Source: Saccharopolyspora aridisoli
GTDB lineage: Bacteria; Actinomycetota; Actinomycetes; Mycobacteriales; Pseudonocardiaceae
Direction: 5' to 3'
DNA length: 64,000 bases
Assembly (NCBI RefSeq): GCF_004348445.1
Contig: NZ_SMKV01000026.1
Coordinates: 1 to 64,000 of the forward strand
Positions 1 through 64,000 of this stretch are shown here, piece after piece (the first letter of the stretch is position 1; each line of letters begins with the position of its first letter). A program made the position numbers and the translations under genes. The notes under the pieces are model-generated. The model saw only the letters and a program-made list of their open reading frames with translations, was not told where the DNA came from and did not search any database.

Positions 1-541
<541 letters not shown>

Positions 542-544
542 GGT

Positions 545-773
545 CGCGCTCCGAATCGGAGCGCATCGAGTCGGTCGAACCCGGCGTGCCCAAAATTTTG
601 GTGACGCCCGAGGACTTTGTCAAGCTGCCAGGTCGGGGCGTTCACCTTCCCACACATCACCGGAACAGGTGGTGTTCGTCGGGCTGGCCGTCGCGCCTTC
701 AAGGTTTGCGCGCGCGAGCGCGATAAACACGAGTGTCAAACCGTTGAGGTCAAAGCTAAAGAATGCGGCGCTC
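545..773. other. Gene-free divergent promoter region between ahcY leader and glfT2
   Basis: No convincing gene is seen here. The stretch should hold the ahcY promoter (minus strand) and the glfT2 promoter (plus strand). AT-richer patches occur at about 592-602 and 720-765; a TAAAGA hexamer near 757 could be a -10 element just upstream of the chosen glfT2 ATG, but no good -35 partner is evident. Confidence 0.4.
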
Positions 774-2690
774 ATGACACTTGTTGGTGGCTTCCGTGGG
801 GTGGACGAGAACGAGACGCTCCAAGGCGAACGGCAGGACGAACCCCGCCGGGGGAATGCCGACCCGGCCATGGCCATGCGGACGTTCTTCGCCCCTCCGT
901 TCGCCAACCTGCCCGTTGATCTCTACGCCAAGATCGAAGACGGCGCGGCCACCCGGCACCGCAAGGCGGTGACGGTCCACCCGCACAGCACGGTGTCCAC
1001 CTCGACCTACTTCGGGCGCTTCCCAGCCAGCTACTGGCAGCGCTGGACCGCCGCCTCCGAAGTGACCGTCCGCGCCAGCGTCAGCGGCGCCGGAGTCGTG
1101 CGCGTGATGGCCTCCGACTCGCGAGGAGGAGCCCGCACGCTGCACACCGAGCGGGTCGCGGGGGAGACCACCGAGACCCAGGTGTGCCCGACCGTGGACA
1201 TCGGCAAGTTCGTCGACGGTGGTGCGATCTGGCTCGAACTCATCACCGAGGCCGGCTCGCTGCAGGTCGCCGACGTCGCGTGGTTCGTGCCGAACCCACC
1301 GCGCAGCCGCCCCACCTCCGCGGTGCTGTGCACCCACGACCGCGCCGACGACTGCCTGAACACGCTGCGCGCGCTGGCGGCCGACCCCGCAGCGATGAGC
1401 GCGCTGTCAGCGGTCTACGTGATCGACCAGGGTGACGACGCCGTCGAGTCCCGCGATTCCTTCGAGTCCGTCAAGGAGGTGTTCGGGGGTCTGCTGCGCT
1501 ACCGGCGGCAGCGGAACCTCGGTGGCGCAGGCGGCTTCACCCGCGGACTGCACGAGACGCTCGCCGACGACGAAACCGCCGCCAACGCGCTGTTCATGGA
1601 TGACGACATCCTCCTGGAACCGGACACGGTCGTGCGGATGACGACGTTCGCCAACTCAGCCGTCGAACCGATCGTGGTCGGCTCGCAGATGTTGCAGCTG
1701 CTGCACCCGTACCGGATCCACGTCTCCGCCGAACGCGCCCGCTTCACCACCATCGAACCCGGCCTGGCCGTCGAGGGCGGCCTCGACCGCGTCGACCTCA
1801 CCGAGGAGCTGCAGGAGCGGCGGGTCGACGCCGACTACAACGCCTGGTGGTGCTGCTTGCTCCCCTCGGAGATCGTGCGCGACGCCGGCTACCCCATCCC
1901 CATGTTCTTCCAGTGGGACGACGTGGAGTTCGGCTACCGCATCCGGGGCCGTGGCCACGCGACGGTCACGCTGCCCGGGGCGGCGGTGTGGCACGCCGAC
2001 TTCGACTGGAAGGACGAGGACAGCTGGGTCCGCTACTTCACCTTGCGGAACGCGTTGATCATCGACGCGCTGCACGGTGACTTCGACGGAACCGCCAGCG
2101 CGAAGGTCTTCCTGCGCTGGGCTGCCGAGTGCCTGGTGTCGATGCGCTACGCCCAAACCGAGGTGCTCATCGCGGCGGTGGAGGACTTCCTCGCCGGTCC
2201 GGACGTGCTGCGCGACGGCGACGCCTCGACGCCGGCTCGGATCGCGAGGATCCGCGCCCCGCACGCCGAGACCGCACGGCACAAGCCCTCGCAGGTCCCG
2301 GGGCTGACCGGTGCGTCGCGGCCGATCGCCAAGGCCGGCCCGCACCCGGCCCGGCGCAGGCTCGTGCTGGTCAAGCGCCTGATCTGGCACCTGCTGGGCA
2401 GGGTCGGCGGTTCGGCGTCCATCCCGTCCCGCGACGCCCACTGGTGGCACGTCGGGCTCTTCGAGACCGCGGTGGTCACCGACGCCTCGCAGGAGTCGGT
2501 GTCGGTCCGCAGGGTCGATCGCGAGGAGCTGCACCGCATCGGCGCGAAGGTGCTGCGCACGGCGTTGCGGCTGCACCGCGAGGGGGACCGGGCGCGCGGT
2601 GCGTGGCGTGCGGGCCACCGCTCGCTCACCAGCAGGGAGAACTGGACACGCCTGTTCCAGCTCGACGAGACCAACGCTTCCAAGGAGTAG
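774..2690 (+). CDS. glfT2: Galactofuranosyltransferase GlfT2-type (GT2), arabinogalactan galactan polymerase
   Basis: Predicted cytosolic-face glycosyltransferase that extends the galactan of cell-wall arabinogalactan from UDP-galactofuranose. The protein follows the mycobacterial GlfT2 layout: an N-terminal beta-rich part with TYFGRFPASYWQRW, then a GT-A domain with DQG, NLGGAGGF, the metal-binding DDD (276-278 from this start), DYNAWW, the WDD acceptor-site motif (381-383) and a conserved WHADFDWKD, then a helical C-terminus. Length, 638 residues, matches the mycobacterial enzyme (about 637). The start is uncertain: ATG at 774 has no clear Shine-Dalgarno and may be nearly leaderless; the open frame reaches 669 and an ATG at 870 is another option. 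The stop overlaps the ribosome binding site of the next gene. No UDP-galactopyranose mutase gene is adjacent on this side. Confidence 0.9.
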   Translation: MTLVGGFRGVDENETLQGERQDEPRRGNADPAMAMRTFFAPPFANLPVDLYAKIEDGAATRHRKAVTVHPHSTVSTSTYFGRFPASYWQRWTAASEVTVRASVSGAGVVRVMASDSRGGARTLHTERVAGETTETQVCPTVDIGKFVDGGAIWLELITEAGSLQVADVAWFVPNPPRSRPTSAVLCTHDRADDCLNTLRALAADPAAMSALSAVYVIDQGDDAVESRDSFESVKEVFGGLLRYRRQRNLGGAGGFTRGLHETLADDETAANALFMDDDILLEPDTVVRMTTFANSAVEPIVVGSQMLQLLHPYRIHVSAERARFTTIEPGLAVEGGLDRVDLTEELQERRVDADYNAWWCCLLPSEIVRDAGYPIPMFFQWDDVEFGYRIRGRGHATVTLPGAAVWHADFDWKDEDSWVRYFTLRNALIIDALHGDFDGTASAKVFLRWAAECLVSMRYAQTEVLIAAVEDFLAGPDVLRDGDASTPARIARIRAPHAETARHKPSQVPGLTGASRPIAKAGPHPARRRLVLVKRLIWHLLGRVGGSASIPSRDAHWWHVGLFETAVVTDASQESVSVRRVDREELHRIGAKVLRTALRLHREGDRARGAWRAGHRSLTSRENWTRLFQLDETNASKE

Positions 2691-2693
2691 ATC

Positions 2694-3536
2694 GTGAACA
2701 TGCTGTCCCGCATCCTCACTCCCGTGCGGGCCGCCGCACGGGAGAAATTGCAGCGAGCGGTCTCCGAGGCCGTCGCGGGAGTGATCCGCCCGGAGATCGA
2801 TCGCGCCGTCAACGCCACCCGCGACTTCGAGATGCGGTCCCGCCGCGACCTGTTCGCCGCAGGCGAGCGCGACGCCGCGGTCTCCACCGCACGGCTGGTG
2901 CACCAGGAGATGGCCTCGGCTCGGATGCTGCCCAACCCCATCGCCACCCTCAACCACGCGCTGTCGCTGGCTCCGGCCGAGGGCATGGCGCTGGAGTTCG
3001 GCGTGTACTCCGGCACAACCCTCACCGAGATCGCCCGCTCCCGCAAGGGCGTCGACGTCTACGGATTCGACTCGTTCGAGGGCCTGCCCGAGCACTGGCG
3101 GGCCGGTTTCCCGGAGGGCACCTTCGGCGGCGAGATGCTCCCCGACGGCCCGCCCGCGGTGGAGGGAGCGGAGCTGGTGGTCGGCTGGTTCGACGACACG
3201 CTGCCGAAGTTCCTGGAGACCCACCCGGGCCCGGTGGCGTTCCTGCACGTCGACTGCGACATCTACTCCTCCACCAAGACCGTGCTGGAGCTCGTCGGTC
3301 CGCGCCTGCAGCCCGGGAGCATCGTGGTGTTCGACGAGTTCTTCAACTACCCGGGCTGGCAGTTCGGCGAGTACCGCGCCTGGGGAGAGCACGTCGACGC
3401 GACCGGTTGGAAGTTCTCCTACGAAGCGTTCACCATCGACAACGAACAGGTGGCCGTCCGGCTGACCGACGTCGGTTCCCCCGTGGACATCGAGAGGTTC
3501 GCGCCGGCCCCCCGCGCCGCGGTTCAGCACCGCTGA
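2694..3536 (+). CDS. TylF/MycF-like SAM-dependent O-methyltransferase
   Basis: Class I methyltransferase of the TylF (macrocin O-methyltransferase) type, a family that methylates sugar hydroxyls in a metal-dependent way. Visible motifs: the SAM-binding EFGVYSGTT, the GFDSFEGLPE loop, the HVDCDIYSST strand with acidic residues, and FDEFFNYPGWQFGE, the likely metal/substrate segment. The first 60 residues are helical and charged. The GTG start at 2694 has an AAGGAG site (2682-2687) that runs into the glfT2 stop codon, so the two genes are almost surely translated from one mRNA. Coupling to a galactofuranosyltransferase suggests a cell-wall sugar acceptor rather than an antibiotic sugar, but this is inference. 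The actual acceptor cannot be read from sequence. Confidence 0.85.
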   Translation: MNMLSRILTPVRAAAREKLQRAVSEAVAGVIRPEIDRAVNATRDFEMRSRRDLFAAGERDAAVSTARLVHQEMASARMLPNPIATLNHALSLAPAEGMALEFGVYSGTTLTEIARSRKGVDVYGFDSFEGLPEHWRAGFPEGTFGGEMLPDGPPAVEGAELVVGWFDDTLPKFLETHPGPVAFLHVDCDIYSSTKTVLELVGPRLQPGSIVVFDEFFNYPGWQFGEYRAWGEHVDATGWKFSYEAFTIDNEQVAVRLTDVGSPVDIERFAPAPRAAVQHR

Positions 3537-3556
3537 ACGCGTCGTCCCGTCGGCCG

Positions 3557-3581
3557 GTGCCGGCCGGGGGTCCGCCGGCAC
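3557..3581 (+). terminator. GC-rich hairpin after the methyltransferase gene
   Basis: GTGCCGG (3557-3563) pairs with CCGGCAC (3575-3581) around an 11-nt loop; an overlapping CGGCCG-GTGC-CGGCCG palindrome lies at 3551-3566. No T-run follows, so it is only a candidate terminator or processing site before the GGDEF/EAL gene. Confidence 0.3.
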
Positions 3582-3630
3582 GAGGCCGGAGGGGTGTGGT
3601 CGTCGGCGTCCGCCTCGGGAGCGGAGGGCC

Positions 3631-6399
3631 ATGGCTGAGAGCGACCGGCTGGATGGGGCGTCCGGGCTGGACGAGGAGCTCCGCGACCTGGCCTGCGAGG
3701 TCAACCGGGCCGCCGCCTGGAGCTACCGGTTCTCGGACGGCGATTTGCGCTGGTCGGCGGGGATGGCGGGCTTGCTGCAGGTCGACGAGGGCGATGCGGA
3801 TGAGCTCCCGCGCCGGCTGCGGGAGCTCATCGCGCCCCTGGTGCATTCGGCCAGGACCGGGCAGGCGGACGGTTCGCAGTCCGTCGAGGAGCCGTTCCAC
3901 ACGCCGTCCGGGGAGCGGCGGACGATCTTCCTGCGCTGCTGCACCACGCTCCACGGCTCCGAACAGCGCCTGGTCGGGATCGCGGTGGACGTGGCGTACC
4001 CGCTGAGCGAGGAGGGACACGACACCGACGTCGCCGACCGCTACCGGCGGCTGATCGAGCTGAACCCGGACGCGGTGTGCGTGCACCAGGACGGCGTCAC
4101 CGTCTACGTCAACCCCGCCGGGGTGCGGATGATGAACGCCTCCTCCCCCGAGGAGATCGTCGGGCACCCCATCACCGAGTTCGTCGCCGAGCACGCGCAG
4201 CCGGAGTTGTTCTCCCGACTGTCGGTGGCCAACGATCCGGGGACGACCACTGATCCCGCCGAAGCGGAGATGATCCGGGTCGACGGGTCGCGGATGCTGG
4301 TCGAGTCGATCGCGGTGCGCACCAGCTGGCACGGCCGTCCGGCGTTCCAGGTCATCCTGCGCGACGTCACCGCGCAGCGGGAGGCCGAGGCCGCTCTGCG
4401 CTACCAGGCGGCGCTGGTCGAGAACGTCAGCAACGCCATCATCGCCACCACCTGGCACGGCGTGGTGACCAGCTGGAACCCGGCGGCCGAGACGATCTAC
4501 GGCTATTCCTCGGCGCAGGCGCGCGGGCGGCCGGTCTCCGAGGTCGTCGGATCCACGATCGATCCGGCCGCGCTGCTGACCGTGGGCGGCACCGTCGAGG
4601 CCAAGCACCGGCACGCCGACGGGTCACCGGTTCAGGTGCGGATCTCCGCGGCGGAGATGAGCGACGGCTACGTGCTGGTGTGCACCGACGAGACGGCGCG
4701 GCGCCGGGCCGAGAGGCACTACGCGACGGTCGTCAGCCTGCTCGACGAGGGCGTGCTGGTCATCGACGAGGGCGGCAAGGTCGTGATGGCCAACCCCGCG
4801 GCCACGTCCATCCTGGGAGCCCGGGAGGAGGACATCGTGGGCACCCGACCGGAGTCGTGGGCGACCTTCGACGAGGACGGCAACCGGCTCCCGCAGGCAC
4901 CGTCCCTGCGCACCCGGCTCACCGGTGAGCCGGAGACCCGGCGCGTGGCGCGCTTGGTGCGCTCCGACCGCAGCAGCGTGTGGCTGGCGATCTCGGCGCG
5001 GTCGCTGACCGCGGACGATTCGCCGCCGCACCGGACGCTGGTGTCGTTCAGCGACATCACCGAGCCTCGCGCGTTCCGCAAGCGGCTGGAGCGGGAGGCC
5101 ACCCACGACCCGCTGACCGGGCTGGCGAACCGGACGATGGTGCTGCGCAGGTTGCAGGCCGCGATGCGCGAGCCCGACCGCACGGTCACAACCGGCGTGA
5201 TGTTCATCGACCTGGACAAGTTCAAGATCATCAACGATTCGCTGGGGCACGTCGTCGGTGACGAGGTCCTGCGCGTGACCGGTGAACGCCTCCGCGCCGT
5301 GATGCACTCCGCCGAGCAGGTCGGCAGGCACGGCGGCGACGAGTTCGTGGTGCTGGTGAACGACGAGGACGGCGGGCCGTCCCTGCGCGACCTGGCAGGC
5401 GCGATCCGGCGGCGGCTCACCGAGCCGATCACGGTCGAGGGCAGGCAGCTGCACGTCGACGCCAGCATCGGGATAGTGCTCGTCCCGCCCGGCGATCCGC
5501 GCACCGCCGAGGACGTGCTGCGCGATGCCGACGTGGCCATGTACGAGGCGAAGACGCGCGGCCGCGGGCGGGCGGCGTTCTTCGACGTGCAGCTGCGCGA
5601 GCGCCTTCAGCGCTACCTGGAGTTGGAGCAGGACCTGCGCTCGGCGGTCGACCGCGGCGAGCTCTGGCTGGCCTACCAGCCGATCGTGAACCTGCACGCC
5701 AACCGCGTCAGCGGCGTCGAAGCGCTGTTGCGCTGGACCCACCCGGTGCACGGGCAGGTCTCCCCTGAGGAGTTCATCTCGTTGGCCGAGGAGAGCGATC
5801 TGATCCACCACATCGGGTGGTGGGCGCTGTCCACCGCGATCGAGCAGCTGGCCGACTTCCGGAAGCGCTACGGCCTCGACCTGCGGGTGAAGGCCAACCT
5901 GTCGGTGCGCCAGCTGGAGGACCCGGGTCTTCCGGAGACGGTGGACGAGGCGCTGCGCACATCGGGGTTGTCCGCCAAGTCGTTGTCGCTGGAGATCACC
6001 GAGAGCGCGCTCATGCACGACCCGGTCACCGCCACCCGCATGCTGCGGGAGCTGCGCCGGTACGGGATCAGGCTGGCCATCGACGACTTCGGGACCGGCT
6101 ACTCGTCGCTCGCGCAGCTGCTGCGGCTGCCGCTCGACTCGCTGAAGATCGACCGGTCGTTCATCGACGGCATCGCCCGCTCCCACGACGCCGAGGCTCT
6201 GGTCAACAGCATCATGGCGATGGCTCACGCGGTCGATCTCGCGGTGATCGCCGAGGGCGTGGAGACCGCCGAGCAGCTGGAGGTGCTCCGGCGGCTGGGC
6301 TGCGACCAGGCGCAGGGCTTCTACCTGGCCCGGCCTGTGCCGATCGAGGACCTGGCCGCGACCATCGACCTCGCCGACCGGCGCACGAGGTTCGGATGA
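3631..6399 (+). CDS. PAS-PAS-PAS-GGDEF-EAL cyclic-di-GMP turnover protein
   Basis: A 922-residue cytosolic signalling protein with no obvious membrane segment. An N-terminal PAS-like region (1-125) is followed by PAS domains starting near residues 136, 256 and 364, then a diguanylate cyclase domain starting at DPLTGLANR (about 493) with an intact GGDEF active site (568-572), then an EAL phosphodiesterase domain. The EAL domain keeps its key motifs: EAL (697-699), NLSVRQL, LEITESALM, IDDFGTGYSS, LKIDRSFI and AEGVET. Both activities may therefore be present, with the PAS units deciding which dominates. The ATG at 3631 follows a GCGGAGGG site. It sits 94 bp after the methyltransferase gene on the same strand and could be co-transcribed with the glfT2 genes. 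In actinomycetes such enzymes govern development and antibiotic production (family knowledge). Confidence 0.95.
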   Translation: MAESDRLDGASGLDEELRDLACEVNRAAAWSYRFSDGDLRWSAGMAGLLQVDEGDADELPRRLRELIAPLVHSARTGQADGSQSVEEPFHTPSGERRTIFLRCCTTLHGSEQRLVGIAVDVAYPLSEEGHDTDVADRYRRLIELNPDAVCVHQDGVTVYVNPAGVRMMNASSPEEIVGHPITEFVAEHAQPELFSRLSVANDPGTTTDPAEAEMIRVDGSRMLVESIAVRTSWHGRPAFQVILRDVTAQREAEAALRYQAALVENVSNAIIATTWHGVVTSWNPAAETIYGYSSAQARGRPVSEVVGSTIDPAALLTVGGTVEAKHRHADGSPVQVRISAAEMSDGYVLVCTDETARRRAERHYATVVSLLDEGVLVIDEGGKVVMANPAATSILGAREEDIVGTRPESWATFDEDGNRLPQAPSLRTRLTGEPETRRVARLVRSDRSSVWLAISARSLTADDSPPHRTLVSFSDITEPRAFRKRLEREATHDPLTGLANRTMVLRRLQAAMREPDRTVTTGVMFIDLDKFKIINDSLGHVVGDEVLRVTGERLRAVMHSAEQVGRHGGDEFVVLVNDEDGGPSLRDLAGAIRRRLTEPITVEGRQLHVDASIGIVLVPPGDPRTAEDVLRDADVAMYEAKTRGRGRAAFFDVQLRERLQRYLELEQDLRSAVDRGELWLAYQPIVNLHANRVSGVEALLRWTHPVHGQVSPEEFISLAEESDLIHHIGWWALSTAIEQLADFRKRYGLDLRVKANLSVRQLEDPGLPETVDEALRTSGLSAKSLSLEITESALMHDPVTATRMLRELRRYGIRLAIDDFGTGYSSLAQLLRLPLDSLKIDRSFIDGIARSHDAEALVNSIMAMAHAVDLAVIAEGVETAEQLEVLRRLGCDQAQGFYLARPVPIEDLAATIDLADRRTRFG

Positions 6400-6465
6400 G
6401 GCGCAGGTCGCGCGGTGCGACCCGCACATCCTCGAACGCATGCGCTCAATCGCGCGCGCCTTGCC

Positions 6466-6570
6466 TTGGCGGTCCAGCACAGGTCCAGGCCGAGCTTCTC
6501 AGCTTCGCGGACGAACTCGACGATTTCGCGCCAGTCCCCCGCCGGTGTAGCGCGCGCCCGTCCACTCCAT
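6466..6570 (-). pseudogene. Frameshifted remnant resembling the N-terminus of a luciferase-like (LLM) flavin oxidoreductase
   Basis: An ATG at 6570 with a GAGGAGG site upstream opens a frame of about 11 residues; a +1 shift then gives DWREIVEFVREAEKLGLDLCW, the helix-1 pattern of LLM-class F420/FMN oxidoreductases. The match ends within 35 codons and the reading frames then run into stops. It looks like the 5' stump of a deleted gene that still has its ribosome binding site. The first residues also recall an SRPBCC N-terminus, so it may be a fusion of two remnants. Confidence 0.4.
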
Positions 6571-6604
6571 GCCCGGCGACCTCCTCGGCGTGTGGCGTTG
6601 ACCA

Positions 6605-6629
6605 GCGGGGTTGCGTTGTAGAACCCCGC
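6605..6629 (-). terminator. Hairpin downstream of the SRPBCC gene
   Basis: GCGGGGTT (6605-6612) pairs perfectly with AACCCCGC (6622-6629) around a 9-nt loop, 18 bp beyond the stop codon of the minus-strand gene ending at 6647. The T-run is poor, as is usual in actinomycetes. Confidence 0.5.
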
Positions 6630-6646
6630 CGCACGACGGAGAGTCG

Positions 6647-7132
6647 TCAGTCGAGCCGCGAGATCGAGACGGGCGCCGCCACCCGCGGAGCGACGACCTG
6701 ATGAGAGGCCTCCAGCACGCGCTTGATGACGGTCACCACGTCCCGGCCGGGCTTCGAACAGGTGAACGCGGCGCGAGCGTGCTCGTTGATCGCGGCGCCC
6801 GCAGACACCTCGATCTCCATGTGCCGGAAGAGGTGGGTCATGCCCTCGACCTCGGAGAAGCTGTAGGTGATGGTCACCGAGGACGTGTCACCCACGCCCC
6901 GGGACCGGACGATCCAGCGGCGCCCCGGTTCGGACTCCAGTATCGCCCAGTCCTCGCCTTTCGATTCCCGCCAGGTCGTGCCGGCGGGTTGCCTGCCCCG
7001 GGGCACGAGTGTCCAACCTGGATCGGTCACCGGTCGACCGTCCTCCCAATTGGCCGGATCGGTGATGTAGCTGTAGACGTCCATGGCCGGGCACGCGATA
7101 TCGGTCTCGGCCATCGTCGAATAGAAGGGCAT
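6647..7132 (-). CDS. SRPBCC (START/polyketide-cyclase fold) protein
   Basis: A 161-residue single-domain protein with the SRPBCC pattern: an N-terminal strand and a YSYITDPANWEDG segment equivalent to the common W-x-x-I-x-D-P-x-x-W helix, central strands with RRWIVRSRGVGD, FSEVEGMTHLFRHMEIEVS, and the long C-terminal helix. Such proteins bind hydrophobic ligands in a deep cavity; some are cyclases, others only carriers or stress proteins. No catalytic residue can be assigned. ATG at 7132 has a GGAAGGA site about 10 nt upstream; an ATG at 7114 is a weaker alternative. The gene stands alone, with a hairpin terminator behind it and a 576-bp gene-free region in front. Confidence 0.75.
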   Translation of the reverse strand: MPFYSTMAETDIACPAMDVYSYITDPANWEDGRPVTDPGWTLVPRGRQPAGTTWRESKGEDWAILESEPGRRWIVRSRGVGDTSSVTITYSFSEVEGMTHLFRHMEIEVSAGAAINEHARAAFTCSKPGRDVVTVIKRVLEASHQVVAPRVAAPVSISRLD

Positions 7133-7708
7133 AGCTCAAGCGTCCTTCCACTCAATTTCCCCCTGGGGCGCCCGCTACCGGATTACCCCCACCGGGACCA
7201 TTGTTGGCCCCGAAAGGGAATCAGCAACTCGATCGGAACCCGGTGATCGCGCGGCAGGCACGACATCAGGCGACAGCGGTGGCACAGAACACATCCGCGT
7301 CGACACCCGAAAACCCGTGGACCCTAACCGCTTTCGCGATAGATCCCTCCGAATCGGACACCGGCGGATCGCTGCTCCCGCCGAGGTCGGCGAAGCTTAC
7401 CCAACGCGACGTTCCCGGCAAGATCGCGAGCCCGCTTCAGGTTGCCCTCGAAGCGGCCCTGACCCGCAGGTTCATTGCACCGGCAACATCATGACCGGAC
7501 CCCGCCAGCGTCACACGATGGTGGGGGTTTCCAGATCGATTCCGAAGTCCGCGACGGGGTCCGTCGCGGCTCCGGCGAGGCGCGGGAAGGGGCGTCAGGC
7601 GCGACCCCGCGACCGCCCGCGACCAGCGCATGTACCGTGACTGGCGAACCCACCGGCCGGCCCGCCGGGCGGTGATCCGCTGGAGCGTCCACAGGAGACT
7701 TACGACCG
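7133..7708. other. 576-bp gene-free region
   Basis: Contains the promoters of the divergent SRPBCC gene and rpiA. Several open frames cross it but none has a good start, family resemblance or steady third-position bias. An AT-richer patch at 7140-7215 fits the promoter of the minus-strand gene. Nothing else is recognised. Confidence 0.35.
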
Positions 7709-8461
7709 ATGCAACCGAGTAACGAGCAGGACCGCGCGAAGTGGGCCGCGGGTACGGCCGTCATCGACGCCTACATCCGCGACGGCATGAAGCTCGGCCT
7801 GGGCTCGGGCACGACCTCGCACTGGTTCGTCCGCGCGCTGGGCGAGGCCGTGTCGAACGGCCTCAACGTGGTGGGCGTGCCCACCTCGACCGGCACTCGT
7901 GACCTGGCGCTCGAGGTCGGCGTGCCGCTGACCACGCTCGCCGAGGTCGGGCGGCTGGACCTCACCGTCGACGGCGCCGACGAGATCGACCCCGCGGGCC
8001 ACATGATCAAGGGCGGCGGCGCCTGCCTGCTGTGGGAGCGCATCATCGCCGACACCTCGAACAAGGTGGTGTGCGTGGTCGACGAGGGCAAGGTCGTCGA
8101 CCAGCTCGGCAAGTTCCCGCTGCCCATCGAGGTCGTGCAGTACGAGTGGCAGGCCACCGAGCGCGCCATCAGCTCGCTGCTGGACGAGCTGGGTCAGCCC
8201 GGCGTGAAGCTGACCCGCCGCGAGAAGGACGGCGGTCCGCTGGTCACCGACAGCGGCAACTTCATCGTCGACGCCCACCTCGAGGCGATCAAGGATCCGA
8301 TCGCGCTGGACTCGCAGCTCAACTGGATTCCCGGCGTGGTGGAGAACGGCCTGTTCACCGGCATCGCCGCGGAGGTCGTCATCGGCCGTGCGGACGGCAG
8401 CCACGACATTCGCGACGTCTCGGCGACCCGGTCGGCCCGCCCGTCGACCCGCGGTCGCTGA
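7709..8461 (+). CDS. rpiA: Ribose-5-phosphate isomerase A
   Basis: Interconverts ribose 5-phosphate and ribulose 5-phosphate in the pentose phosphate pathway (cytosol). The 250-residue protein has the RpiA signatures GLGSGTTSHWFV (phosphate loop), VDGADEID with the catalytic acidic residues, and KGGGACLLWERI with the conserved lysine. It is RpiA, not the unrelated RpiB type. The C-terminus carries an unusual Arg/Ser-rich tail of about 15 residues. ATG at 7709 follows a CAGGAG site (about 10 nt spacing). The gene stands alone and ends at a strong hairpin shared with the convergent neighbour. It links to the xylose genes in the window because xylulose 5-phosphate enters the same pathway. Confidence 0.95.
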   Translation: MQPSNEQDRAKWAAGTAVIDAYIRDGMKLGLGSGTTSHWFVRALGEAVSNGLNVVGVPTSTGTRDLALEVGVPLTTLAEVGRLDLTVDGADEIDPAGHMIKGGGACLLWERIIADTSNKVVCVVDEGKVVDQLGKFPLPIEVVQYEWQATERAISSLLDELGQPGVKLTRREKDGGPLVTDSGNFIVDAHLEAIKDPIALDSQLNWIPGVVENGLFTGIAAEVVIGRADGSHDIRDVSATRSARPSTRGR

Positions 8462-8478
8462 AGCCCGCACCCGAGAGA

Positions 8479-8505
8479 GGGGCCGTGAGCGCTGCTCACG
8501 GCCCC
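8479..8505. terminator. Strong bidirectional hairpin between rpiA and the SBP56 gene
   Basis: GGGGCCGTGAGC (8479-8490) and GCTCACGGCCCC (8494-8505) form a perfect 12-bp stem with a 3-nt loop, between two convergent stop codons (8461 and 8517). Confidence 0.85.
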
Positions 8506-8516
8506 TCATCGCGTTC

Positions 8517-9932
8517 TCAGAACCCCGCGTAGCAGTAGGAGTCCGACGAGGCGTCCCCTCCCTGGAGCCGGACCTGGTGGGCTCGACGGCCGCGGAAGTC
8601 CTCGCCGTGGGGGAAGAAGCCCTCGTCGACGGTCAGGCCGCCGCGGTGCGGGTCCGTGCTGAGCTTGGCCATCCACGCGCCGACGCCGTCGGGGTAGAAC
8701 TGGTCGTCCCAGGACCCGTAGAGCGAGTTGGTCATGTAGATCCGAGTCCCGTCCCGGCTGACCTCGACCATCTGCGGCCCGCCCGCCAGCGGCCGGTCGG
8801 GTTCCGACGGGTGCGGGACCCGGCCGACGATGCCGCCGAGCCGGATCGATCCGGCTTCGCGAGGTGTGGCGGGGTCGCTGACGTCGTACTGCTTGAGCTC
8901 ACCGGTCCCCCAGCACGAGACGTAGAGGAAGCGGTCGTCGACGGAGAGGTTGATGTCGGTGACCAGCGGCGGGACAGCGCCGAAGGGCTTGAGCGCGGGC
9001 GGCAGCAGTTCGACGTCGGCGGGTTCGGCGGGGATGGTGATGACCTTGTCGGCGGTCCACCGATCGCCGTCTCGCCGCCAGCGCCACACCGATGCGGACA
9101 GGTCTTCGGTGCTGATCACGACGCCGGCGAAGCCCCACGTGGCGTTCGGGTCGTGCGAGGGCCGCAGCTCCAGAACCATCTGGTGCTCGGCGCCGAGGTC
9201 CACCCGCTGCAGGTGCTTGCCCGCGGCGAGGTCCCAGAAGTGCAGCGCGTGGCCGTACTCGTTGGCGAGCAGCAGTTCGGGCACCACGCCCTCCTCGATC
9301 ATCGAGGGCGTGCCCCACTCGCTGGTGATCAGGGTGTTCTGGTTGAGGTGCCACCAAGCGTCGTAGGCGAGCTGCTGCGGGCCCCGGTCGGACTCCCACG
9401 CCCGCACGACCTCGAAGGTGTCGTGGTCGAGCACCGCGATCCCGCCCGGCCCCCCGTCGCCGTCGGCGGCGCCCAGGCAAGACAGGTAGATGCCGTCGGG
9501 GCCGCAGTGCAGCGTGTGCGGACGGGAGTACCCGGCGCGGGCGGCGAGCTCGTCGGCGCCGACGGTGCGCACCAGCCGTGGCTGCTTCGGGTCCGGGTGG
9601 GTGTCGTAGACGTGCAGGTTCGAGGAGCGCAAACCGGGCAGCAGCAGGTACCGGCGTTGCAGGCCGTCGGTGTGGTGACCGGCGTGGGCGAAGGCGCTGC
9701 TGCAGGCGTTCCAGCCGAAGTGGTGCAGCTCATCGCCCTTGGTCGGCAGATCCGCCCACCCCACGATCTGCCCGTGCTGGGCGGATTCCGGGTCGGTGTC
9801 GATGACGGCGAGGGCATCGGGTTGTTCGGCCGCGCGGTCGAAGGTGACCACGTAGGCCAGCTTCTCCGGTGGCGCGGCGATCGCGTCGGCGGGACTGCGG
9901 TAGAAGGTCGGATCGACCGCGGCATGGCTCAT
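8517..9932 (-). CDS. Selenium-binding protein SBP56 / methanethiol oxidase family
   Basis: A 471-residue beta-propeller-like protein of the SBP56 family. Bacterial members have been shown to oxidise methanethiol to formaldehyde, H2S and H2O2 with copper; human SELENBP1 does the same. Family hallmarks are visible: an N-terminal YVVTFDRAAEQPDALAVID block, HHFGWNACSSAF, RPHTLHCGPDGIYLSCLG, HLNQNTLITSEWGTP, VTDINLSVDDRFLYVSCWGTGELKQYD, and C-terminal GGPQMVEVSRDGTRIYMTNSLYGSWDDQFYP with His residues of the metal site. No signal peptide is seen, unlike some proteobacterial methanethiol oxidases. The ATG at 9932 has a GAGGAGGA site. It shares the 8479-8505 terminator with rpiA. The activity is inferred; only family membership is firm. 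Confidence 0.9.
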   Translation of the reverse strand: MSHAAVDPTFYRSPADAIAAPPEKLAYVVTFDRAAEQPDALAVIDTDPESAQHGQIVGWADLPTKGDELHHFGWNACSSAFAHAGHHTDGLQRRYLLLPGLRSSNLHVYDTHPDPKQPRLVRTVGADELAARAGYSRPHTLHCGPDGIYLSCLGAADGDGGPGGIAVLDHDTFEVVRAWESDRGPQQLAYDAWWHLNQNTLITSEWGTPSMIEEGVVPELLLANEYGHALHFWDLAAGKHLQRVDLGAEHQMVLELRPSHDPNATWGFAGVVISTEDLSASVWRWRRDGDRWTADKVITIPAEPADVELLPPALKPFGAVPPLVTDINLSVDDRFLYVSCWGTGELKQYDVSDPATPREAGSIRLGGIVGRVPHPSEPDRPLAGGPQMVEVSRDGTRIYMTNSLYGSWDDQFYPDGVGAWMAKLSTDPHRGGLTVDEGFFPHGEDFRGRRAHQVRLQGGDASSDSYCYAGF

Positions 9933-9989
9933 CTCGTCCTCCTCGGGAGATGGCGTTCGGTCGTTCCAGCATGGTCCCGCGCTCCCCCC

Positions 9990-10500
9990 TCAGCGACCGT
10001 GCCCGCATTCCAGGAAGCCGCAGGTCGAGTGGTTCTGCAGCTGCGCGCAGCACAAGTCCGGACTGACCCGGTAGGTGGTGTGCAGGAGCACGTACCGGCC
10101 GCCCAACCAGCCCGTATCGCACTCGAGGTGAACCGTGCGCACGATGACGAAGTCCCACTCCTGCGACTCCCCGCGGAACTCGATGGCGACGTGGTTTCAC
10201 CCGAGCGGAGGGCGGGGACGTGCCCATCCGCGTAGGGCACGTCCGCTCCGAGAGCCGCCAGTTCCGCCATGTCTCCAGGGCGAAGTCGCGGATGTCGGCT
10301 ACGCCCGGCTCGTAGGCCACGCCCAGCACCAGGACCCGAGCTCCTGTGGCGCGCTTCCCGCGATCGGCGAGGAGCTGCCTGGCGCGATACACGACCTCGC
10401 GCGGGCGGGCCGCGATCGAACCCATGGCGGCGTTCATCAGCGGGGCGGGCAGGCGTTGGGCGCGCAGCTGCCCCAGCAGTGGATGCCGTGCCCGCCGACT
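9990..10500 (-). pseudogene. Decayed nucleotide-sugar dehydrogenase (UDP-glucose/UDP-ManNAc dehydrogenase type), C-terminal half
   Basis: Three pieces in different minus-strand frames read as one protein. The first has LPAPLMNAAMGSIAARPREV and then GARVLVLGVAYEPGVADIRD, the signature of the UDP-binding domain of nucleotide-sugar dehydrogenases. The second, in another frame, continues MAELAALGADVPYADGHVP. The third gives FVIVRTVHLECDTGWL and a TTYR-like terminus, and stops at 9990. At least two frameshifts separate them, and the NAD-binding N-terminal half is absent. Upstream (to about 10740) other frames show no recognisable continuation. It is therefore a truncated, non-functional copy. Confidence 0.7.
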
Positions 10501-11049
10501 CGATTGGTCGCCGTTCCACCGAGCAGGTGTCCCGGTGCTCGAACAGCACTTCGAGCACCGGGTCCACGCGCAGCCGCACGGGGAGCTCATCCTCGGACTC
10601 GGGATGCTGGACCTGCTGTTCGTCCAGGGCCGCTCAGCCGTCAGGACGTTCCAGGCCTCAGCCGCTTCGAAATCCCTCCGTTGCGCCCGCAGCGGTGTCC
10701 GCCGCCCATCCACAGAGGAGCGTTCTTCCGCTGACGCTTCAACTTCCACCTCATACTCGGTGTGAACTCCCGTGCGAGGACGGGACGCGCGGCCGCTGCG
10801 CGCATGCCTGGCTGACGGATTCGCTGATTACCGGCGGTCATGTCGGCCTGCCGGCGGTCGCGGCCGAGCGGCGTCGCCGGAAACCAAGCACTTTTCGTCC
10901 GCTTGAAGGCAACCCCAGTCGAGCGTGCGACGTGAGATGGGTGTCGCGATGCCAAAGCCCGGACTTCGGGCCTGGGGGCCACAGCACCACTCCACGGAAC
11001 ACGACTGTGCGATCGCACGCGTGTGAGCACTGAAACTGGGAGGAAAAGG
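10501..11049. other. Gene-free region with degraded coding look
   Basis: Between the dehydrogenase remnant and the secreted-protein gene, minus-strand frames at about 10510-10740 keep some coding character (for example VRLRVDPVLEVLFEH) but are broken by a stop and a frame change, and I do not recognise the family. The part from 10760 to 11037 should hold the promoter of the downstream gene; nothing specific is visible there. Confidence 0.35.
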
Positions 11050-11451
11050 ATGTCGACGAACACACTGCGCAACAAGGGCTTCAAAGCCACCCTCGCGATT
11101 GCCGGGGGTCTGCTGCTGGCCGGATCGAGCATGGGCCTCGCCTCTGCCGAATCCGACCAGGAAGCCACTCACCGCGCCATGGCCGAAGCATGCGGGGACG
11201 GCTACCTGTGCGTCTGGCCCGAAGCCAACGGGCACGGCGAAATGGTGAAGCTCTTCGAGTGCGGCGTCTACGACACGCCGTGGCCGGTCGGGTCCTGGAT
11301 CAACAACCAGTACACCGGCCAGGTGGCCGAGTTCATCGGTCCCGACCCGGCGAACCCGGGCGGCGAGTGGATCGTCCAGTACACCTCCACCGCGCCCGAG
11401 TTCAGTGACAACAGCAGGGGATTCGACACCCGGCGGGTGCACCCCTGCTGA
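11050..11451 (+). CDS. Secreted peptidase-inhibitor family I36-like protein
   Basis: A 133-residue exported protein. The N-terminus has a classical signal peptide: basic MSTNTLRNKGFK, a hydrophobic core LAIAGGLLLAGSSM, and an AlaSerAla type cleavage site (LASA|E) near residue 31. The mature part has four cysteines and the GYLCVWPEANGHGE pattern typical of family I36 / beta-gamma-crystallin-like secreted actinobacterial proteins, of which the Streptomyces metalloprotease inhibitor SMPI is the type. The inhibitor role is a family guess; many members have unknown function. The ATG at 11050 has a very good GGAGGAAAAGG site directly upstream; an earlier GTG at 11023 lacks one and would bury the signal peptide. 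A hairpin terminator follows. Confidence 0.8.
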   Translation: MSTNTLRNKGFKATLAIAGGLLLAGSSMGLASAESDQEATHRAMAEACGDGYLCVWPEANGHGEMVKLFECGVYDTPWPVGSWINNQYTGQVAEFIGPDPANPGGEWIVQYTSTAPEFSDNSRGFDTRRVHPC

Positions 11452-11463
11452 TGTGGAGGACGT

Positions 11464-11497
11464 CCCGGCCGCCGCTGTTCACGCGGTGGTGGCCGGG
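11464..11497 (+). terminator. Hairpin after the I36-like gene
   Basis: CCCGGCC (11464-11470) pairs with GGCCGGG (11491-11497), extended inward by a GCCGC/GCGGT stretch, 13 bp after the stop codon. Confidence 0.6.
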
Positions 11498-11716
11498 CAA
11501 AACCCTTCGAGATCGATCATGAAGGGGCAGACCCCCGGCACCGTCGCGCACTCCCACGGCGCTGGGGGTGAATGGCAGTCCTCCACCGCAGTGGAGGGAT
11601 CACCCCGATGACGGGTTTCGACTCGATCCCTGCTGACAGAGGACGTCGACGGCCACGGCTGCTTCGAGCGGTCGTGGTCATCGGCATGCCGCAACATCGG
11701 TGGCACGATGGGCGGC

Positions 11717-12607
11717 ATGACGCGATGGAGCAGCGATCAGCTACCGAACTTGGCCGGCAAGACGGCCGTCATCACCGGCGCGAACAGCGGACTCGGTTTG
11801 GAGACCGCGCAGGCGCTGGGGCGGGCGGGCGCGCACGTCGTGCTCGCCGTGCGCAACGCCGCCAAGGGTGAGCAGGCCGTCGGCAGCGTGCCCGGCTCGG
11901 CCGAGGTGCGCCGACTCGACCTGGGAGACCTCGCCTCGGTGCGCGAGTTCGCCGACTCGTGGGACGGCGAGATCTCCATGCTCATCAACAACGCCGGGGT
12001 CATGTTCCCGCCCGAGGGGCTGACCAGGGACGGGTTCGAGATCCAGTTCGGCACCAACCACCTCGGCCACTTCGCGTTGACCAACCTGCTGATCGACCAC
12101 GTCACCGATCGCGTGGTCACGGTGTCCTCCAGCATGCACCGGTCGGTGAAGGGAATCCGCTGGGAGGACCCGAACTTCACCGGCGCCTACGACCCGCAGA
12201 AGGCTTACGGCCAGTCGAAGCTGGCGAACCTGCTGTTCACCCTGGAGCTGCAACGCCGGCTCTCCGAGGCGGGTTCGGCGGTTCGCGCCACGGCGGCGCA
12301 CCCGGGCTACGCGGCGACGAACCTGCAGAGCCACGCGGGGAACCCGCTGCTGCGCCGGTTGATGGCCGTCGGCAACCTCTTCGCTGCGCAGCCTGCGCAG
12401 GTGGGTGCGCTGCCGACGCTGTTCGCCGCCACGCAGGACGTCCCGGGCGCCAGCTACGTGGGCCCGGACGGCCCGTTCGAGCTGCGCGGCTCCCCCACCC
12501 TGGTGGGACGCACCCAAGCGGCCAGCGACCCCGAGGCAGCCCAACGGCTGTGGACCCTTTCCGAGCACCTCACCGGGATCACGTTCCCGATGGCCGAGAA
12601 GTTCTGA
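11717..12607 (+). CDS. Short-chain dehydrogenase/reductase, retinol-dehydrogenase-like
   Basis: A 296-residue NAD(P)-dependent oxidoreductase of the classical SDR superfamily. Motifs are complete: the cofactor loop [10 protein letters not shown] near residue 20, NNAG, the catalytic serine in VTVSSSMH, and YGQSK (Tyr-x-x-x-Lys). The length and the insert after the active site ([17 protein letters not shown]) fit the RDH/WWOX/protochlorophyllide-reductase-like subgroup that many actinomycetes keep as uncharacterised enzymes. The substrate is unknown. ATG at 11717 was preferred over ATG at 11708 because it matches the usual N-terminus; neither has a strong ribosome binding site. It appears to be a single-gene unit. 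Confidence 0.85.
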
Positions 12608-13023
12608 CGTCCACATCGACCCGTGCTCGGACCGAGCCGTGGGGATCGGTGGCCTCCGCGTAGGGTGGGCGCTGCATTTGAGAGTTCTGATGAGGACGAG
12701 GCCGGGGCGCTTGCTCTGACTTCCTCACCGCTGCGGAGGCCGGTGGTTCCTGCTGCGCCTGGCGGCGCGGGCTCCGCGATCGCCAAGTCGCCTCGGTGGG
12801 TTCCGGCTGACACCGCACAGCGAGCACACGCGCACGTCGTTCGCGTGACCGATTATCGGCACGGAGTCGGTGCGGGAGAAGCGGTCCCACGTGAAATCAC
12901 CGCGTCCGCCCACCCCACACCGTCTCGACCTGTTAGCTCGCGGTGGCCGCGCTCCAGGCGAGACCATCCGAAACCGCACCTGCTCGCGCACCTGCGCACT
13001 CCTCGTTGAACGACCCCCAACGA
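12608..13023. other. 416-bp region; possible small basic CxxC protein on the minus strand
   Basis: No certain gene. On the minus strand an open frame at about 12725-12925 has good third-position G/C bias and encodes DFTWDRFSRTDSVPIIGHAND, then a CSLCG pair of cysteines and an Arg-rich tail, ending at a stop at 12725. Without a clear start, ribosome binding site or known family it is only a candidate. The rest shows nothing. Confidence 0.25.
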
Positions 13024-13878
13024 TCAACGCGTGGTGATGGTCAGCGGCAGGCCGTGCGGGTCGATGAGCAGCGGCTCCGGTCCCGGTCGCAGCACCGCCC
13101 CCGCACCAGCGGCGGTCATCGCCCCCACCGCTGCGGGCGCTTCGGCCACGCCGAGTCCGACGGCGCGCAGGCCGAGCCGGGACTGCCCCGCCGACCACGG
13201 GCTGGGCGTGGTCTCGCGGCGGAAGGTGAACAGCTCCAGCACGGCGCCGCCGAGTCGCAGGTTGGTGATGACGAACCCGCGCGGATCATCGGAGCGGACG
13301 AGCTTGCCGATCACCTTCGCGCCGAGGGTGCGGCCGTAGAAGTCGAGCGCTTCTTGCAGGTCCGGGGCGGTGACGGCGATGTGGTCGAAGACCGGGCCCG
13401 CGTCGCGCGGCCGGTTGTCGTGCGCGGCGACGTCTTCGGCGGCCAGCTCGGGCGAGTGAACCTCGTCGTGGCGGACGGCGCCCTCGACGAATTCCAGCGG
13501 CGTCCCGTCGGGGTCGGTGAAGAAGGTGATGCGCACGTTGCCGTGGGCATCCTTGGGAGGCGTGGTGAACTCGACGCCGGCCTCGCGCAGCCGGGCGGCC
13601 TGGGCGTCGACGTCGCCGACCTTCATGCCCACGTGCCGCATCCCGCACTGCAGGTCATCCGGCGCCCAGCCACCGAGGTCGCCCTCGCCGATCTCGACGA
13701 GCTTGATCCGCGCTGGCCCGGCATCGAGCCAGCGGACACCGGAATCCCGCGCGATTTCGTTGAATCCCAGCAGTCCGGTGTAGAACTCCTGGGAACGCGC
13801 CAAATTTCGGCAGCCGATCTCGACGTGCCGGATCGTGGCGGTGGCCGCGCTCGGGTCGGCGGAATGGTTCGCGGTCAT
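13024..13878 (-). CDS. Two-domain VOC (glyoxalase/dioxygenase fold) protein
   Basis: A 284-residue protein made of two vicinal-oxygen-chelate modules. Module one starts at IRHVEIGCRNLARSQEFYTGLLGF and ends near TDPDGTPLEFVEG; module two starts at FDHIAVTAPDLQEALDFYGRTLGAKVIG. Histidines and glutamates at the usual metal positions (HVEI, LEFVE, DHIAV, LELF) are present, so a metal-dependent lyase, isomerase or extradiol dioxygenase activity is possible, but VOC proteins also serve as ligand-binding resistance proteins. The ATG at 13878 has a GGAGGGGCGATG arrangement. It is transcribed away from the xylose genes, and a long perfect inverted repeat lies 103 bp upstream. The function is not assignable. 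Confidence 0.8.
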   Translation of the reverse strand: MTANHSADPSAATATIRHVEIGCRNLARSQEFYTGLLGFNEIARDSGVRWLDAGPARIKLVEIGEGDLGGWAPDDLQCGMRHVGMKVGDVDAQAARLREAGVEFTTPPKDAHGNVRITFFTDPDGTPLEFVEGAVRHDEVHSPELAAEDVAAHDNRPRDAGPVFDHIAVTAPDLQEALDFYGRTLGAKVIGKLVRSDDPRGFVITNLRLGGAVLELFTFRRETTPSPWSAGQSRLGLRAVGLGVAEAPAAVGAMTAAGAGAVLRPGPEPLLIDPHGLPLTITTR

Positions 13879-13980
13879 CGCCCCTCCGGCGAGTCGTTCC
13901 GGACGCCGCTGGTGGTCGCGATCCGGTGGTCGTGCGTGATCACGATGCTGCCACCGCTCTCGATCTCAGGGCAACGGATT

Positions 13981-14023
13981 GTCCAGGACACGAACCGAAC
14001 GCTGTCCGGTTCGTGTCCTGGAC
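13981..14023. repeat. Perfect 17-bp inverted repeat between VOC gene and ROK regulator
   Basis: GTCCAGGACACGAACCG (13981-13997) and its exact complement (14007-14023) flank a 9-nt spacer. Each arm contains a nearly palindromic TGTCC-N-GGACA unit (13980-13990; right copy at 14014-14024). It lies in a divergent intergenic region (13879-14293), so it is either a regulatory site or a stable hairpin rather than a normal terminator. Confidence 0.7.
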
Positions 14024-14260
14024 GAAGAGGTGCCCGCCTCACCGAGGGGGCGGGAGCGAGACGGGCAGCCGCGAGACTACGCCGTTCGGCTCAATGACGA
14101 TCCCCGAAGGCGGCACTGCGTGACGATCTCACCGCATCCGGTGATCGGATTGGTTCGCCGGGTCAACTAAAAAGCCGCGTTTCCCTCTTCGAGGAGGACC
14201 GGAAGATGGTCGCACCGATGGCGGTCGCACGAAAAACCTTGTCATCGGGCGCTTCGGGTA

Positions 14261-14281
14261 TTAGTTTGGCGGCCATACTTA
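14261..14281 (+). promoter_or_regulatory. Candidate ROK-family operator upstream of the regulator gene
   Basis: TTAGTTTGG (14261-14269), CGG, CCATACTTA (14273-14281): an imperfect AT-rich palindrome, 7 of 9 positions matching. It abuts the ribosome binding site of the ROK gene. Sites of the TTAGTTTG-type with a complementary half are typical for XylR-like ROK repressors, so autoregulation is likely. Confidence 0.5.
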
Positions 14282-14293
14282 TTGGAGGTGGGT

Positions 14294-15556
14294 GTGGCCG
14301 AACGAGGAAGCGGTGAGGCCGTGCGGCTCGACGCGTCGCCGGCCGGTGTCGACCAGACCGCGGTGCGGCGGGCCAACCTCGCGCGCGTGCTCGACGAGGT
14401 GCGGCGCGGCGAGGTCGTCTCGCGCGCCGACATCGCCACCAGCAGCAAGCTCACCAAGGCGACCGTCTCCAGCCTGGCCACCGAACTCATCGACCGCGGC
14501 CTCATCCGCGAGACGGGCCTGCGTCGCGACGGCGCCGTCGGCCGTCCCGGACGCTCGCTGGAGCTCGACGGCGGCGGCATCACCGCGCTCGGGTTGGAGA
14601 TCAACTCCCAGTACCTGGCCGCGCGCGGCACCGACCTGGCCGGTCGCGTCATCGTCGAACGGCGGCTCGGGTTCGACGCCATGCGCGCAGACCCGGAGAC
14701 CACGCTCGACCGGCTCGCCGCGATCGCCCGCGAAGCCGTCACCGAACTGGCGGGCACCGGGTCGTCGTTCCTGGCAGGCATCGCCGTGGCGGTGCCCGGC
14801 CTGGTCGACGCCGAGACCGGCCGGGTGCGCTACGCGCCCAACCTGGAATGGCGCTCGATCCCGATCGCCGGAGCGCTGCGCGAGCGCCTCGGTGGTGACG
14901 TGCCGATCGTGGTCGACAACGAGGCCAACCTCTCCGCCCTCGCCGAGCTGCACTCCATGCCCCAGCCCGCCGCCGACCTGGTGTACCTGACCGGCGAGGT
15001 CGGTGTCGGCGCGGGCTTGATCACCGGCGGGCGACTGCTGCGCGGCTCCGGCGGGTTCACCGGGGAGATCGGGCACGTCCCGGTCGACCTCGACGGGCAG
15101 GTCTGCGGATGCGGACGCCGCGGCTGCCTGGAGACCAAGATCGGGTTGCCTGCCGTGCTGCGCGCGGCGGCACCCGACCTGGCCGACCAGGACGTCGACC
15201 CGCAGGAGCAGGCCCACGCGCTGCGCCAGCGCGCCGAGGACGGCGGGCCGGAAGCCATGGCCGGTTTCGACGAGATCGGCAGGTGGCTGGGCATCGGCGT
15301 GTCGGTGCTGGTCAACCTGCTCAACCCGGAGGTCGTCGTGCTCGGCGGCTACCTCGGCACCGTCGCGCCCTACCTGGTTCCCGCCGCGATGCGGGAACTG
15401 CGCGACCGCTCGGTGGCCGGAGACGCGGCGGTCTGCCGGATCACCGCCTCCACCCACGGGTTCTCCGCCGCCGTGCGCGGCGCCAGCAGCATCGTCATCG
15501 AGGAGATCTTCCGCGATCCGCTGCGCATCCCCGCGGCCGAGAAGGCCGTCGATTGA
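14294..15556 (+). CDS. xylR: ROK-family transcriptional regulator (XylR-like)
   Basis: A 420-residue repressor with an N-terminal winged helix-turn-helix ([21 protein letters not shown], then [18 protein letters not shown]) and a C-terminal ROK sugar-kinase-like domain. The ROK part has the GLEINSQYL start, the EVGVGAGLI glycine-rich segment, and the zinc-binding [10 protein letters not shown] motif with Cys spacing typical for ROK regulators. It lies 70 bp upstream of xylA in the same direction, so it most probably senses xylose and represses the xyl genes. Residues for true kinase activity are not all in place. GTG at 14294 is chosen because GGAGGTG sits 4-10 nt upstream; the open frame extends to a TTG at 14282 inside that site. 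Confidence 0.88.
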
Positions 15557-15566
15557 ACGAGTTTCG

Positions 15567-15584
15567 CGGCACCGCCCGGTGCCG
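15567..15584. promoter_or_regulatory. Perfect 8+8 palindrome in front of xylA
   Basis: CGGCACCG-CC-CGGTGCCG occupies most of the 70-bp gap between the ROK gene and xylA. It could be an operator, or a small hairpin that tunes xylA expression relative to the regulator. It is too short and lacks a U-run for efficient termination. Confidence 0.4.
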
Positions 15585-15626
15585 TCACGACATCGCACTG
15601 CACCACGACGTGAGGAGCACCAGCTC

Positions 15627-16784
15627 ATGACCGACTTCACCCCGAAGCGCGAGGACAAGTTCTCGTTCGGCCTGTGGACCGTCGGCTGGCTCGGACGCGA
15701 CCCGTTCGGCGAAGCCACCCGCAGCCCGCTGGACCCGGTCGAGGCCGTGCACCGGCTCTCCGACCTGGGCGCCCACGGCATCACCTTCCACGACGACGAC
15801 CTGGTGCCGTTCGGTTCCGACGCCACCGAGCGCTCGGCCATCGTCTCCCGCTTCCGGGGCGCGCTGGACGAGACCGGTCTCGCCGTGCCGATGGTGACGA
15901 CCAACCTGTTCAGCCACCCGGTGTTCAAGGACGGCGGCTTCACCGCCAACGACCGCGACGTGCGCCGCTTCGCGCTGCGCAAGGTGCTGCGCAACGTCGA
16001 GCTGGCCGCCGAGCTCGGCGCCCGGACCTTCGTCGCCTGGGGCGGTCGCGAGGGCGCCGAATCGGGTGCGGCCAAGGACGTTCGCGCCGCGCTGGACCGC
16101 TACCGCGAGGCCGTGGACACCGTCTGCGCGTTCATCAAGGAGCGCGGTTACGACCTCAAGCTGGCCCTGGAGCCCAAGCCGAACGAGCCGCGCGGCGACA
16201 TCCTGCTGCCGACCGTCGGACACGCGCTGGCGTTCATCAACGAGCTCGAGCACGGCGACATCGTCGGCGTGAACCCCGAGGTCGGGCACGAGCAGATGGC
16301 GGGGCTGAACTTCACCCACGGCATCGCGCAGGCGCTGTGGGCGGGCAAGCTGTTCCACATCGACCTCAACGGGCAGAACGGCATCAAGTACGACCAGGAC
16401 CTGCGCTTCGGCGCCGGCGACGTGCGCACCGCGTTCTTCCTGGTCGACCTGCTGGAGAACGGCGGCTACGAAGGCCCGAGGCACTTCGACTTCAAGCCGC
16501 CGCGCACCGAGGACTACGACGGCGTCTGGGCTTCGGCGGCCGGCTGCATGCGCAACTACCTGATCCTCAAGGAGCGCGCGGCGTCCTTCCGCGCGGACCC
16601 GCGGGTCGAGGAGGCGCTGGAAGCGGCTCGGGTCGCCGAGCTGTCCACCCCGACCCTCAACGCCGGGGAATCGGTGTCCGACCTGCTGTCCGAGGACCTC
16701 GACGTCGACGCGGTGGCCGCGCGGGGCATGCACTTCGAACGGCTCGACCAGCTCGCCATGGACCACCTCCTCGGCGTCAACTGA
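15627..16784 (+). CDS. xylA: Xylose isomerase
   Basis: Converts D-xylose to D-xylulose (and glucose to fructose) in the cytosol, using two divalent metals. The 385-residue length is that of the short class I enzyme of Streptomyces and relatives. Active-site segments are intact: GITFHDDD with the catalytic His55, the metal ligand Glu182 in [29 protein letters not shown] and [14 protein letters not shown] at 15627 has a TGAGGAG site 9 nt away; the frame is open further upstream but homology starts with [12 protein letters not shown]. It lies between the ROK regulator and a terminator-like hairpin before xylB, so regulator and isomerase probably share an mRNA. Confidence 0.98.
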
Positions 16785-16795
16785 TCAACCGAGAC

Positions 16796-16843
16796 CCGGC
16801 CCCAGCACCCGAAACGGAACCCCCCTTCGGGTGTCGGGGCCGG
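16796..16843 (+). terminator. Long hairpin between xylA and xylB
   Basis: Two 18-nt arms (16796-16813 and 16826-16843) pair with only two mismatches around a 12-nt C-rich loop, starting 12 bp after the xylA stop. It should terminate or attenuate most xylA transcripts before xylB. Confidence 0.75.
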
Positions 16844-16883
16844 TGATCGCACAACCGCGTCCTGATCGCGCACAATCGTGTCC
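16844..16883 (+). repeat. Tandem 19/21-bp imperfect direct repeat upstream of xylB
   Basis: TGATCGC-ACAACCGCGTCC (16844-16862) is followed at once by TGATCGCGCACAATCGTGTCC (16863-16883). The repeats share the TGATCGC, CACAA and GTCC blocks. Located 85 bp before the xylB start and after the xylA terminator, they may be a regulator-binding pair at a separate xylB promoter. Confidence 0.45.
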
Positions 16884-16967
16884 GGTCAGAACCGACTCCG
16901 GCGTTCCATCGCCGCACGAACTTGCCCGGGAGTGCTCGCACTCCGCGAGCACGAAGGATGATCCGCA

Positions 16968-18377
16968 ATGCTGGTGCTAGGCATCGACTCGTCGACCCAG
17001 TCCACCAAGGCGCTCGTCGTCGACGCCGACGACGGCGCGGTCGTCGCCGAGGCCAAGGCGTCGCACCCCGACGGCACCGAGGTGGACCCCGCGGTCTGGT
17101 GGGAAGCAGCGCAGAACGCCATCGCCGAGGCCGTCGCGAAGTCGCCGGGCCGCATCGAGGCAGTGTCGGTGGGCGGCCAGCAGCACGGCATGGTCGCGCT
17201 GGACGCCGGCGGCGAGCCGGTCCGCGACGCCCTGCTGTGGAACGACACCCGCTCCGCCCCGCAGGCCGAGGAGCTCATCGAACGCCACGGGGCCGAGTCG
17301 CTCGCCACCCGCACCGGGCTGGTCCCGGTCGCGAGCTTCACGATCACCAAGCTCGCGTGGTTGGCGCAGCACGAGCCGGGCAACGCCGACCGCGTCGCGC
17401 AGGTGCTGCTGCCGCACGACTGGCTCGGCTGGCAGCTCGCCGGCCGCCCCGAGCAGAGCTGGACCGACCACGGCGACGCCTCGGGCACCGGCTACTACTC
17501 CCCCACCACCGGTGAGTGGCTGCCCGAACTGCTCACCGAAGCCATGGGCGGACGCACCCCGAAGCTGCCGGAGCTGCTGAGCCCCAACGCCGAGGCCGCG
17601 CAGGCGACGTTGCCGAGCATCGAAGGCGCGACCATCGGCGTCGGCACCGGCGACAACATGGCCGCCGCGCTCGGTCTGGGGCTCAAGCCCGGTGACGTGG
17701 TGGTGTCGCTGGGCACCTCGGGTGCGGTGTTCGCGCCCGCCGAGAAGCCCAGCGCCGACCAGACCGGGATCGTTGCGGGCTTCCGCGACGCCACCGGCCG
17801 CTACTTGCCGCTGGTGTGCACGCTCAACGCCGCGCGCGTGCTCAGCTCCACCGCGCACATGCTCGACACCGACCTCGAGGGGCTCTCACGGCTCGCGCTG
17901 TCGGCCGAGCCGGGTGCGGGCGGGCTGAGCCTGCTGCCGTACTTGGAGGGCGAGCGGACTCCGAACCTCCCGGAGGCCACCGGCACGCTGGCCGGGCTGA
18001 CCGGCGCGAACATGACGCCGCAGAACCTCGCCAGGGCGGCCGTGGAGGGGATGCTGTGCGGCATGGCCGACGCCATCGACGCGCTGCGCGACACCGGCGC
18101 CGAGGTCCGGCGAGTTCTGCTCATCGGCGGCGCGGCCCGTTCCGAGGCGGTCCAGGCCATCGCACCGGCCCTGTTCGGCGTCGACGTGGACATCCCCGAA
18201 CCGGCCGAGTACGTGGCCATCGGCGCGGCGAAGCAGGCCGCCTGGGCCCGTTCCGGCAGTGCCGAGCCGCCGGAGTGGGAGGTCGCGGGCACCCGCCGTG
18301 CCGTCGGGGACGACACCAGCGGTGACGCGGTCAGGGCTGCCTACGCCGCCGCGCGGAAGCAGGCCCACGGCATCTGA
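16968..18377 (+). CDS. xylB: Xylulokinase
   Basis: Phosphorylates D-xylulose to xylulose 5-phosphate with ATP, feeding the pentose phosphate pathway. The 469-residue FGGY-family kinase shows the N-terminal phosphate motif GIDSSTQSTKALV, the xylulokinase-specific GGQQHGMV, the LWNDTRS substrate loop, SWTDHGDASGTGYY, GTGDNMAAALG with the catalytic Asp, LGTSGAVFA and the adenosine-site GGAARSEAVQAI. ATG at 16968 has a GAAGGATG site. It is separated from xylA by 183 bp containing a terminator-like hairpin and tandem repeats, so it may have its own promoter under the same regulator. The 559 bp behind it hold no clear gene. Confidence 0.97.
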   Translation: MLVLGIDSSTQSTKALVVDADDGAVVAEAKASHPDGTEVDPAVWWEAAQNAIAEAVAKSPGRIEAVSVGGQQHGMVALDAGGEPVRDALLWNDTRSAPQAEELIERHGAESLATRTGLVPVASFTITKLAWLAQHEPGNADRVAQVLLPHDWLGWQLAGRPEQSWTDHGDASGTGYYSPTTGEWLPELLTEAMGGRTPKLPELLSPNAEAAQATLPSIEGATIGVGTGDNMAAALGLGLKPGDVVVSLGTSGAVFAPAEKPSADQTGIVAGFRDATGRYLPLVCTLNAARVLSSTAHMLDTDLEGLSRLALSAEPGAGGLSLLPYLEGERTPNLPEATGTLAGLTGANMTPQNLARAAVEGMLCGMADAIDALRDTGAEVRRVLLIGGAARSEAVQAIAPALFGVDVDIPEPAEYVAIGAAKQAAWARSGSAEPPEWEVAGTRRAVGDDTSGDAVRAAYAAARKQAHGI

Positions 18378-18936
18378 CACCGGTTCACGCGGCGACGACC
18401 TCGACGATCGCGGATGCCCGGAGGGTGCGGGCCGCGAGTCGAGAGGTTGTCGGGATTCGGTTCCCACCACCGGTTCCGGTGAAGCAGTGGTCGTAGCGGA
18501 ACGTCGCTGGTAGCACCGAGGCCGCCGCCGAGACCGATGGAGTGGCTTCGCGCGGTTCCAGGCCGAGTGGCAGCGCGGGCTTTCCGGCCAGCGGGTCGCT
18601 CGGCAGCATCGCCAGCCAGGAGCGCAGCGGAACGCTGCCGTGCTGTTCGCAGCGGGACGTCACGAGCAGCACGAAGGGACACGACAGCACGGAGCTCTTG
18701 GAACGCGGTGCGAGCGCAGCCGTGACCGAGAACCGGTGGGGGAGGAGCGATCCCGGGCCGAACGGTTACCGGTCAGCCGTGGTTCCACAGATCGCGCTGC
18801 ACACCCGCAACAGGTCGATGTGGCACCGCACCACGAGACCGGCCTGGGATGGCATGCCGGACAGCGATCGGGCGCGCTGTGGGGCGCCGCCGCTCGCCGT
18901 CCGGCATCTCAGCCGGGACACGCACCCCGTCAGGCC
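18378..18936. other. 559-bp gene-free region with a doubtful minus-strand frame
   Basis: Between convergent xylB and the MFS gene. The longest plausible frame, on the minus strand at 18385-18690, encodes about 100 residues with a hydrophobic start but matches no family I know and lacks a good ribosome binding site. The region may be the remains of a lost gene. No strong terminator hairpin was found. Confidence 0.3.
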
Positions 18937-20145
18937 TCAGACGGGCTGCCGGTTCGACACGAAGGTCACCGACACCAGTCCGATGACCGCCACAGCCGCG
19001 AACGCGTAGAAACCCCACGGGTAGGCCAGACCCGCGCTGAGCAGCGCGCCGCCGACCAGGGGCCCGCAGATCGCGCCGAGCCGCCCCACGCCGCTGGACG
19101 CGCCGAGCGCGGTGGCCCGCCCGACGGCCGGGTAGTGGTGGCTGACGTAGGCGTAGACGAGGACCTGCGTGCTGAAGACGAACACGCCGGCCAACAGCAC
19201 GCTGACGTACACGCCGAATCCGGGCAACCGCACGCTCAGCAGAGCCAGGAACACCGCTGCGGCGGTGAACCAGATCAGCGTGCAGGTGCGCACCCCGATG
19301 CGGTCGGACACCCGTCCGGCCAGCAGCAGGCCCAGCACCGCGCCGACGTTGAGGGTCAGCAGCAGCGCCAGCGCAGCGCCGAGCTCGTAGCCGGCCTCGC
19401 GCATGATCTCCGGCAGCCAGGTGTTGAGCCCGTAGACCAGCAGCAGGCCCATGAACGAGGTCACCCAGAACGCGAGCGAAGACCTCAAGTAGCCGCCCCG
19501 GAACAGGGTCGCCACGGGACTGCTAGCGGCCTTCTCCTCGGCCGTGGCCGGGAGCGACTCCGGAAGGTGGCGCGCCAGCAGGGGCAGCAGCACCAGCGCG
19601 GGCAGCGCACCGATGACGAACATGGCGCGCCAGCTCAGCGCGGGGATCACCAGGATCCCCAGCAACGAGGTGACCACGGCGCCCACGTGGTAGCCGGTCA
19701 TCAGGGTGGTCGTCGCGCTCCCGCCCTTGGCCTCGGACGCCTCGTTGACCAACGCGATCGCCACCGGTAGGACGCCGCCGAGCCCGAGACCGGCCAGGAA
19801 TCGCAGCGTGCCGAACAGCAGCGGGCCGCCGGCGAACGCGCACGCCAGGGTCAGCGCCGAGAACAACGCGACCGTGGTGATCATGAGGTTGCGGCGGCCG
19901 AAGCGGTCGGTCAGCGGTCCCACGCACAGCGCGCCGATCATCACGCCCACCAGTCCGACCGAGGAGATCAGCGAGGCCGTCGCGGGGGTGAGCTGCCAGC
20001 TGGGGTCTCGCAGCAGCTTGGGGAGCACGACGCCCAGGACCACCAGGTCGTAGCCCTCCAGCGCCACCACCGCCCAGCACAGCGCGGCGACGCCCCGGGC
20101 GCTGGTCTGCGGCGCGCGGCCGGTCCGTCCTGACGCCGTTGTCAT
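18937..20145 (-). CDS. MFS transporter, aromatic acid:H+ symporter (AAHS) type
   Basis: A 402-residue integral membrane protein with about 12 predicted transmembrane helices. The first helix carries the EGYDLVVLG pattern (the AAHS D-G-Y-D-x motif of PcaK and BenK, with Glu for the first Asp), and the loops after helices 2 and 8 carry GPLTDRFGRRN and AGRVSDRIGVR, the MFS signature and its repeat. A long central loop with LPESLPATAEEK separates the halves. AAHS carriers take up benzoate, protocatechuate and related acids with protons; xylan-associated phenolics are a possible substrate because the gene is divergent from a secreted xylanase, but this is conjecture. ATG at 20145 has an AAGAGGTGA site. 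Confidence 0.85.
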   Translation of the reverse strand: MTTASGRTGRAPQTSARGVAALCWAVVALEGYDLVVLGVVLPKLLRDPSWQLTPATASLISSVGLVGVMIGALCVGPLTDRFGRRNLMITTVALFSALTLACAFAGGPLLFGTLRFLAGLGLGGVLPVAIALVNEASEAKGGSATTTLMTGYHVGAVVTSLLGILVIPALSWRAMFVIGALPALVLLPLLARHLPESLPATAEEKAASSPVATLFRGGYLRSSLAFWVTSFMGLLLVYGLNTWLPEIMREAGYELGAALALLLTLNVGAVLGLLLAGRVSDRIGVRTCTLIWFTAAAVFLALLSVRLPGFGVYVSVLLAGVFVFSTQVLVYAYVSHHYPAVGRATALGASSGVGRLGAICGPLVGGALLSAGLAYPWGFYAFAAVAVIGLVSVTFVSNRQPV

Positions 20146-20380
20146 TCCAGGTCACCTCTTCGATGTCGGTGTCGTGCCCGGAATCATGTGGGTTCCTCCC
20201 GGGACCCGTACCAGCGTTCGTTTCTGCTCAGCGGAAGCCGTTGGGAGGTTGATACCTGCGCGGCCCACGGTCACCCTCCCCGCCGGTCGGCACTGGGCGG
20301 TCTCGGTCCGGATCAACCGATCAGAATGAATTCCGGGTCCCGGACGGATCGGACCGGAGCTGGGTTCACGACGAGCTTGC

Positions 20381-20394
20381 CCGAAATGTTTCGG
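20381..20394. promoter_or_regulatory. Palindrome CCGAAA-TG-TTTCGG upstream of the xylanase
   Basis: A perfect 6+6 inverted repeat. With the related site at 20537-20546 it matches the GAAA-NN-TTTC pattern of LacI-family operators, and resembles the CGAAA-N-TTTCG boxes that I recall from Streptomyces xylanase promoters. Confidence 0.5.
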
Positions 20395-20488
20395 AGCCGG
20401 AGTCGAGTTTCAGCCCAGGCGGAGGTTCATCGTCTTGGCGCTCGAGGGCTGGGAATCGCTTCCACCGTGAACTCGAAAGTTGCGGATC

Positions 20489-20516
20489 TTGACCTTTCTT
20501 CGCCCGCGCCAATAGT
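20489..20516 (+). promoter_or_regulatory. Candidate sigma-70-type promoter of the xylanase gene
   Basis: TTGACC (20489-20494) and AATAGT (20511-20516) are spaced 16 bp and lie 66 bp before the ATG. The -35 matches the HrdB consensus well, the -10 moderately. Confidence 0.5.
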
Positions 20517-20536
20517 CTTCGAAATCCGTGATGCTT

Positions 20537-20546
20537 GAAATATTTC
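20537..20546. promoter_or_regulatory. Palindrome GAAATATTTC just downstream of the xylanase promoter
   Basis: A perfect 10-bp palindrome extended on the right to TTTCGG, as in the site at 20381-20394. It would sit about 15-20 bp past the predicted transcription start, where a bound repressor blocks elongation. Confidence 0.5.
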
Positions 20547-20581
20547 GGAAACAGTTCCAGTAGAGAACGCGGGAGTCCGCA

Positions 20582-21691
20582 ATGAAGCCGATTCGTCTCG
20601 CCACCACCACCGCCGCAGCGGTCCTGCTGCTACCCGTCCACGCCGAAGCCGCAGCCCAGGCTCCCGCCCTGCGCGATGCCGCACCGGAGGACCTCGTCGT
20701 CGGCTCCGCCGTCGCCGGCGGCGGCCACCACGACGAGCAGCCCTATCCCGACCCGTTCACCTCCGACCAGCCCTACAGGGACGTGCTCGCCCGCGAGTTC
20801 AGCTCGTTGTCGCCGGAGAACCAGATGAAGTGGGAGTACCTCCACCCCGCTCGCGACACCTACGAGTTCGCCACCGCCGACGCGATCGTCGACTTCGCCG
20901 ACCGGAACGGCCAGGTGATGCGCGGCCACACCTTGTTGTGGCACAGCCAGAACCCGGAATGGCTGGAGAACGGCGAGTTCTCACCCGAAGAGCTGCGGGA
21001 GATCCTGCACGAGCACATCTCCACCGTGGTCGGCCGCTACGCCGGGCGGATCCAGCAGTGGGACGTGGCCAACGAGGTCTTCGACGAGTCCGGGAACCTG
21101 CGCACCACGGACAACATCTGGATCCGCGAGCTCGGCCCCGGCATCATCGCCGACGCCTTCCGCTGGGCCCACGACGCCGACCCCAACGCCAAGCTGTTCT
21201 TCAACGACTACGGGGTGGAGGCCGACAACGCCAAGAGCGACGCCTACTACGCGCTAACCCAGGACCTGCTGGCGCAGGGAGTTCCGGTGCAGGGCTTCTC
21301 CGCGCAGGCCCACCTCAACCTCGACGACGGGTTCCCGGCGGACCTCACGCAGAACCTGCAGCGCTTCGCCGACCTCGGGCTGGAAACCGCGATCACCGAG
21401 CTGGACGTGCGGATGACGCTGCCGCAGGGCGGTGCGCCCACCCCGCAGCAGCTGACCGAGCAGGCCGACTACTACCGCCGCGCGCTGCAGTCGTGCCTGG
21501 ACGTCTCCAGCTGCCACTCGTTCACCGTGTGGGGGTTGCCGGACAAGTACTCCTGGGTGCCCGGCACGTTCCCGAACCAGGGCGCGGCGACGATCTACTG
21601 GGACGACTTCACCCCCAAGCCCGCCTACGACGCGCTGCTGGAGACCCTCTCCGCGAGCGAGCGGAAGAGCGGGGACCCAACTGGACGATGA
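20582..21691 (+). CDS. Secreted endo-1,4-beta-xylanase, family GH10
   Basis: Hydrolyses the beta-1,4-xylan backbone outside the cell. A signal peptide is visible at the N-terminus (MKPIRLATTTAAAVLLLP, AlaGluAla-type site near residue 23). The catalytic barrel fills the rest of the 369 residues: HTLLWHSQNPEW, the acid/base in WDVANEVFD (Glu165), HLNLDD, the nucleophile in ITELDVRM (Glu273) and WGLPDKYSW. There is no carbohydrate-binding module, so it is a minimal single-domain GH10 enzyme. ATG at 20582 follows a modest GGGAG site. Candidate promoter and two palindromes lie upstream. The released xylo-oligosaccharides link it to xylA/xylB about 4 kb away. Confidence 0.96.
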   Translation: MKPIRLATTTAAAVLLLPVHAEAAAQAPALRDAAPEDLVVGSAVAGGGHHDEQPYPDPFTSDQPYRDVLAREFSSLSPENQMKWEYLHPARDTYEFATADAIVDFADRNGQVMRGHTLLWHSQNPEWLENGEFSPEELREILHEHISTVVGRYAGRIQQWDVANEVFDESGNLRTTDNIWIRELGPGIIADAFRWAHDADPNAKLFFNDYGVEADNAKSDAYYALTQDLLAQGVPVQGFSAQAHLNLDDGFPADLTQNLQRFADLGLETAITELDVRMTLPQGGAPTPQQLTEQADYYRRALQSCLDVSSCHSFTVWGLPDKYSWVPGTFPNQGAATIYWDDFTPKPAYDALLETLSASERKSGDPTGR

Positions 21692-22203
21692 CGACGTCCG
21701 GTTGAGTCACGCCGGTCTCGCGAGGGCCCTCCTGCGGCACGGTGGATCGACTGGGGTTCTTCGCGGTGCGACGCGTGGACGACGTCCGGACTCGTGATGC
21801 GCGCTGGGGCGGCTTCCCGCCGCTCCACGCACGAGTGGCGACGGGTGGATGCGGGTCCGATGCGTCGCGGGCCGAGATCATCACTTCGACCGAACTCGCG
21901 CCGGGACGGCACACCGGCACGAGGACCGGAAGCGCGGATCACGCTGCGCACCTGTCGCAGCAGAGGCGGTTGCGCGACGGAGAGCGACGACGGGCACGTC
22001 CACTACGTCGACGGCTCCGCGCTGAGCACCGCCCCCTACGGCACGATCACCTCCACCCAGCCGGTGCCGTCCCACAGCTGACCTGCTGCGCACGTTCGCC
22101 GGTGGCCGCCGCCGAGCAGCCGCCTGCAGTGTCCTCCGAGACCTGACATGGGCGCTGCACTGCTTGAATGGGTCCACCGAGACGCGTGGAGGAGGACTGC
22201 ACC
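21692..22203. other. 512-bp gene-free region
   Basis: Between the xylanase and the acyl-CoA-dehydrogenase-like gene. No open frame has a credible start or family resemblance. The 3' part should contain the promoter of the downstream gene. No clear xylanase terminator hairpin is found. Confidence 0.3.
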
Positions 22204-23379
22204 ATGGGCGAGTTGCACGTCAGCGATGAGTTCGACGCACTCATCGGACGGATCCGGGCCATCGGTCCGCTGCTGGAGGACCACGCCGAGCACAGCGAGG
22301 AGATCGGCAGGCTCAGCGACGAGTCCGCCAAGGCGCTCATCGACACCAGGATCTTCCGCATCGGAATCCCCGCCGAGCTCGGCGGCTACGAGTTCTCCCC
22401 TCGCCAGGCGATGGAGACCATCGCCGAGGTCAGCTACATCGACGCCTCGGCGGGCTGGGCGTTCATGGCGCTCCAGCTCGCCACCGGCACCACACCGGCC
22501 TACCTGGGCTGGGACGTGGTGCACGACCTGTTCCCGAACGTCCGAAGAGGACACCACGCGCTCATCGCCGGACAGGGCACCAGATCCGGCAAGGCCGTCA
22601 GGACCGAGGGCGGTTACCGGATCAGCGGGAACTGGCAGTTCGCCTCCGGCGTGTCGATGGCCACCCACATCCACACCGCCGCCCACTGCGCGGATGAGGG
22701 GCGCACGCTGGTGTTCACGCTGCCGATCGAACAGGTCGCGCTGCAGGACAACTGGGATGTGATGGGCCTGCGCGCCACCGGAAGCATCGACTACAGCATC
22801 CACGACGTGTTCGTGCCCACCTCCTACGCCTACGAGGCGACCTGCACGTCGCCCCGGATGGGCGGGGCGCTGTACCGGCTGGGGCTTGCCGGCATGTCGG
22901 GCATCTGCCACGCCGGCTGGGCTTTGGGCGTGGGGCGCCGCATGCTCGACGAGGTGCGCGCGCTGGCGGCCACCAAGACCGGCACGCCTCGGGCGGCGGT
23001 CGACAACCAGCAGTTCCACGCCGAGTACGCCCAGGCCGAAGCCAAGTTCCGGGCGGCGCGCGCGTTCGCCTTCGAGACCTGGCAGCGGTGCGAGGACGTC
23101 CTCGACGAAGGCCGCGCCCTCAGCACCGAAGACGAGACGCTGACCCGACTGGCGTTGAGCAACGCGACTTCGTCGGTGCACGAGGTGGGCCAGACCGCGT
23201 ACAAGTGGGCGGGCACGGCAGCTCTGCGGCGCAGCGTCCTGCAGCGCTTCTTCCGCGATCTGCACGGGGGCACCCAGCACGTGACCTCGGGGCCGGGCGT
23301 GCTGCAGAACTGCGGCAAGCTGCTCGCCGGCCTCTCGGACGGTCACTGGCAGTTCCTGGACCTCGTCGAGAGCGACTGA
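22204..23379 (+). CDS. Acyl-CoA-dehydrogenase-fold flavin monooxygenase (HsaA/HpaB-like)
   Basis: A 391-residue protein with the acyl-CoA dehydrogenase fold: N-terminal helical domain (FRIGIPAELGGYEFSP), middle beta domain (GYRISGNWQFASGV, DNWDVMGLRATGS) and C-terminal helical domain. The C-terminus has RDLHGGTQHVTSGP rather than the acyl-CoA dehydrogenase YG-type end, and the catalytic glutamate position is not obvious. This fits the group D flavin monooxygenases such as HsaA or DszC-like enzymes, which use reduced FMN from a partner reductase to hydroxylate aromatic or steroid substrates. The reductase partner is not nearby. ATG at 22204 is preceded by GGAGGAGG; the frame extends upstream to 22168 without a site. 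The substrate is unknown. Confidence 0.8.
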   Translation: MGELHVSDEFDALIGRIRAIGPLLEDHAEHSEEIGRLSDESAKALIDTRIFRIGIPAELGGYEFSPRQAMETIAEVSYIDASAGWAFMALQLATGTTPAYLGWDVVHDLFPNVRRGHHALIAGQGTRSGKAVRTEGGYRISGNWQFASGVSMATHIHTAAHCADEGRTLVFTLPIEQVALQDNWDVMGLRATGSIDYSIHDVFVPTSYAYEATCTSPRMGGALYRLGLAGMSGICHAGWALGVGRRMLDEVRALAATKTGTPRAAVDNQQFHAEYAQAEAKFRAARAFAFETWQRCEDVLDEGRALSTEDETLTRLALSNATSSVHEVGQTAYKWAGTAALRRSVLQRFFRDLHGGTQHVTSGPGVLQNCGKLLAGLSDGHWQFLDLVESD

Positions 23380-23402
23380 GCTGGCCAGTGTTCCCCCAGC
23401 TC
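23378..23402 (+). terminator. Small hairpin overlapping the end of the monooxygenase gene
   Basis: GAGCTGG (23378-23384) pairs with CCAGCTC (23396-23402) around an 11-nt loop. Without a U-run it is a weak candidate. Confidence 0.35.
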
Positions 23403-23850
23403 AACGGCTACGTCACGAAGAGTGACCGGCGGCGGCCGAACGGGTGCAATCCAGCGCAATCCGGGCGCGCCGGACATCAGCGCTTAACTTCTGCACCGGC
23501 CGCCTGTCAGATTGACCCAAGCACTCGGGTGCGCGGGCATGCCCACCTCGTCGGCGGTCGACCGAACGGATCAACGATCCCGAAGCCGTCGGGGCAGGCG
23601 GGAACCTCTGCCCGCGACGGATGAGGATGATCGGCCGCGAGGGGGCGCTGGTTTGAACACCGCACAGGTCCACCGGAAGGCACGGCGCAGGCAGCACACA
23701 CGCGGCAGGCACAACACGCGGCCGACCGCCACCCGCCCCTGGGTGGGGCGCCCGCTGCCCGCTCGCCCCGGCACCTCCCCGATCCGCACTCCGCTGCCGG
23801 TCACCCCGGCCGCGCCGCCACCTGAACCCGAGCCCACCCGAGGAACCACC
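23403..23850. other. 448-bp region without a recognisable gene
   Basis: A plus-strand frame open from 23512 runs into the small peptide gene at 23851 but is very Arg/Pro-rich and shows no family resemblance, so it is probably not translated. A possible promoter of the small peptide cannot be placed. Confidence 0.3.
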
Positions 23851-23940
23851 ATGACCGCACGTCACGCCGAGATGATCACGGCGACGCTGTCCTTCACCAC
23901 CTTCCTCATGGTCGGTGCGATGTGGATCGGCCACTCCTAG
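23851..23940 (+). CDS. Possible 29-residue membrane peptide
   Basis: ATG at 23851 with an AGGAA element 7 nt upstream encodes a 29-residue peptide: a short polar start (MTARHAEM) followed by a single hydrophobic helix (ITATLSFTTFLMVGAMWIG) and HS. The size and composition are those of one-helix membrane peptides, such as small transporter or kinase partners. The stop codon overlaps the stop of the convergent LacI gene. I do not recognise a family. It is short enough to be chance, but the hydrophobic run, start codon and site together argue for coding. Confidence 0.4.
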   Translation: MTARHAEMITATLSFTTFLMVGAMWIGHS

Positions 23941-24932
23941 CGGCTGACGCGAGTTGAGTCGCGGACCACCAGTTCCGGCTGGAACACCATCTGGCGGTGC
24001 CGGATCGGCTCACCGGAGGTTTCAGCGATGAGCAGTTCCGCCGCCGTGCGGCCGAGCTTGCGCGCGGGCTGGCGCACCGAGGTCAGCGGCACCGCCGCAG
24101 CCCCGGCGAACTCGATGTCGTCGTACCCGACGATGGCCATCTCCTCCGGCACCCGCACACCGGCGGCCACCATCGCCTGCAACAGGCCCAGCGCGAGCAG
24201 GTCGTTGGCGCAGAACACGGCCGTCGGGCGCGGGCTCATCCCCAGCAGCCGCGCACCCGCGTCGCGTCCCGATGCGACGTCCAACGCGGAGGACTCCAGC
24301 ACCGACAGGTGCGCGGCGGTGCCTTCCAGCGCCGATCGGGCACCCGCCTCGCGGTCCCGGCACTGCGCGAGCATCGACGGGCCGTTGACCATCGCGATCT
24401 CACGGTGCCCGGTCCCGGCCAGGTGGCGCGCCGCCAGCGCTCCCCCGGTCACGTCGTCGACGGCGACCGAGCTGCCCTGCACCTCCGGCACGGTGCGGTC
24501 GACGAACACGTAGGGGATGCGGCTGCGGGCGAAGGTCCGCAGCCGCTCACCGGTGGTGTCCACCGGGGACAGCAGCAGTCCGCGCACCCGCTGCTCGGCC
24601 AGCATCGACAGGTAGGACGACTCGAGGTCGACGCGCTGGCCGCTGTTGCAGGTGATCACGTTGAGCCCGGCCTCGTGAGCGGCCTCCTCGGCCCCTCGGG
24701 CGAGGTCGACGAAGAACGGGTTGGCCAGGTCCAGCACGAGCAGCGCCATGATGCGGCTGCTGCCGGCGCGCAACTGCCGAGCCGACTCGTCGCGGACGTA
24801 GCCGAGCTCCTCGATCGCCGCCCGCACCCGCCGCCGCGTCTCGTCCGACACCAGCTGCGGGCGGTTGACCACATTGGACACCGTGCCGATGGAAACCCCG
24901 GCCAGTCGCGCGACGTCCTTGATTCCGACCAT
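23937..24932 (-). CDS. LacI-family transcriptional regulator
   Basis: A 331-residue repressor. The N-terminal helix-turn-helix and hinge are typical (IKDVARLAGVSIGTVSNVVNRP, then VRAAIEELGYVRDESARQLR). The sugar-binding domain follows from about residue 60, with ANPFFVDLARGAEEAA, VDDVTGGALAARHL, AVFCANDLLALGLLQ and GYDDIEFA. It is a complete, normal-length member; the effector is probably a sugar. The ATG at 24932 has a GAGG element 8 nt away. No sugar gene is directly adjacent. The GAAA-NN-TTTC palindromes before the xylanase (3.4 kb away) are the kind of site such a protein binds, so it could control xylan use; this is an inference. Confidence 0.9.
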   Translation of the reverse strand: MVGIKDVARLAGVSIGTVSNVVNRPQLVSDETRRRVRAAIEELGYVRDESARQLRAGSSRIMALLVLDLANPFFVDLARGAEEAAHEAGLNVITCNSGQRVDLESSYLSMLAEQRVRGLLLSPVDTTGERLRTFARSRIPYVFVDRTVPEVQGSSVAVDDVTGGALAARHLAGTGHREIAMVNGPSMLAQCRDREAGARSALEGTAAHLSVLESSALDVASGRDAGARLLGMSPRPTAVFCANDLLALGLLQAMVAAGVRVPEEMAIVGYDDIEFAGAAAVPLTSVRQPARKLGRTAAELLIAETSGEPIRHRQMVFQPELVVRDSTRVSR

Positions 24933-24971
24933 GCTCAGACCTCACTCACAGACTCCCGTGAGCTTAGTCGC

Positions 24972-25008
24972 CGGTACCGGGCCCGGCGCGCGGCCGGGCC
25001 CGGTACCG
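24972..25008 (-). terminator. Very strong 16-bp hairpin behind the acyl-CoA ligase gene
   Basis: CGGTACCGGGCCCGGC (24972-24987) and its exact complement (24993-25008) enclose a 5-nt loop, starting 1 bp after the ligase stop codon and ending 40 bp before the LacI start. It separates two same-strand genes. Confidence 0.8.
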
Positions 25009-25009
25009 C

Positions 25010-26503
25010 TCACACCTCGCGCGGCATCTCCTTGACCTCGCGGCGCAGGATCTTGCCGGTCGGCCCCTTCGGCAGCTCCGGGACCAGCCAGATCTCGCGC
25101 GGGTACTTGTAGGCGGCGATGCGCTGCTTGACGAAATCGCGCAGCTCGTCCTCGGTGGCGTCCTGGCCGGGCTTGAGCGACACGGCCGCGCCGACCTCCT
25201 CGCCGAGGTCGGGGTGCTTGACGCCGACCACGGCGGCCTCGGCGACGGCCGGGTGCTCGTAGAGCACCTCCTCGACCTCACGCGGGTAGACGTTGTAGCC
25301 GCCGCGGATGATCAGGTCCTTCTTGCGGTCGACGATGAAGAAGTAACCGTCAGCGTCCTTGGTGGCGATGTCGCCGCTGTGGAACCAGCCGTCCTTGATC
25401 GCCTCGGCGGTCGCCTCCGGCCGGCCCCAGTAGCCCTTCATCACGTTCTCGCCGCGGATCACGATCTCGCCCGGCTCGTCGAGGCCGACCTCGTTGCCGT
25501 CGAGGTCGACGACCTTCATCTCGCAGCCGCGCACCGGCAGCCCGATGGAACCGGGCTTGCGCTCGTAGCCGGGCTGGTTGAACGAGGCCACCGGCGAGGT
25601 CTCGGACAGTCCGTAGCCCTCCAGCACCTGGCAGTCGAACTTCGCCTCGAAGCCGCGCAGCACCTCCACCGGCATAGCCGAACCACCGGTCGCGCAGGTG
25701 CGCAGCGAGCTCATGTCGGCGCCGTCGGCGTCGGGGTGGTTGAGCATCGCGGCGTACATGGTGGGCACGCCCTCGAAGATGGTGACCTTGTCGCGCGGCA
25801 CGATCTGCAGGGCCTTCGCCGGGTCGAACCGCGGCAGCAGGGTCAGGCACGCGCCGACCATCACCGAGGTGTTGAGCGCGCAGGTCAAGCCGAAGACGTG
25901 GAACAGCGGCAGGCAGCCCATCACCACGTCGTCAGGGGTGAGCTCGAACAGCGTCTCCACCGCCATCTCGGCGTTGGAGACGAGGTTGTGGTGGGTCAGC
26001 TCGGCACCCTTGGGCTTGCCGGTGGTCCCCGAGGTGTAGAGCAGCACGGCGGTGTCGGAATCAGTGCGCTCGACGGGTTCGGTGATCGGCTCGCCGCCGA
26101 GTTCGACCGGGCCGGTCGCCCCCACCACGAGTCCCGGGATTCCCACCTCCGCGGCAGCGGCAGGCACCGCGTCGCCGCCGCCGTCCCAGCCGTAGACCAG
26201 CGACATCTGCGAGTCGCGCAGGTAGTACTCGACCTCGCGGGCCTTGAGCAGCGGGTTCATCGGCACCACGGTCGCGCCTGCCAGCAGCGCGCCGTAGAAC
26301 AGGATCGGGAAGGCGGGAACGTTCGGCAGCACAAGACCAACTCGGTCACCAGGCGAGATGCCGCGTTCCCTCAGGTCACCGGCCACGGCTGCGGCCGAGG
26401 CGTGGAGCTGGGCGTAGCTGAGCACGTGCTCGTCGAAGCGGACCGCGGGCCGGTCGCCGTGCCGCTGAGCGGACGCGACAAGGTTCGCTGCCAGGTTGGT
26501 CAT
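25010..26503 (-). CDS. Long-chain fatty-acid-CoA ligase (FadD-like, ANL superfamily)
   Basis: Activates a carboxylic acid, probably a fatty acid, to its acyl-CoA through an acyl-adenylate. The 497 residues hold all adenylate-forming motifs: [18 protein letters not shown] (P-loop), GYGLSETSP, the FHSGDIA loop, [21 protein letters not shown] (hinge) and the C-terminal catalytic lysine in [10 protein letters not shown]. Length and the absence of extra domains fit a soluble short FadD-type enzyme. The start at 26503 (MTNLAANLV) follows GGAACGGA; the frame is open 23 codons further up without a site. It stands as a single gene with a strong terminator. Chain length preference cannot be told. Confidence 0.92.
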
Positions 26504-26676
26504 GTTCCGTTCCCGTCGTCGTTGAGGTGGTTCGGAGCAGGCGAGATCGTCGATCCCCAGCGGATCGTCCACGTTCCGCAGCCAGGTGGCAATCGTTCAG
26601 GTGTACATTTCGGTAACACGTAGACGTCATACCTGTGGCAATGCGCCGAACGGACGATCACCTGCGCCTCAGGCCC

Positions 26677-27375
26677 TCAGAGGAGCTGGGCTGCGAGTTC
26701 GGCGATCGTCGCGGCTTGCAAGTCGAACTCGTCCGCTCCGACCGGCTCGCCGTCGTCCTCACCTTCGCGGGCGATGTAGGCGGTGGCCATGCCCTGCTCC
26801 GCGGCGGCGCGCAGATCCCACGGGTGGGAGGCCACCATCAGCGCTCGCCCGGATTCGACGCGCATGAGCTCCAGCGCCTTGCGGTAGACCGACGGGTCCG
26901 GCTTGTAGGCGCCGACCAGCTCCGAAGACAGGGCGAACGCCCAGCGCAAGCCGCCGCGACGGGTGATCTCGGCCAGCGCGAGCATGGTCGTGTTGGACAG
27001 CGCGACGACGTTGAACCGGTCCCCCAGCGCGCCGACACCGGGCGCGGCGTCGGGCCAGGGCTTGGGCCGCAGACCTTCCGCGGCGAGCTCGGTCAGGGCG
27101 TCGTCGCCGAGCGAGACGTCGCTGGCCTTGACGGCGTGTTCCAGGGCCTCGCGGTTGAGCTCGTCCATCGGCCGGTACTCGCCGTCGGCCGCCTCGGACA
27201 GCAGCTCGTCGAGCCTGTTCAGCCAGGCGGTCGCGAGCGCGTCGCCTCTTTCCTCCGCTTCACCCGCCTCCGCCAGCGTTCCCTGGACCGCGGCGCGGAT
27301 CGAACCTCGTTCGTCGACAACGGTTCCCAGGACATCGAAGATCAGCACGGACAGGCGAGAGACATCGAGCGACAC
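26677..27375 (-). CDS. HAD-superfamily hydrolase, haloacid dehalogenase type II
   Basis: A 232-residue protein with the L-2-haloacid dehalogenase layout: nucleophile Asp in LIFDVLGTVVDE, the SNTT motif II, Lys in GAYKPDPSVY and the acidic loop near MVASHPWDLRAA. Type II members hydrolyse 2-haloalkanoic acids, but many are uncharacterised phosphatase-like enzymes, so the substrate is open. GTG at 27375 is chosen because homology begins at this point; upstream sequence in frame (to 27543) is not family-like. No clear ribosome binding site is seen. It shares the motif core with the second HAD gene at 61197 but is not closely similar. Confidence 0.85.
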   Translation of the reverse strand: MSLDVSRLSVLIFDVLGTVVDERGSIRAAVQGTLAEAGEAEERGDALATAWLNRLDELLSEAADGEYRPMDELNREALEHAVKASDVSLGDDALTELAAEGLRPKPWPDAAPGVGALGDRFNVVALSNTTMLALAEITRRGGLRWAFALSSELVGAYKPDPSVYRKALELMRVESGRALMVASHPWDLRAAAEQGMATAYIAREGEDDGEPVGADEFDLQAATIAELAAQLL

Positions 27376-27489
27376 CGGGTGATCATGCCTGTTACAACGC
27401 GAGATCACACCCCTTCGGGTGAACACGGTTCGGTCTCGAGTCGGCAGCCGAAGTAGCAAAAGTCGGAAGCAACTCGACCACTTCGCTGC

Positions 27490-28012
27490 GACCTCCATGG
27501 TCTCGCTCGGCCTGCACCTGCTCAAGCCGAGCCAGATCGTCACCGGTGGAACGGCCGGGCTGTCACTGCTGCTCAGCTACGGCGCCCTTCGGGGTGCTGC
27601 TCCACGTCGTCCACCGGCCGTTCATGGCTCGGCGGTGGCCGATGAGGGCCGCCGGTGCGCGGATCTCGATCGCGCTGATCTCCGCGTTCGCCCCGGTGAC
27701 GTGCAGCTGCTCGGCGCCCTGCACCTGCCGCAGTGCTAGGCGGCGGTCTGCGGCAACCTGCTCATCGGGATCGGGCTGCTGATCGTGCCCCGGCACGATT
27801 CCAGCCTCGGCGGGTTCGACGTGATGGCGTGATGGCCCAGGAACGGCTGCGGTGGCGGGCGGGCCACGTGCAGGTGGGTCTGGACGTGCTGGTGATCGCC
27901 GCCGCGCTGCTCCTCGTCTCCCCCACCGCGATGCTGATCGCGCCGCTGGGTGCGGTGCTGCTCAACGGGAATCGCGCGCTCAAGCACCGCCCGGGGCGGC
28001 ACCTGGGGCGTG
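27490..28012 (+). pseudogene. Frameshifted YitT-family membrane protein
   Basis: Three plus-strand frames joined in order give a typical YitT-like protein: VSLGLHLLKPSQIVTGGTAG with the conserved I-V-T-G-G-T-A-G loop; then PFGVLLHVVHRPFMA; then GNLLIGIGLLIVPRHDSSLG, a GGFDVMA loop, a stop, and finally AQERLRWRAGHVQVGLDVLV with more helices and a HRPGRHLG end. At least two frameshifts and one stop interrupt it. The fragments together span about 170 residues, somewhat less than a full gene. It was probably a functional transporter-like protein that has been inactivated recently, because codon bias is still high. Confidence 0.75.
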
Positions 28013-28151
28013 CTCGCGCGGGCGCGAAGCGGCGCTGTCGTCTACGAGGACGACCGTCGGGTTCGGCTTCGCACAGCGCGGATGAGGTCTTGGAGCGTGG
28101 TAGTTTTCCCGCGTTGACGAGGGATGTGTGCGATCTGCTGCGGAGGCTCGC

Positions 28152-28805
28152 TTGAGCACCGGACTTCCTGACTTCGACGCCGTCTACCGGGGCGAAGCGC
28201 CGGTGACCGAAGACGCGCGCGTGCCGTGGAACATCGGCGTGCCGCAACCGGCCGTCGCCGAGGTCATCGAGCGCGGGGAGATCGTCGGTCCGGTCCTCGA
28301 CGCCGGGTGCGGCGTCGGCGTCACCACTCGGGAGCTGGCTGCCCGCGGCTTCGAAGTGCTGGGCGTGGACCTGTCCGAGACCGCCATCGCACAAGCCGAG
28401 TACGCCCGCGACGAACGGCACGCCTCGGCGACGTTCCAGGTCGGCGACATCACCGAGTTCTCCGGCCACGACGGGCACTTCGGCACGATCATCGACAGCA
28501 CCCTGTTCCACTCCATGCCCGTCGAGAGCCGCGCCGCCTACGTCGCCGCCATCGCCCGCGCAGCACGCGAGGGCGCACGGCTGCACATGCTGGTGTTCGA
28601 CAAGGGCGCGTTCCCGGAAGGCGGCGGACCCAACGCCGTCGACGCCGACGAACTGCGCGCGGCGCTCGCCGAGCACTGGACGATCGACTCGATCGAGCCG
28701 AGCACCATCGCCGGTTTCCTGCCCGCCGGGGTCGGCGCCCACCACCCGGCCGACGACGCGGGACGGGCGCTCGTTCCGGCCCACTTCCTCACCGCGCACC
28801 GCTGA
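28152..28805 (+). CDS. Class I SAM-dependent methyltransferase, small-molecule type
   Basis: A 217-residue Rossmann methyltransferase. Motif I is VLDAGCGVGVTTRELA, motif II VLGVDLSETAI, motif III around TFQVGDITEFSG, and GTIIDSTLFHSMP follows. The N-terminal FDAVYRGEAPVTEDARVPWNIG is typical of the thiopurine-methyltransferase-like group in actinomycetes, where the substrates are generally unknown. The start is taken as TTG at 28152, because GGAGG lies 5 nt upstream and homologues begin with xSTGLPDFD; a GTG at 28128 has no site. The next gene starts only 4 bp after its stop, so it is cotranscribed with the APC permease. Confidence 0.82.
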   Translation: MSTGLPDFDAVYRGEAPVTEDARVPWNIGVPQPAVAEVIERGEIVGPVLDAGCGVGVTTRELAARGFEVLGVDLSETAIAQAEYARDERHASATFQVGDITEFSGHDGHFGTIIDSTLFHSMPVESRAAYVAAIARAAREGARLHMLVFDKGAFPEGGGPNAVDADELRAALAEHWTIDSIEPSTIAGFLPAGVGAHHPADDAGRALVPAHFLTAHR

Positions 28806-28809
28806 TCCG

Positions 28810-30072
28810 GTGCCGGTCGTGACGCCGAACCCACCGTCCTCGGGTGCGCCGCTGGCACGGCGGTTGGGCACCGTCGATGCGACCGCGATCGGCCTGGGCT
28901 CGATGCTGGGTGCCGGAGTGTTCGCGGTGTTCGCACCCGCCGCTGCCGCCGCCGGTACCGGCTTGCTGTTCGCCCTGGTCATCGCCGGGTTCATCGCCTA
29001 CTGCAACGCCACGAGCTCGGCGCAGCTGGCGGCTGTCCACCCGGCGTCGGGTGGCACCTACGTCTACGGCCGCGCCCGGCTGGGCCACTGGTGGGGTTTC
29101 ACCGCCGGGTGGGGTTTCGTGGTCGGGAAGACGGCCAGCTGCGCGGCGATGGCCCTGACCTTCGCGGCCTACGCCGCACCGGGCCTCGAACGACCAGCCG
29201 CCGCGCTGGCGGTCGCGGTGCTCGCGGCCGTCAACTACGTCGGCATCACCCGCACCGCCGCTCTGACCCGCATCCTGCTGGTGCTGGTGCTGCTCGTGCT
29301 TGCCGGTTCGGCGACGCTGCTCTACCCGTCCGCCGAGCCCATCGGTGCGCACGACTGGTTGCCGCGCGGGCCGGTGGGCGTGCTGCAGGCATCCGGTCTG
29401 CTGTTCTTCGCCTTCGCCGGATACGCCCGCATCGCCACACTCGGCGAAGAGGTCCGCGATCCGGCGCGCACCATCCCGCGTGCGGTCCTGCTGGCCCTCC
29501 CGATCGCCGCCGTCACCTACGGCGTCGTCGGACTTGCCGTGCTGATGGTCCTCGGCCCGCACGCGCTGGCCGCCAGCACCGCGCCGATCGCCGACGCGCT
29601 CACCGCGGCCGGGTACGCGCAGCTGACGCCGGTGGTGCGGATCGGCGCGGCGACCGCCAGCCTCGGCGCGCTGCTCGCGCTGATCGCCGGTGTCGGACGC
29701 ACCGGGCTGGCGATGGCCCGCGAGGGAGACCTGCCGCGCTACCTCGCGGCGGTGCACCCGCGCTTCCAGGTCCCGCACCACGCCGAGCTGAGCCTCGCCG
29801 TGGTGGTGATCGTGCTGGTGCTCACCACAGACCTGCGCGGTGCGATCGGGTTCTCGAGCTTCGGCGTGCTGGTGTACTACGCGATCGCCAACGCCGCCGC
29901 CTTCACCCAGCCACAGGCCGAACGCCGGTGGCCGAAGGCGCTCAACGCCGCCGGGCTGGCGGGGTGCCTGCTGCTGGCCGCGACGCTGCCATGGACCTCG
30001 GTGGTGGCCGGCCTGGCGGTGTTCGCCGCCGGGCTCGGCCTTCGCCTGCTCAGCAGGGCACGCTCGGGTTGA
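28810..30072 (+). CDS. APC-superfamily amino acid/polyamine permease
   Basis: A 420-residue integral membrane protein with about 12 hydrophobic segments. The first helix contains the APC glycine-rich start IGLGSMLGAGVFAVFAPAA; other family features are SGGTYVYGRARLGHWWGFTAGW, EEVRDPARTIPRA and GVGRTGLAMAREGDLPRYLA. It most likely imports an amino acid or amine with cation coupling; the substrate is unknown. The GTG start at 28810 lies 4 bp after the methyltransferase stop (a GTG at 28819 is possible). Its 3' end overlaps the 3' end of the convergent SARP gene by 23 bp, an unusual arrangement that implies transcriptional interference. Confidence 0.85.
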   Translation: MPVVTPNPPSSGAPLARRLGTVDATAIGLGSMLGAGVFAVFAPAAAAAGTGLLFALVIAGFIAYCNATSSAQLAAVHPASGGTYVYGRARLGHWWGFTAGWGFVVGKTASCAAMALTFAAYAAPGLERPAAALAVAVLAAVNYVGITRTAALTRILLVLVLLVLAGSATLLYPSAEPIGAHDWLPRGPVGVLQASGLLFFAFAGYARIATLGEEVRDPARTIPRAVLLALPIAAVTYGVVGLAVLMVLGPHALAASTAPIADALTAAGYAQLTPVVRIGAATASLGALLALIAGVGRTGLAMAREGDLPRYLAAVHPRFQVPHHAELSLAVVVIVLVLTTDLRGAIGFSSFGVLVYYAIANAAAFTQPQAERRWPKALNAAGLAGCLLLAATLPWTSVVAGLAVFAAGLGLRLLSRARSG

Positions 30073-33019
30073 TGTCCGCGTTCAACCTCCTTCGCAGCTC
30101 GCCGGCCTCCGGAGCGTCGAGCTCCTCGTAGACCCGCACCGCCGTTTCCCAGTGGCGCGTGGCTGATTCGCGCCTGCCCGCCGCGTCGTGCAGATCGCCG
30201 AGCCCGGTGTGGGCGCGGGCCCGCACGTAGTTGCTGCACCCGCTGTTGGCCACGCCCAGGGCGTGCAGGTGGCAGCGTCTCGCTTCCGCCTCGTCGCCCA
30301 TCGCTGCGTGGGTCTCGGCCAGCGCGATGAGCGCGATCGCCTCCAGGTTCGCCGACCGCATCTGACGCGCGAAGACCAGTGCCGCGCGGTGGCCTTCCAG
30401 CGCCTGCGGGTGGTCACCGAGACAACGCCGGATGGTGCCCAGCCGGTGCAACGTCATGCCTTCGAGGAACCGGAACTTGCTGCGGCGGGCGAGCACCAGC
30501 GCGCGCTCGGCGTGCTCGGCCGCCTCGGCGAACCGGTGCAGGTCCCGGTAGAGGCCGGCCAACGCGTAGGACGCGTCGGCCTCAGCCGGCCGGTACTCGT
30601 GCGCTGCAGCCACCCGGGAGGCTTCCCGCAGGCACTCCAGCGACTCCTCGTGCCGCCCCCATCGGCGGTGCAACCGTCCGAGGCAGATCATCGGCCGCAG
30701 GCCCAGCAACCGCAGCCCGGCCTGCTGGTAGAGCCGCGTCGAACGCCGCAGGTGGTTCAGCGCCAGCTCGGTGTGCCCGGTGAACACGCAGAGCTCCCCC
30801 AGGCTCTGCAGCACAGCAGCGGTTCCGGCTGGCCCGACGGCCGTGCGCAGCGCCCGTTCCAGCAGGTCGCGGGCCGCTGCGAAGTCGTTGCGTCGGCAAT
30901 GCGCCACACCCAAGCCGCGCAGCGCGACTCCCTCTCCGACCCGATCACCGCGCCGCACGGCGATCTGCAGCGCCTTGCCGTGGAGTCGCAGAGCCGCGTC
31001 GACGTGCCAGCCGAAGTCGAGCGCCGCGTCCAGCACGATGGCGAAATCGACCGCGTAGTGCTCGAATTCGCCATCGACGATCTCTGCGATGCGCACCATG
31101 GTGTCGCGCTTGTCGTCGAGCCAGCGGGCCGCGTCCTCGTGGTCGCGGATCGGTGGCGCGGGGAAGACAGGTTCCGGCGCCGGAAGCGAGCCCGGGGCGA
31201 GGAATCCGGACGCGGTGGTGGCCACCTGCGAGTAGTAGTCGTAGAGCCGCCGCAGCGCTTCCCGCCGCTCGGTGGCGTTCTCGGTGGTGCTGGACAGCTC
31301 GGCGGCGTAGGTCCCCAGCAGGTCGTGCAGCCGGACCCGCTTGCCCGCGACCTCCTCTACCAGGTGTGCGCGCACCAGCTCTACCAGTCCCCGGCGGATC
31401 ACGCGGACGTCATCCTCCCCTGCCAGCGCGGCCAGCGAGTAGGCGTCCACCTCCTCGCCAAGGTGCAGTCCGAGCAGCCGGAACAACTTCGCCTCGGCCA
31501 CCGACAGGTTCCGGTAGGACGCGGCGAAGATGGTGCGCACCGACGCCTGCGGGTCACCGCTGTCGAGCAGGTCCAGACGCGCCTGGGCGCACCCGAATTC
31601 GGCGATGGTCTGGCTGATGCCGCGGTTGCGGTGCCGCCGCACGCGTTCCGCGGCGATGCGCAGCGCCAGCGGCAACCGGGCGCAGCACTCGATGAGCTCG
31701 TCCACGGAGCCCTCGTCGGTGACCAGGTCGCCCAGCAGTTCCTTGAGCAGCAGCCGCGCCTCGTCCGCGGACATCCGGTCCAGCTCGACCAGGTGCGCTC
31801 CGTGCCCGACGAGCAGTCCGTCGAGCTGGTGGCGGCTGGTGACCACCACCGCGCAGTCGGAGTTGCCGGGCAGCAGCGGACGCACCTGCTCGGCGCTGGC
31901 GGCGTTGTCCAGCACCAGCAGCACCCGCTTGCCGTCGAGGAGGCTGCGCAGCCGGCTGCCGCGCTCGGCCGGGTCCAGCGGTACGTCCTTGCCGTCCACG
32001 CCCAGCGCCCGCAGCCATCCGGCCAGCACGTCGCCGGGTTCAGCCGGTGTTCCGGTGCCGAACCCGCGCAGGTCGGTGTAGAGCTGACCGTCCGAGAAGC
32101 GGGTTTTGACCCGGTGCGCCCAGCGCAGCGCCAGCGAGGTCTTGCCTGCTCCGGCCGTGCCGACGATCACCGCGATCGGGATCGTGCGGGACTTGGCGTC
32201 GAGCATCGCGTCCAGCTCGGACAGCGGGAGTTCGCGGCCGACGAAATCCGATGCGCTGTGCGGCAGTTGAGCGGGTACCTGCGTCCTTCCCATGACCTCG
32301 ACCGCTTCGCCCGCGCGGATCTGACCGTGCAGGGCGCGCAGTTCCGGCCCCGGGTCCAGGCCGAGCTCGTCGTTGAGCACCTCGCACGCGTGCTGGTAGG
32401 CCGACAGCGCCTCGGCCTGCCGCCCGCTGCGGTAGAGCGCGAGCATCAGCAGGCCGTGCAACCGCTCCCGGAGCGGATCGCGGTGCACCGCATCGAGCAG
32501 TTCGCGCGCGAGGGCCTCGTGCCGACCGGCCCGCAGCTCGGCGGCGTAGCACTCCTCCACGGCCAACGACCGCTGCTCAGTGAGCCGTTCGACGACGGAG
32601 TTGACGTCGGGCAGGTCGACCTCCTGGTACGGCCTTCCCCGCCACAAGCCCAGCGCGCGCCGCAACAGCCCGGCCGCACGGGTCGGATCGGGCTCGCCCG
32701 CCGCTTCGTCGAGCAACGCCGCGAAGACCGCCGCGTCGAGTTCTCCCCTCTCGACCCGCAGGCAGTAACCAGCGGGGCCGTAGGTCAGTCGGTCCGGGTC
32801 GTCGAGTTCCCGGCGCAGCCGGTGAACGTGCACCTGAAGCCGGCTCGCCCCGTGCTCGTCCGACTCACCCCACAGCGCTTCCAACAGGACGGTCACCGGT
32901 ACCGGTTCGTTGGCGTGGGCGAGCAGAACCGCCAGCAGGCTGCGCCGCAGCGCGCCGGTCAACGGCGCCGCTCTGTCCCCGTCGAACATCCGGACCGGTC
33001 CAAGGACTTCGAACCGCAT
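30050..33019 (-). CDS. AfsR/SARP-type regulator with NB-ARC ATPase and TPR domains
   Basis: A 989-residue transcriptional regulator. Residues 1-95 form an OmpR-like winged helix (MRFEVLGPVRMFDGDRA through VHRLRRELDDPDRLTYGPAGYCL); residues 100-250 form the bacterial transcriptional activation domain with the GLWRGRPYQEVDLP and DPLRERLHGLLMLALYRSGRQAEAL blocks; a STAND-class NTPase follows with Walker A GTAGAGKTS (about 283-291), LLVLDNAAS (Walker B) and LPLALRI; the C-terminal half consists of tetratricopeptide repeats. Full-length AfsR has the same order and activates secondary metabolism in Streptomyces. ATG at 33019 follows GGGGGAAG; the open frame upstream is not conserved. No biosynthetic cluster adjoins it, so it may be a global regulator. 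Confidence 0.92.
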   Translation of the reverse strand: MRFEVLGPVRMFDGDRAAPLTGALRRSLLAVLLAHANEPVPVTVLLEALWGESDEHGASRLQVHVHRLRRELDDPDRLTYGPAGYCLRVERGELDAAVFAALLDEAAGEPDPTRAAGLLRRALGLWRGRPYQEVDLPDVNSVVERLTEQRSLAVEECYAAELRAGRHEALARELLDAVHRDPLRERLHGLLMLALYRSGRQAEALSAYQHACEVLNDELGLDPGPELRALHGQIRAGEAVEVMGRTQVPAQLPHSASDFVGRELPLSELDAMLDAKSRTIPIAVIVGTAGAGKTSLALRWAHRVKTRFSDGQLYTDLRGFGTGTPAEPGDVLAGWLRALGVDGKDVPLDPAERGSRLRSLLDGKRVLLVLDNAASAEQVRPLLPGNSDCAVVVTSRHQLDGLLVGHGAHLVELDRMSADEARLLLKELLGDLVTDEGSVDELIECCARLPLALRIAAERVRRHRNRGISQTIAEFGCAQARLDLLDSGDPQASVRTIFAASYRNLSVAEAKLFRLLGLHLGEEVDAYSLAALAGEDDVRVIRRGLVELVRAHLVEEVAGKRVRLHDLLGTYAAELSSTTENATERREALRRLYDYYSQVATTASGFLAPGSLPAPEPVFPAPPIRDHEDAARWLDDKRDTMVRIAEIVDGEFEHYAVDFAIVLDAALDFGWHVDAALRLHGKALQIAVRRGDRVGEGVALRGLGVAHCRRNDFAAARDLLERALRTAVGPAGTAAVLQSLGELCVFTGHTELALNHLRRSTRLYQQAGLRLLGLRPMICLGRLHRRWGRHEESLECLREASRVAAAHEYRPAEADASYALAGLYRDLHRFAEAAEHAERALVLARRSKFRFLEGMTLHRLGTIRRCLGDHPQALEGHRAALVFARQMRSANLEAIALIALAETHAAMGDEAEARRCHLHALGVANSGCSNYVRARAHTGLGDLHDAAGRRESATRHWETAVRVYEELDAPEAGELRRRLNADINPSVPC

Positions 33020-33815
33020 CTCGCTTCCCCCAGAAATCCACAAACGATCTATCTTGCCGCACTCCGCCCTTCGCCGCTGCCTCCGGAAAGCGGCGAGAAA
33101 GCCACGCCGCGCACATTGGCCGCACATCGTCGGCCAACTCAACAAAAAGCACTCGAATGAGTGGTACCGAGTACCTGTTCGATACAGGTTCACATTTCGG
33201 ATAGCGCGAACGGCCGGGCGACAACAGGTCCTCAGCGAATGGAGCGACTTGTCCGAGAGCCCGAACCGCTCGCGACGACGCGACGGCCGGGGCCGCGGGA
33301 ACGTCAGAGGTGATCCGACCTCTCGGGTCGGCGTGTGATCGGCTTCCGGCCTGCTGGCGAAGCAGGGCGGGGCCATGCGGTTCCTACAGGCGTGGCCAGA
33401 AAATACGATGATGCATCGCTACACCCCCAGGTGTTCGCGTAGCTTCTTCCCCAGAGCTCGGTGGTTGAACCACCGGCGTCGGTTCCGATGATGACCGTTC
33501 CCCCGAACAGCGCACAAGCTCTCAGGCCGAACAATTTTCGACGCTTGCCGCCGCCGCCATTCTGACCTGGCGCAACGCGGTGCGAATTGATTCGATCCAA
33601 TGCGCTCCGACACGCCGAGGTCGTGTCGGACCTCGCGTGCGGACCACTTCCGAACGACAGATCGGTGGTGAGGCGGCCCCCTCATCCGCCTCACCACCGC
33701 GCGCCGAGAATACGACGGAAGACGGATCGTTGCGAGATCAAACACCCCTGCCACCAGCGTGCTTTCGCCCACTCGCGATCTGCCGAGGCCACCCGGTTGG
33801 GTTAATGTCCACACC
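33020..33815. other. 796-bp divergent intergenic region between SARP regulator and carbonic anhydrase
   Basis: AT-richer than its surroundings, especially 33120-33200 and 33380-33560. It must contain the promoters of both genes. No complete gene is evident; short frames on both strands lack starts and family resemblance. A perfect inverted repeat lies at 33663-33699 (separate entry). Confidence 0.4.
33663..33699. repeat. Perfect 14-bp inverted repeat in the SARP/carbonic anhydrase gap
   Basis: CGGTGGTGAGGCGG (33663-33676) and its exact complement (33686-33699) flank a 9-nt loop, 117 bp before the carbonic anhydrase start. No gene ends nearby, so it is not an ordinary terminator; a hairpin in an unseen transcript or an operator is possible. 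Confidence 0.6.
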
Positions 33816-34448
33816 ATGAACCGCACGCCATCCACGCCTGCCGATGCGTTCGCGACGCTCCTGGAAGGCAACCAGCGCTTCGTCGAGAGCACCCGGCTGC
33901 ACCCCAACCAGGACGCCGACCACCGCGCCTCCCTGGCGCCGGGCCAGGCGCCGTTCGCGGTGCTGTTCGGCTGCTCCGACTCCCGCCTCGCAGCGGAGAT
34001 CATCTTCGACCGCGGCCTGGGCGACCTGTTCGTCGTGCGCACCGCCGGTCAGGTGACCGGTTCGGAGGTGCTGGGCAGCATCGAGTACGGCGTGGGGGTG
34101 CTGCGCACTCCTCTGGTCGTGGTGCTCGGACACGACTCCTGCGGCGCGGTCGTCGCGGCGCGGCAGGCGGTCGTGGAAGGCACCAACCCGCCCGGGTACC
34201 TGCGCGACATCGTCGAGCGGGTGACGCCGAGCGTGCTGGCCGCCAGGGCCGCCGGTGAGGACGACGTGGACGGCATCGTCGACGTCCACATCCAGCGCAC
34301 CAGCGAGCTGTTGGTCGAGCGGTCCTCGCTGCTGGCCGACGAGATCGCCGCCGGCCGCTGCGCCGTGGCGGGCCTGTCCTACCGGTTGGCCGACGGCACG
34401 GTTCGCCTGGTGGCCAGCCACGGCCCGCTGGAGCTCACCGCCGCCTAG
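33816..34448 (+). CDS. Beta-class carbonic anhydrase
   Basis: Interconverts CO2 and bicarbonate, supplying bicarbonate to carboxylases or balancing pH. The 210-residue protein carries the beta-class zinc site: Cys53-x-Asp55-x-Arg57 in FGCSDSR, and His106/Cys109 in LGHDSCGAV. Other family blocks are VVRTAGQVTG and GSIEYGVGVL. ATG at 33816 has no good ribosome binding site, and a TTAATG-type -10 element lies about 12 nt upstream, so the mRNA may be nearly leaderless. It is 107 bp upstream of the glycosyltransferase/acyltransferase fusion on the same strand, probably without functional link. Confidence 0.94.
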   Translation: MNRTPSTPADAFATLLEGNQRFVESTRLHPNQDADHRASLAPGQAPFAVLFGCSDSRLAAEIIFDRGLGDLFVVRTAGQVTGSEVLGSIEYGVGVLRTPLVVVLGHDSCGAVVAARQAVVEGTNPPGYLRDIVERVTPSVLAARAAGEDDVDGIVDVHIQRTSELLVERSSLLADEIAAGRCAVAGLSYRLADGTVRLVASHGPLELTAA

Positions 34449-34555
34449 CGGCACCGGCCACTGTGGATGATGACCGCGGTGACCGTTCTCGGGAAGCCGG
34501 TCCTCTCGTCAAGCGTTAGCCTGCGATGGCACGTGCGGCGAAAGGAACCGGCAGC

Positions 34556-36928
34556 GTGAGCTTCCAGCCCCGTCGGGTGCTCCTGATCAGCGCCACCATC
34601 GGTGAGGGCCACAACGCGACCGCTCGTGCCGTCGAAGAGGCGGCCCACGAGGTCTGGCCCGGTTGCGAGGTGGTGTGGCTCGACGCGCTCCGCATCATGG
34701 GGCGCTGGGTTCCCGGGGCGTTCAACTGGATCTACGTCACCAACGTCGAGTCCACGCCCTGGCTCTACGACTTCTTCTACGACTCGCTGTGGCGCTACCG
34801 GTGGTTCGCCAACGCCTCGCGTCGCTTCGTCGGCGCCTGGTGCGGTCCGCTGCTGCGCCGCGAGATCCGCCGGGTCGACCCGGACATGATCGTGTCCACC
34901 TACCCGCTGGGAACCGCGGGGCTGGACTGGATGCGGCGGCACGGCGACCTCGACCTCCCCGTCTCAGCGGTGGTGTCGGACTTCGCGCCGCACCCGTTCT
35001 GGGTGTACCCGGAAGCCGACCTGCACTACGTGATGAGCGAGGCGAGCCTGCGCGCGATGCACCGCGCCGAGCCCGAGGCGATCGGCGCGGTGTCGGTGCC
35101 GCCGGTGCGACGCGACTTCCAGCCCCGCGATCGCACCGAGGCGCGAGCCGAGTTCGGATTCCCGGAAGCCGGGTTCACGGCGCTGATCTCCTGCGGTGCG
35201 ATGAGCTTCGGCGCGGTGGAGCGAGCCGTGGACGCGGCGCTGCGGGTCGAGGGTCTCGCCCGGGTCCTCGTGGTGTGCGGGCGCAACGAGGCGTTGCGGG
35301 AGCGCCTGCTCGCACGGGGCGAGCAGCGGCTGGTGCCGCTGGGCTGGGTCGAGGACATGCCCGGCCTGATGGCCTGCTCGGACGTGGTGATCACCAACGC
35401 CGGTGGCGCCACGGCGTTGGAGGCGCTGGCCTGCGGGCGCGCGGTGCTGATGTTCGAGCCGATCGCCGGTCACGGCAGGGCCAACGCCGAGCTGATGGCC
35501 GACGCGGGTCTGGCCGAGCTGTGCCCGGAGGGATCGCAGCTGACCGCGACGCTGCGTCGCTGGGTCGCGGACCCGCAGGAGGTCGGCGAACGCGAGGAGC
35601 GGGCGCTCAAGCACAGCCGATCGGCGGAGTTCGCCGATCAGGTCGCAGCCTTGGCCGACCTGCCCCGCCACCACGGCCCGCGTCGACTGCGCCCGCAGGA
35701 CGCCTTCTTCGTCTACGCCACCACACCTGAGGTGCCGCAGCACACCGGGGCCGTCCTGCGCCTGGAGCCGTCGCCGGATCCAGCACGGGTGTGGTGCGAA
35801 CACCTCGCCCGCCGCATCCAGGACTGCGCGCCGTCGCTACCGATGCTGAACCGCACGCTGGTCACCCGACCCAGACGTCGTCCACAGTGGAGGAACGCTG
35901 GACCGGTCGACCCCGCCCTGCACCTCAGCTTTCGCGAGCTCGGCCCCGACCAGGACGCCGAGGGGCTCACGAGCGAGTTCTTCTCGACGCCGGTGCGCAC
36001 CGACCGCCCTCCGTGGGAGCTGCGCCTGCTGCACGACGCGGCCACCGGCCGGGTGACCCTGCTGGCGAAGATGCACCACTCCCTGGGTGACGGCCTGGCC
36101 GTCGCCAACGCGCTGATCCGGCTGCTCTGCGACGGCCACCACCCCGCTTCGGCCCCGAGCGCGAGCGGGCGGTCGTGGGTGCAGCAGGCCCCGCTGGTGC
36201 TGCGCGGACTCCTCGGCCTGGCCACCTCCGCCGGGGCGCCCGACCCAGCCTGGACCGGGCGGAGTTCGCACGCGCGCAGCTTCGGTCACGTGACGCTGCC
36301 GGCGGCGCAGGTCCGCGCCCGCGCGCGCGATCAAGGCGTGACCAGCAGCGCCCTGCTCATCGGGCTGGTCGCCGAGGCGCTGCACCGCGCGCTCGGCGAG
36401 CAACGACGCGAGGCCCGGTTCCGGGTGATGGTTCCGCGCACGGCCCGCACCGGGCGCGACGGCGCCGGTACCGCCGCTCCCGGCAACCACACGCAGTCGC
36501 TGTCGGTGGACCTCCCGGTCGGGCCGATGCCGCTGGTGTGGCGGATCCGCGCGGTCGCCGACGCGCTCGCCGAACCCGACCACAGCGGACAACCCGAGGC
36601 GGCAGGCGCGGTGCTGGCCGGGCTCGGCCTGCTGCCCGCCCCGGTGCACGCGTGGATCGTGCGGCGCATCTACGGGCGCCGGTTCTTCAACGCGGTGGTC
36701 TCGGTGATGCCGGGCCAACGGCGCCCCGCCCACGTCAACGGCACCCGGCTCAGCCAGGTGCTGCCGGTGCTGTCGCTGGCCGACGGCGTCGGCGTGGCGA
36801 TCGGGGCGATCGGATGGGCCGAGGAGTTCGGCTTCGGCATCACCACCGATCCCGGACTCGCACCCGACGCCGGGCGGTTGGCCGCACACCTGCGGGAGGC
36901 GTTCGACGAGCTGCGGGAGAGGCGTTGA
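34556..36928 (+). CDS. Fused MGDG-synthase-like glycosyltransferase and wax ester synthase/DGAT acyltransferase
   Basis: A 790-residue two-enzyme protein. Residues 1 to about 375 are a GT28-type glycosyltransferase of the MGDG-synthase family: LISATIGEGHNATARAVEEA at the N-terminus, DFAPHPFWVYPEADLHYVMS, LISCGAMSFG, and the nucleotide-sugar site GWVEDMPGLMACSDVVITNAGG. After a short linker, residues about 385-790 are a WS/DGAT acyltransferase: start QDAFFVYATTPEVPQHTG, the catalytic HHSLGDG (507-513, pattern HHxxxDG), APGNHTQSLSVDLPV and a C-terminal domain with FFNAVVSVMPG. Together it should glycosylate a lipid alcohol and acylate it (or the sugar). GTG at 34556 has AAAGGAA 10 nt upstream; ATG at 34526 is the alternative. 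The stop overlaps the next start. It lies beside, and faces, the hopanoid operon. Confidence 0.88.
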   Translation: MSFQPRRVLLISATIGEGHNATARAVEEAAHEVWPGCEVVWLDALRIMGRWVPGAFNWIYVTNVESTPWLYDFFYDSLWRYRWFANASRRFVGAWCGPLLRREIRRVDPDMIVSTYPLGTAGLDWMRRHGDLDLPVSAVVSDFAPHPFWVYPEADLHYVMSEASLRAMHRAEPEAIGAVSVPPVRRDFQPRDRTEARAEFGFPEAGFTALISCGAMSFGAVERAVDAALRVEGLARVLVVCGRNEALRERLLARGEQRLVPLGWVEDMPGLMACSDVVITNAGGATALEALACGRAVLMFEPIAGHGRANAELMADAGLAELCPEGSQLTATLRRWVADPQEVGEREERALKHSRSAEFADQVAALADLPRHHGPRRLRPQDAFFVYATTPEVPQHTGAVLRLEPSPDPARVWCEHLARRIQDCAPSLPMLNRTLVTRPRRRPQWRNAGPVDPALHLSFRELGPDQDAEGLTSEFFSTPVRTDRPPWELRLLHDAATGRVTLLAKMHHSLGDGLAVANALIRLLCDGHHPASAPSASGRSWVQQAPLVLRGLLGLATSAGAPDPAWTGRSSHARSFGHVTLPAAQVRARARDQGVTSSALLIGLVAEALHRALGEQRREARFRVMVPRTARTGRDGAGTAAPGNHTQSLSVDLPVGPMPLVWRIRAVADALAEPDHSGQPEAAGAVLAGLGLLPAPVHAWIVRRIYGRRFFNAVVSVMPGQRRPAHVNGTRLSQVLPVLSLADGVGVAIGAIGWAEEFGFGITTDPGLAPDAGRLAAHLREAFDELRERR

Positions 36929-37830
36929 CCACCGGGACGGTGGTGGCGGTCGCGGTGCCGGCCGCGGTGATCGGTGCCGCGAGCTTCGGGATGGCCAGCG
37001 CGATCCAGCACCGCGTCACCAAGCAGGTCCCCGAAGTCGCCACGTTCAGCCCGCGGATGCTGTGGGACCTGGTGCGCAAACCGATCTGGGTGCTCAGCAT
37101 CGGCACCGTGATCATCGGCTTGTCGCTCCAGGTGGTGGCGCTGGCGTTCGGTCCGCTGGTGCTGGTGCAGCCGCTGCTGGTGACCTCTGTGCTGTTCGGC
37201 GCGGCGTTCGCCGCGTGGCTGGCGGGCAGGCGGATGGACCTCGTCCTGGCGATCGGCGCGTTGTCGTGCGCGGGCGGGTTGGCGGCGTTCCTGCTCCTGG
37301 CACGGCCCTCCGGCCAGGGCAGCGAGTTCACCGGAGCGCCCGTGCTCCCGCTGGCGCTGGGGATGGGACTGCTGGTGATCATGTCGCTGCTGGCGGCCCG
37401 GTGGCTTCCCGGCGAGTTCGGCGTGGTGGGCCTGGCCGTGGCCACCGGGGTGTTCTACGGGGTCACGGCCGGGTTGATGCGCGTGGTGGCCGGCCAGTTC
37501 CGCACCGGCGGGCTCGTCGAGCCCTTCGGGCACTGGACGTTGTACGTGGTGTGCGTGATCGGGCCGATGGGTTTCCTGCTCAGCCAGCAGACCTTCCAAC
37601 GAGGCCGGTTGATGTCGCCGTCGCTGGCGGTGATCACCACGGTCGATCCGCTGGTGGCGGCGGCGATCGGGGTGAGCTGGCTGGGTGAGCGCATCGAGTC
37701 CTCCCCCACCATCCTGGCCGGCGAGGCGGTCGCGGGAGCGCTCATGGTCGGCGGCATCGTCGTGCTGGCGCGGCGCAGCGAGCAGATCGGCCGCGAGCTG
37801 GCCGCCAAGGGCAGCGAGTCGTGGGGATGA
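36925..37830 (+). CDS. DMT/EamA-type multispanning membrane protein
   Basis: A 301-residue protein with nine to ten hydrophobic helices, resembling drug/metabolite transporter (EamA, NIPA-like) family members: an ASFGMASAIQHR start, LQVVALAFGPLVLVQPL in the second helix pair, GEFGVVGLAVATGVFYG, and SLAVITTVDPLVAAAIGVSWLGE repeated in the second half. It could move a lipid, sugar or small metabolite. The TTG start at 36925 overlaps the stop of the fusion gene (TTGA) with a GGGAGAGG site inside that gene; the stop overlaps the next start (ATGA). Translational coupling on both sides implies a shared job with the fused lipid enzyme, for example export or flipping of its product. Confidence 0.8.
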   Translation: MTTGTVVAVAVPAAVIGAASFGMASAIQHRVTKQVPEVATFSPRMLWDLVRKPIWVLSIGTVIIGLSLQVVALAFGPLVLVQPLLVTSVLFGAAFAAWLAGRRMDLVLAIGALSCAGGLAAFLLLARPSGQGSEFTGAPVLPLALGMGLLVIMSLLAARWLPGEFGVVGLAVATGVFYGVTAGLMRVVAGQFRTGGLVEPFGHWTLYVVCVIGPMGFLLSQQTFQRGRLMSPSLAVITTVDPLVAAAIGVSWLGERIESSPTILAGEAVAGALMVGGIVVLARRSEQIGRELAAKGSESWG

Positions 37831-38513
37831 ACTCGGCCCTGATCACCGGCGCGTCCTCGGGGATCGGCGCGGCAACCGCCCTCCGACTCGCAGCCGACGG
37901 CTGGCAGGTCGTGCTGGCCGGACGCGACCGGACGCGCCTGGAGGCGCTGGCCGAGCGCACCGGAGGCGAGTCCGTCGCCGGGGACCTGACCACCGATGAC
38001 GGGCTGCGGCAGGTGGCGGATGCGGCGAACGGGGTTGATCTGCTGGTGCACAGCGCCGGGATCGGCTGGGCGGGAGCGTTCGCCGACATGCCCCCGGAGC
38101 GCATCGACGAGCTCGTCGAGCTGAACCTGACCGTTCCGATGCGGCTGACGCGCGCGGTCCTGCCACCGCGGGTGGCGTTCGTGGCCTCGGTGGCCGTGGT
38201 GGGCGTCCGCGACGAGGACGTCTACTCGGCAAGCAAAGCGGGGCTGCGGGCCTTCGCCGCGAGCCTGCGCTACCGGGGCATCGCCACGACGACGGTGTTC
38301 CCCGGCGCGGTGCGCACGCCGTTCTTCCACGGCCGCGACTACCGGCGCCGGTTCCCGCGCATGGTCGAGCCGCGGGAAGTCGCCGACGCCCTGGTGGACG
38401 CGGTGGTGCGCGGCCGCGCGGAGGTCTTCGTACCGGGCTGGCTGACCGCGGCCGACCGGGTCCACGGCGCGCTGCCCGGCGTCTTCCACCGCCTCGCCCG
38501 CAGGTTCGGCTGA
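37827..38513 (+). CDS. Short-chain dehydrogenase/reductase
   Basis: A 228-residue classical SDR: cofactor motif ALITGASSGIGAATAL at the N-terminus, basic residue pattern (GRDRTRL) suggesting NADPH, HSAGIGWAGAF, catalytic Ser in FVASVAVVG and YSASK (Tyr-x-x-x-Lys). The FPGAVRTPFF segment is typical of the DltE/short SDR group. It is coupled by an ATGA overlap to the membrane protein before it and forms the last gene of the operon that begins with the fused glycosyltransferase/acyltransferase. Substrates could be the lipid alcohol or aldehyde that the fused enzyme uses. ATG at 37827 is preferred over GTG at 37821. Confidence 0.85.
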   Translation: MNSALITGASSGIGAATALRLAADGWQVVLAGRDRTRLEALAERTGGESVAGDLTTDDGLRQVADAANGVDLLVHSAGIGWAGAFADMPPERIDELVELNLTVPMRLTRAVLPPRVAFVASVAVVGVRDEDVYSASKAGLRAFAASLRYRGIATTTVFPGAVRTPFFHGRDYRRRFPRMVEPREVADALVDAVVRGRAEVFVPGWLTAADRVHGALPGVFHRLARRFG

Positions 38514-38640
38514 CCCCCGCTCCGGTCGATGCTGGGACATGAGGCGGTCCTGGCCCGACCACGCTCGATGTTCCACGAGTCCGGTCAGATCGAACCAGAG
38601 CCGCCACCGGCACCGCCGAGCAAGGTGATTCCGAGGCAGC

Positions 38641-39642
38641 CTAGCCGCGCACGGCTCGGAGCGATTCCCGCAGCGAGCCCATGGTGGCCAGGACCGAGGT
38701 GGGTTCGTAGCCGCAGTGGGCCATGCAGTTCGCGCAGCGCGGGTCGTTGCCGCGCCCGTAGGCCGCCCAGTCTGTGTCCTCCAGCAACTCCCGGTAGCTG
38801 CTCGCGTAGCCGTCGCTCATCAGGTAGCAGGGCCGTTGCCAGCCGTAGAGCGAGTAGGACGGGATGGCCCAGGCCGTGCACCCGAAGTCGATCTTGCCTT
38901 CGAGGAAGTCCAGGAACAGCGGCGAGTGGTTGAAGCGCCACCTCTTCCGCCGCCCGTCGGCGAAGACCTTCCTGAACAGCTCGCGGGTCTCGGTCACGCC
39001 GAGGAAGTGCTCCTGGTCCGGCGCCTTGTCGTAGGCGTAGGCCGGCGAGAGCATCATCTGGTCGACCTTGAGGTCGTTGTTGAGGTAGTCGAGCACTTCG
39101 ATCACCGACTGCGGCGTGTCGGTGGTGAAGAAGGTCGAATTCGTGGTCACCCGGAATCCGCGCCGCTGGGCGTCCTCGACGTTGTCCACGGCCTGGGCGA
39201 ACACCCCCTGCTTGCACACCGAGGCGTCGTGGCGCTCTTCCAGTCCGTCGATGTGCACGGCGAAGGAGAAGTACGGGGACGGCTCGAACTCGTCGATCTT
39301 GCGCGGCATCAGCAGCGCGTTGGTGCACAGGTAGACGAACTTCTTGCGCTTGACCAGTTCCTTGACCAGCACGTCGATCTCGGGGTGCATCAGTGGTTCA
39401 CCACCGGCGATGGACACCACCGGGGCACCGCACTCCTCGACCGCGGCCAACGCCTGCTCGACCGGCATCCGCTGCTTGAGAACGCTTGCCGGGTGCTGGA
39501 TCTTCCCGCACCCGGCGCACGCCAGGTTGCAGGCGAACAGCGGTTCCAGTTCCAGGGTGAGCGCGAACTTCTCGCGCCGGGCCAGCTTCTGCTTCATCAG
39601 GTACGCACCGACGCGAACCGCTTGGCGCACGGGAATTCCCAT
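38641..39642 (-). CDS. hpnH: Adenosyl-hopane synthase, radical SAM enzyme HpnH
   Basis: Adds the 5'-deoxyadenosyl group of SAM to diploptene, giving adenosylhopane, the first C35 hopanoid. The 333-residue protein has the radical-SAM cluster motif Cys38-x3-Cys42-x2-Cys45 in ACNLACAGCG, the SAM-binding SIAGGEPLMHPEI, and the HpnH-specific Cys-rich C-terminus GNDPRCANCMAHCGYEPT. N-terminal MGIPVRQAVRVGAYLMKQKL is the usual start. It is the last gene of the minus-strand hopanoid operon, 2 bp after hpnG, and its stop (38641) faces the stop of the SDR gene 127 bp away. Within that gap no strong terminator hairpin is seen. Confidence 0.96.
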   Translation of the reverse strand: MGIPVRQAVRVGAYLMKQKLARREKFALTLELEPLFACNLACAGCGKIQHPASVLKQRMPVEQALAAVEECGAPVVSIAGGEPLMHPEIDVLVKELVKRKKFVYLCTNALLMPRKIDEFEPSPYFSFAVHIDGLEERHDASVCKQGVFAQAVDNVEDAQRRGFRVTTNSTFFTTDTPQSVIEVLDYLNNDLKVDQMMLSPAYAYDKAPDQEHFLGVTETRELFRKVFADGRRKRWRFNHSPLFLDFLEGKIDFGCTAWAIPSYSLYGWQRPCYLMSDGYASSYRELLEDTDWAAYGRGNDPRCANCMAHCGYEPTSVLATMGSLRESLRAVRG

Positions 39643-39644
39643 GG

Positions 39645-40304
39645 TTACAACGCCTCCTCACAGGTCGTGCGAAGTTCCGGTGGGATGTGGCGGCCCCACC
39701 GCCGCAGGCAGGAGCCCACGGCGTGCAGCCGCGCCAGTCCGGACATCACCCGGTGAACGGTGCCGGGCCGCAGCAGGGGTTGTTGCGCGGTGTCGACCAC
39801 GACGCGCACGATCGCCAGCGGCCGGTGCCCCGCGGCCTGGGCCAGCACCGCCGATTCCATGTCCACCGCGAGCGCACCCGTTGCGGTTAGCTCGGCGCGG
39901 CGCTGACCGTGGACCAGCGCGTCGGCGGTCACGACCGGCCCGCAGCGCACCGGGAACCCGCTGCGCGTGAGTTCGGCGGCCAGCGAGTGGGCCGTCTCGC
40001 AGCGCAGCACCTCGCGGTGTCCGCGCAGTTCGTCGGCGACGATCACGTCCCCGCTGCGCACCTCCGGTGACAGCCCGCCCGCCAGGCCCGCGACCACCAG
40101 GACGTCGAAGTCCGCGGCCAGCAGCCGGACCGCGCTGCTCGCGCTGCGGCGCGGCCCGTACCCGGTGCGGCGCACCGTCACCGAATCGGCTCCGAGCCCG
40201 GTGGTGCGCAGGGTTTCCTGGCCGGTCGCGGCCCCACCGAGGGCGGAGCGCAGCGCGCTGGCCTCCAGTCGCATCGGCGCGCAGATCAGCATCCTCGTCG
40301 ACAT
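39645..40304 (-). CDS. hpnG: Adenosylhopane nucleosidase/phosphorylase HpnG
   Basis: Removes adenine from adenosylhopane to yield ribosylhopane (or its phosphate), the precursor of bacteriohopanepolyols. The 219-residue protein belongs to the purine nucleoside phosphorylase/MTA-SAH nucleosidase fold: an N-terminal strand RMLICAPMRLEA, VAGLAGGLSPEVRSGDVIVAD, and VDMESAVLAQAAG with the ribose-binding Met-Glu pair. Identification rests on fold plus position between shc and hpnH, as in other hopanoid operons. Stop and start are 1-2 bp from both neighbours. ATG at 40304. Confidence 0.88.
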   Translation of the reverse strand: MSTRMLICAPMRLEASALRSALGGAATGQETLRTTGLGADSVTVRRTGYGPRRSASSAVRLLAADFDVLVVAGLAGGLSPEVRSGDVIVADELRGHREVLRCETAHSLAAELTRSGFPVRCGPVVTADALVHGQRRAELTATGALAVDMESAVLAQAAGHRPLAIVRVVVDTAQQPLLRPGTVHRVMSGLARLHAVGSCLRRWGRHIPPELRTTCEEAL

Positions 40305-40305
40305 G

Positions 40306-42246
40306 TCACTCCCCGTCCCGCAGGTAGCGCCCGAGCGCGGTCAGCGGGAAGATCACCCGGTACAGGTGGTAGTTGATGTAGAAGTCCCCGGGGAACCCGG
40401 TCCCGGTGAACTGGGGTTCGTCCCAATTGCCGTCGGCGCGCTGGCTTCGGGCCAGGTAGCCGATCCCGCGGCGCACCGCGTCGGTGTCGTGCCTGCCCAC
40501 GGCCAGCAGCGCCATCAGCGCCCAGCCCGTCTGGGAGGCCGTGGAGGTGCCTCGGCCGATCCACTGGGGATCGTCGTAGGAGCGCAAGTCCTCGCCCCAG
40601 CCTCCGTCATCGTTCTGGTGGTTCTCCAGCCAGCGCACGGCGTCCCGCAACGCGCGGTGCTGGCGATCCACTCCGGCCGCGACCAGGGCGGGCACGACGG
40701 CACCGGTGCCGTAGACGTGGTTGGCGCCCCACCGCCCGAACCACGACCCGTCGCGCTCCTGGTTGGACAGCAGCCACTTCACCCCGCCGCGCAACACCTC
40801 GTCGTGCTCGCCGAGGACGGCCAGCGCCTCCACCACGTGCGCGGTGACATCGGCCGAGGGCGGGTCGATGACCTCGCCGAAGTCGCAGAACGGCAGCTTG
40901 CCCACCAGCTGCCGGGTGTTGTCGGCGTCGAACGCTGCCCAGCCGCCGTCCTTCGAGCGCATCCCGCGCAACCAGCGGACACCACGCGCGATCGCACCGC
41001 GCACGGCTTCCGAGTCGGGGTGCTCAACGCGGTTGAGCGCGAGGAGCACCTCGGCGGTGTCGTCGATGTCGGGGTATCCGTCGTTGTCGAACTCGAACGC
41101 CCAGCCACCCCCAGCGGGCAGCTCCGGGCGCTTGACCGACCAGTCACCCTTGACCCGGATCTCCTCGGCCAGCAGGTAGTCCACCGCTCGCTGCAGCGAC
41201 GGGTGGTCGGCGGGAACACCGGCGTCGCGCAGCGCCTGCACGCCCAGAACGGTGTCCCACACCGGAGACTGGCACGCCTCCAGCCTGCGGACGGTGCCCT
41301 CGGGCGTCTGCTCGCGGATCAGGAACCGCTCCAGCCCGCCGAGGCCCTTGGCGATCACCGGGTGGTTCATCGGGTAGCCGAGCAGGTGCAGCGCGAGGAT
41401 CGAGTACACCCACGGAGGCTGGATGCCGCCCCACGAGCCGTCGGCCTCCTGGCGCGCCACGATCCACTCGGCCGCGCGCCGCATCGCGTGCGTGCGCAGC
41501 GATTTCACCGGTCGGCGGTGGTAGCGGTGCAGAACGCGGTCGAGGGTGTGGAAGCCGTAGCCCCAGGACCACTCGCGCTTCGGTCGCGCCGCGGGCCGCC
41601 CGGTGCGCAGCTCCCGCAACCCGATGCCCAGGTCGCGGCGCGGGCGCATGGTGCACACCACGGTCAGCGGCACCACGGTCTGACGGGCCCAGCACGCCCA
41701 GTCGGAAACGTTGAGCGGGCACCACTCGGGCAGCAGCACCACTTCCGGCGGCATGGCGGGCAGGTCGTCCCAGGACCACTCGCCGAACAGCGCCAGCCAG
41801 ATCCGGGTGAACACCCGGGTTCCCTCCAGGCCACCGCTGTCCAGGATCCAATCCCTGGCGGCCCGCATGTGCGCGGCGTCGACGTCGTCACCGGCGAGCT
41901 TGAGGGCCGCGTACGCCTCGACCGTGGTGGACAGATCGCCGGGACCACCGTGGAAGGTCGCCCAGGTGCCGTCCTCGCGCTGCTGGGAGCGGATCCAGCG
42001 GGCCGTCTGCACGGTTTCCGACGAGGTGCGGATGCCGAGGAACTGCCGCAGCAGCAGGTCCTCGACGTCCATGGTCACGTTGGTGTCCAGCTCGCCCTTC
42101 CACCAGCCCTCCGGGCTCTGCAACGACAGCAGGTGGTCGCGGGCGGCCAGCGCCGCCGTCCGGGCTTCGGCCCGCGCCGCTCCCTGGCTGGGGATCTGGA
42201 CGGCGGTGGCGGCCGATCGCGTGGGCTGTTGCAGCTGTTCGGTCAA
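40306..42246 (-). CDS. shc: Squalene-hopene cyclase
   Basis: Cyclises squalene to hopene (diploptene) and hopanol at the membrane. The 646-residue protein has the catalytic DxDD (residues 393-396, DIDD) and a full set of QW-type repeats: QSPEGWWKGEL, QREDGTWATF, QEADGSWGGI, SKDGGWAAF, QERDGSWFGRWG, QNDDGGWGED and QRADGNWDEP. GTGFPGDFYINYHLYR and the PLTALGRY end complete the family pattern. The start is TTG at 42246, overlapping the stop of the polyprenyl synthase gene (TTGA), with a GGAGGAAG site inside that gene. It sits centrally in the hopanoid operon. Confidence 0.97.
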   Translation of the reverse strand: MTEQLQQPTRSAATAVQIPSQGAARAEARTAALAARDHLLSLQSPEGWWKGELDTNVTMDVEDLLLRQFLGIRTSSETVQTARWIRSQQREDGTWATFHGGPGDLSTTVEAYAALKLAGDDVDAAHMRAARDWILDSGGLEGTRVFTRIWLALFGEWSWDDLPAMPPEVVLLPEWCPLNVSDWACWARQTVVPLTVVCTMRPRRDLGIGLRELRTGRPAARPKREWSWGYGFHTLDRVLHRYHRRPVKSLRTHAMRRAAEWIVARQEADGSWGGIQPPWVYSILALHLLGYPMNHPVIAKGLGGLERFLIREQTPEGTVRRLEACQSPVWDTVLGVQALRDAGVPADHPSLQRAVDYLLAEEIRVKGDWSVKRPELPAGGGWAFEFDNDGYPDIDDTAEVLLALNRVEHPDSEAVRGAIARGVRWLRGMRSKDGGWAAFDADNTRQLVGKLPFCDFGEVIDPPSADVTAHVVEALAVLGEHDEVLRGGVKWLLSNQERDGSWFGRWGANHVYGTGAVVPALVAAGVDRQHRALRDAVRWLENHQNDDGGWGEDLRSYDDPQWIGRGTSTASQTGWALMALLAVGRHDTDAVRRGIGYLARSQRADGNWDEPQFTGTGFPGDFYINYHLYRVIFPLTALGRYLRDGE

Positions 42247-43250
42247 AGCTTCCTCCGTACGATGAATTCAGCGAGCTCTCGCAGTGCCGCGGTGTCGCCC
42301 AGCGATCCGACTTCGAGCTGCGCCTCCGCGATTTCGAGTCGGCGGCGGCACTCCCCCCGCGTCCAGTCCTCGGAACCGGCGCGACGCACCATCTCGGCGG
42401 CTTCGCACAACTGCGCCTCGGTGAGCTGTTCGGGCTGCTCGTAGAGCTCCCACAACCGCTCCCCCGCTGCTGTTCCTGAGGTCAGGGCGTGCACCACCGG
42501 GACCGTCTTCTTGCGGGTGCGCAGGTCCGACAGCACTGGTTTGCCGGTGACCTCCGGGTCTCCCCACAGGCCCAGCAGGTCGTCGACCAGCTGGAACGCC
42601 ATCCCCAGCTCGGTGCCGTAGGCGTGCAGCGCGCGAACGCCCTCCCGCGGGGCTCCGACGCTCAGCGGCCCGATGGAGCAGGCGCAGGCCAGCAGCGCGG
42701 CGGTCTTGTCGTGCGCCATGCTCAGGCATTCGGTGAGGTCGACGTCGTGGCGGCGTTCGAAGCCCAGATCGGCGGTCTGCCCGGCGATGAGCACCCGGGT
42801 GGTCGTCAACAACGAGCGCACCGCCACCGACGCGTGGGGGGCATCGGATTCCAGCAGGACCTCCGGTGCCATGGTCAGCAGCGCGTCACCCGCCAGGATC
42901 GCCGCGGACGATCCGAAGACCGTCCAGGCGGTGGGCCGGTGCCTGCGGGAGATGTCGCCGTCCATCACGTCGTCGTGCAGCAGCGAGAAGTTGTGCACGA
43001 TTTCCACCGCTGCCGCCGCCGGGACGCCGTGTTCTGCTGTGCCGCATGCTGTTTCGGTCGCGGCGAGGACCATCGCGGGACGCAGCGCCTTGCCCCCGGC
43101 GTCGGTGGGCGAGCCGTCGACGCCGATCCAGCCGAAGTGGTACTCGCTGACCCGCCGGGTGTCGGCGTCCAGCCGCGCCACCGCCGAGCGCAGCGTCGGT
43201 TCGACCTGCTCCCGCGCTGTGCGCAGGGCCAGAGGCAGGAGTGTGGTCAT
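42243..43250 (-). CDS. Polyprenyl diphosphate synthase of the hopanoid operon
   Basis: A trans-isoprenyl diphosphate synthase of 335 residues, likely making farnesyl diphosphate for HpnD. The first Asp-rich motif is DDVMD (residues 93-97, in HNFSLLHDDVMDGD) and the second DDLLG (223-227, in GMAFQLVDDLLGLWGD). The first motif has two residues between the Asp groups, as in actinobacterial FPP/GGPP synthases. GKALRPAMV and RRHRPTAWTVFG are other family segments. Chain length cannot be fixed by eye; the residue before the first motif region (Phe/Ser at -5/-4) would be the place to look. ATG at 43250 overlaps the stop of hpnE by 4 bp. Its presence makes the operon self-sufficient from C5 units. 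Confidence 0.9.
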   Translation of the reverse strand: MTTLLPLALRTAREQVEPTLRSAVARLDADTRRVSEYHFGWIGVDGSPTDAGGKALRPAMVLAATETACGTAEHGVPAAAAVEIVHNFSLLHDDVMDGDISRRHRPTAWTVFGSSAAILAGDALLTMAPEVLLESDAPHASVAVRSLLTTTRVLIAGQTADLGFERRHDVDLTECLSMAHDKTAALLACACSIGPLSVGAPREGVRALHAYGTELGMAFQLVDDLLGLWGDPEVTGKPVLSDLRTRKKTVPVVHALTSGTAAGERLWELYEQPEQLTEAQLCEAAEMVRRAGSEDWTRGECRRRLEIAEAQLEVGSLGDTAALRELAEFIVRRKL

Positions 43251-44608
43251 GCCGTCACCTCCACGCTCGTCCGCGCTCGCTGTTCGGCGTCCACCACTTC
43301 GGCGGCGCGGATCCCGCTTCGCACCGCGCCTTCGGTGGTGTCCGGCCAGCCGGTGGCCGTCCACGCACCGGCGAGCACCAAGCCGGGCACGTCGGTGTTC
43401 GCGGAAGGACGGAGTGCCGCGCTGCCGGGCGCCTGCCGGAAGGTGGCGTGAGGTTCGCGGGTGACGAAGAAGTCCAGCAGATTCGCCTTCCCGACCGCGG
43501 GGAACAGCTCGCGCAGCGCCGGGAGGAAGATCTCGCGCAGTTCTTCGGTCCGCATCCCGATCTCCTGCTGCGCGGCGGACTGCGACAGCGCCAGGTACTG
43601 GCCTCGACGGGCACCGGAGATGCGGGTGCGGTCGAAGACCCACTGCACGGGCGAGTCGAGCACGGCGGCCATTTCGACATCGGTGACCGCGCGGTCGAAG
43701 TGGGCGTGCACGTTGACGATCGGCGATGACGACAGCCGGGACCACTCAGCAGAGCCGCGCACCGGCAGCTCGTCGACGAGAGCCGCAGCCGCCGGGTGCG
43801 GGGTGGCCACCACGACGGAGTCCGCGTCGAGCACGCTCGCGCCGGCCTGCTCCTCGACCGGTATTTGGAAACCCTTCGGCCCGCGGCGGATCGCGCGCGC
43901 CTTGCACCGGAGCCGCACGTCGACGCCCGCCGCGAGCAGGGTGCGCCGCCCGGCCTCGCCGTGCAGCTCGGAGAGCGGTCGCTGCGGGACCCCGATGTCG
44001 CAGGCGTCGGAGTTTTCGAGCAATCCGGTGCGGAAAACTCTGGCGGCCAGCGCCATCGAGGCATCGTCGGGTTCGGCGTTGAGCGCGGCCACGGCCAGCA
44101 GACCCCACAGCGCGTCGACCGCGCGCGGTGTCTCGCCCTGATCGCGCAACCACTGGCCGAGGCTCTTCTCGTCGATCGCCGGGTCGAGGGGGTCGATGCC
44201 GCGCAGCGCGAGCGCGGTGCGCGCCGCCCGGACCCGCTGCGCGACGTTGAGCCGCCGGTAGCTCAGCAGCGCCGGGGCCAGGTGCGCGGGGGCGCGCAGG
44301 TTCCAGCGGGTCAGCGACGCCGATGCCGCACCCGGGCTGAGCACGGGCACGCGGAACTTCTGCTGCAACCGGATCCCGTCGGCCGCGCCGAACCTGCGCA
44401 GCAGGTCGAGGTAGGCGGTGTAGCAGCGCAGCAGCACGTGCTGACCGGTGTCGACCAGCAGGTCTCCGCGCGTGAACGAGTAGGTCGCCCCGCCGAGCCG
44501 GGGCCTCGCCTCCAGCAGCCGCGCGGAGTACCCGCGTTCCCGGCAGTCCAGGGCAGCGGCCATGCCGGCGAGCCCGCCGCCGATGACCACCACGGTCCCG
44601 CGGTTCAC
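43247..44608 (-). CDS. hpnE: Hydroxysqualene dehydroxylase HpnE
   Basis: FAD-dependent enzyme of the amine-oxidase/phytoene-desaturase superfamily that reduces hydroxysqualene to squalene. The 453 residues begin with the dinucleotide-binding motif VIGGGLAGMAAALDCRERG (residues 8-26) and LLEARPRLGGATYSF; GLVLAGAWTATGWPDTTEGAVRSG is the C-terminal FAD-site block. GTG at 44608 overlaps the stop of hpnD (GTGA). Together with HpnC and HpnD it replaces a one-enzyme squalene synthase. Annotation from family plus operon is safe. Confidence 0.92.
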   Translation of the reverse strand: MNRGTVVVIGGGLAGMAAALDCRERGYSARLLEARPRLGGATYSFTRGDLLVDTGQHVLLRCYTAYLDLLRRFGAADGIRLQQKFRVPVLSPGAASASLTRWNLRAPAHLAPALLSYRRLNVAQRVRAARTALALRGIDPLDPAIDEKSLGQWLRDQGETPRAVDALWGLLAVAALNAEPDDASMALAARVFRTGLLENSDACDIGVPQRPLSELHGEAGRRTLLAAGVDVRLRCKARAIRRGPKGFQIPVEEQAGASVLDADSVVVATPHPAAAALVDELPVRGSAEWSRLSSSPIVNVHAHFDRAVTDVEMAAVLDSPVQWVFDRTRISGARRGQYLALSQSAAQQEIGMRTEELREIFLPALRELFPAVGKANLLDFFVTREPHATFRQAPGSAALRPSANTDVPGLVLAGAWTATGWPDTTEGAVRSGIRAAEVVDAEQRARTSVEVTA

Positions 44609-45468
44609 GGCGTCATCCCGGCCAGCGAGCGGACCGCGACTCCCGCTTTGCGCCAGCCCGACAGCGAGGTCCGCTGGTGCATCGCGGCGTTGGGATCAGT
44701 GGCGATGCGCACCAGCAGCTGGTGGTAGATGCCCGCCATCGAGGCACAGCAGGCGCGCGAGCGCCGGTCCAGCATCGGCAGCAGCCGGAAGCCCTCGGTG
44801 TACCAGCGGTCGGCGCGCGCGGCTTGGAACCGCATCATCCTGTTCCACCTCACGGTGTCCTCGACGAACCCGCCACCGGGTTCCAGCCGCACGCCGAAGT
44901 GCGCGAGGTCGGAGGCGGGCAGGTACACCCGACCGTTGAGCTGGTCCTCGCGGACGTCGCGCAGGATGTTGGTCAGCTGCAACGCCACGCCGAGCGCGTC
45001 AGCCCGCGCCGTGGCGACGTTCGGTTCGTCAGTGCCGAACACGCCCAGCGACAGCCGGCCGATCGAACCCGCTACGCAGCGGCAGTAGTGCAGCAGCTCG
45101 TCGAAGGTCGTGTAGCTGGTGCCGCGCACGTCGGCCTCGCAACCGTCGATGAGTTCGTCGAACGCTTCCAGTGACAACGGCATGCGCGTCGCGGCATCGG
45201 CCAAGGCGACCAGCACCGGATCGGTCGAGTCGGTCGACGACTGGTGCACGGCTTCGCGGCACGCCTTGAGCTCGCGCAGCTTCTCCTCGCGCGGCAGGTC
45301 GCCGTCGCCCACGTCGTCCACGCGGCGGGCGAACGCGTAGACCGCCGAGAGCGCGCCGCGCTTCGGACCTGGCAGCAGCCGGATGCCGTAGGAGAAGTTG
45401 CGGGCCTGCTCGCGGGTGATCCGCTCGCACTCCTGGTAGGCGTCCCGCAACCGGGTAGGTGAGGTCAC
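44605..45468 (-). CDS. hpnD: Presqualene diphosphate synthase HpnD
   Basis: Condenses two farnesyl diphosphates into presqualene diphosphate. The 287-residue squalene/phytoene-synthase-fold protein has the two Asp-rich motifs, AFARRVDDVGDGD and LTNILRDVREDQLNGRVYLP, and the YCRCVAGSIGRLSLGVFG segment. GTG at 45468 overlaps the hpnC stop (GTGA); the open frame extends 11 codons further but is not conserved. Of the two paralogous synthases in the operon this one keeps both complete motifs, fitting HpnD. Confidence 0.92.
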   Translation of the reverse strand: MTSPTRLRDAYQECERITREQARNFSYGIRLLPGPKRGALSAVYAFARRVDDVGDGDLPREEKLRELKACREAVHQSSTDSTDPVLVALADAATRMPLSLEAFDELIDGCEADVRGTSYTTFDELLHYCRCVAGSIGRLSLGVFGTDEPNVATARADALGVALQLTNILRDVREDQLNGRVYLPASDLAHFGVRLEPGGGFVEDTVRWNRMMRFQAARADRWYTEGFRLLPMLDRRSRACCASMAGIYHQLLVRIATDPNAAMHQRTSLSGWRKAGVAVRSLAGMTP

Positions 45469-46373
45469 CGAGTTCCTCCCATCGCGTGCAGCCGCGCCCA
45501 TTCGGTGAAGGTGCGCGACTTGCTCGGGCTGACCTGCGCGGCCAGCGGGTCGTGTCCAGCCGCGCGGAACGCGGCGACGGTGGCCAGCCCGCCTGCGACG
45601 TAGCCGGCGACGGCCACCCGGGCGGTGCCCGACAGGGCACCGACCAGGACGCTGCCATCGCGCAGCATCCGGCGAGCGCGGTCGACCTCGAAGCGCACCA
45701 GCCCGCGCAGCGCGGTCGAGGCGCGCGGCGCTGTGAAGTCCTGCTCGTCGCAGCCGTAGCGCTTGAGGTCCTCGGCGGGCAGGTAGACGCGGCCGGCCAG
45801 GTGATCTTCAGCGAGGTCCTGCAGGTGCTCCAGGAGCTGCAGCGCGGTGCAGATCTTGTCGGACAGGGCGATCAGGCCCTCCTCGGCGCGGCCGAAGACG
45901 TGCAGCACCGACTCCCCCACCGGGTTGGCCGACAGCGCGCAGTAGTCCAGCAGGCCGGCGAAGTCGTCGTAGCGCTTGACGTGCTGGTCCCACCGGTTGG
46001 CCTCGATCAGCTTGACCAGCGTGGACATCGGGATTCCGCACTCGGTGACCGTGGGCTCCAGCGCCTGCATGATGGAGGTGCGCGCGGTGCCCTGGTAGGC
46101 GCGTTCGAGGTCGTGTTCGAGGAAGGCCAGCAGCGCGTCGCGGTTGCCGGGGGCCTCGTCCCCGGCGTAGTCGACGAGCCGGAAGTAGCCGTAGAGGGCG
46201 TGCAGGTGCCTGCGGACACCGCCGGGCAGGACGCGGGAAGCCACCGGGAAGTTCTCCGAACGCATTCTCGCCAGCACGGCGGCGCTGCGCGGCAGCTCCC
46301 CCGGACGCGCCGACCACTGCGGGTGTTCGGGATCCTCTCCGGACAGCGTCTCGTCCGGCAACGACAAGACCAT
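45465..46373 (-). CDS. hpnC: Hydroxysqualene synthase HpnC
   Basis: Converts presqualene diphosphate to hydroxysqualene. It is a 302-residue squalene/phytoene-synthase-like protein with NFPVASRVLP near the start (typical of HpnC), HLHALYGYFRLVDYAGDE with a shortened first Asp motif, and ALQLLEHLQDLAEDHLAGRVYLP as the second. It is the first gene of the seven-gene hopanoid operon. ATG at 46373 is preceded by AGGAGGAGG, the best ribosome binding site in the region; the open frame continues 72 codons upstream through a non-conserved stretch. Confidence 0.92.
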   Translation of the reverse strand: MVLSLPDETLSGEDPEHPQWSARPGELPRSAAVLARMRSENFPVASRVLPGGVRRHLHALYGYFRLVDYAGDEAPGNRDALLAFLEHDLERAYQGTARTSIMQALEPTVTECGIPMSTLVKLIEANRWDQHVKRYDDFAGLLDYCALSANPVGESVLHVFGRAEEGLIALSDKICTALQLLEHLQDLAEDHLAGRVYLPAEDLKRYGCDEQDFTAPRASTALRGLVRFEVDRARRMLRDGSVLVGALSGTARVAVAGYVAGGLATVAAFRAAGHDPLAAQVSPSKSRTFTEWARLHAMGGTR

Positions 46374-46461
46374 CGGTCCTCCTCCTATCCACCGGCCAGG
46401 AGGCGCAACCGGCATCGTATGAGCGCCCCTGCCGCACCGCAGGGCGAACGAAGAACCACGT

Positions 46462-46476
46462 GAATCACGGTGATTC
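46462..46476. promoter_or_regulatory. Palindrome GAATCAC-G-GTGATTC upstream of the hopanoid operon
   Basis: A perfect 7+7 inverted repeat with one central base, 89 bp before the hpnC start. A TACGAT hexamer (minus strand, near 46413) could be the -10 of the operon, placing the palindrome around -50 where an activator or repressor could act. Intergenic region 46374-46736 has no gene. Confidence 0.5.
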
Positions 46477-46693
46477 GCGCCGGTGTTCGACCACGCACCT
46501 TCTCCCGTTCCATATTGGACACCGGAAGCGCGCGTCCCGCGCAGACCCGCCAGCAGGTGGCCGGATCGAGTGGCCAGCCCTGACCACAATGGACCAGTCG
46601 ACTACCCACCGCGACTGCGCGCGGGCGTGAGGGACGACCCCGGGTCACCGAGTCGGCGCAGCGCTAGGCCGAAGCGGATCCGCCGGAGCAGAA

Positions 46694-46723
46694 CGCGCCC
46701 GGCGGAGATCACCGCCGGGCGCG
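46694..46723 (-). terminator. Strong hairpin after the dipeptidase gene
   Basis: CGCGCCCGGCGG (46694-46705) and its exact complement (46712-46723) form a 12-bp stem with a 6-nt loop, 14 bp beyond the dipeptidase stop. Confidence 0.8.
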
Positions 46724-46736
46724 AGTTACGAGGAGG

Positions 46737-47930
46737 TCAGCCGTCGAGCTGTTCGATGGTGGCGATCGACGGCGATTCGGTGCGCTGCAGCTCCGCGGCC
46801 ACGCGCTCGGCGTCGCGCAGCACGCGGACGGCGTTGTGCCAGGTCAGCTTGCCCAGGTCGGCGTGCGACCAGCCGCGGCGGAGCAGCTCGGCGATGAGGT
46901 TCGGGTAGCCGGACACGTCATCGAGGTCCTGCGGCAGGAACCTCGTGCCGTCGTAGTCGCCGCCGAGGCCGATGTGGTCGATGCCGGCGACCTCGCGCAT
47001 GTGGTCCAGGTGGTCGGCAACGGTCGACGAGGTGGCCACCGGCTGCGGGTTCGCCTCCTCGAACTCGCGCAGCACCTCCTTTGCCTCCGGAGTGCCCGAC
47101 AGGTCGCTGAGCCCGCGTGCGACCAGCTCGCGCTGCGCGGCGGCGGTCCACTCCACCGACTCCTGCAGGACGAACTTGGTCACGAACGTCGCCATCGCCA
47201 CGCCACCGTTGCCGGGCAGCTGGGCGAGCACGTCGTCGGGGATGTTGCGCGGGTGCGAGCTGACCGCGCGCGAGGAGGAGTGCGAGAACACCACCGGGGC
47301 GCGGCTGGCGCGCAGCGCGTCGCGCATGGTGTCGGCGGCGACGTGCGAGAGGTCGACGAGCATGCCCATCCGGTTCATCTCGCGCACGACCTCGACGCCG
47401 AAGGCGGTGAGCCCGTCGTGCGCGGGCTCGTCGGTAGCGGCGTCGGCCCAGGGGGTGTTGTCGTTGTGCGTCAGCGTCAGGTACCGAACGCCCAAGTCGT
47501 AGAAGGCGCGCAAGGTGGCCAGCGAGCAGTTGATCGAGTGCCCGCCTTCAGCGCCCATCAGCGAGGCGATCTTGCCATCGGCGCGGGCGGCCTCGATCTC
47601 GTCGGCGGTGCGGACCAGGCGCAGCCGGTCCGGGTAGCGGGCGGCGAGGGCGTTGACGCAGTCGATCTGCTCCAGCGTGGCGCTGACCGCGTCGTCACCC
47701 TGCAGCTCGGTGGGCACGTAGACCGACCAGAACTGCCCGCCGACTCCCCCTGCGTCCAGGCGCGCGAGGTCGGTGTGCAGGCGCCCGGTCTGGTCGGTGG
47801 CGATGTCGCGCTGGTCGAGGTCGTAGCGGACCTGCTCCCGCAGTGCCCAGGGCAGGTCGTTGTGACCGTCGAGCACCGGCGTGGCCTTGAGCAGCTCTCG
47901 CGCCTCGGCCACCACGTCCGCGTCGCTCAT
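46737..47930 (-). CDS. Membrane dipeptidase (renal dipeptidase, M19 family)
   Basis: Zinc-dependent hydrolase of dipeptides, probably cytosolic here because no signal peptide is seen. The 397 residues show the M19 pattern: [14 protein letters not shown] with the His-x-Asp ligands near the N-terminus, [40 protein letters not shown] with the bridging Glu, [31 protein letters not shown], and [11 protein letters not shown]. Some members act on D-amino acids or N-acyl amino acids. ATG at 47930 follows GGGAGG. It is a single gene with its own terminator. Confidence 0.93.
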
Positions 47931-48058
47931 CGCGCCTCCCGAATTCACCCGGTCGGTTGTTCTTGATGAGCATATCCGCTCGAGATCACCCGACCAGGGC
48001 CGTGTGGCACGCCGTAGATCGAATCGACGAATCGGACGTTCGGCCGCACCATCGTGAT

Positions 48059-48256
48059 ATGGAGCGATTTCCCAGGCAGCAGGACACCAGCAACCTCCCC
48101 ACGGTGCTGGCCGAGTACGGGCACCTCGCCGCGCAACTCCCCGGCGCCTCGACCCAGCAGGCCGAGCGGTTGCGCACCCGGCTGGCCGAGCTGGACGAGC
48201 AGATCGACGACTACGTCGCCCGCCTGACCGAATACCACTCCATTGTGGATAGTTGA
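48059..48256 (+). CDS. Small helical hypothetical protein (65 residues)
   Basis: ATG at 48059 opens a 65-residue frame with high third-position G/C. The product is hydrophilic and helical ([14 protein letters not shown], then [26 protein letters not shown]), likely a coiled coil of about 35 residues. The start lies close to a GTGAT; no Shine-Dalgarno is present, so translation may be leaderless or begin at a GTG/ATG upstream (frame open to 47957). It is divergent from the dipeptidase and convergent with the ABC transporter ATPase, leaving 5 bp between stops. I do not recognise a family. Confidence 0.55.
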
Positions 48257-48261
48257 CGGAC

Positions 48262-49068
48262 TCAGCCGTCGCGGCGGCGAGCACCTGAGATCTCGCGCAA
48301 CGCTCCGTCCTGCCCTGCCTCCAACGCTCCGGTGATCAGTCCGACGACCTGGCTCATGTCGTGCGTGCGCGGCGAGACGACGCCGACGCGCCTGCCGAGC
48401 CGGTGCACGTGGATCCGATCGGCGATGTCGAACACGTGCGGCATGTTGTGGCTGATCAGCACGACCGGGAGCCCTCTCGCGCGGATCCGGTCGATGAGTT
48501 CCAGGACCTTTCCCGCCTCGGCCACGCCCAGCGCCGCGGTGGGCTCGTCCATGATGACGGCCTTGCTGCCGAACGCCGCCGCGCGGGCGACCGCGACGCC
48601 CTGGCGCTGACCGCCGGAGAGCGTCTCCACCGGCTGGGTGATCGACTTGACCGCGATCCCCAGCTCGTCGAGAACCCGCTGCGCCTCTGCCCGCATCGCC
48701 GCCCGGTCGACCTTGCGCAGCACGCTTCCCAGCACGCCCGCGTGCCGCCGCTCGCGACCGAGGAACATGTTGGCCGCGATGTCCTGGGCCGGTGCCAGCG
48801 CGAGGTCCTGGTAGACGGTTTCGATCCCGCAGCGCCGGGCGTCCAGGGGGCCCCGGAACCGCACCGGCTCACCGTCCACGCGGATCTCGCCCGCGTCCGG
48901 GATGAGCGCGCCCGAGAGCGCTTTGATCAGGCTGGTCTTGCCCGCTCCGTTGTCGCCGACGACCGCCAGCACCTCGCCGGGGAAGACCTCGAAGTCGGCG
49001 TCGTCGATGGCGGTGACCCGCCCGTAGTGCTTGCTCAGGCCCGTGGCCGACAGCGTGGGCGTGCTCAT
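48262..49068 (-). CDS. Sugar ABC transporter ATP-binding protein, single domain
   Basis: A 268-residue ATPase with Walker [10 protein letters not shown], signature LSGGQRQG, Walker [12 protein letters not shown] and the His switch in LISHNMPHV. It belongs to the carbohydrate uptake transporter 2 group, but has one nucleotide-binding domain, unlike RbsA/MglA with two, as in fructose-type FrcA. It energises the permease and lipoprotein encoded just upstream; ATG at 49068 overlaps the permease stop by 4 bp. The [14 protein letters not shown] segment is typical of that group. The imported sugar is unknown. Confidence 0.92.
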
Positions 49069-50042
49069 GGTTGCCTCCTGGCCAGCCGGTCGAACACCAC
49101 CGCCGCGATCACCAGCGCACCCGTGGCCACGTCCTGGTAGAGGGCGTCGACGCCGAGCTGAGTGAGCCCGGAGCGCAGCACCGCGACGATCAACGCGCCC
49201 ATCAGGGTTCCCAGCACCGAACCGCGCCCGCCGAACAGGCTCGTGCCGCCGAGGACCACGGCGGTGATGGAGTCTAGGTTGCCGAGCTGGTAGGCGTTCG
49301 GGTCCGCGTTGGGCACCCGGCCGAGCGCCTGCCAGGCGGCGATCCCGAAGATCACCCCGGCGACGACGTAGACCGACAGCAGCGTGCGGTTGACCGCGAC
49401 GCCCGACAGGCGCGCGGCCTCCGGCGCGTTGCCGACGGCGTAGACGTGCCTGCCCCACGCTGTCCGGGTCAGCGCGTACCAGACCACCAGGTACAGCAGC
49501 AGGGCGAGCGTCATGCCGTAGGTGATCTCGATGCCGCCGAACAGGTAGCGACGGGTTCCCAACCAGGTCAGCAGCCCGTCACCGGTGGGCACGGCTTCGC
49601 CGTCGGCGAGCAGCTTCGCGATGGCGGTGAGCATGGTCAGCATGCCGAGGGTGACGATGAACGGCGGCAGCCGGACACGGGTGACCAGCGTGCCGATCAC
49701 CAGCCCGATCAGCGCCGTGGTGGCGATCCCGGCCGGCAGCGCGAGGACTCCGGGGGTGCCAGCGAGCACCAGCAGTGCCATCACGAGGGTCGCCACCACG
49801 GCGGCCGAGGCGTTGGCGAGGTCGATGCCGCCGGTGAGGATGATCAGGGTCTGGCCCAGCGCCAGCGTCCCGATCACCAACGACTGCTGGACAACCAGCG
49901 ACAGGTTGTCCGGGTCGAGGAACGTGTCGGTGGTCAGCGAGAACACCGCGACGGCCAGCAGCAGCGCCAGCGCAGGGCCGACCGCAGGTGCGCGCAGCAG
50001 GAATTCGCGGGCGCTGAGGCGTTCCTCGGCGGTGGCCGTCAC
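49065..50042 (-). CDS. Sugar ABC transporter permease (CUT2 type)
   Basis: A 325-residue membrane protein with about nine or ten transmembrane helices, of the RbsC/FrcC family. Family markers: NLSLVVQQSLVIGTLALGQTLIILTGGIDLA, NPEAARLSGV-type loop (here GNAPEAARLSGVAVN) and GNLDSITAVVLGGTSLFGGRG. It forms the membrane channel, probably as a homodimer. GTG at 50042 overlaps the lipoprotein stop (GTGA), and its stop overlaps the ATPase start. Confidence 0.93.
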   Translation of the reverse strand: MTATAEERLSAREFLLRAPAVGPALALLLAVAVFSLTTDTFLDPDNLSLVVQQSLVIGTLALGQTLIILTGGIDLANASAAVVATLVMALLVLAGTPGVLALPAGIATTALIGLVIGTLVTRVRLPPFIVTLGMLTMLTAIAKLLADGEAVPTGDGLLTWLGTRRYLFGGIEITYGMTLALLLYLVVWYALTRTAWGRHVYAVGNAPEAARLSGVAVNRTLLSVYVVAGVIFGIAAWQALGRVPNADPNAYQLGNLDSITAVVLGGTSLFGGRGSVLGTLMGALIVAVLRSGLTQLGVDALYQDVATGALVIAAVVFDRLARRQP

Positions 50043-51046
50043 TTCTCGCCCCAGCAGTGCTGCTCGCCCCACGCCACGGGCTGGCTCGGGATGCCGGGCA
50101 TCGGCTCGTCGGTGATCACCACCGAGCCGGTGTCGTGGAACCCGCCGGGCTTGGTGCCGGTGCGCGCGTGCTCGACGGCGGCGTCGACGCCCAGCTGCGC
50201 CATCTTGTCGGGGAACTGCATGACCGTGGCGCGGATCTGGCCGGACTTGATCGCCGCGATGCCTTCGCAACCGCCGTCGATCGAGGCCATCACGACCTGC
50301 TCGCCGAGGCCTCGGGCCTGCAGGGCCGCGTGGACGCCGCGCGCTGTGGGTTCGTTCATCGTGTAGGCGGTGTTGATGTCGCTGCTGCGGGCCAGGAGGT
50401 TCTCGGCGCCCTGCTGCGCGAGGTTCTGGTCCCCGTTGGCGTTGGTGGTGCCTCGGATCTGCGGAGCTCCGTCGGCCAGCCCCATGCCGGCGAGGAACCC
50501 CGCGTGCCGCAGGGTGCTCACCGAGGACCCCGCAGTGCCGTCGATCATCAGGACCGCGGGCGCCCGGTCGCCGAGTGCTGCCTTGGCGTAGGCGCCTTGG
50601 AGGCGTCCGGCCTCGAAGTTGTCGGTGGCGAAGGTGACGTCGGCGGCCTCGGTCGGTTCGGTCGTGGTGTCCAGGGCGATGACCAGGATGCCCGCCTGCC
50701 GGGCACGCGCCAGCGCGTCGATCACGCCGGTGGAGGAGTTCGGGGTGATCATGATCGTGGTCACGCCCTGCTGGATGAAGTTCTCGATGGCCCGGACCTG
50801 GCCGTCGTTGTCACCGTCGAACTGCCCAGCCAGCGCGATGAACTCTGCGTCCTTCGCCGAAGCCGCCGCCTCCGCGGCCGACCGCAGGCCGACGAAGTAG
50901 GGGTTGGTGTCGGTCTTGGTCACCAGCCCGATCTTGGCGGTTCCGCCGTCCGGAGCGGCGCTCCCACCCCACTCGCGCTCCGCCGAACATCCCGAGGCGA
51001 CCAGCGCCAGGCCGGTCAGAACGATGCCCAAAACCCTTGCGAACAT
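50039..51046 (-). CDS. Sugar-binding lipoprotein of the CUT2 ABC importer
   Basis: A 335-residue exported substrate-binding protein. The signal is lipoprotein-type (MFARVLGIVLTGLALVASGC, lipobox ASGC with Cys at about residue 20). The mature part has the periplasmic-binding-protein-like fold of RbsB/FrcB proteins: KIGLVTKTDTNPYFVGLRSAA, ITPNSSTGVIDALARARQAG, VTFATDNFEAGRLQGAYAK, NEPTARGVHAAL and SIDGGCEGIAAIKSG. ATG at 51046 is preceded by GGAGGA. It is the first gene of the three-gene importer operon and is divergent from a two-component system. Confidence 0.93.
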   Translation of the reverse strand: MFARVLGIVLTGLALVASGCSAEREWGGSAAPDGGTAKIGLVTKTDTNPYFVGLRSAAEAAASAKDAEFIALAGQFDGDNDGQVRAIENFIQQGVTTIMITPNSSTGVIDALARARQAGILVIALDTTTEPTEAADVTFATDNFEAGRLQGAYAKAALGDRAPAVLMIDGTAGSSVSTLRHAGFLAGMGLADGAPQIRGTTNANGDQNLAQQGAENLLARSSDINTAYTMNEPTARGVHAALQARGLGEQVVMASIDGGCEGIAAIKSGQIRATVMQFPDKMAQLGVDAAVEHARTGTKPGGFHDTGSVVITDEPMPGIPSQPVAWGEQHCWGEK

Positions 51047-51182
51047 GAGTCCTCCACACTGAGGCCGCTCCGAAGACGCCCCGAGATCATGCACAACCGA
51101 ACCGCCGGACAACTCCCCCGTTCGGTTGCCCTCGCTCCGCTCATGGCCATTCCCTCAGCACCCCGCGGCTGTCCGGATTAAT

Positions 51183-51198
51183 TTCAGTCGACACTGAA
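51183..51198. promoter_or_regulatory. Palindrome TTCAGT-CGAC-ACTGAA between ABC importer and two-component genes
   Basis: Perfect 6+6 arms with a 4-bp centre in the 252-bp divergent gap, 136 bp before the lipoprotein start and 100 bp before the kinase start. It is AT-rich relative to its surroundings and a natural operator candidate for either operon. Confidence 0.45.
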
Positions 51199-51298
51199 GT
51201 TATCGATGATGCTGACCATCGGCTTCGCTCGGGGACGTAGCCGGTGTGTCGGCACAGGGAGGACGCCTTAACCCGGGCCGGTCGGTGAGACTGGTCGT

Positions 51299-52393
51299 AT
51301 GAGTGTGTTGCGTCCTCGCATCGGCGACGTGGTCCTGGCGCTGCTGGTGACCGCGGTCGGGGTGGTCGGGACCATCGCCGCCCACCGGTGGGCAGGGCAC
51401 GGGATGCGCGGTCTGGACGGGTTCGCCATCGGGTTCGTCGTGGTCGCCGGGCTGGCCTTGGCGTGGCGACGGCGGATGCCGCTGGTGGTGCTCGGGCTCG
51501 TGGCCGTCGCGGTGTCCGGGTACCTCCTCTCCGGGTTCCGGTACGGGCCGATCCTGCTGGCGCTGTTGGTCGCGGTGTACTCGACCGCGCGCCACCGGCC
51601 ACCGCGCACGGCGGGCATCGCTGCCGGCGTCGCTCTTCTGCTGCTGTGGGCGCACACCTTCGTCACCGGCCCCGGCTGGGAGGGCATCATCCCGGCTTCG
51701 GCGTGGGTGTTGGTGCCCTTCGCCGCGGGGCTGGTGGCGCGCACCCAGGCGGAGGCCGTGGCCCGGCAGCGGTCCGAAGCGCTGCGGCGGCGAGTCGACG
51801 ACGAGCGGCTGCGCATCGCCCAGGAGGTGCACGACGTGGTCGGCCACGGGCTGGCCGCGATCAAGATGCAGGCCGACGTGGCGTTGCACGTGCTGCCGAA
51901 GAAGCCCGACCAGGCCGGGATCGCCCTCAACGCGATCAGCCGCACCAGCAGCGACGCCCTCGACGAACTCCGCGCGACGCTGGCCGTCGTCCGAGCCGGA
52001 ACCGGGCAAGGCCCCGAACCCGGCCTCAGCCGCGCGCACGACCTCGTCACCCGCACCCGCGCCGCCGGGGTGGACGTTGCGTTGCGGGTGCGCGGCGAGG
52101 TGCCGGAGCTGCCGAAGTCGGTCGACCTCACCGGATACCGGATACTGCAGGAGTCGCTGACCAACGTGCTGCGCCACAGCCGGGAGCAGCGCGCGGAGAT
52201 CACCATCGACTACTCGCCGGAGGAGGTCCGCATCGAGGTCACCAACCCCTCCCCCGCGACCACCGGCAGGGACGGCCTCGGCATCCCGGGGATGCGGCGC
52301 CGCGCGGAGGCGCTCGGAGGCGAGTTCAGCGCCGGGTCCTCCGGCGGCCGGTTCCGGGTGCACGCCCGGCTGCCGATCGGAGCGCAGCAGTGA
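51299..52393 (+). CDS. NarL-family sensor histidine kinase
   Basis: A 364-residue membrane kinase. Residues 1-150 hold four or five hydrophobic helices with short loops and no extracellular sensor domain, like DesK-type intramembrane sensors. After a linker helix (RTQAEAVARQRSEALRRRVDDERLRIAQ), the HisKA_3 motif EVHDVVGHGLAAIKMQAD contains the phospho-accepting His. The ATPase part has ILQESLTNVLRHS (N box) and GLGIPGMRRRAEALGG (G box). The start at 51299 lacks a strong site. The stop overlaps the start of the response regulator (GTGA). Confidence 0.93.
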   Translation: MSVLRPRIGDVVLALLVTAVGVVGTIAAHRWAGHGMRGLDGFAIGFVVVAGLALAWRRRMPLVVLGLVAVAVSGYLLSGFRYGPILLALLVAVYSTARHRPPRTAGIAAGVALLLLWAHTFVTGPGWEGIIPASAWVLVPFAAGLVARTQAEAVARQRSEALRRRVDDERLRIAQEVHDVVGHGLAAIKMQADVALHVLPKKPDQAGIALNAISRTSSDALDELRATLAVVRAGTGQGPEPGLSRAHDLVTRTRAAGVDVALRVRGEVPELPKSVDLTGYRILQESLTNVLRHSREQRAEITIDYSPEEVRIEVTNPSPATTGRDGLGIPGMRRRAEALGGEFSAGSSGGRFRVHARLPIGAQQ

Positions 52394-53043
52394 TCACCGT
52401 GCTCATCGTCGACGACCAGGACCTGGTGCGGATCGGGTTGCGGACGCTCCTCGAATCCGAGGACGACCTCGACTGCGTCGGCGAAGCCGCCGACGGGCTC
52501 GACGCCGTCCGCAAGGTGCGCGAGCACCACCCAGAAGTGGTGCTCATGGACATCCGGATGTCCGGTGTGGACGGTCTGGAGGCGACCCGGCGCATCACCG
52601 CGGACGCGGACCTGGCCGGTACCAAGGTGATCGTGCTGACCACCTTCGAGATCGACGAGTACGTCTTCAGCGCGCTGCGCGCCGGTGCCAGTGGATTCCT
52701 GCTCAAGGACACCACCCCGGTGGACTTGCTGCGCGCGATCCGCCTGGTCGCGGGCGGCGAGGCGCTGCTCGCGCCGTCGGCGACGCGGAAGCTGGTGCGC
52801 GAGTTCGTCCACCTGGCACCGCGCTCCCGCGATCCGCACCCGCAGCTGCACACGCTCACCGACCGCGAGCGCGAAGTCCTGGCGCTGGTGGCGGAGGGGC
52901 TGAGCAACGAGGAGATCGCCGGACGCCTGGTGGTCAGCCCTGCCACGGCGCGCACGCACGTCAGCCGCGCGATGGTCAAGCTCGGTGCGCGCGACCGCGC
53001 CCAGTTGGTGGTGTTCGCCTACCAGTCCGGCGTCGTCGACTGA
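52390..53043 (+). CDS. NarL/FixJ-family response regulator
   Basis: A 217-residue regulator, partner of the preceding kinase. The receiver domain starts with VLIVDDQDLVRIGLRTLLE, has the phospho-accepting Asp in VVLMDIRMSGVDG (about residue 54), the switch Thr in VIVLTTFE and the Lys in GFLLKDTTP. The C-terminal LuxR helix-turn-helix shows LTDREREVLALVAEGLSNEEIAGRLVVSPATARTHVSRAM. GTG at 52390 overlaps the kinase stop by 4 bp. Its stop lies 1 bp from the stop of the convergent protein kinase gene. A likely target is the divergent sugar importer. Confidence 0.94.
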   Translation: MITVLIVDDQDLVRIGLRTLLESEDDLDCVGEAADGLDAVRKVREHHPEVVLMDIRMSGVDGLEATRRITADADLAGTKVIVLTTFEIDEYVFSALRAGASGFLLKDTTPVDLLRAIRLVAGGEALLAPSATRKLVREFVHLAPRSRDPHPQLHTLTDREREVLALVAEGLSNEEIAGRLVVSPATARTHVSRAMVKLGARDRAQLVVFAYQSGVVD

Positions 53044-53044
53044 C

Positions 53045-54472
53045 TCACTTGCTGATCGGAGCGAATTCCGACCAGGAGGTGTGGGCGAGCTTGTTGTTCG
53101 CGTCCCACAGCTCGACCATGACCCGCACCGAGCCCTCGGGCCTGAGCTGGAGCTTGCACTCGACGTACTCGCCCTCGCTGCTGGTGTCCCGGCACTCGGC
53201 GGTGTGGTGGTAGTCGGTCTCCGAGCGGATCTTGACCCAGTACCCGTCTTTGTAGGTGTCCCTGATCCCGATGTGGTCGCGGTCGGCGTTGAAGCACCCG
53301 TTGCCGCGCGCCTTGCCCTCGTAGGTGATGGTCTTGCACGTCTTCGACGCGTAAGGCCGCCGCGAGGCCGTCGGCGTCGCGGCGTTGCCGGGCGGCGCGG
53401 CCACCTCCGTGGACGCTGTGCTGGTCGACGGGCTGGCCGGCGCGGACTGGCTCGCCGGGGCGCTCGTCGCCGCGGGCGACGTGGGGGTCAGGACCGGCTC
53501 CGCCTGGCCGCGGGTGGGTTCGGGTTGCAGCGTCATGACCGCCGCGGCGACACCGGCCACCGCGGCGACCGCGCCGATGCCTGCGAGCGCGATCGGCCAC
53601 CGCGACTTGCGCCGCTCGGTCTCGATCCCGGCGGACGCGGCGGCGCCGAGCGGGGTGGTGCTGCGCAGCGCTCGTCGGGCCGCTGCCGCGAGCTCACCGG
53701 CGGTGGCGTAGCGCTCGTCGGCGTTCTTGGCCATGCCGGTGGCCACCACGCGGTCGAACGCCGTTGACACGCCGGGCATCGCGGCCGAGGGCTTCGGGGG
53801 CTCGCGGTTGAGGTGGGCGTAGATCAGCGCTTCGGTGCTGGTCACACCGTAGGGCTTGGCGCCGGTGAGGCACTGGAAGAGAACGCAGGCCAGCGAGTAC
53901 ACGTCCACGCGGTGGTCGGACGGGGCGTCGCCGAAGCGCTCTGGAGCCATGTAGGCCAGCGTGCCCATGGTGACGCTGCCGGAGGTGCGGCTCGTGGCGT
54001 CCTGGATGGAGGCCGCGATGCCGAAGTCCACGAGGTAGGCGAATCCGCCCGCGCCGAGCAGCACGTTGGAGGGCTTGACGTCCCGGTGCACCACGCGCGC
54101 GGCGTGCGCGGCGTCGAGCGCCTGCGCGACCTGCTCGATCACGTGCACCACGTCCTGCGGGTGCATCGGACCGTGGGCGGTGAGCCGAGCGCCGAGGTCT
54201 TCGCCCTCGACCAGGCGCATGTCCAGGTAGAGGCGGCCGTCGATCTCGCCGTGGCCGTGGATCGGGATGACGTGGGGTTCGTTGAGGCGGCCAGCGGCGT
54301 GCGCCTCGCGCTTGAAGCGTTCGCGGAACTCCTGGTCAGCCGCCAGGTGCGGAGCGAGCAGCTTGAGCGCGACGATGCGGTCGTGGCGGGTGTCGTAGGC
54401 GCGCAGGATCTCGCCCATCCCCCCGCGGGCGATGACGCCCTCCACCCGGTACGGGCCGAACTGCGACTGCAC
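53045..54472 (-). CDS. Membrane-anchored Ser/Thr protein kinase with extracellular Cys-containing domain
   Basis: A 475-residue Hanks-type kinase. Residues 1-265 form the catalytic domain: glycine loop IARGGMGEIL, VALKLL (Lys), VVHRDVKPSNVLL (catalytic loop), LVDFGIAAS (DFG) and MAPERFG. A single transmembrane helix follows (WPIALAGIGAVAAVAGVAAAVMTL, about 290-313), then a Ser/Thr/Pro/Ala-rich linker of about 60 residues, and an extracellular domain of about 100 residues with four Cys and many charged or aromatic residues (KTCKTITYEGKA, GYWVKIRSETDYHH, VECKLQLRPEGS). It has no PASTA repeats. The extracellular part is a likely ligand sensor that I cannot assign. ATG at 54472. Confidence 0.93.
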   Translation of the reverse strand: MQSQFGPYRVEGVIARGGMGEILRAYDTRHDRIVALKLLAPHLAADQEFRERFKREAHAAGRLNEPHVIPIHGHGEIDGRLYLDMRLVEGEDLGARLTAHGPMHPQDVVHVIEQVAQALDAAHAARVVHRDVKPSNVLLGAGGFAYLVDFGIAASIQDATSRTSGSVTMGTLAYMAPERFGDAPSDHRVDVYSLACVLFQCLTGAKPYGVTSTEALIYAHLNREPPKPSAAMPGVSTAFDRVVATGMAKNADERYATAGELAAAARRALRSTTPLGAAASAGIETERRKSRWPIALAGIGAVAAVAGVAAAVMTLQPEPTRGQAEPVLTPTSPAATSAPASQSAPASPSTSTASTEVAAPPGNAATPTASRRPYASKTCKTITYEGKARGNGCFNADRDHIGIRDTYKDGYWVKIRSETDYHHTAECRDTSSEGEYVECKLQLRPEGSVRVMVELWDANNKLAHTSWSEFAPISK

Positions 54473-54687
54473 GGCTGCTGCTCCTCGTCCGAAGTTGCGG
54501 CCATCCTATTGGGTTACGCGGAGCGCACAGCACGGCCCACTGCCCGATCCGCTGAACGGCCGCTGCGGTCGGTGAAGTTTCTGCTACGAAGCGCCAGCCC
54601 CAGCTGCGCCGATCATCGAGCGCCTGCTAACAAAGCGAAGAACGATCATGTTTCGCCACCGGCTTGGGGAAAGGACCGGTCCCACAG

Positions 54688-55884
54688 ATGTCGACGACCG
54701 ACGACGGCACGGACGCACGCAAGATCGATCGCGGGGAGAGCACCGGTGAGTGCCCGGTGAGCCGGGATTCCGGCGGTGTGTGGCGCGTTCGCGGTCACGC
54801 CGCCGCCCGCGCGGCCCTGCGCAGCACCGACACGGTCCAGGCCGGTCTCGGCGTGGAGACCGTGGAGAAGATGCCCGCCAAGATCCGCCGCCCGGTCCTC
54901 TACCGAGACGGTCCGGAGCACCGCGAGCACCGCCGCCAGACGGCGAAGTACTTCACTCCCCGCAAGGTCGACGAGTCCTACCGGGGGATCATGGAGCGGG
55001 TCAGCGACGAGCAGCTGGCCAAGCTCACGGCCAACGGGACCGCGGTGCTCTCGGAGCTGAGCTTCGAGCTGGCGATCGGCGTGGCGTGCGCGGTGATCGG
55101 GCTGACCGAGAGCCGTCCGGGACTGGCGGGACGCCTGGAGCGGTTCTTCCCGGAGGAGTTCGGCGAACCGGGTTTCACGAGCCTGCACGGCCTGTACTGG
55201 GTGTGGCGGCAGGCGGTGAACTGGGGCGGCATCTACTTCGCCGACGTGCTGCCCGCGGTGCGCGCCCGGCGCAAGCAGCCGCAGGACGACCTCATCTCGC
55301 ACCTGCTGGCGGACGGTTGCTCGTCTGCGGAGATCCTCGGCGAGTGCATCACGGTCGCGGCGGCGGGCATGGTCACGACCCGCGAGTTCGTGAACCTGGC
55401 TGCCTGGCACCTGTTCACCGATGACGCTCTGCGCGAGCGCTACGTCAACGCCGACGAGGCCGAGCGGCTGGCGATCCTGCACGAGTTCCTGCGGCTGGAG
55501 CCGGTCGTCGCGCACCTGATGCGCCGCACCACGGCTCCGGTGGAGCTGCCCGGCGAAGACGGCCAGACGCACACCGTTCCGGCAGGTGAGGTCATCGACA
55601 TCGATGTGAACAGCACCAACGCCGATGAGGCCGCGTTCGGCGAGAAGCCGCTGCAGGTGTGCCCGCACCGCGAGCTCACCGACGCCACGGCGCCGGGGCT
55701 GTCGTTCAGCGACGGTCCGCACCGCTGCCCGGGCAACAACATCGCCATGCAGGAGACCGACGTCTTCCTGACCAAGCTGCTCGCCCTCCCCGGCGTGCGC
55801 CTGCAGACCCCGCCGAGGGTGTCGTTCAACGACGCCATCGGCGGCTACGAGCTGCGGGGCATGGTCGTGGCCGTCGGCGAGTGA
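54688..55884 (+). CDS. Cytochrome P450
   Basis: A 398-residue soluble bacterial P450. The heme-binding loop FSDGPHRCPGNN contains the axial Cys347; the K-helix ExxR appears in EFLRLEPVV and the I-helix has AAAGMVTTREF, where the usual acid-alcohol pair AG-x-(D/E)-T is replaced by Val-Thr, so the residue before Thr is not acidic. That change is known in P450s that use other proton-delivery routes or rely on substrate hydroxyls. ATG at 54688 has AAAGGA about 12 nt upstream; TTG at 54664 is possible. No ferredoxin gene is adjacent. The substrate is unknown. It is convergent with the GH30 gene. Confidence 0.92.
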   Translation: MSTTDDGTDARKIDRGESTGECPVSRDSGGVWRVRGHAAARAALRSTDTVQAGLGVETVEKMPAKIRRPVLYRDGPEHREHRRQTAKYFTPRKVDESYRGIMERVSDEQLAKLTANGTAVLSELSFELAIGVACAVIGLTESRPGLAGRLERFFPEEFGEPGFTSLHGLYWVWRQAVNWGGIYFADVLPAVRARRKQPQDDLISHLLADGCSSAEILGECITVAAAGMVTTREFVNLAAWHLFTDDALRERYVNADEAERLAILHEFLRLEPVVAHLMRRTTAPVELPGEDGQTHTVPAGEVIDIDVNSTNADEAAFGEKPLQVCPHRELTDATAPGLSFSDGPHRCPGNNIAMQETDVFLTKLLALPGVRLQTPPRVSFNDAIGGYELRGMVVAVGE

Positions 55885-55890
55885 CGGTGC

Positions 55891-55924
55891 GGTGGGGGAA
55901 GTTCCCGCGGGCGCTCCCCCCACC
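55891..55924. terminator. Bidirectional hairpin between P450 and GH30 genes
   Basis: GGTGGGGGA (55891-55899) pairs with TCCCCCCACC (55915-55924, one bulged base) around a 15-nt loop, between two convergent stop codons. Confidence 0.6.
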
Positions 55925-55929
55925 TCGCC

Positions 55930-57375
55930 TCAAACCCCCTGCCAAGTGAAGGTCGTGACGGCCCCCGCCGGGAGGGCGTGCTCGAAGCTCTGACCGCCGC
56001 TGCGCACCTGGAAGGCCTGTTCGGAGTCCGAGGCGTTCAGCACCAGCAGAGCGATGGAGCCATCGCTGTTGCGGAAGGCGACGGACTCGATGCCATTGGG
56101 GTTGCTGGTCGATTCCACGCGCTGCGCCCCGGGTTCCACGAACTTCGCGACGTGGCCGAGGACGTAGTACTCCTCGTTGTAGGTGACCTGCCCGTCGTCG
56201 GTGTTGACGGTGACCACGCCCCGGCAATCGGAGCAGCCGCCGTTGGTCGGGCCGTGGTTCTGGTCCAGCGCCACGTTCCACAGCGCGACGCCCTTGGCCC
56301 AGTTCCGGGTTCCGCCGATGACGAGGTTCTGCGTCTGCCACTTGAGGTTCTGGGCGAAGTCCGGCGACCAGTCACCACCGGAGCACTCGGTGAGCCAGAT
56401 GTCCTTGTCCGGGTGCGCCTGCTGGAACTCGCTCTGACCGGACACGTCGCCCTCGTAGCAGTGGAAGGCCGCGCCCTGCACGTACTGGCCCGCTTCGGGG
56501 TCGTCGACGACGATGCCCGGGTACTCGGGGTGCGACCAGTTGTGGTCCCACGCGAGCAGCTGCGTCTTCAGACCGGATGCGGCCAACTTCGGGCCGATCT
56601 CGTCGCCGATCGCCGCGGCCTGCTGCTCCGGGGACATGTGCATCGACGGGTATCCAGCGGAACCGTCACCGGACTCGGGGTGGTAGGGCTCGTTCTGGAT
56701 GCTCAGGAAGTCCAGCGGCACACCGGCGTCGGAGTAGGCCTGGGCGGCCTTGACGAGGTAGTCGGCGAACACGCCGTGGTTCTCGGTCTTGAGCTCACCG
56801 CCGTCGACGTCGTCGTTGGTCTTCATCCACGCCGGAGCGCTCCAAGGCGTGCCCATCACCTTCAGGCCCGGGTTGATCTGCTTGGCCTGCCGCAGGATCG
56901 GCAGGATGTAGGCCTCGTCGTGCCCGGTGGTGAAGTCGGCGAGGTCGCAGCAGGTGTCGTCGAAGGTGTAGTCGCCGGACTCGGCGGTGGCGAAGTCGCT
57001 GGCGCCCAGCGGCTGCCGCACCATGCTCAGCCCGATGCCGTCGGCGCCGAAGAGGTCGTTCATCAGCTCGTCGCGCGTGCCCTGGTCGAGGTTGTTGGCG
57101 ACCAGCGAGGCCGAGGAGTCGGTGAAAGCGGCGCCGAACCCGTCGATGGTCTGGTAGGTCGTGGCCGGGTCCACGTCGATGATCGTTTTCGCGCTGCCGC
57201 CGGACCCGAACTCCACGTCCGCTTGGCGTTCGAGGAGCTTGCTCTTGTCGCCGGTGGTCTCCCACACCTGCACGACCGGCGCGGCACCGCCGGGCGCGGC
57301 GCCCGCAGCCGTGCCCAGCAGCAGGGTGCCGGCGAGCAGCGCGGCACGCCTGCGCCAGGGTCGGGTTCGCTCCAT
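55930..57375 (-). CDS. Secreted glycoside hydrolase family GH30
   Basis: A 481-residue exported beta-glycosidase. The signal peptide is Arg-rich with a hydrophobic core (MERTRPWRRRAALLAGTLLLG, AlaAla-type site near 30). The GH30 barrel shows IDGFGAAFTDSSA at the start, the acid/base in LSIQNEPYHP (Glu229) and the nucleophile in IWLTECSGG (Glu330); the C-terminal beta-sandwich ends in VTTFTWQGV. Family activities include endo-beta-1,6-glucanase, glucosylceramidase and beta-xylosidase; the FGAAFTDSSASL start is most like the exo/endo-beta-1,6-glucanase subfamily. ATG at 57375 has a GAGAGGAA site. It is divergent from a GH3 gene, suggesting joint glucan use. Confidence 0.93.
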   Translation of the reverse strand: MERTRPWRRRAALLAGTLLLGTAAGAAPGGAAPVVQVWETTGDKSKLLERQADVEFGSGGSAKTIIDVDPATTYQTIDGFGAAFTDSSASLVANNLDQGTRDELMNDLFGADGIGLSMVRQPLGASDFATAESGDYTFDDTCCDLADFTTGHDEAYILPILRQAKQINPGLKVMGTPWSAPAWMKTNDDVDGGELKTENHGVFADYLVKAAQAYSDAGVPLDFLSIQNEPYHPESGDGSAGYPSMHMSPEQQAAAIGDEIGPKLAASGLKTQLLAWDHNWSHPEYPGIVVDDPEAGQYVQGAAFHCYEGDVSGQSEFQQAHPDKDIWLTECSGGDWSPDFAQNLKWQTQNLVIGGTRNWAKGVALWNVALDQNHGPTNGGCSDCRGVVTVNTDDGQVTYNEEYYVLGHVAKFVEPGAQRVESTSNPNGIESVAFRNSDGSIALLVLNASDSEQAFQVRSGGQSFEHALPAGAVTTFTWQGV

Positions 57376-57444
57376 CGCGAGTTCCTCTCAACCGAGGGAC
57401 GGGTGAACGACGGGGATCATTCGCCAAATCCGCCACGAACGCAC

Positions 57445-57458
57445 ATGGGAATTCCCAT
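57445..57458. promoter_or_regulatory. Perfect 14-bp palindrome ATGGGAATTCCCAT between GH30 and GH3 genes
   Basis: Central in the divergent 339-bp gap, 70 bp before the GH30 start and 257 bp before the GH3 start. The TGGGA...TCCCA half-sites are the same as in CebR-type LacI operators of Streptomyces, although the centre is 2 bp shorter. No other gene is present in 57376-57714. Confidence 0.5.
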
Positions 57459-57714
57459 TTCATACTGCATTCCGGCGAACATCGCGCGGTTTTCCGGGGC
57501 TCCGTGTCGAACTCTCGCCACACTTCCCGAGATCCCGTTCCCGGTGCTATGTTCGGCAATCACGACAAACCCGACCGAACCGCGACGTCCCAGGACTGCA
57601 TCGGTTCGGAGGCATTCGATCCGCGCGGGAATCCGAAACTCTAGGAATTCAACACGCAATAGCACGAATGCCCTCCAGCACTGTGTGCTCTCAACGCGGA
57701 GGAGATGCGTTCTC

Positions 57715-59538
<1,824 letters not shown>

Positions 59539-59547
59539 TCGACCGCC

Positions 59548-59586
59548 AGATCCCCCTGGTCACTGATGAGGTGGCCAGGGGGATCT
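59548..59586 (+). terminator. Strong hairpin after the GH3 gene
   Basis: AGATCCCCCTGGTCAC (59548-59563) pairs with GTGGCCAGGGGGATCT (59571-59586) with one G-T pair in a 16-bp stem and a 7-nt loop, 10 bp beyond the stop. Confidence 0.85.
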
Positions 59587-59715
59587 CATGTCTTCGCACC
59601 CTGCACTTCACCGAACGAGGACAACACATCCGGGCGCAGCGAGGACACGACCGGCTGGACACCGAGCGAATGGGCCTCACGAGACAATCCCCCGGAAGCC
59701 AGAACGGGACCACGG

Positions 59716-59865
59716 TCAACGTACGAGGGCAGTAAGGAGCTGGAGCCAGGCCGCCCGCAGCAAGAGGCGGGTTGTACCTTCCCGGTCGTCGGCGGTCGGT
59801 TGCCGGCGGATGTAGCGCACCTGGAAGTCCTCTTCGATTTCGTCGGGCCGGGCGTCGTCGCACAT
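59716..59865 (-). CDS. Small 49-residue protein of unknown function
   Basis: ATG at 59865 (weak AGGG site) opens a 49-residue frame with steady third-position G/C. The product has an acidic first third (MCDDARPDEIEEDFQ), then VRYIRRQPTADDREG and an amphipathic or membrane-associating helix (TTRLLLRAAWLQLLTALVR). The region otherwise has no gene for 580 bp, and the frame codes tidily to a stop. I do not know a family, but the pattern looks like a conserved small actinobacterial protein. It is divergent from the aldo/keto reductase at 60121. Confidence 0.6.
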   Translation of the reverse strand: MCDDARPDEIEEDFQVRYIRRQPTADDREGTTRLLLRAAWLQLLTALVR

Positions 59866-60120
59866 CGACCCTGAACTTTCGACGCCTGGCAAGACTCCGT
59901 TGTCTCGCCAGGCCACACGCCCGGCCGAAGCGCGGCGTGCGCTGGATACCTTGGCGGTTACCTCGCGTTTACGCAAGAGATCATCACCGGCGAACACGCT
60001 GAGTTGATCGAAAATGCGCGTCTGACCTGCGATGATCGAACGAAAGTGAGCCGATCGGGTGGAGCAGCGGCCAATGCTGCGAACGGCGGCTTGCGCTTCG
60101 AGGCGACCAGGAGGACGCGA
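59866..60120. other. Divergent promoter region, 255 bp
   Basis: Holds the promoters of the small protein gene and the aldo/keto reductase. AT-richer stretch at 59960-60050. The plus-strand frame is open from 60004 but not conserved before 60121. Confidence 0.35.
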
Positions 60121-61122
60121 ATGCACTACCGGCATCTGGGCAGCAGCGGCTTGATCATCAGCGAGCTGGTGTACGGCAACTGGATCACGCACGGCTCCCA
60201 GGTCGAGGAGAACGCCGCCGTGGCCTGCGTGCGTGCCGCGCTGAACAACGGCATCACCAGCTTCGACACCGCCGACGTCTACGCAGGTGGACGCGCCGAG
60301 GAAGTCCTCGGGCGGGCGTTGAAGTCCGAGCGCCGCGAGGGGCTGGAGATCTTCACCAAGGTCTACCACCCGATGGGCGAGGGCAAGAACGACCGCGGGC
60401 TGTCCCGCAAGCACATCATGGAGTCGATCGACAACTCGCTGCGCAGGCTGCAGACCGACTACGTCGACCTGTACCAGGCGCACCGCTACGACCCGGAGAC
60501 TCCGCTGGAGGAGACGATGGAGGCCTTCGCCGACGTCGTCCGCAGCGGAAAAGCCCACTACATCGGGGTTTCCGAGTGGACCGCTGACCAGATCCGCGCG
60601 GGCCACCAGCTGGCTCGCGAGCTGCGGATCCCGCTGGTGTCCAACCAGCCGCAGTACTCGGCGCTGTGGCGGGTCATCGAGGGCGAGGTCGTCCCGGCGT
60701 CCCGCGAGCTGGGAATCGGGCAGATCGTGTTCTCCCCCATCGCCCAGGGCGTGCTGACCGGCAAGTACAAGCCGGGTGCCGCGCCGCCGGAAGGCTCGCG
60801 CGCCACCGACGAGCGCGGGTCGACGTTCGTGGCCCGCTACCTGCGCGAGGAGGTCCTGGAGCGCGTCCAGCAGCTCAAGCCGCTTGCCGAGAACGCGGGC
60901 TTGTCGCTGGCCCAGCTGGCGGTGGCGTGGGTGTTGCAGAACGACAACGTTTCGGCCGCCATCATCGGTGCCTCCCGCCCCGAGCAGGTGTCGGAGAACG
61001 CCGTCGCCGCTGGTGCGCAGCTCGACGGGGAGCTGGTGGCGAAGATGAACGAGGTCCTCGCCCCGGTCGCGGTCACCGATCCGGGCAAGACCGCCGAGAA
61101 CGCCCCGAAGTCCCGCAGCTGA
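60121..61122 (+). CDS. Aldo/keto reductase (potassium-channel-beta-like)
   Basis: A 333-residue NADP(H)-dependent oxidoreductase. Motifs: MHYRHLGSSGLIISELVYGNW, the catalytic Asp/Tyr in SFDTADVYAGGRAEEVLGRAL, Lys in IFTKVYHP, YVDLYQAHRYD in place of the usual QxHRxD, GVSEWTADQI and the cofactor site IVFSPIAQGVLTGKYKPG and SAAIIGASRPEQVSEN. The HRYDPETPLEETMEAF segment places it with AKR6-like proteins (YajO, potassium channel beta). The substrate is unknown, perhaps aldehydes. ATG at 60121 follows AGGAGGA; the frame extends 39 codons upstream without conservation. The HAD gene follows on the same strand after 74 bp. Confidence 0.92.
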   Translation: MHYRHLGSSGLIISELVYGNWITHGSQVEENAAVACVRAALNNGITSFDTADVYAGGRAEEVLGRALKSERREGLEIFTKVYHPMGEGKNDRGLSRKHIMESIDNSLRRLQTDYVDLYQAHRYDPETPLEETMEAFADVVRSGKAHYIGVSEWTADQIRAGHQLARELRIPLVSNQPQYSALWRVIEGEVVPASRELGIGQIVFSPIAQGVLTGKYKPGAAPPEGSRATDERGSTFVARYLREEVLERVQQLKPLAENAGLSLAQLAVAWVLQNDNVSAAIIGASRPEQVSENAVAAGAQLDGELVAKMNEVLAPVAVTDPGKTAENAPKSRS

Positions 61123-61196
61123 CCACCACGTCGCCCTTCCGGGCGTGCCGACGAGCCCGTAACCTGCGAGCGTTGGACACGACCGGGAGGGCGACG

Positions 61197-61919
61197 ATGC
61201 GACCGGAACGCCTGGTGGACGCGGTGCTGTTCGACACCTTCGGCACCGTCGTCGACTGGAGGGCCGGCATCTCGCAGGCGGTGGCGGAGTTCTCCAGCGC
61301 CGTCGACCCGAACGAGTTCGCGCTGGCGTGGCGCGGCCGCTACCAGCCGTCGATGGCTCCGGTTCGCAGCGGCGAGCGGGAGTTCGTCGACCTCGACGTC
61401 CTGCACCGCGAGAACCTCGAAGCCACTGCGGCTGCGACCGGGCTCCCCCTCGACACCGCCGATCCGTCCGATGTGGACTGGCTCAACCGCGCGTGGCACC
61501 GGCTGCCCGCCTGGCCCGACAGCGTTCCCGGGCTGACCGAGCTCAAGCGGCACTTCATCATCGGCCCGCTGTCCAACGGCCACACCGCCCTGCTGACCAA
61601 CATGGCCAAGCACGCGAGCCTGCCGTGGGACGTGATCATCGGTTCGGACATCACCCGCGCCTACAAGCCCGACCCCAACGCCTACCTCCGCACCGCCGAA
61701 CTCCTCCGGCTGCCGCCAGAACGCGTCATGCTGTGCGCGGCCCACAACACCGACCTCGCCGCCGCGCAGGAAGCCGGCCTGCGCACGGCGTTCATCCCCC
61801 GGCCCGCCGAGTACGGCCCGAGCCAGCGCCTGGACCTCCAGGCCACGGGACCGTGGGACGTCATCGCCCAGGACATCGTCGACCTGGCCACGCAGCTGCG
61901 GGAGCACGTCCCGAGCTGA
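61197..61919 (+). CDS. HAD-superfamily haloacid dehalogenase type II
   Basis: A 240-residue hydrolase. The nucleophile is in VLFDTFGTVVDWR, motif II is PLSNGHTALL, motif III Lys is in TRAYKPDPNAYL, and the acidic loop is MLCAAHNTDLAAAQEAGL. These, with a helical cap of about 80 residues (YQPSMAPVRSGEREFVDLD), are those of L-2-haloacid dehalogenases. Actual dehalogenation is unproven. ATG at 61197 has GGGAGGG. It is probably an independent gene or read with the aldo/keto reductase. Confidence 0.9.
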   Translation: MRPERLVDAVLFDTFGTVVDWRAGISQAVAEFSSAVDPNEFALAWRGRYQPSMAPVRSGEREFVDLDVLHRENLEATAAATGLPLDTADPSDVDWLNRAWHRLPAWPDSVPGLTELKRHFIIGPLSNGHTALLTNMAKHASLPWDVIIGSDITRAYKPDPNAYLRTAELLRLPPERVMLCAAHNTDLAAAQEAGLRTAFIPRPAEYGPSQRLDLQATGPWDVIAQDIVDLATQLREHVPS

Positions 61920-62189
61920 CCTCGCGTGGAAGACCCGCTCTCACAGCAGGTCGGGACGTAGGTCGGTTGGACGTCGGCGTTGCCGAGGATCGTGACCAGC
62001 AGCGTTCCGCGCGCAACCGGCGCGCCGCCAGCTCCGGCCGCGCGGCAGGCTGCCTGGCCAGGCCGGGTTCGAGGGAACCACCGGAGAGGCTTTCGACCTA
62101 CGGGTGACGAGTTCGTGCGACACGACCTCCACGTGCGGCAGGTGTTCGCGAGCGGTCGCAGCACCCTGCCGAGCTATGCCAGACCGCCA

Positions 62190-63566
62190 CTACCGCGGCG
62201 GCCACGGCCCCTGCTGCCCCGGCCCCTGCGGAGGCCCCGGCTGGCCCGGCCACTGCTGACCAGGCGGCATCTGCTGCTGCGGTCCCGGTCGGGGCGGGTT
62301 GCCCGGTGCCTGACCAGGATGCTGCGGCGGCTGGACGCGCAGCTTGTGGGTCGGCATCTCGTTGAGCTGCTTGGGGAGCGTGAAGAAGCCCGACTGCTCG
62401 TTGCGGGCCCAGGGAGCCGGCGCTGGCTGGGGCCTGCGGAGGAAGAAGGCCTCCCGGGCCACGCGCATCAGACCGACGATCTGGTCCCGGCGGGTGAAGA
62501 ACGCCTGCGGCTCGATCGTGCGGCGCTCGGCCTGGGAGTGCAGCAGCGCGAGCTCCGTCGCGGCGAGCTGGTAGTCGCCCATGGCCTGCGCACCGACGTT
62601 GCCCGCCTGGGAACGCGCCCAGTGCCGGGCCTGCCTGCGACCAATCATGGTGCCGAGCATGTTCAGGTCGTTCGGCGCCACCAGACCGCTGGGGATGTAG
62701 GCGGGCAGGTACCGGCCGATGAGGTGCACCAGACGCCTGCGGTCGCGGATCAGGATGATCACCAGGACCAGCAGCACGACGGCTTCGACGATGTAGGCCA
62801 GGATCAGACCGCCGAGCCCGAACAGCACCGACCCGCCGTTCCACAGCGCGTGCAGGAACACCGCCGCGCACCAACCGAAGAAGATGGCGAAGAACCGGCC
62901 GAAACCCCGGTGCGTGGCCGCGTAGGCGATGCCGAGTCCGGTCATCGCCGTGTACATCGGGTGTCCCAGCGGGGCCACCACGCCCCGGATCAGGACCGTC
63001 CCCCAGATCTCGCCCGGGACCGAGGCCAGACCCTGCATGTAGTAGAGGACGTTCTCGACCAGCGCGAAGCCCAGCCCGCACAGGCCCGCGTAGACGATCC
63101 CGTCGGTCGGGCCGTCGATCTCGTTTCGGCGGACCACCAGCAGGAACAGCAGCAGGGCGCCCTTGAAGCTCTCCTCCACCACCGGTGCGATCACCGATAC
63201 GGTCAGCACCGTGGCCGTTTCCGGACCGAAGACCACCGCCAGCACCGACTCGCTGACGGTGTTGACGATCAAGGCACCCAACAGCGCGACCCCCGCGCCC
63301 CAGCCGAAGGCGACGAGCAGGTTCAGCCGCGGCTCCGGCTCCAAGCGGTCCACCAGCAAGAACAGCGCCACCAGCACGATCGCGGTCGGCAGCGCCAGCA
63401 GCATGCCGATCACGACGTTGCCCGGTGCGCCGGGGACCAGCAGGAAGTAGGACACCAGGGCCAGCAGCATGCATGCGCCGGAGACCACCAGGCCGATGAT
63501 CAGCGACACCGGCGCGCGGTTCGAGTTGCGGCCTTCCAGGACCGACTGCGGGCTCAGAGCGGACAT
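62190..63566 (-). CDS. PrsW-family intramembrane metalloprotease with Pro/Gln-rich tail
   Basis: A 458-residue membrane protein with about eight or nine transmembrane helices (residues 15-265). The PrsW motifs are present: SVIAPVVEESFKG with Glu-Glu, GFALVENVLYY, HPMYTAMTGLG and the His in VFLHALWNGG. In Bacillus the homologue starts anti-sigma factor degradation. Here a soluble C-terminal region of about 190 residues follows (RRQARHWARSQAGN, ATELALLHSQAE) and ends in a low-complexity Pro/Gln/Gly-rich tail, an actinobacterial feature. ATG at 63566. The 105 bp upstream hold no terminator of note. Confidence 0.88.
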   Translation of the reverse strand: MSALSPQSVLEGRNSNRAPVSLIIGLVVSGACMLLALVSYFLLVPGAPGNVVIGMLLALPTAIVLVALFLLVDRLEPEPRLNLLVAFGWGAGVALLGALIVNTVSESVLAVVFGPETATVLTVSVIAPVVEESFKGALLLFLLVVRRNEIDGPTDGIVYAGLCGLGFALVENVLYYMQGLASVPGEIWGTVLIRGVVAPLGHPMYTAMTGLGIAYAATHRGFGRFFAIFFGWCAAVFLHALWNGGSVLFGLGGLILAYIVEAVVLLVLVIILIRDRRRLVHLIGRYLPAYIPSGLVAPNDLNMLGTMIGRRQARHWARSQAGNVGAQAMGDYQLAATELALLHSQAERRTIEPQAFFTRRDQIVGLMRVAREAFFLRRPQPAPAPWARNEQSGFFTLPKQLNEMPTHKLRVQPPQHPGQAPGNPPRPGPQQQMPPGQQWPGQPGPPQGPGQQGPWPPR

Positions 63567-63671
63567 GCCCGGCAGCGTAGGAGATGAACCGCGATCAAGT
63601 CCGGTCAGCCCCGATGTTCACCGCGCCGACCGGACGTGCTCACCGCCTCGACGATGACTCCACAGAGGACG

Positions 63672-64000
63672 TCACAGCTCACGTTCGGCTTGCGAGATCG
63701 CGTCGGTCAGGACCCGCAGCGCCTCGGCCGCTTCGGACTCGGTGAGCGTCATCGGCGGCGCCAGGCGCAGCACGTTGCCGTGCAGACCGCCCTTGCCGAT
63801 CAGCAGGCCGCGCTGCTTGGCCAGCTCCATCACCCGTCCGGCGGCCTCCGGCACCGGCTCCTTCCCGCCCGGCGCCACCAGCTCGACACCGATCATCAGG
63901 CCCTTGCCGCGCACGTCGCCGATGAGCGCGCTGTCGTGCGCACGAAGTCCTTGCAGCAGCTGGGAACCGAGCTTCGCGGCGTTGCCCTGCAGGTCGTGCG
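63672..64000 (-). CDS. Class III aminotransferase, C-terminal part
   Basis: The last 109 codons of a PLP-dependent aminotransferase; the gene continues beyond the right edge. The visible part has the class III C-terminal domain: QGLRAHDSALIGDVRGKGLMIGVELV, ELAKQRGLLIGKGGLHGNVLRLAPPMTLTE and a final helix. The R-G-x-G-L-M-I-G-V-E-L segment and GNVLRLAPP match the alanine-glyoxylate aminotransferase 2 / 4-aminobutyrate aminotransferase group. Without the PLP lysine region the exact substrate cannot be decided. Confidence 0.9.
   Translation of the reverse strand, partial: HDLQGNAAKLGSQLLQGLRAHDSALIGDVRGKGLMIGVELVAPGGKEPVPEAAGRVMELAKQRGLLIGKGGLHGNVLRLAPPMTLTESEAAEALRVLTDAISQAEREL

Follow-up and report, generated by a model that had tools for sequence, protein, structure and literature searches.

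A glycosyltransferase-acyltransferase fusion encoded beside hopanoid genes in soil actinobacteria is a probable hopanoid-tailoring enzyme

Introduction

Hopanoids, sterol-like bacterial lipids, order membranes and give rise to geological biomarkers in wide use; genes have been assigned for only part of the biosynthesis of their side chains. The protein described here joins a glycosyltransferase to an acyltransferase; for both halves, the substrates of the nearest characterised relatives are diacylglycerol or fatty alcohols. Ribosylhopane reductase activity was reportedly found by Bodlenner in 2015 in extracts of Methylobacterium. Ribosylhopane is converted either to aminotriol by HpnO or to bacteriohopanetetrol (BHT) by an enzyme that has not been established (PMC12583986, 2025). 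A hopanoid that bears a sugar as well as a fatty acyl group, N-acylglucosaminyl-bacteriohopanetetrol, is attributed to Alicyclobacillus acidocaldarius by Hippchen, as cited in PMC8537080.

The open-access papers searched yielded no prior account of the fusion, its link to hopanoids or the adjoining SDR. Both enzyme families are already known; what we regard as new is the architecture of a hopanoid-tailoring enzyme, together with an adjoining candidate for an open enzymatic step.

Results

The fusion and its operon

The window analysed is a stretch of 64,000 nucleotides from Saccharopolyspora aridisoli. An earlier note on this DNA had proposed that a single polypeptide combines a lipid glycosyltransferase with a WS/DGAT acyltransferase and is translationally coupled to a DMT-type membrane protein and an SDR. 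The features of the locus are as follows.

34556..36928, plus strand: fusion of a GT28 glycosyltransferase (MGDG-synthase/UgtP type) and a WS/DGAT acyltransferase, in one frame; alternative ATG start at 34526
34556..35656, plus strand: glycosyltransferase half, motifs GEGHNAT and TNAGGAT; nearest solved relatives UgtP (9wde) and MGD1 (4wyi/4x1t)
35687..36925, plus strand: WS/DGAT half, HHSLGDG active site at 36074-36094; nearest solved relatives 6chj and 7nxg
36925..37830, plus strand: DMT-family membrane protein (NF038012, 79.7 bits, cut-off 50), proposed flippase for the glycosylated product
37821..38513, plus strand: classical SDR (TGASSGIG, YSASK) with one clear orthologue in hopanoid-producing actinobacteria, candidate ribosylhopane reductase
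38641..39642, minus strand: hpnH, adenosylhopane synthase (TIGR03470, 522.5 bits, cut-off 225), convergent with the SDR gene
39645..40304, minus strand: hpnG-like adenosylhopane phosphorylase (TIGR03468, 87 bits, below the cut-off of 187), placed by context
40306..42246, minus strand: shc, squalene-hopene cyclase (TIGR01507, 747.5 bits)
42243..43262, minus strand: polyprenyl diphosphate synthase of the hopanoid cluster
43247..44608, minus strand: hpnE (TIGR03467, 410.9 bits)
44605..45501, minus strand: hpnD (TIGR03465, 285.8 bits)
45465..46589, minus strand: hpnC (TIGR03464, 260.5 bits)

The fusion ORF encodes 800 residues from the ATG at 34526 and 790 from the GTG at 34556, the latter being preceded by a better Shine-Dalgarno stretch (GAAAGGA). 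A profile search matched four Pfam models to this one ORF, each above its curated cut-off and in the order MGDG_synth (29-178), Glyco_tran_28_C (219-371), WS_DGAT_cat (388-630) and WS_DGAT_C (653-796; 800-residue numbering), with only a short linker between the halves. The scores were 53.8 bits (cut-off 25) and 31.0 bits (cut-off 22) for the glycosyltransferase models and 73.3 and 58.9 bits for the acyltransferase models. The domain search that the earlier note had suggested thus returned the expected models on both halves and bore out its claim of a single polypeptide with both families. The HHSLGDG motif it had placed at 507-513 is intact at that position in the 790-residue numbering, which is 517-523 in the longer form. 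The top NCBIfam matches were a WS/DGAT subfamily and diglucosyl-diacylglycerol synthase; the score against the former (TIGR02946) was 197.5 bits, under the curated cut-off of 309.95, which places the acyltransferase half outside that subfamily and argues that it is divergent from standard TAG synthases.

An alignment of 41 fused members showed that the GxGHxA motif and the sugar-nucleotide GG(A)T motif are kept in all 41, and that HHxxxDG is kept in every one but L089, which has LHAQADG. A Kutzneria-type fused member outside the alignment (L038) has DHALGDG in place of HHxxxDG, and these two changes may reflect a loss of acyltransferase activity. A structure model built from 41 relatives had a mean pLDDT of 89.5 and a pTM of 0.77. 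In a Foldseek search with this model the C-terminal half resembled 6chj and 7nxg and the N-terminal half resembled MGD1 (TM-score 0.76 over the target), and none of the matches listed was a solved structure spanning both halves. The domains, the conservation of the motifs and the confident structure model support the prediction that the fusion is bifunctional, a glycosyl/acyl transferase whose two active sites are both intact.

The start of the DMT gene overlaps the stop of the fusion (TTGA, 36925-36928), and the start of the SDR gene overlaps the stop of the DMT gene (ATGA at 37827), which confirms the translational coupling of the three genes. The operon converges on a complete hopanoid cluster at 38641-46589, with 128 bp between the ends of the SDR gene and hpnH on opposite strands. 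The earlier note was therefore right about the coupled DMT and SDR genes, but it missed the full hopanoid cluster that faces them.

The polyprenyl synthase of the cluster scored 420.9 bits on the model for family 2 encapsulin cargo polyprenyl transferase (cut-off 450), and the hpnI model matched none of the window proteins scanned. Beyond the hpnC end, at 48262-50270, lie the ATPase and permease of a sugar-type ABC transporter. An open frame of up to 1108 residues at 30050-33376 resembles, as judged by eye, a SARP/AfsR-type regulator.

Distribution of the fusion

A full-length fusion without stops was present in 22 of 22 same-genus genomes searched, the window's own included; identity to the window's protein in the other 21 was 58-93%, and the closest by similarity was that of S. 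endophytica (93%). The taxonomic survey that had been suggested also detected the fusion in 79 of 249 genomes drawn from the window's family and in at least three actinobacterial lineages beyond it. Fusion records come from Saccharopolyspora, Halosaccharopolyspora, Actinopolyspora, Prauserella, Kutzneria, Gandjariella, Pseudonocardia, Micromonospora and Actinopolymorpha, as well as from MAGs assigned to Microlunatus and Nocardioidaceae. Had two genes been joined by an error of sequencing or assembly, a stop or frameshift near codon 375-385 would, according to the earlier note, be expected; none was seen in the 22 same-genus genomes and dozens more, all of which carry the fusion in one frame. 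Given that more than 40 independent assemblies show a one-frame, stop-free fusion, we rejected the artefact reading, the probability of which we take to be negligible.

Co-occurrence and linkage with hopanoid genes

Among the same 249 family genomes hpnH was found in 103; both genes were present in 77, the fusion alone in 2, hpnH alone in 26 and neither in 144. The co-occurrence of hpnH in 77 of the 79 fusion-bearing genomes gave a Fisher p of 9e-39, a value that ignores phylogeny and is not to be taken as a probability. In one exception, G144, a fragment of hpnH lies at the edge of a contig; the other, G130, is a fragmented draft, 93% complete. Where the fusion and hpnH lay on the same contig, 73 of 75 pairs were within 25 kb (median 2.4 kb), and hpnH was located elsewhere in four of the five fusion-bearing genomes that lack hpn genes beside the fusion.

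Neighbourhoods were compared in about 100 loci. The commonest order is the fusion, DMT and SDR genes in one direction, followed by hpnH, hpnG and shc in the opposite direction. In Pseudonocardia acaciae and several MAGs the operon is found past the hpnC end; most Pseudonocardia have it after hpnH with an extra divergent GT28 gene; and several Micromonospora have the DMT gene shifted upstream. On the fusion tree each of these three alternative layouts makes up a single, well supported clade, and proximity has therefore survived three rearrangements. In Saccharopolyspora, Actinopolyspora, Prauserella, Kutzneria, Pseudonocardia, Micromonospora and Microlunatus the operon adjoins either hpnH or the cluster's far end, and the linkage reaches Micromonosporaceae and MAGs assigned to Microlunatus and Nocardioidaceae; the fusion is unlinked to hopanoid genes in Actinopolymorpha and one Streptosporangiales MAG. 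The fusion thus behaves as a gene of the hopanoid cluster both in its co-occurrence with hpnH and in a proximity kept through rearrangement. Distant phylum-wide WS/DGAT and GT28 matches (L154-L168) had no hpn genes in stretches of up to about 10 kb on each side, indicating that neither family in general is a neighbour of hopanoid genes.

The second, divergently transcribed GT28 gene beside the fusion (L093:7655-8800 and its equivalents in other Pseudonocardia) may add a second sugar. The carbonic anhydrase encoded upstream of the operon was considered as a partner and rejected, because outside Saccharopolyspora it was seen just once, as a 42% match in Micromonospora.

Separated halves and related genes at other hopanoid clusters

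In trees built for each half, the unfused glycosyltransferase of Amycolatopsis, the unfused acyltransferase of genus g47 and the Planosporangium versions nest inside the fused clade, and they are most simply explained as losses or splits. In g47 the glycosyltransferase and DMT genes are absent from the locus, while the acyltransferase and SDR genes remain beside hpnH. In Amycolatopsis the glycosyltransferase gene is found with the DMT gene away from the hpn cluster, and no WS/DGAT gene is present there. These arrangements suggest two working pairs, glycosyltransferase with DMT protein and acyltransferase with SDR.

Other GT28 genes occur at the hopanoid clusters of families f99 and f103 and of Micromonosporaceae, and beside the SDR gene in f115. 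Two loci at the hpnC end in f103 (L136:17284-19283 and L137:597-2881) have a GT28 gene next to a polysaccharide deacetylase gene, an arrangement that recalls HpnI/HpnK, to which it is apparently unrelated. Families f108 and f113 and Amycolatopsis-type genomes have WS/DGAT genes at the hpnC end; in one of the last (G258, L177:3353-5347) the gene there encodes a 664-residue fusion of a PAP2 phosphatase with a WS/DGAT domain.

The SDR and hpnH

Both SDR motifs (TGxxxGxG and YxxxK) are present in 121 of 127 loci, and YxxxK in all 127. Exactly one SDR match with E below 1e-25 was obtained in 14 of 15 chosen genomes (44-52% identity, the window's own aside), and in most of them it shares a contig with hpnH, even in lineages without the fusion. 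A survey of 395 class genomes detected the SDR in 55 of the 56 hpnH-positive genomes outside family f18, within 25 kb of hpnH in all 37 of those in which the two share one contig, and in only 6 of 303 hpnH-negative genomes. In f18 the SDR was seen in 11 of 36 genomes, never near hpnH, and was not found in the other 25. The f18 cluster order is, we presume, that of the Streptomyces coelicolor cluster. All 17 f18 genomes tested had the aminotransferase HpnO, as did 6 of the other genomes searched, while the remainder gave no match at the threshold applied. The window's family has essentially none, the search there yielding no more than two partial matches (45%) within a 919-codon frame.

The SDR thus accompanies hpnH, tied to hopanoids more closely even than the fusion, and appears dispensable where HpnO is used (55 of 56 genomes as against 11 of 36, unlinked in the latter). 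With nearly all hpnH-positive genomes outside f18 having the SDR and f18 having HpnO, the profile is in keeping with a BHT branch. The SDR itself resembles an enzyme of the hopanoid pathway, and its distribution and position make it a strong candidate for the ribosylhopane reductase.

Discussion

The position of the fusion beside hopanoid genes in many soil actinobacteria argues that it probably decorates hopanoids, and we lean toward the view that it is a hopanoid-tailoring enzyme that glycosylates and acylates a hopanoid polyol. The gene context points to a C35 bacteriohopanepolyol, rather than diacylglycerol, as the most likely substrate. That other GT28 or WS/DGAT genes turn up repeatedly at the hopanoid clusters of further families also favours the hopanoid reading. 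The substrates, order of steps, products, transporter role and SDR reaction that we infer would be as follows. HpnH and HpnG, encoded on the facing strand, would make ribosylhopane, which the SDR would reduce to BHT. The GT28 half would transfer a hexose from a UDP-sugar onto a hydroxyl of the hopanoid polyol, the WS/DGAT half would acylate the polyol or the attached sugar with a fatty acyl group from acyl-CoA, and the DMT protein would carry the glycosylated lipid to the other side of the membrane. An acylated glycosyl-hopanoid is the expected product. We know of no such compound reported from these genera. More tentatively, the whole operon could be an undescribed actinobacterial hopanoid branch in which the SDR makes BHT and the fusion converts it to an acylated glycosyl-hopanoid unreported from these bacteria; we put this fuller proposal forward as possible, short of probable.

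Of what the earlier note had read from the fusion, the bifunctional glycosyl/acyl enzyme stands on its domains, motifs and structure model, but a generic acyl-glycolipid pathway, presumably based on diacylglycerol, is not where the context leads, as the fusion follows hopanoid genes in both presence and position. As for its idea of sequential action on one lipid, the halves separate in the lineages that have only one of them, the acyltransferase staying with the SDR at the hopanoid genes of g47 and the glycosyltransferase with the DMT protein elsewhere in Amycolatopsis, and the two activities may therefore not be strictly sequential on one molecule. The Amycolatopsis pair, lying away from the hpn cluster, the unlinked fusions of Actinopolymorpha and one Streptosporangiales MAG, a co-occurrence statistic that ignores phylogeny, and the altered motif in a few members are also points against the hopanoid reading itself.

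Because the characterised relatives use diacylglycerol, the main rival to a hopanoid-tailoring enzyme is one that makes diacylglycerol-based glycolipids. The glycosyltransferase would produce glucosyl- or galactosyl-diacylglycerol, the WS/DGAT half would acylate that glycolipid or convert the same pool to triacylglycerol, and the hopanoid genes would be neighbours because the same conditions call for membrane remodelling by both. That the closest solved relatives are the diacylglycerol glucosyltransferase UgtP, MGD1 and two WS/DGATs is consistent with such an enzyme, as are the separate glycosyltransferase-DMT pair of Amycolatopsis and the WS/DGAT domain at the hopanoid cluster of an Amycolatopsis-type genome, whose fusion to a PAP2 phosphatase would suit triacylglycerol synthesis. 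We nevertheless consider it unlikely, given that glycosyltransferases and acyltransferases of the fused clade are found almost only in hpnH-bearing genomes, that in g47 the acyltransferase is still found with the SDR at hpnH although the glycosyltransferase is missing, and that the acyltransferase half is divergent from standard TAG synthases (197.5 against 309.95 bits). It is also doubtful, though somewhat less so, that two independent activities were fused for co-expression only, one half acting on a hopanoid polyol and the other on another lipid, with no doubly modified product. The survival of each half alone, glycosyltransferase with DMT protein and acyltransferase with SDR, speaks for this, but most of the clade has kept the fusion with its two sites intact, suggesting that the pairing is useful. 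Such independence would overlap with the explanation we prefer, as at least one half would still be assigned to hopanoids (the acyltransferase, or in the reverse case the glycosyltransferase).

The linkage to hopanoid genes might also be an inherited neighbourhood without shared function. Much of the proximity lies within one family with a common arrangement, and the tests ignore shared descent; yet proximity is retained in the three rearranged clades, other neighbours are not retained, and the linkage extends to Micromonosporaceae and to the MAGs assigned to Microlunatus and Nocardioidaceae, all of which makes mere inheritance quite improbable.

The fusion is an unusual way of coupling the glycosylation of a membrane lipid with its acylation. 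For the step from ribosylhopane to BHT the locus supplies a concrete candidate, and it may also hold a route to acylated glycosyl-hopanoids; should these prove real, they would form a new lipid class to be sought in soil actinobacteria and sediments.

The N-terminal half has the fold and the GxGH and GGAT-type motifs of UgtP/YpfP, the processive diacylglycerol glucosyltransferase, and of plant MGD1; unlike these enzymes, to which it is only distantly similar in sequence, the fusion is linked to hopanoid genes and carries an acyltransferase. The C-terminal half shares its fold and HHxxxDG with the bacterial WS/DGATs of Marinobacter (6chj) and Acinetobacter (AbWSD1, 7nxg), but it falls below the TIGR02946 cut-off and is joined to a glycosyltransferase, and its unfused g47 relative lies at hpnH. 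The role we propose, glycosylation of BHT within a hopanoid cluster, is that of proteobacterial HpnI/HpnK, a BHT N-acetylglucosaminyltransferase and a deacetylase, although HpnI belongs to a different glycosyltransferase family. With respect to ribosylhopane reductase, the SDR has the distribution and position expected for that activity in actinobacteria, and the activity itself is predicted. The acylated sugar-hopanoid of Alicyclobacillus acidocaldarius, a member of a different phylum, is a precedent for a hopanoid with both kinds of group, such as the fusion would make.
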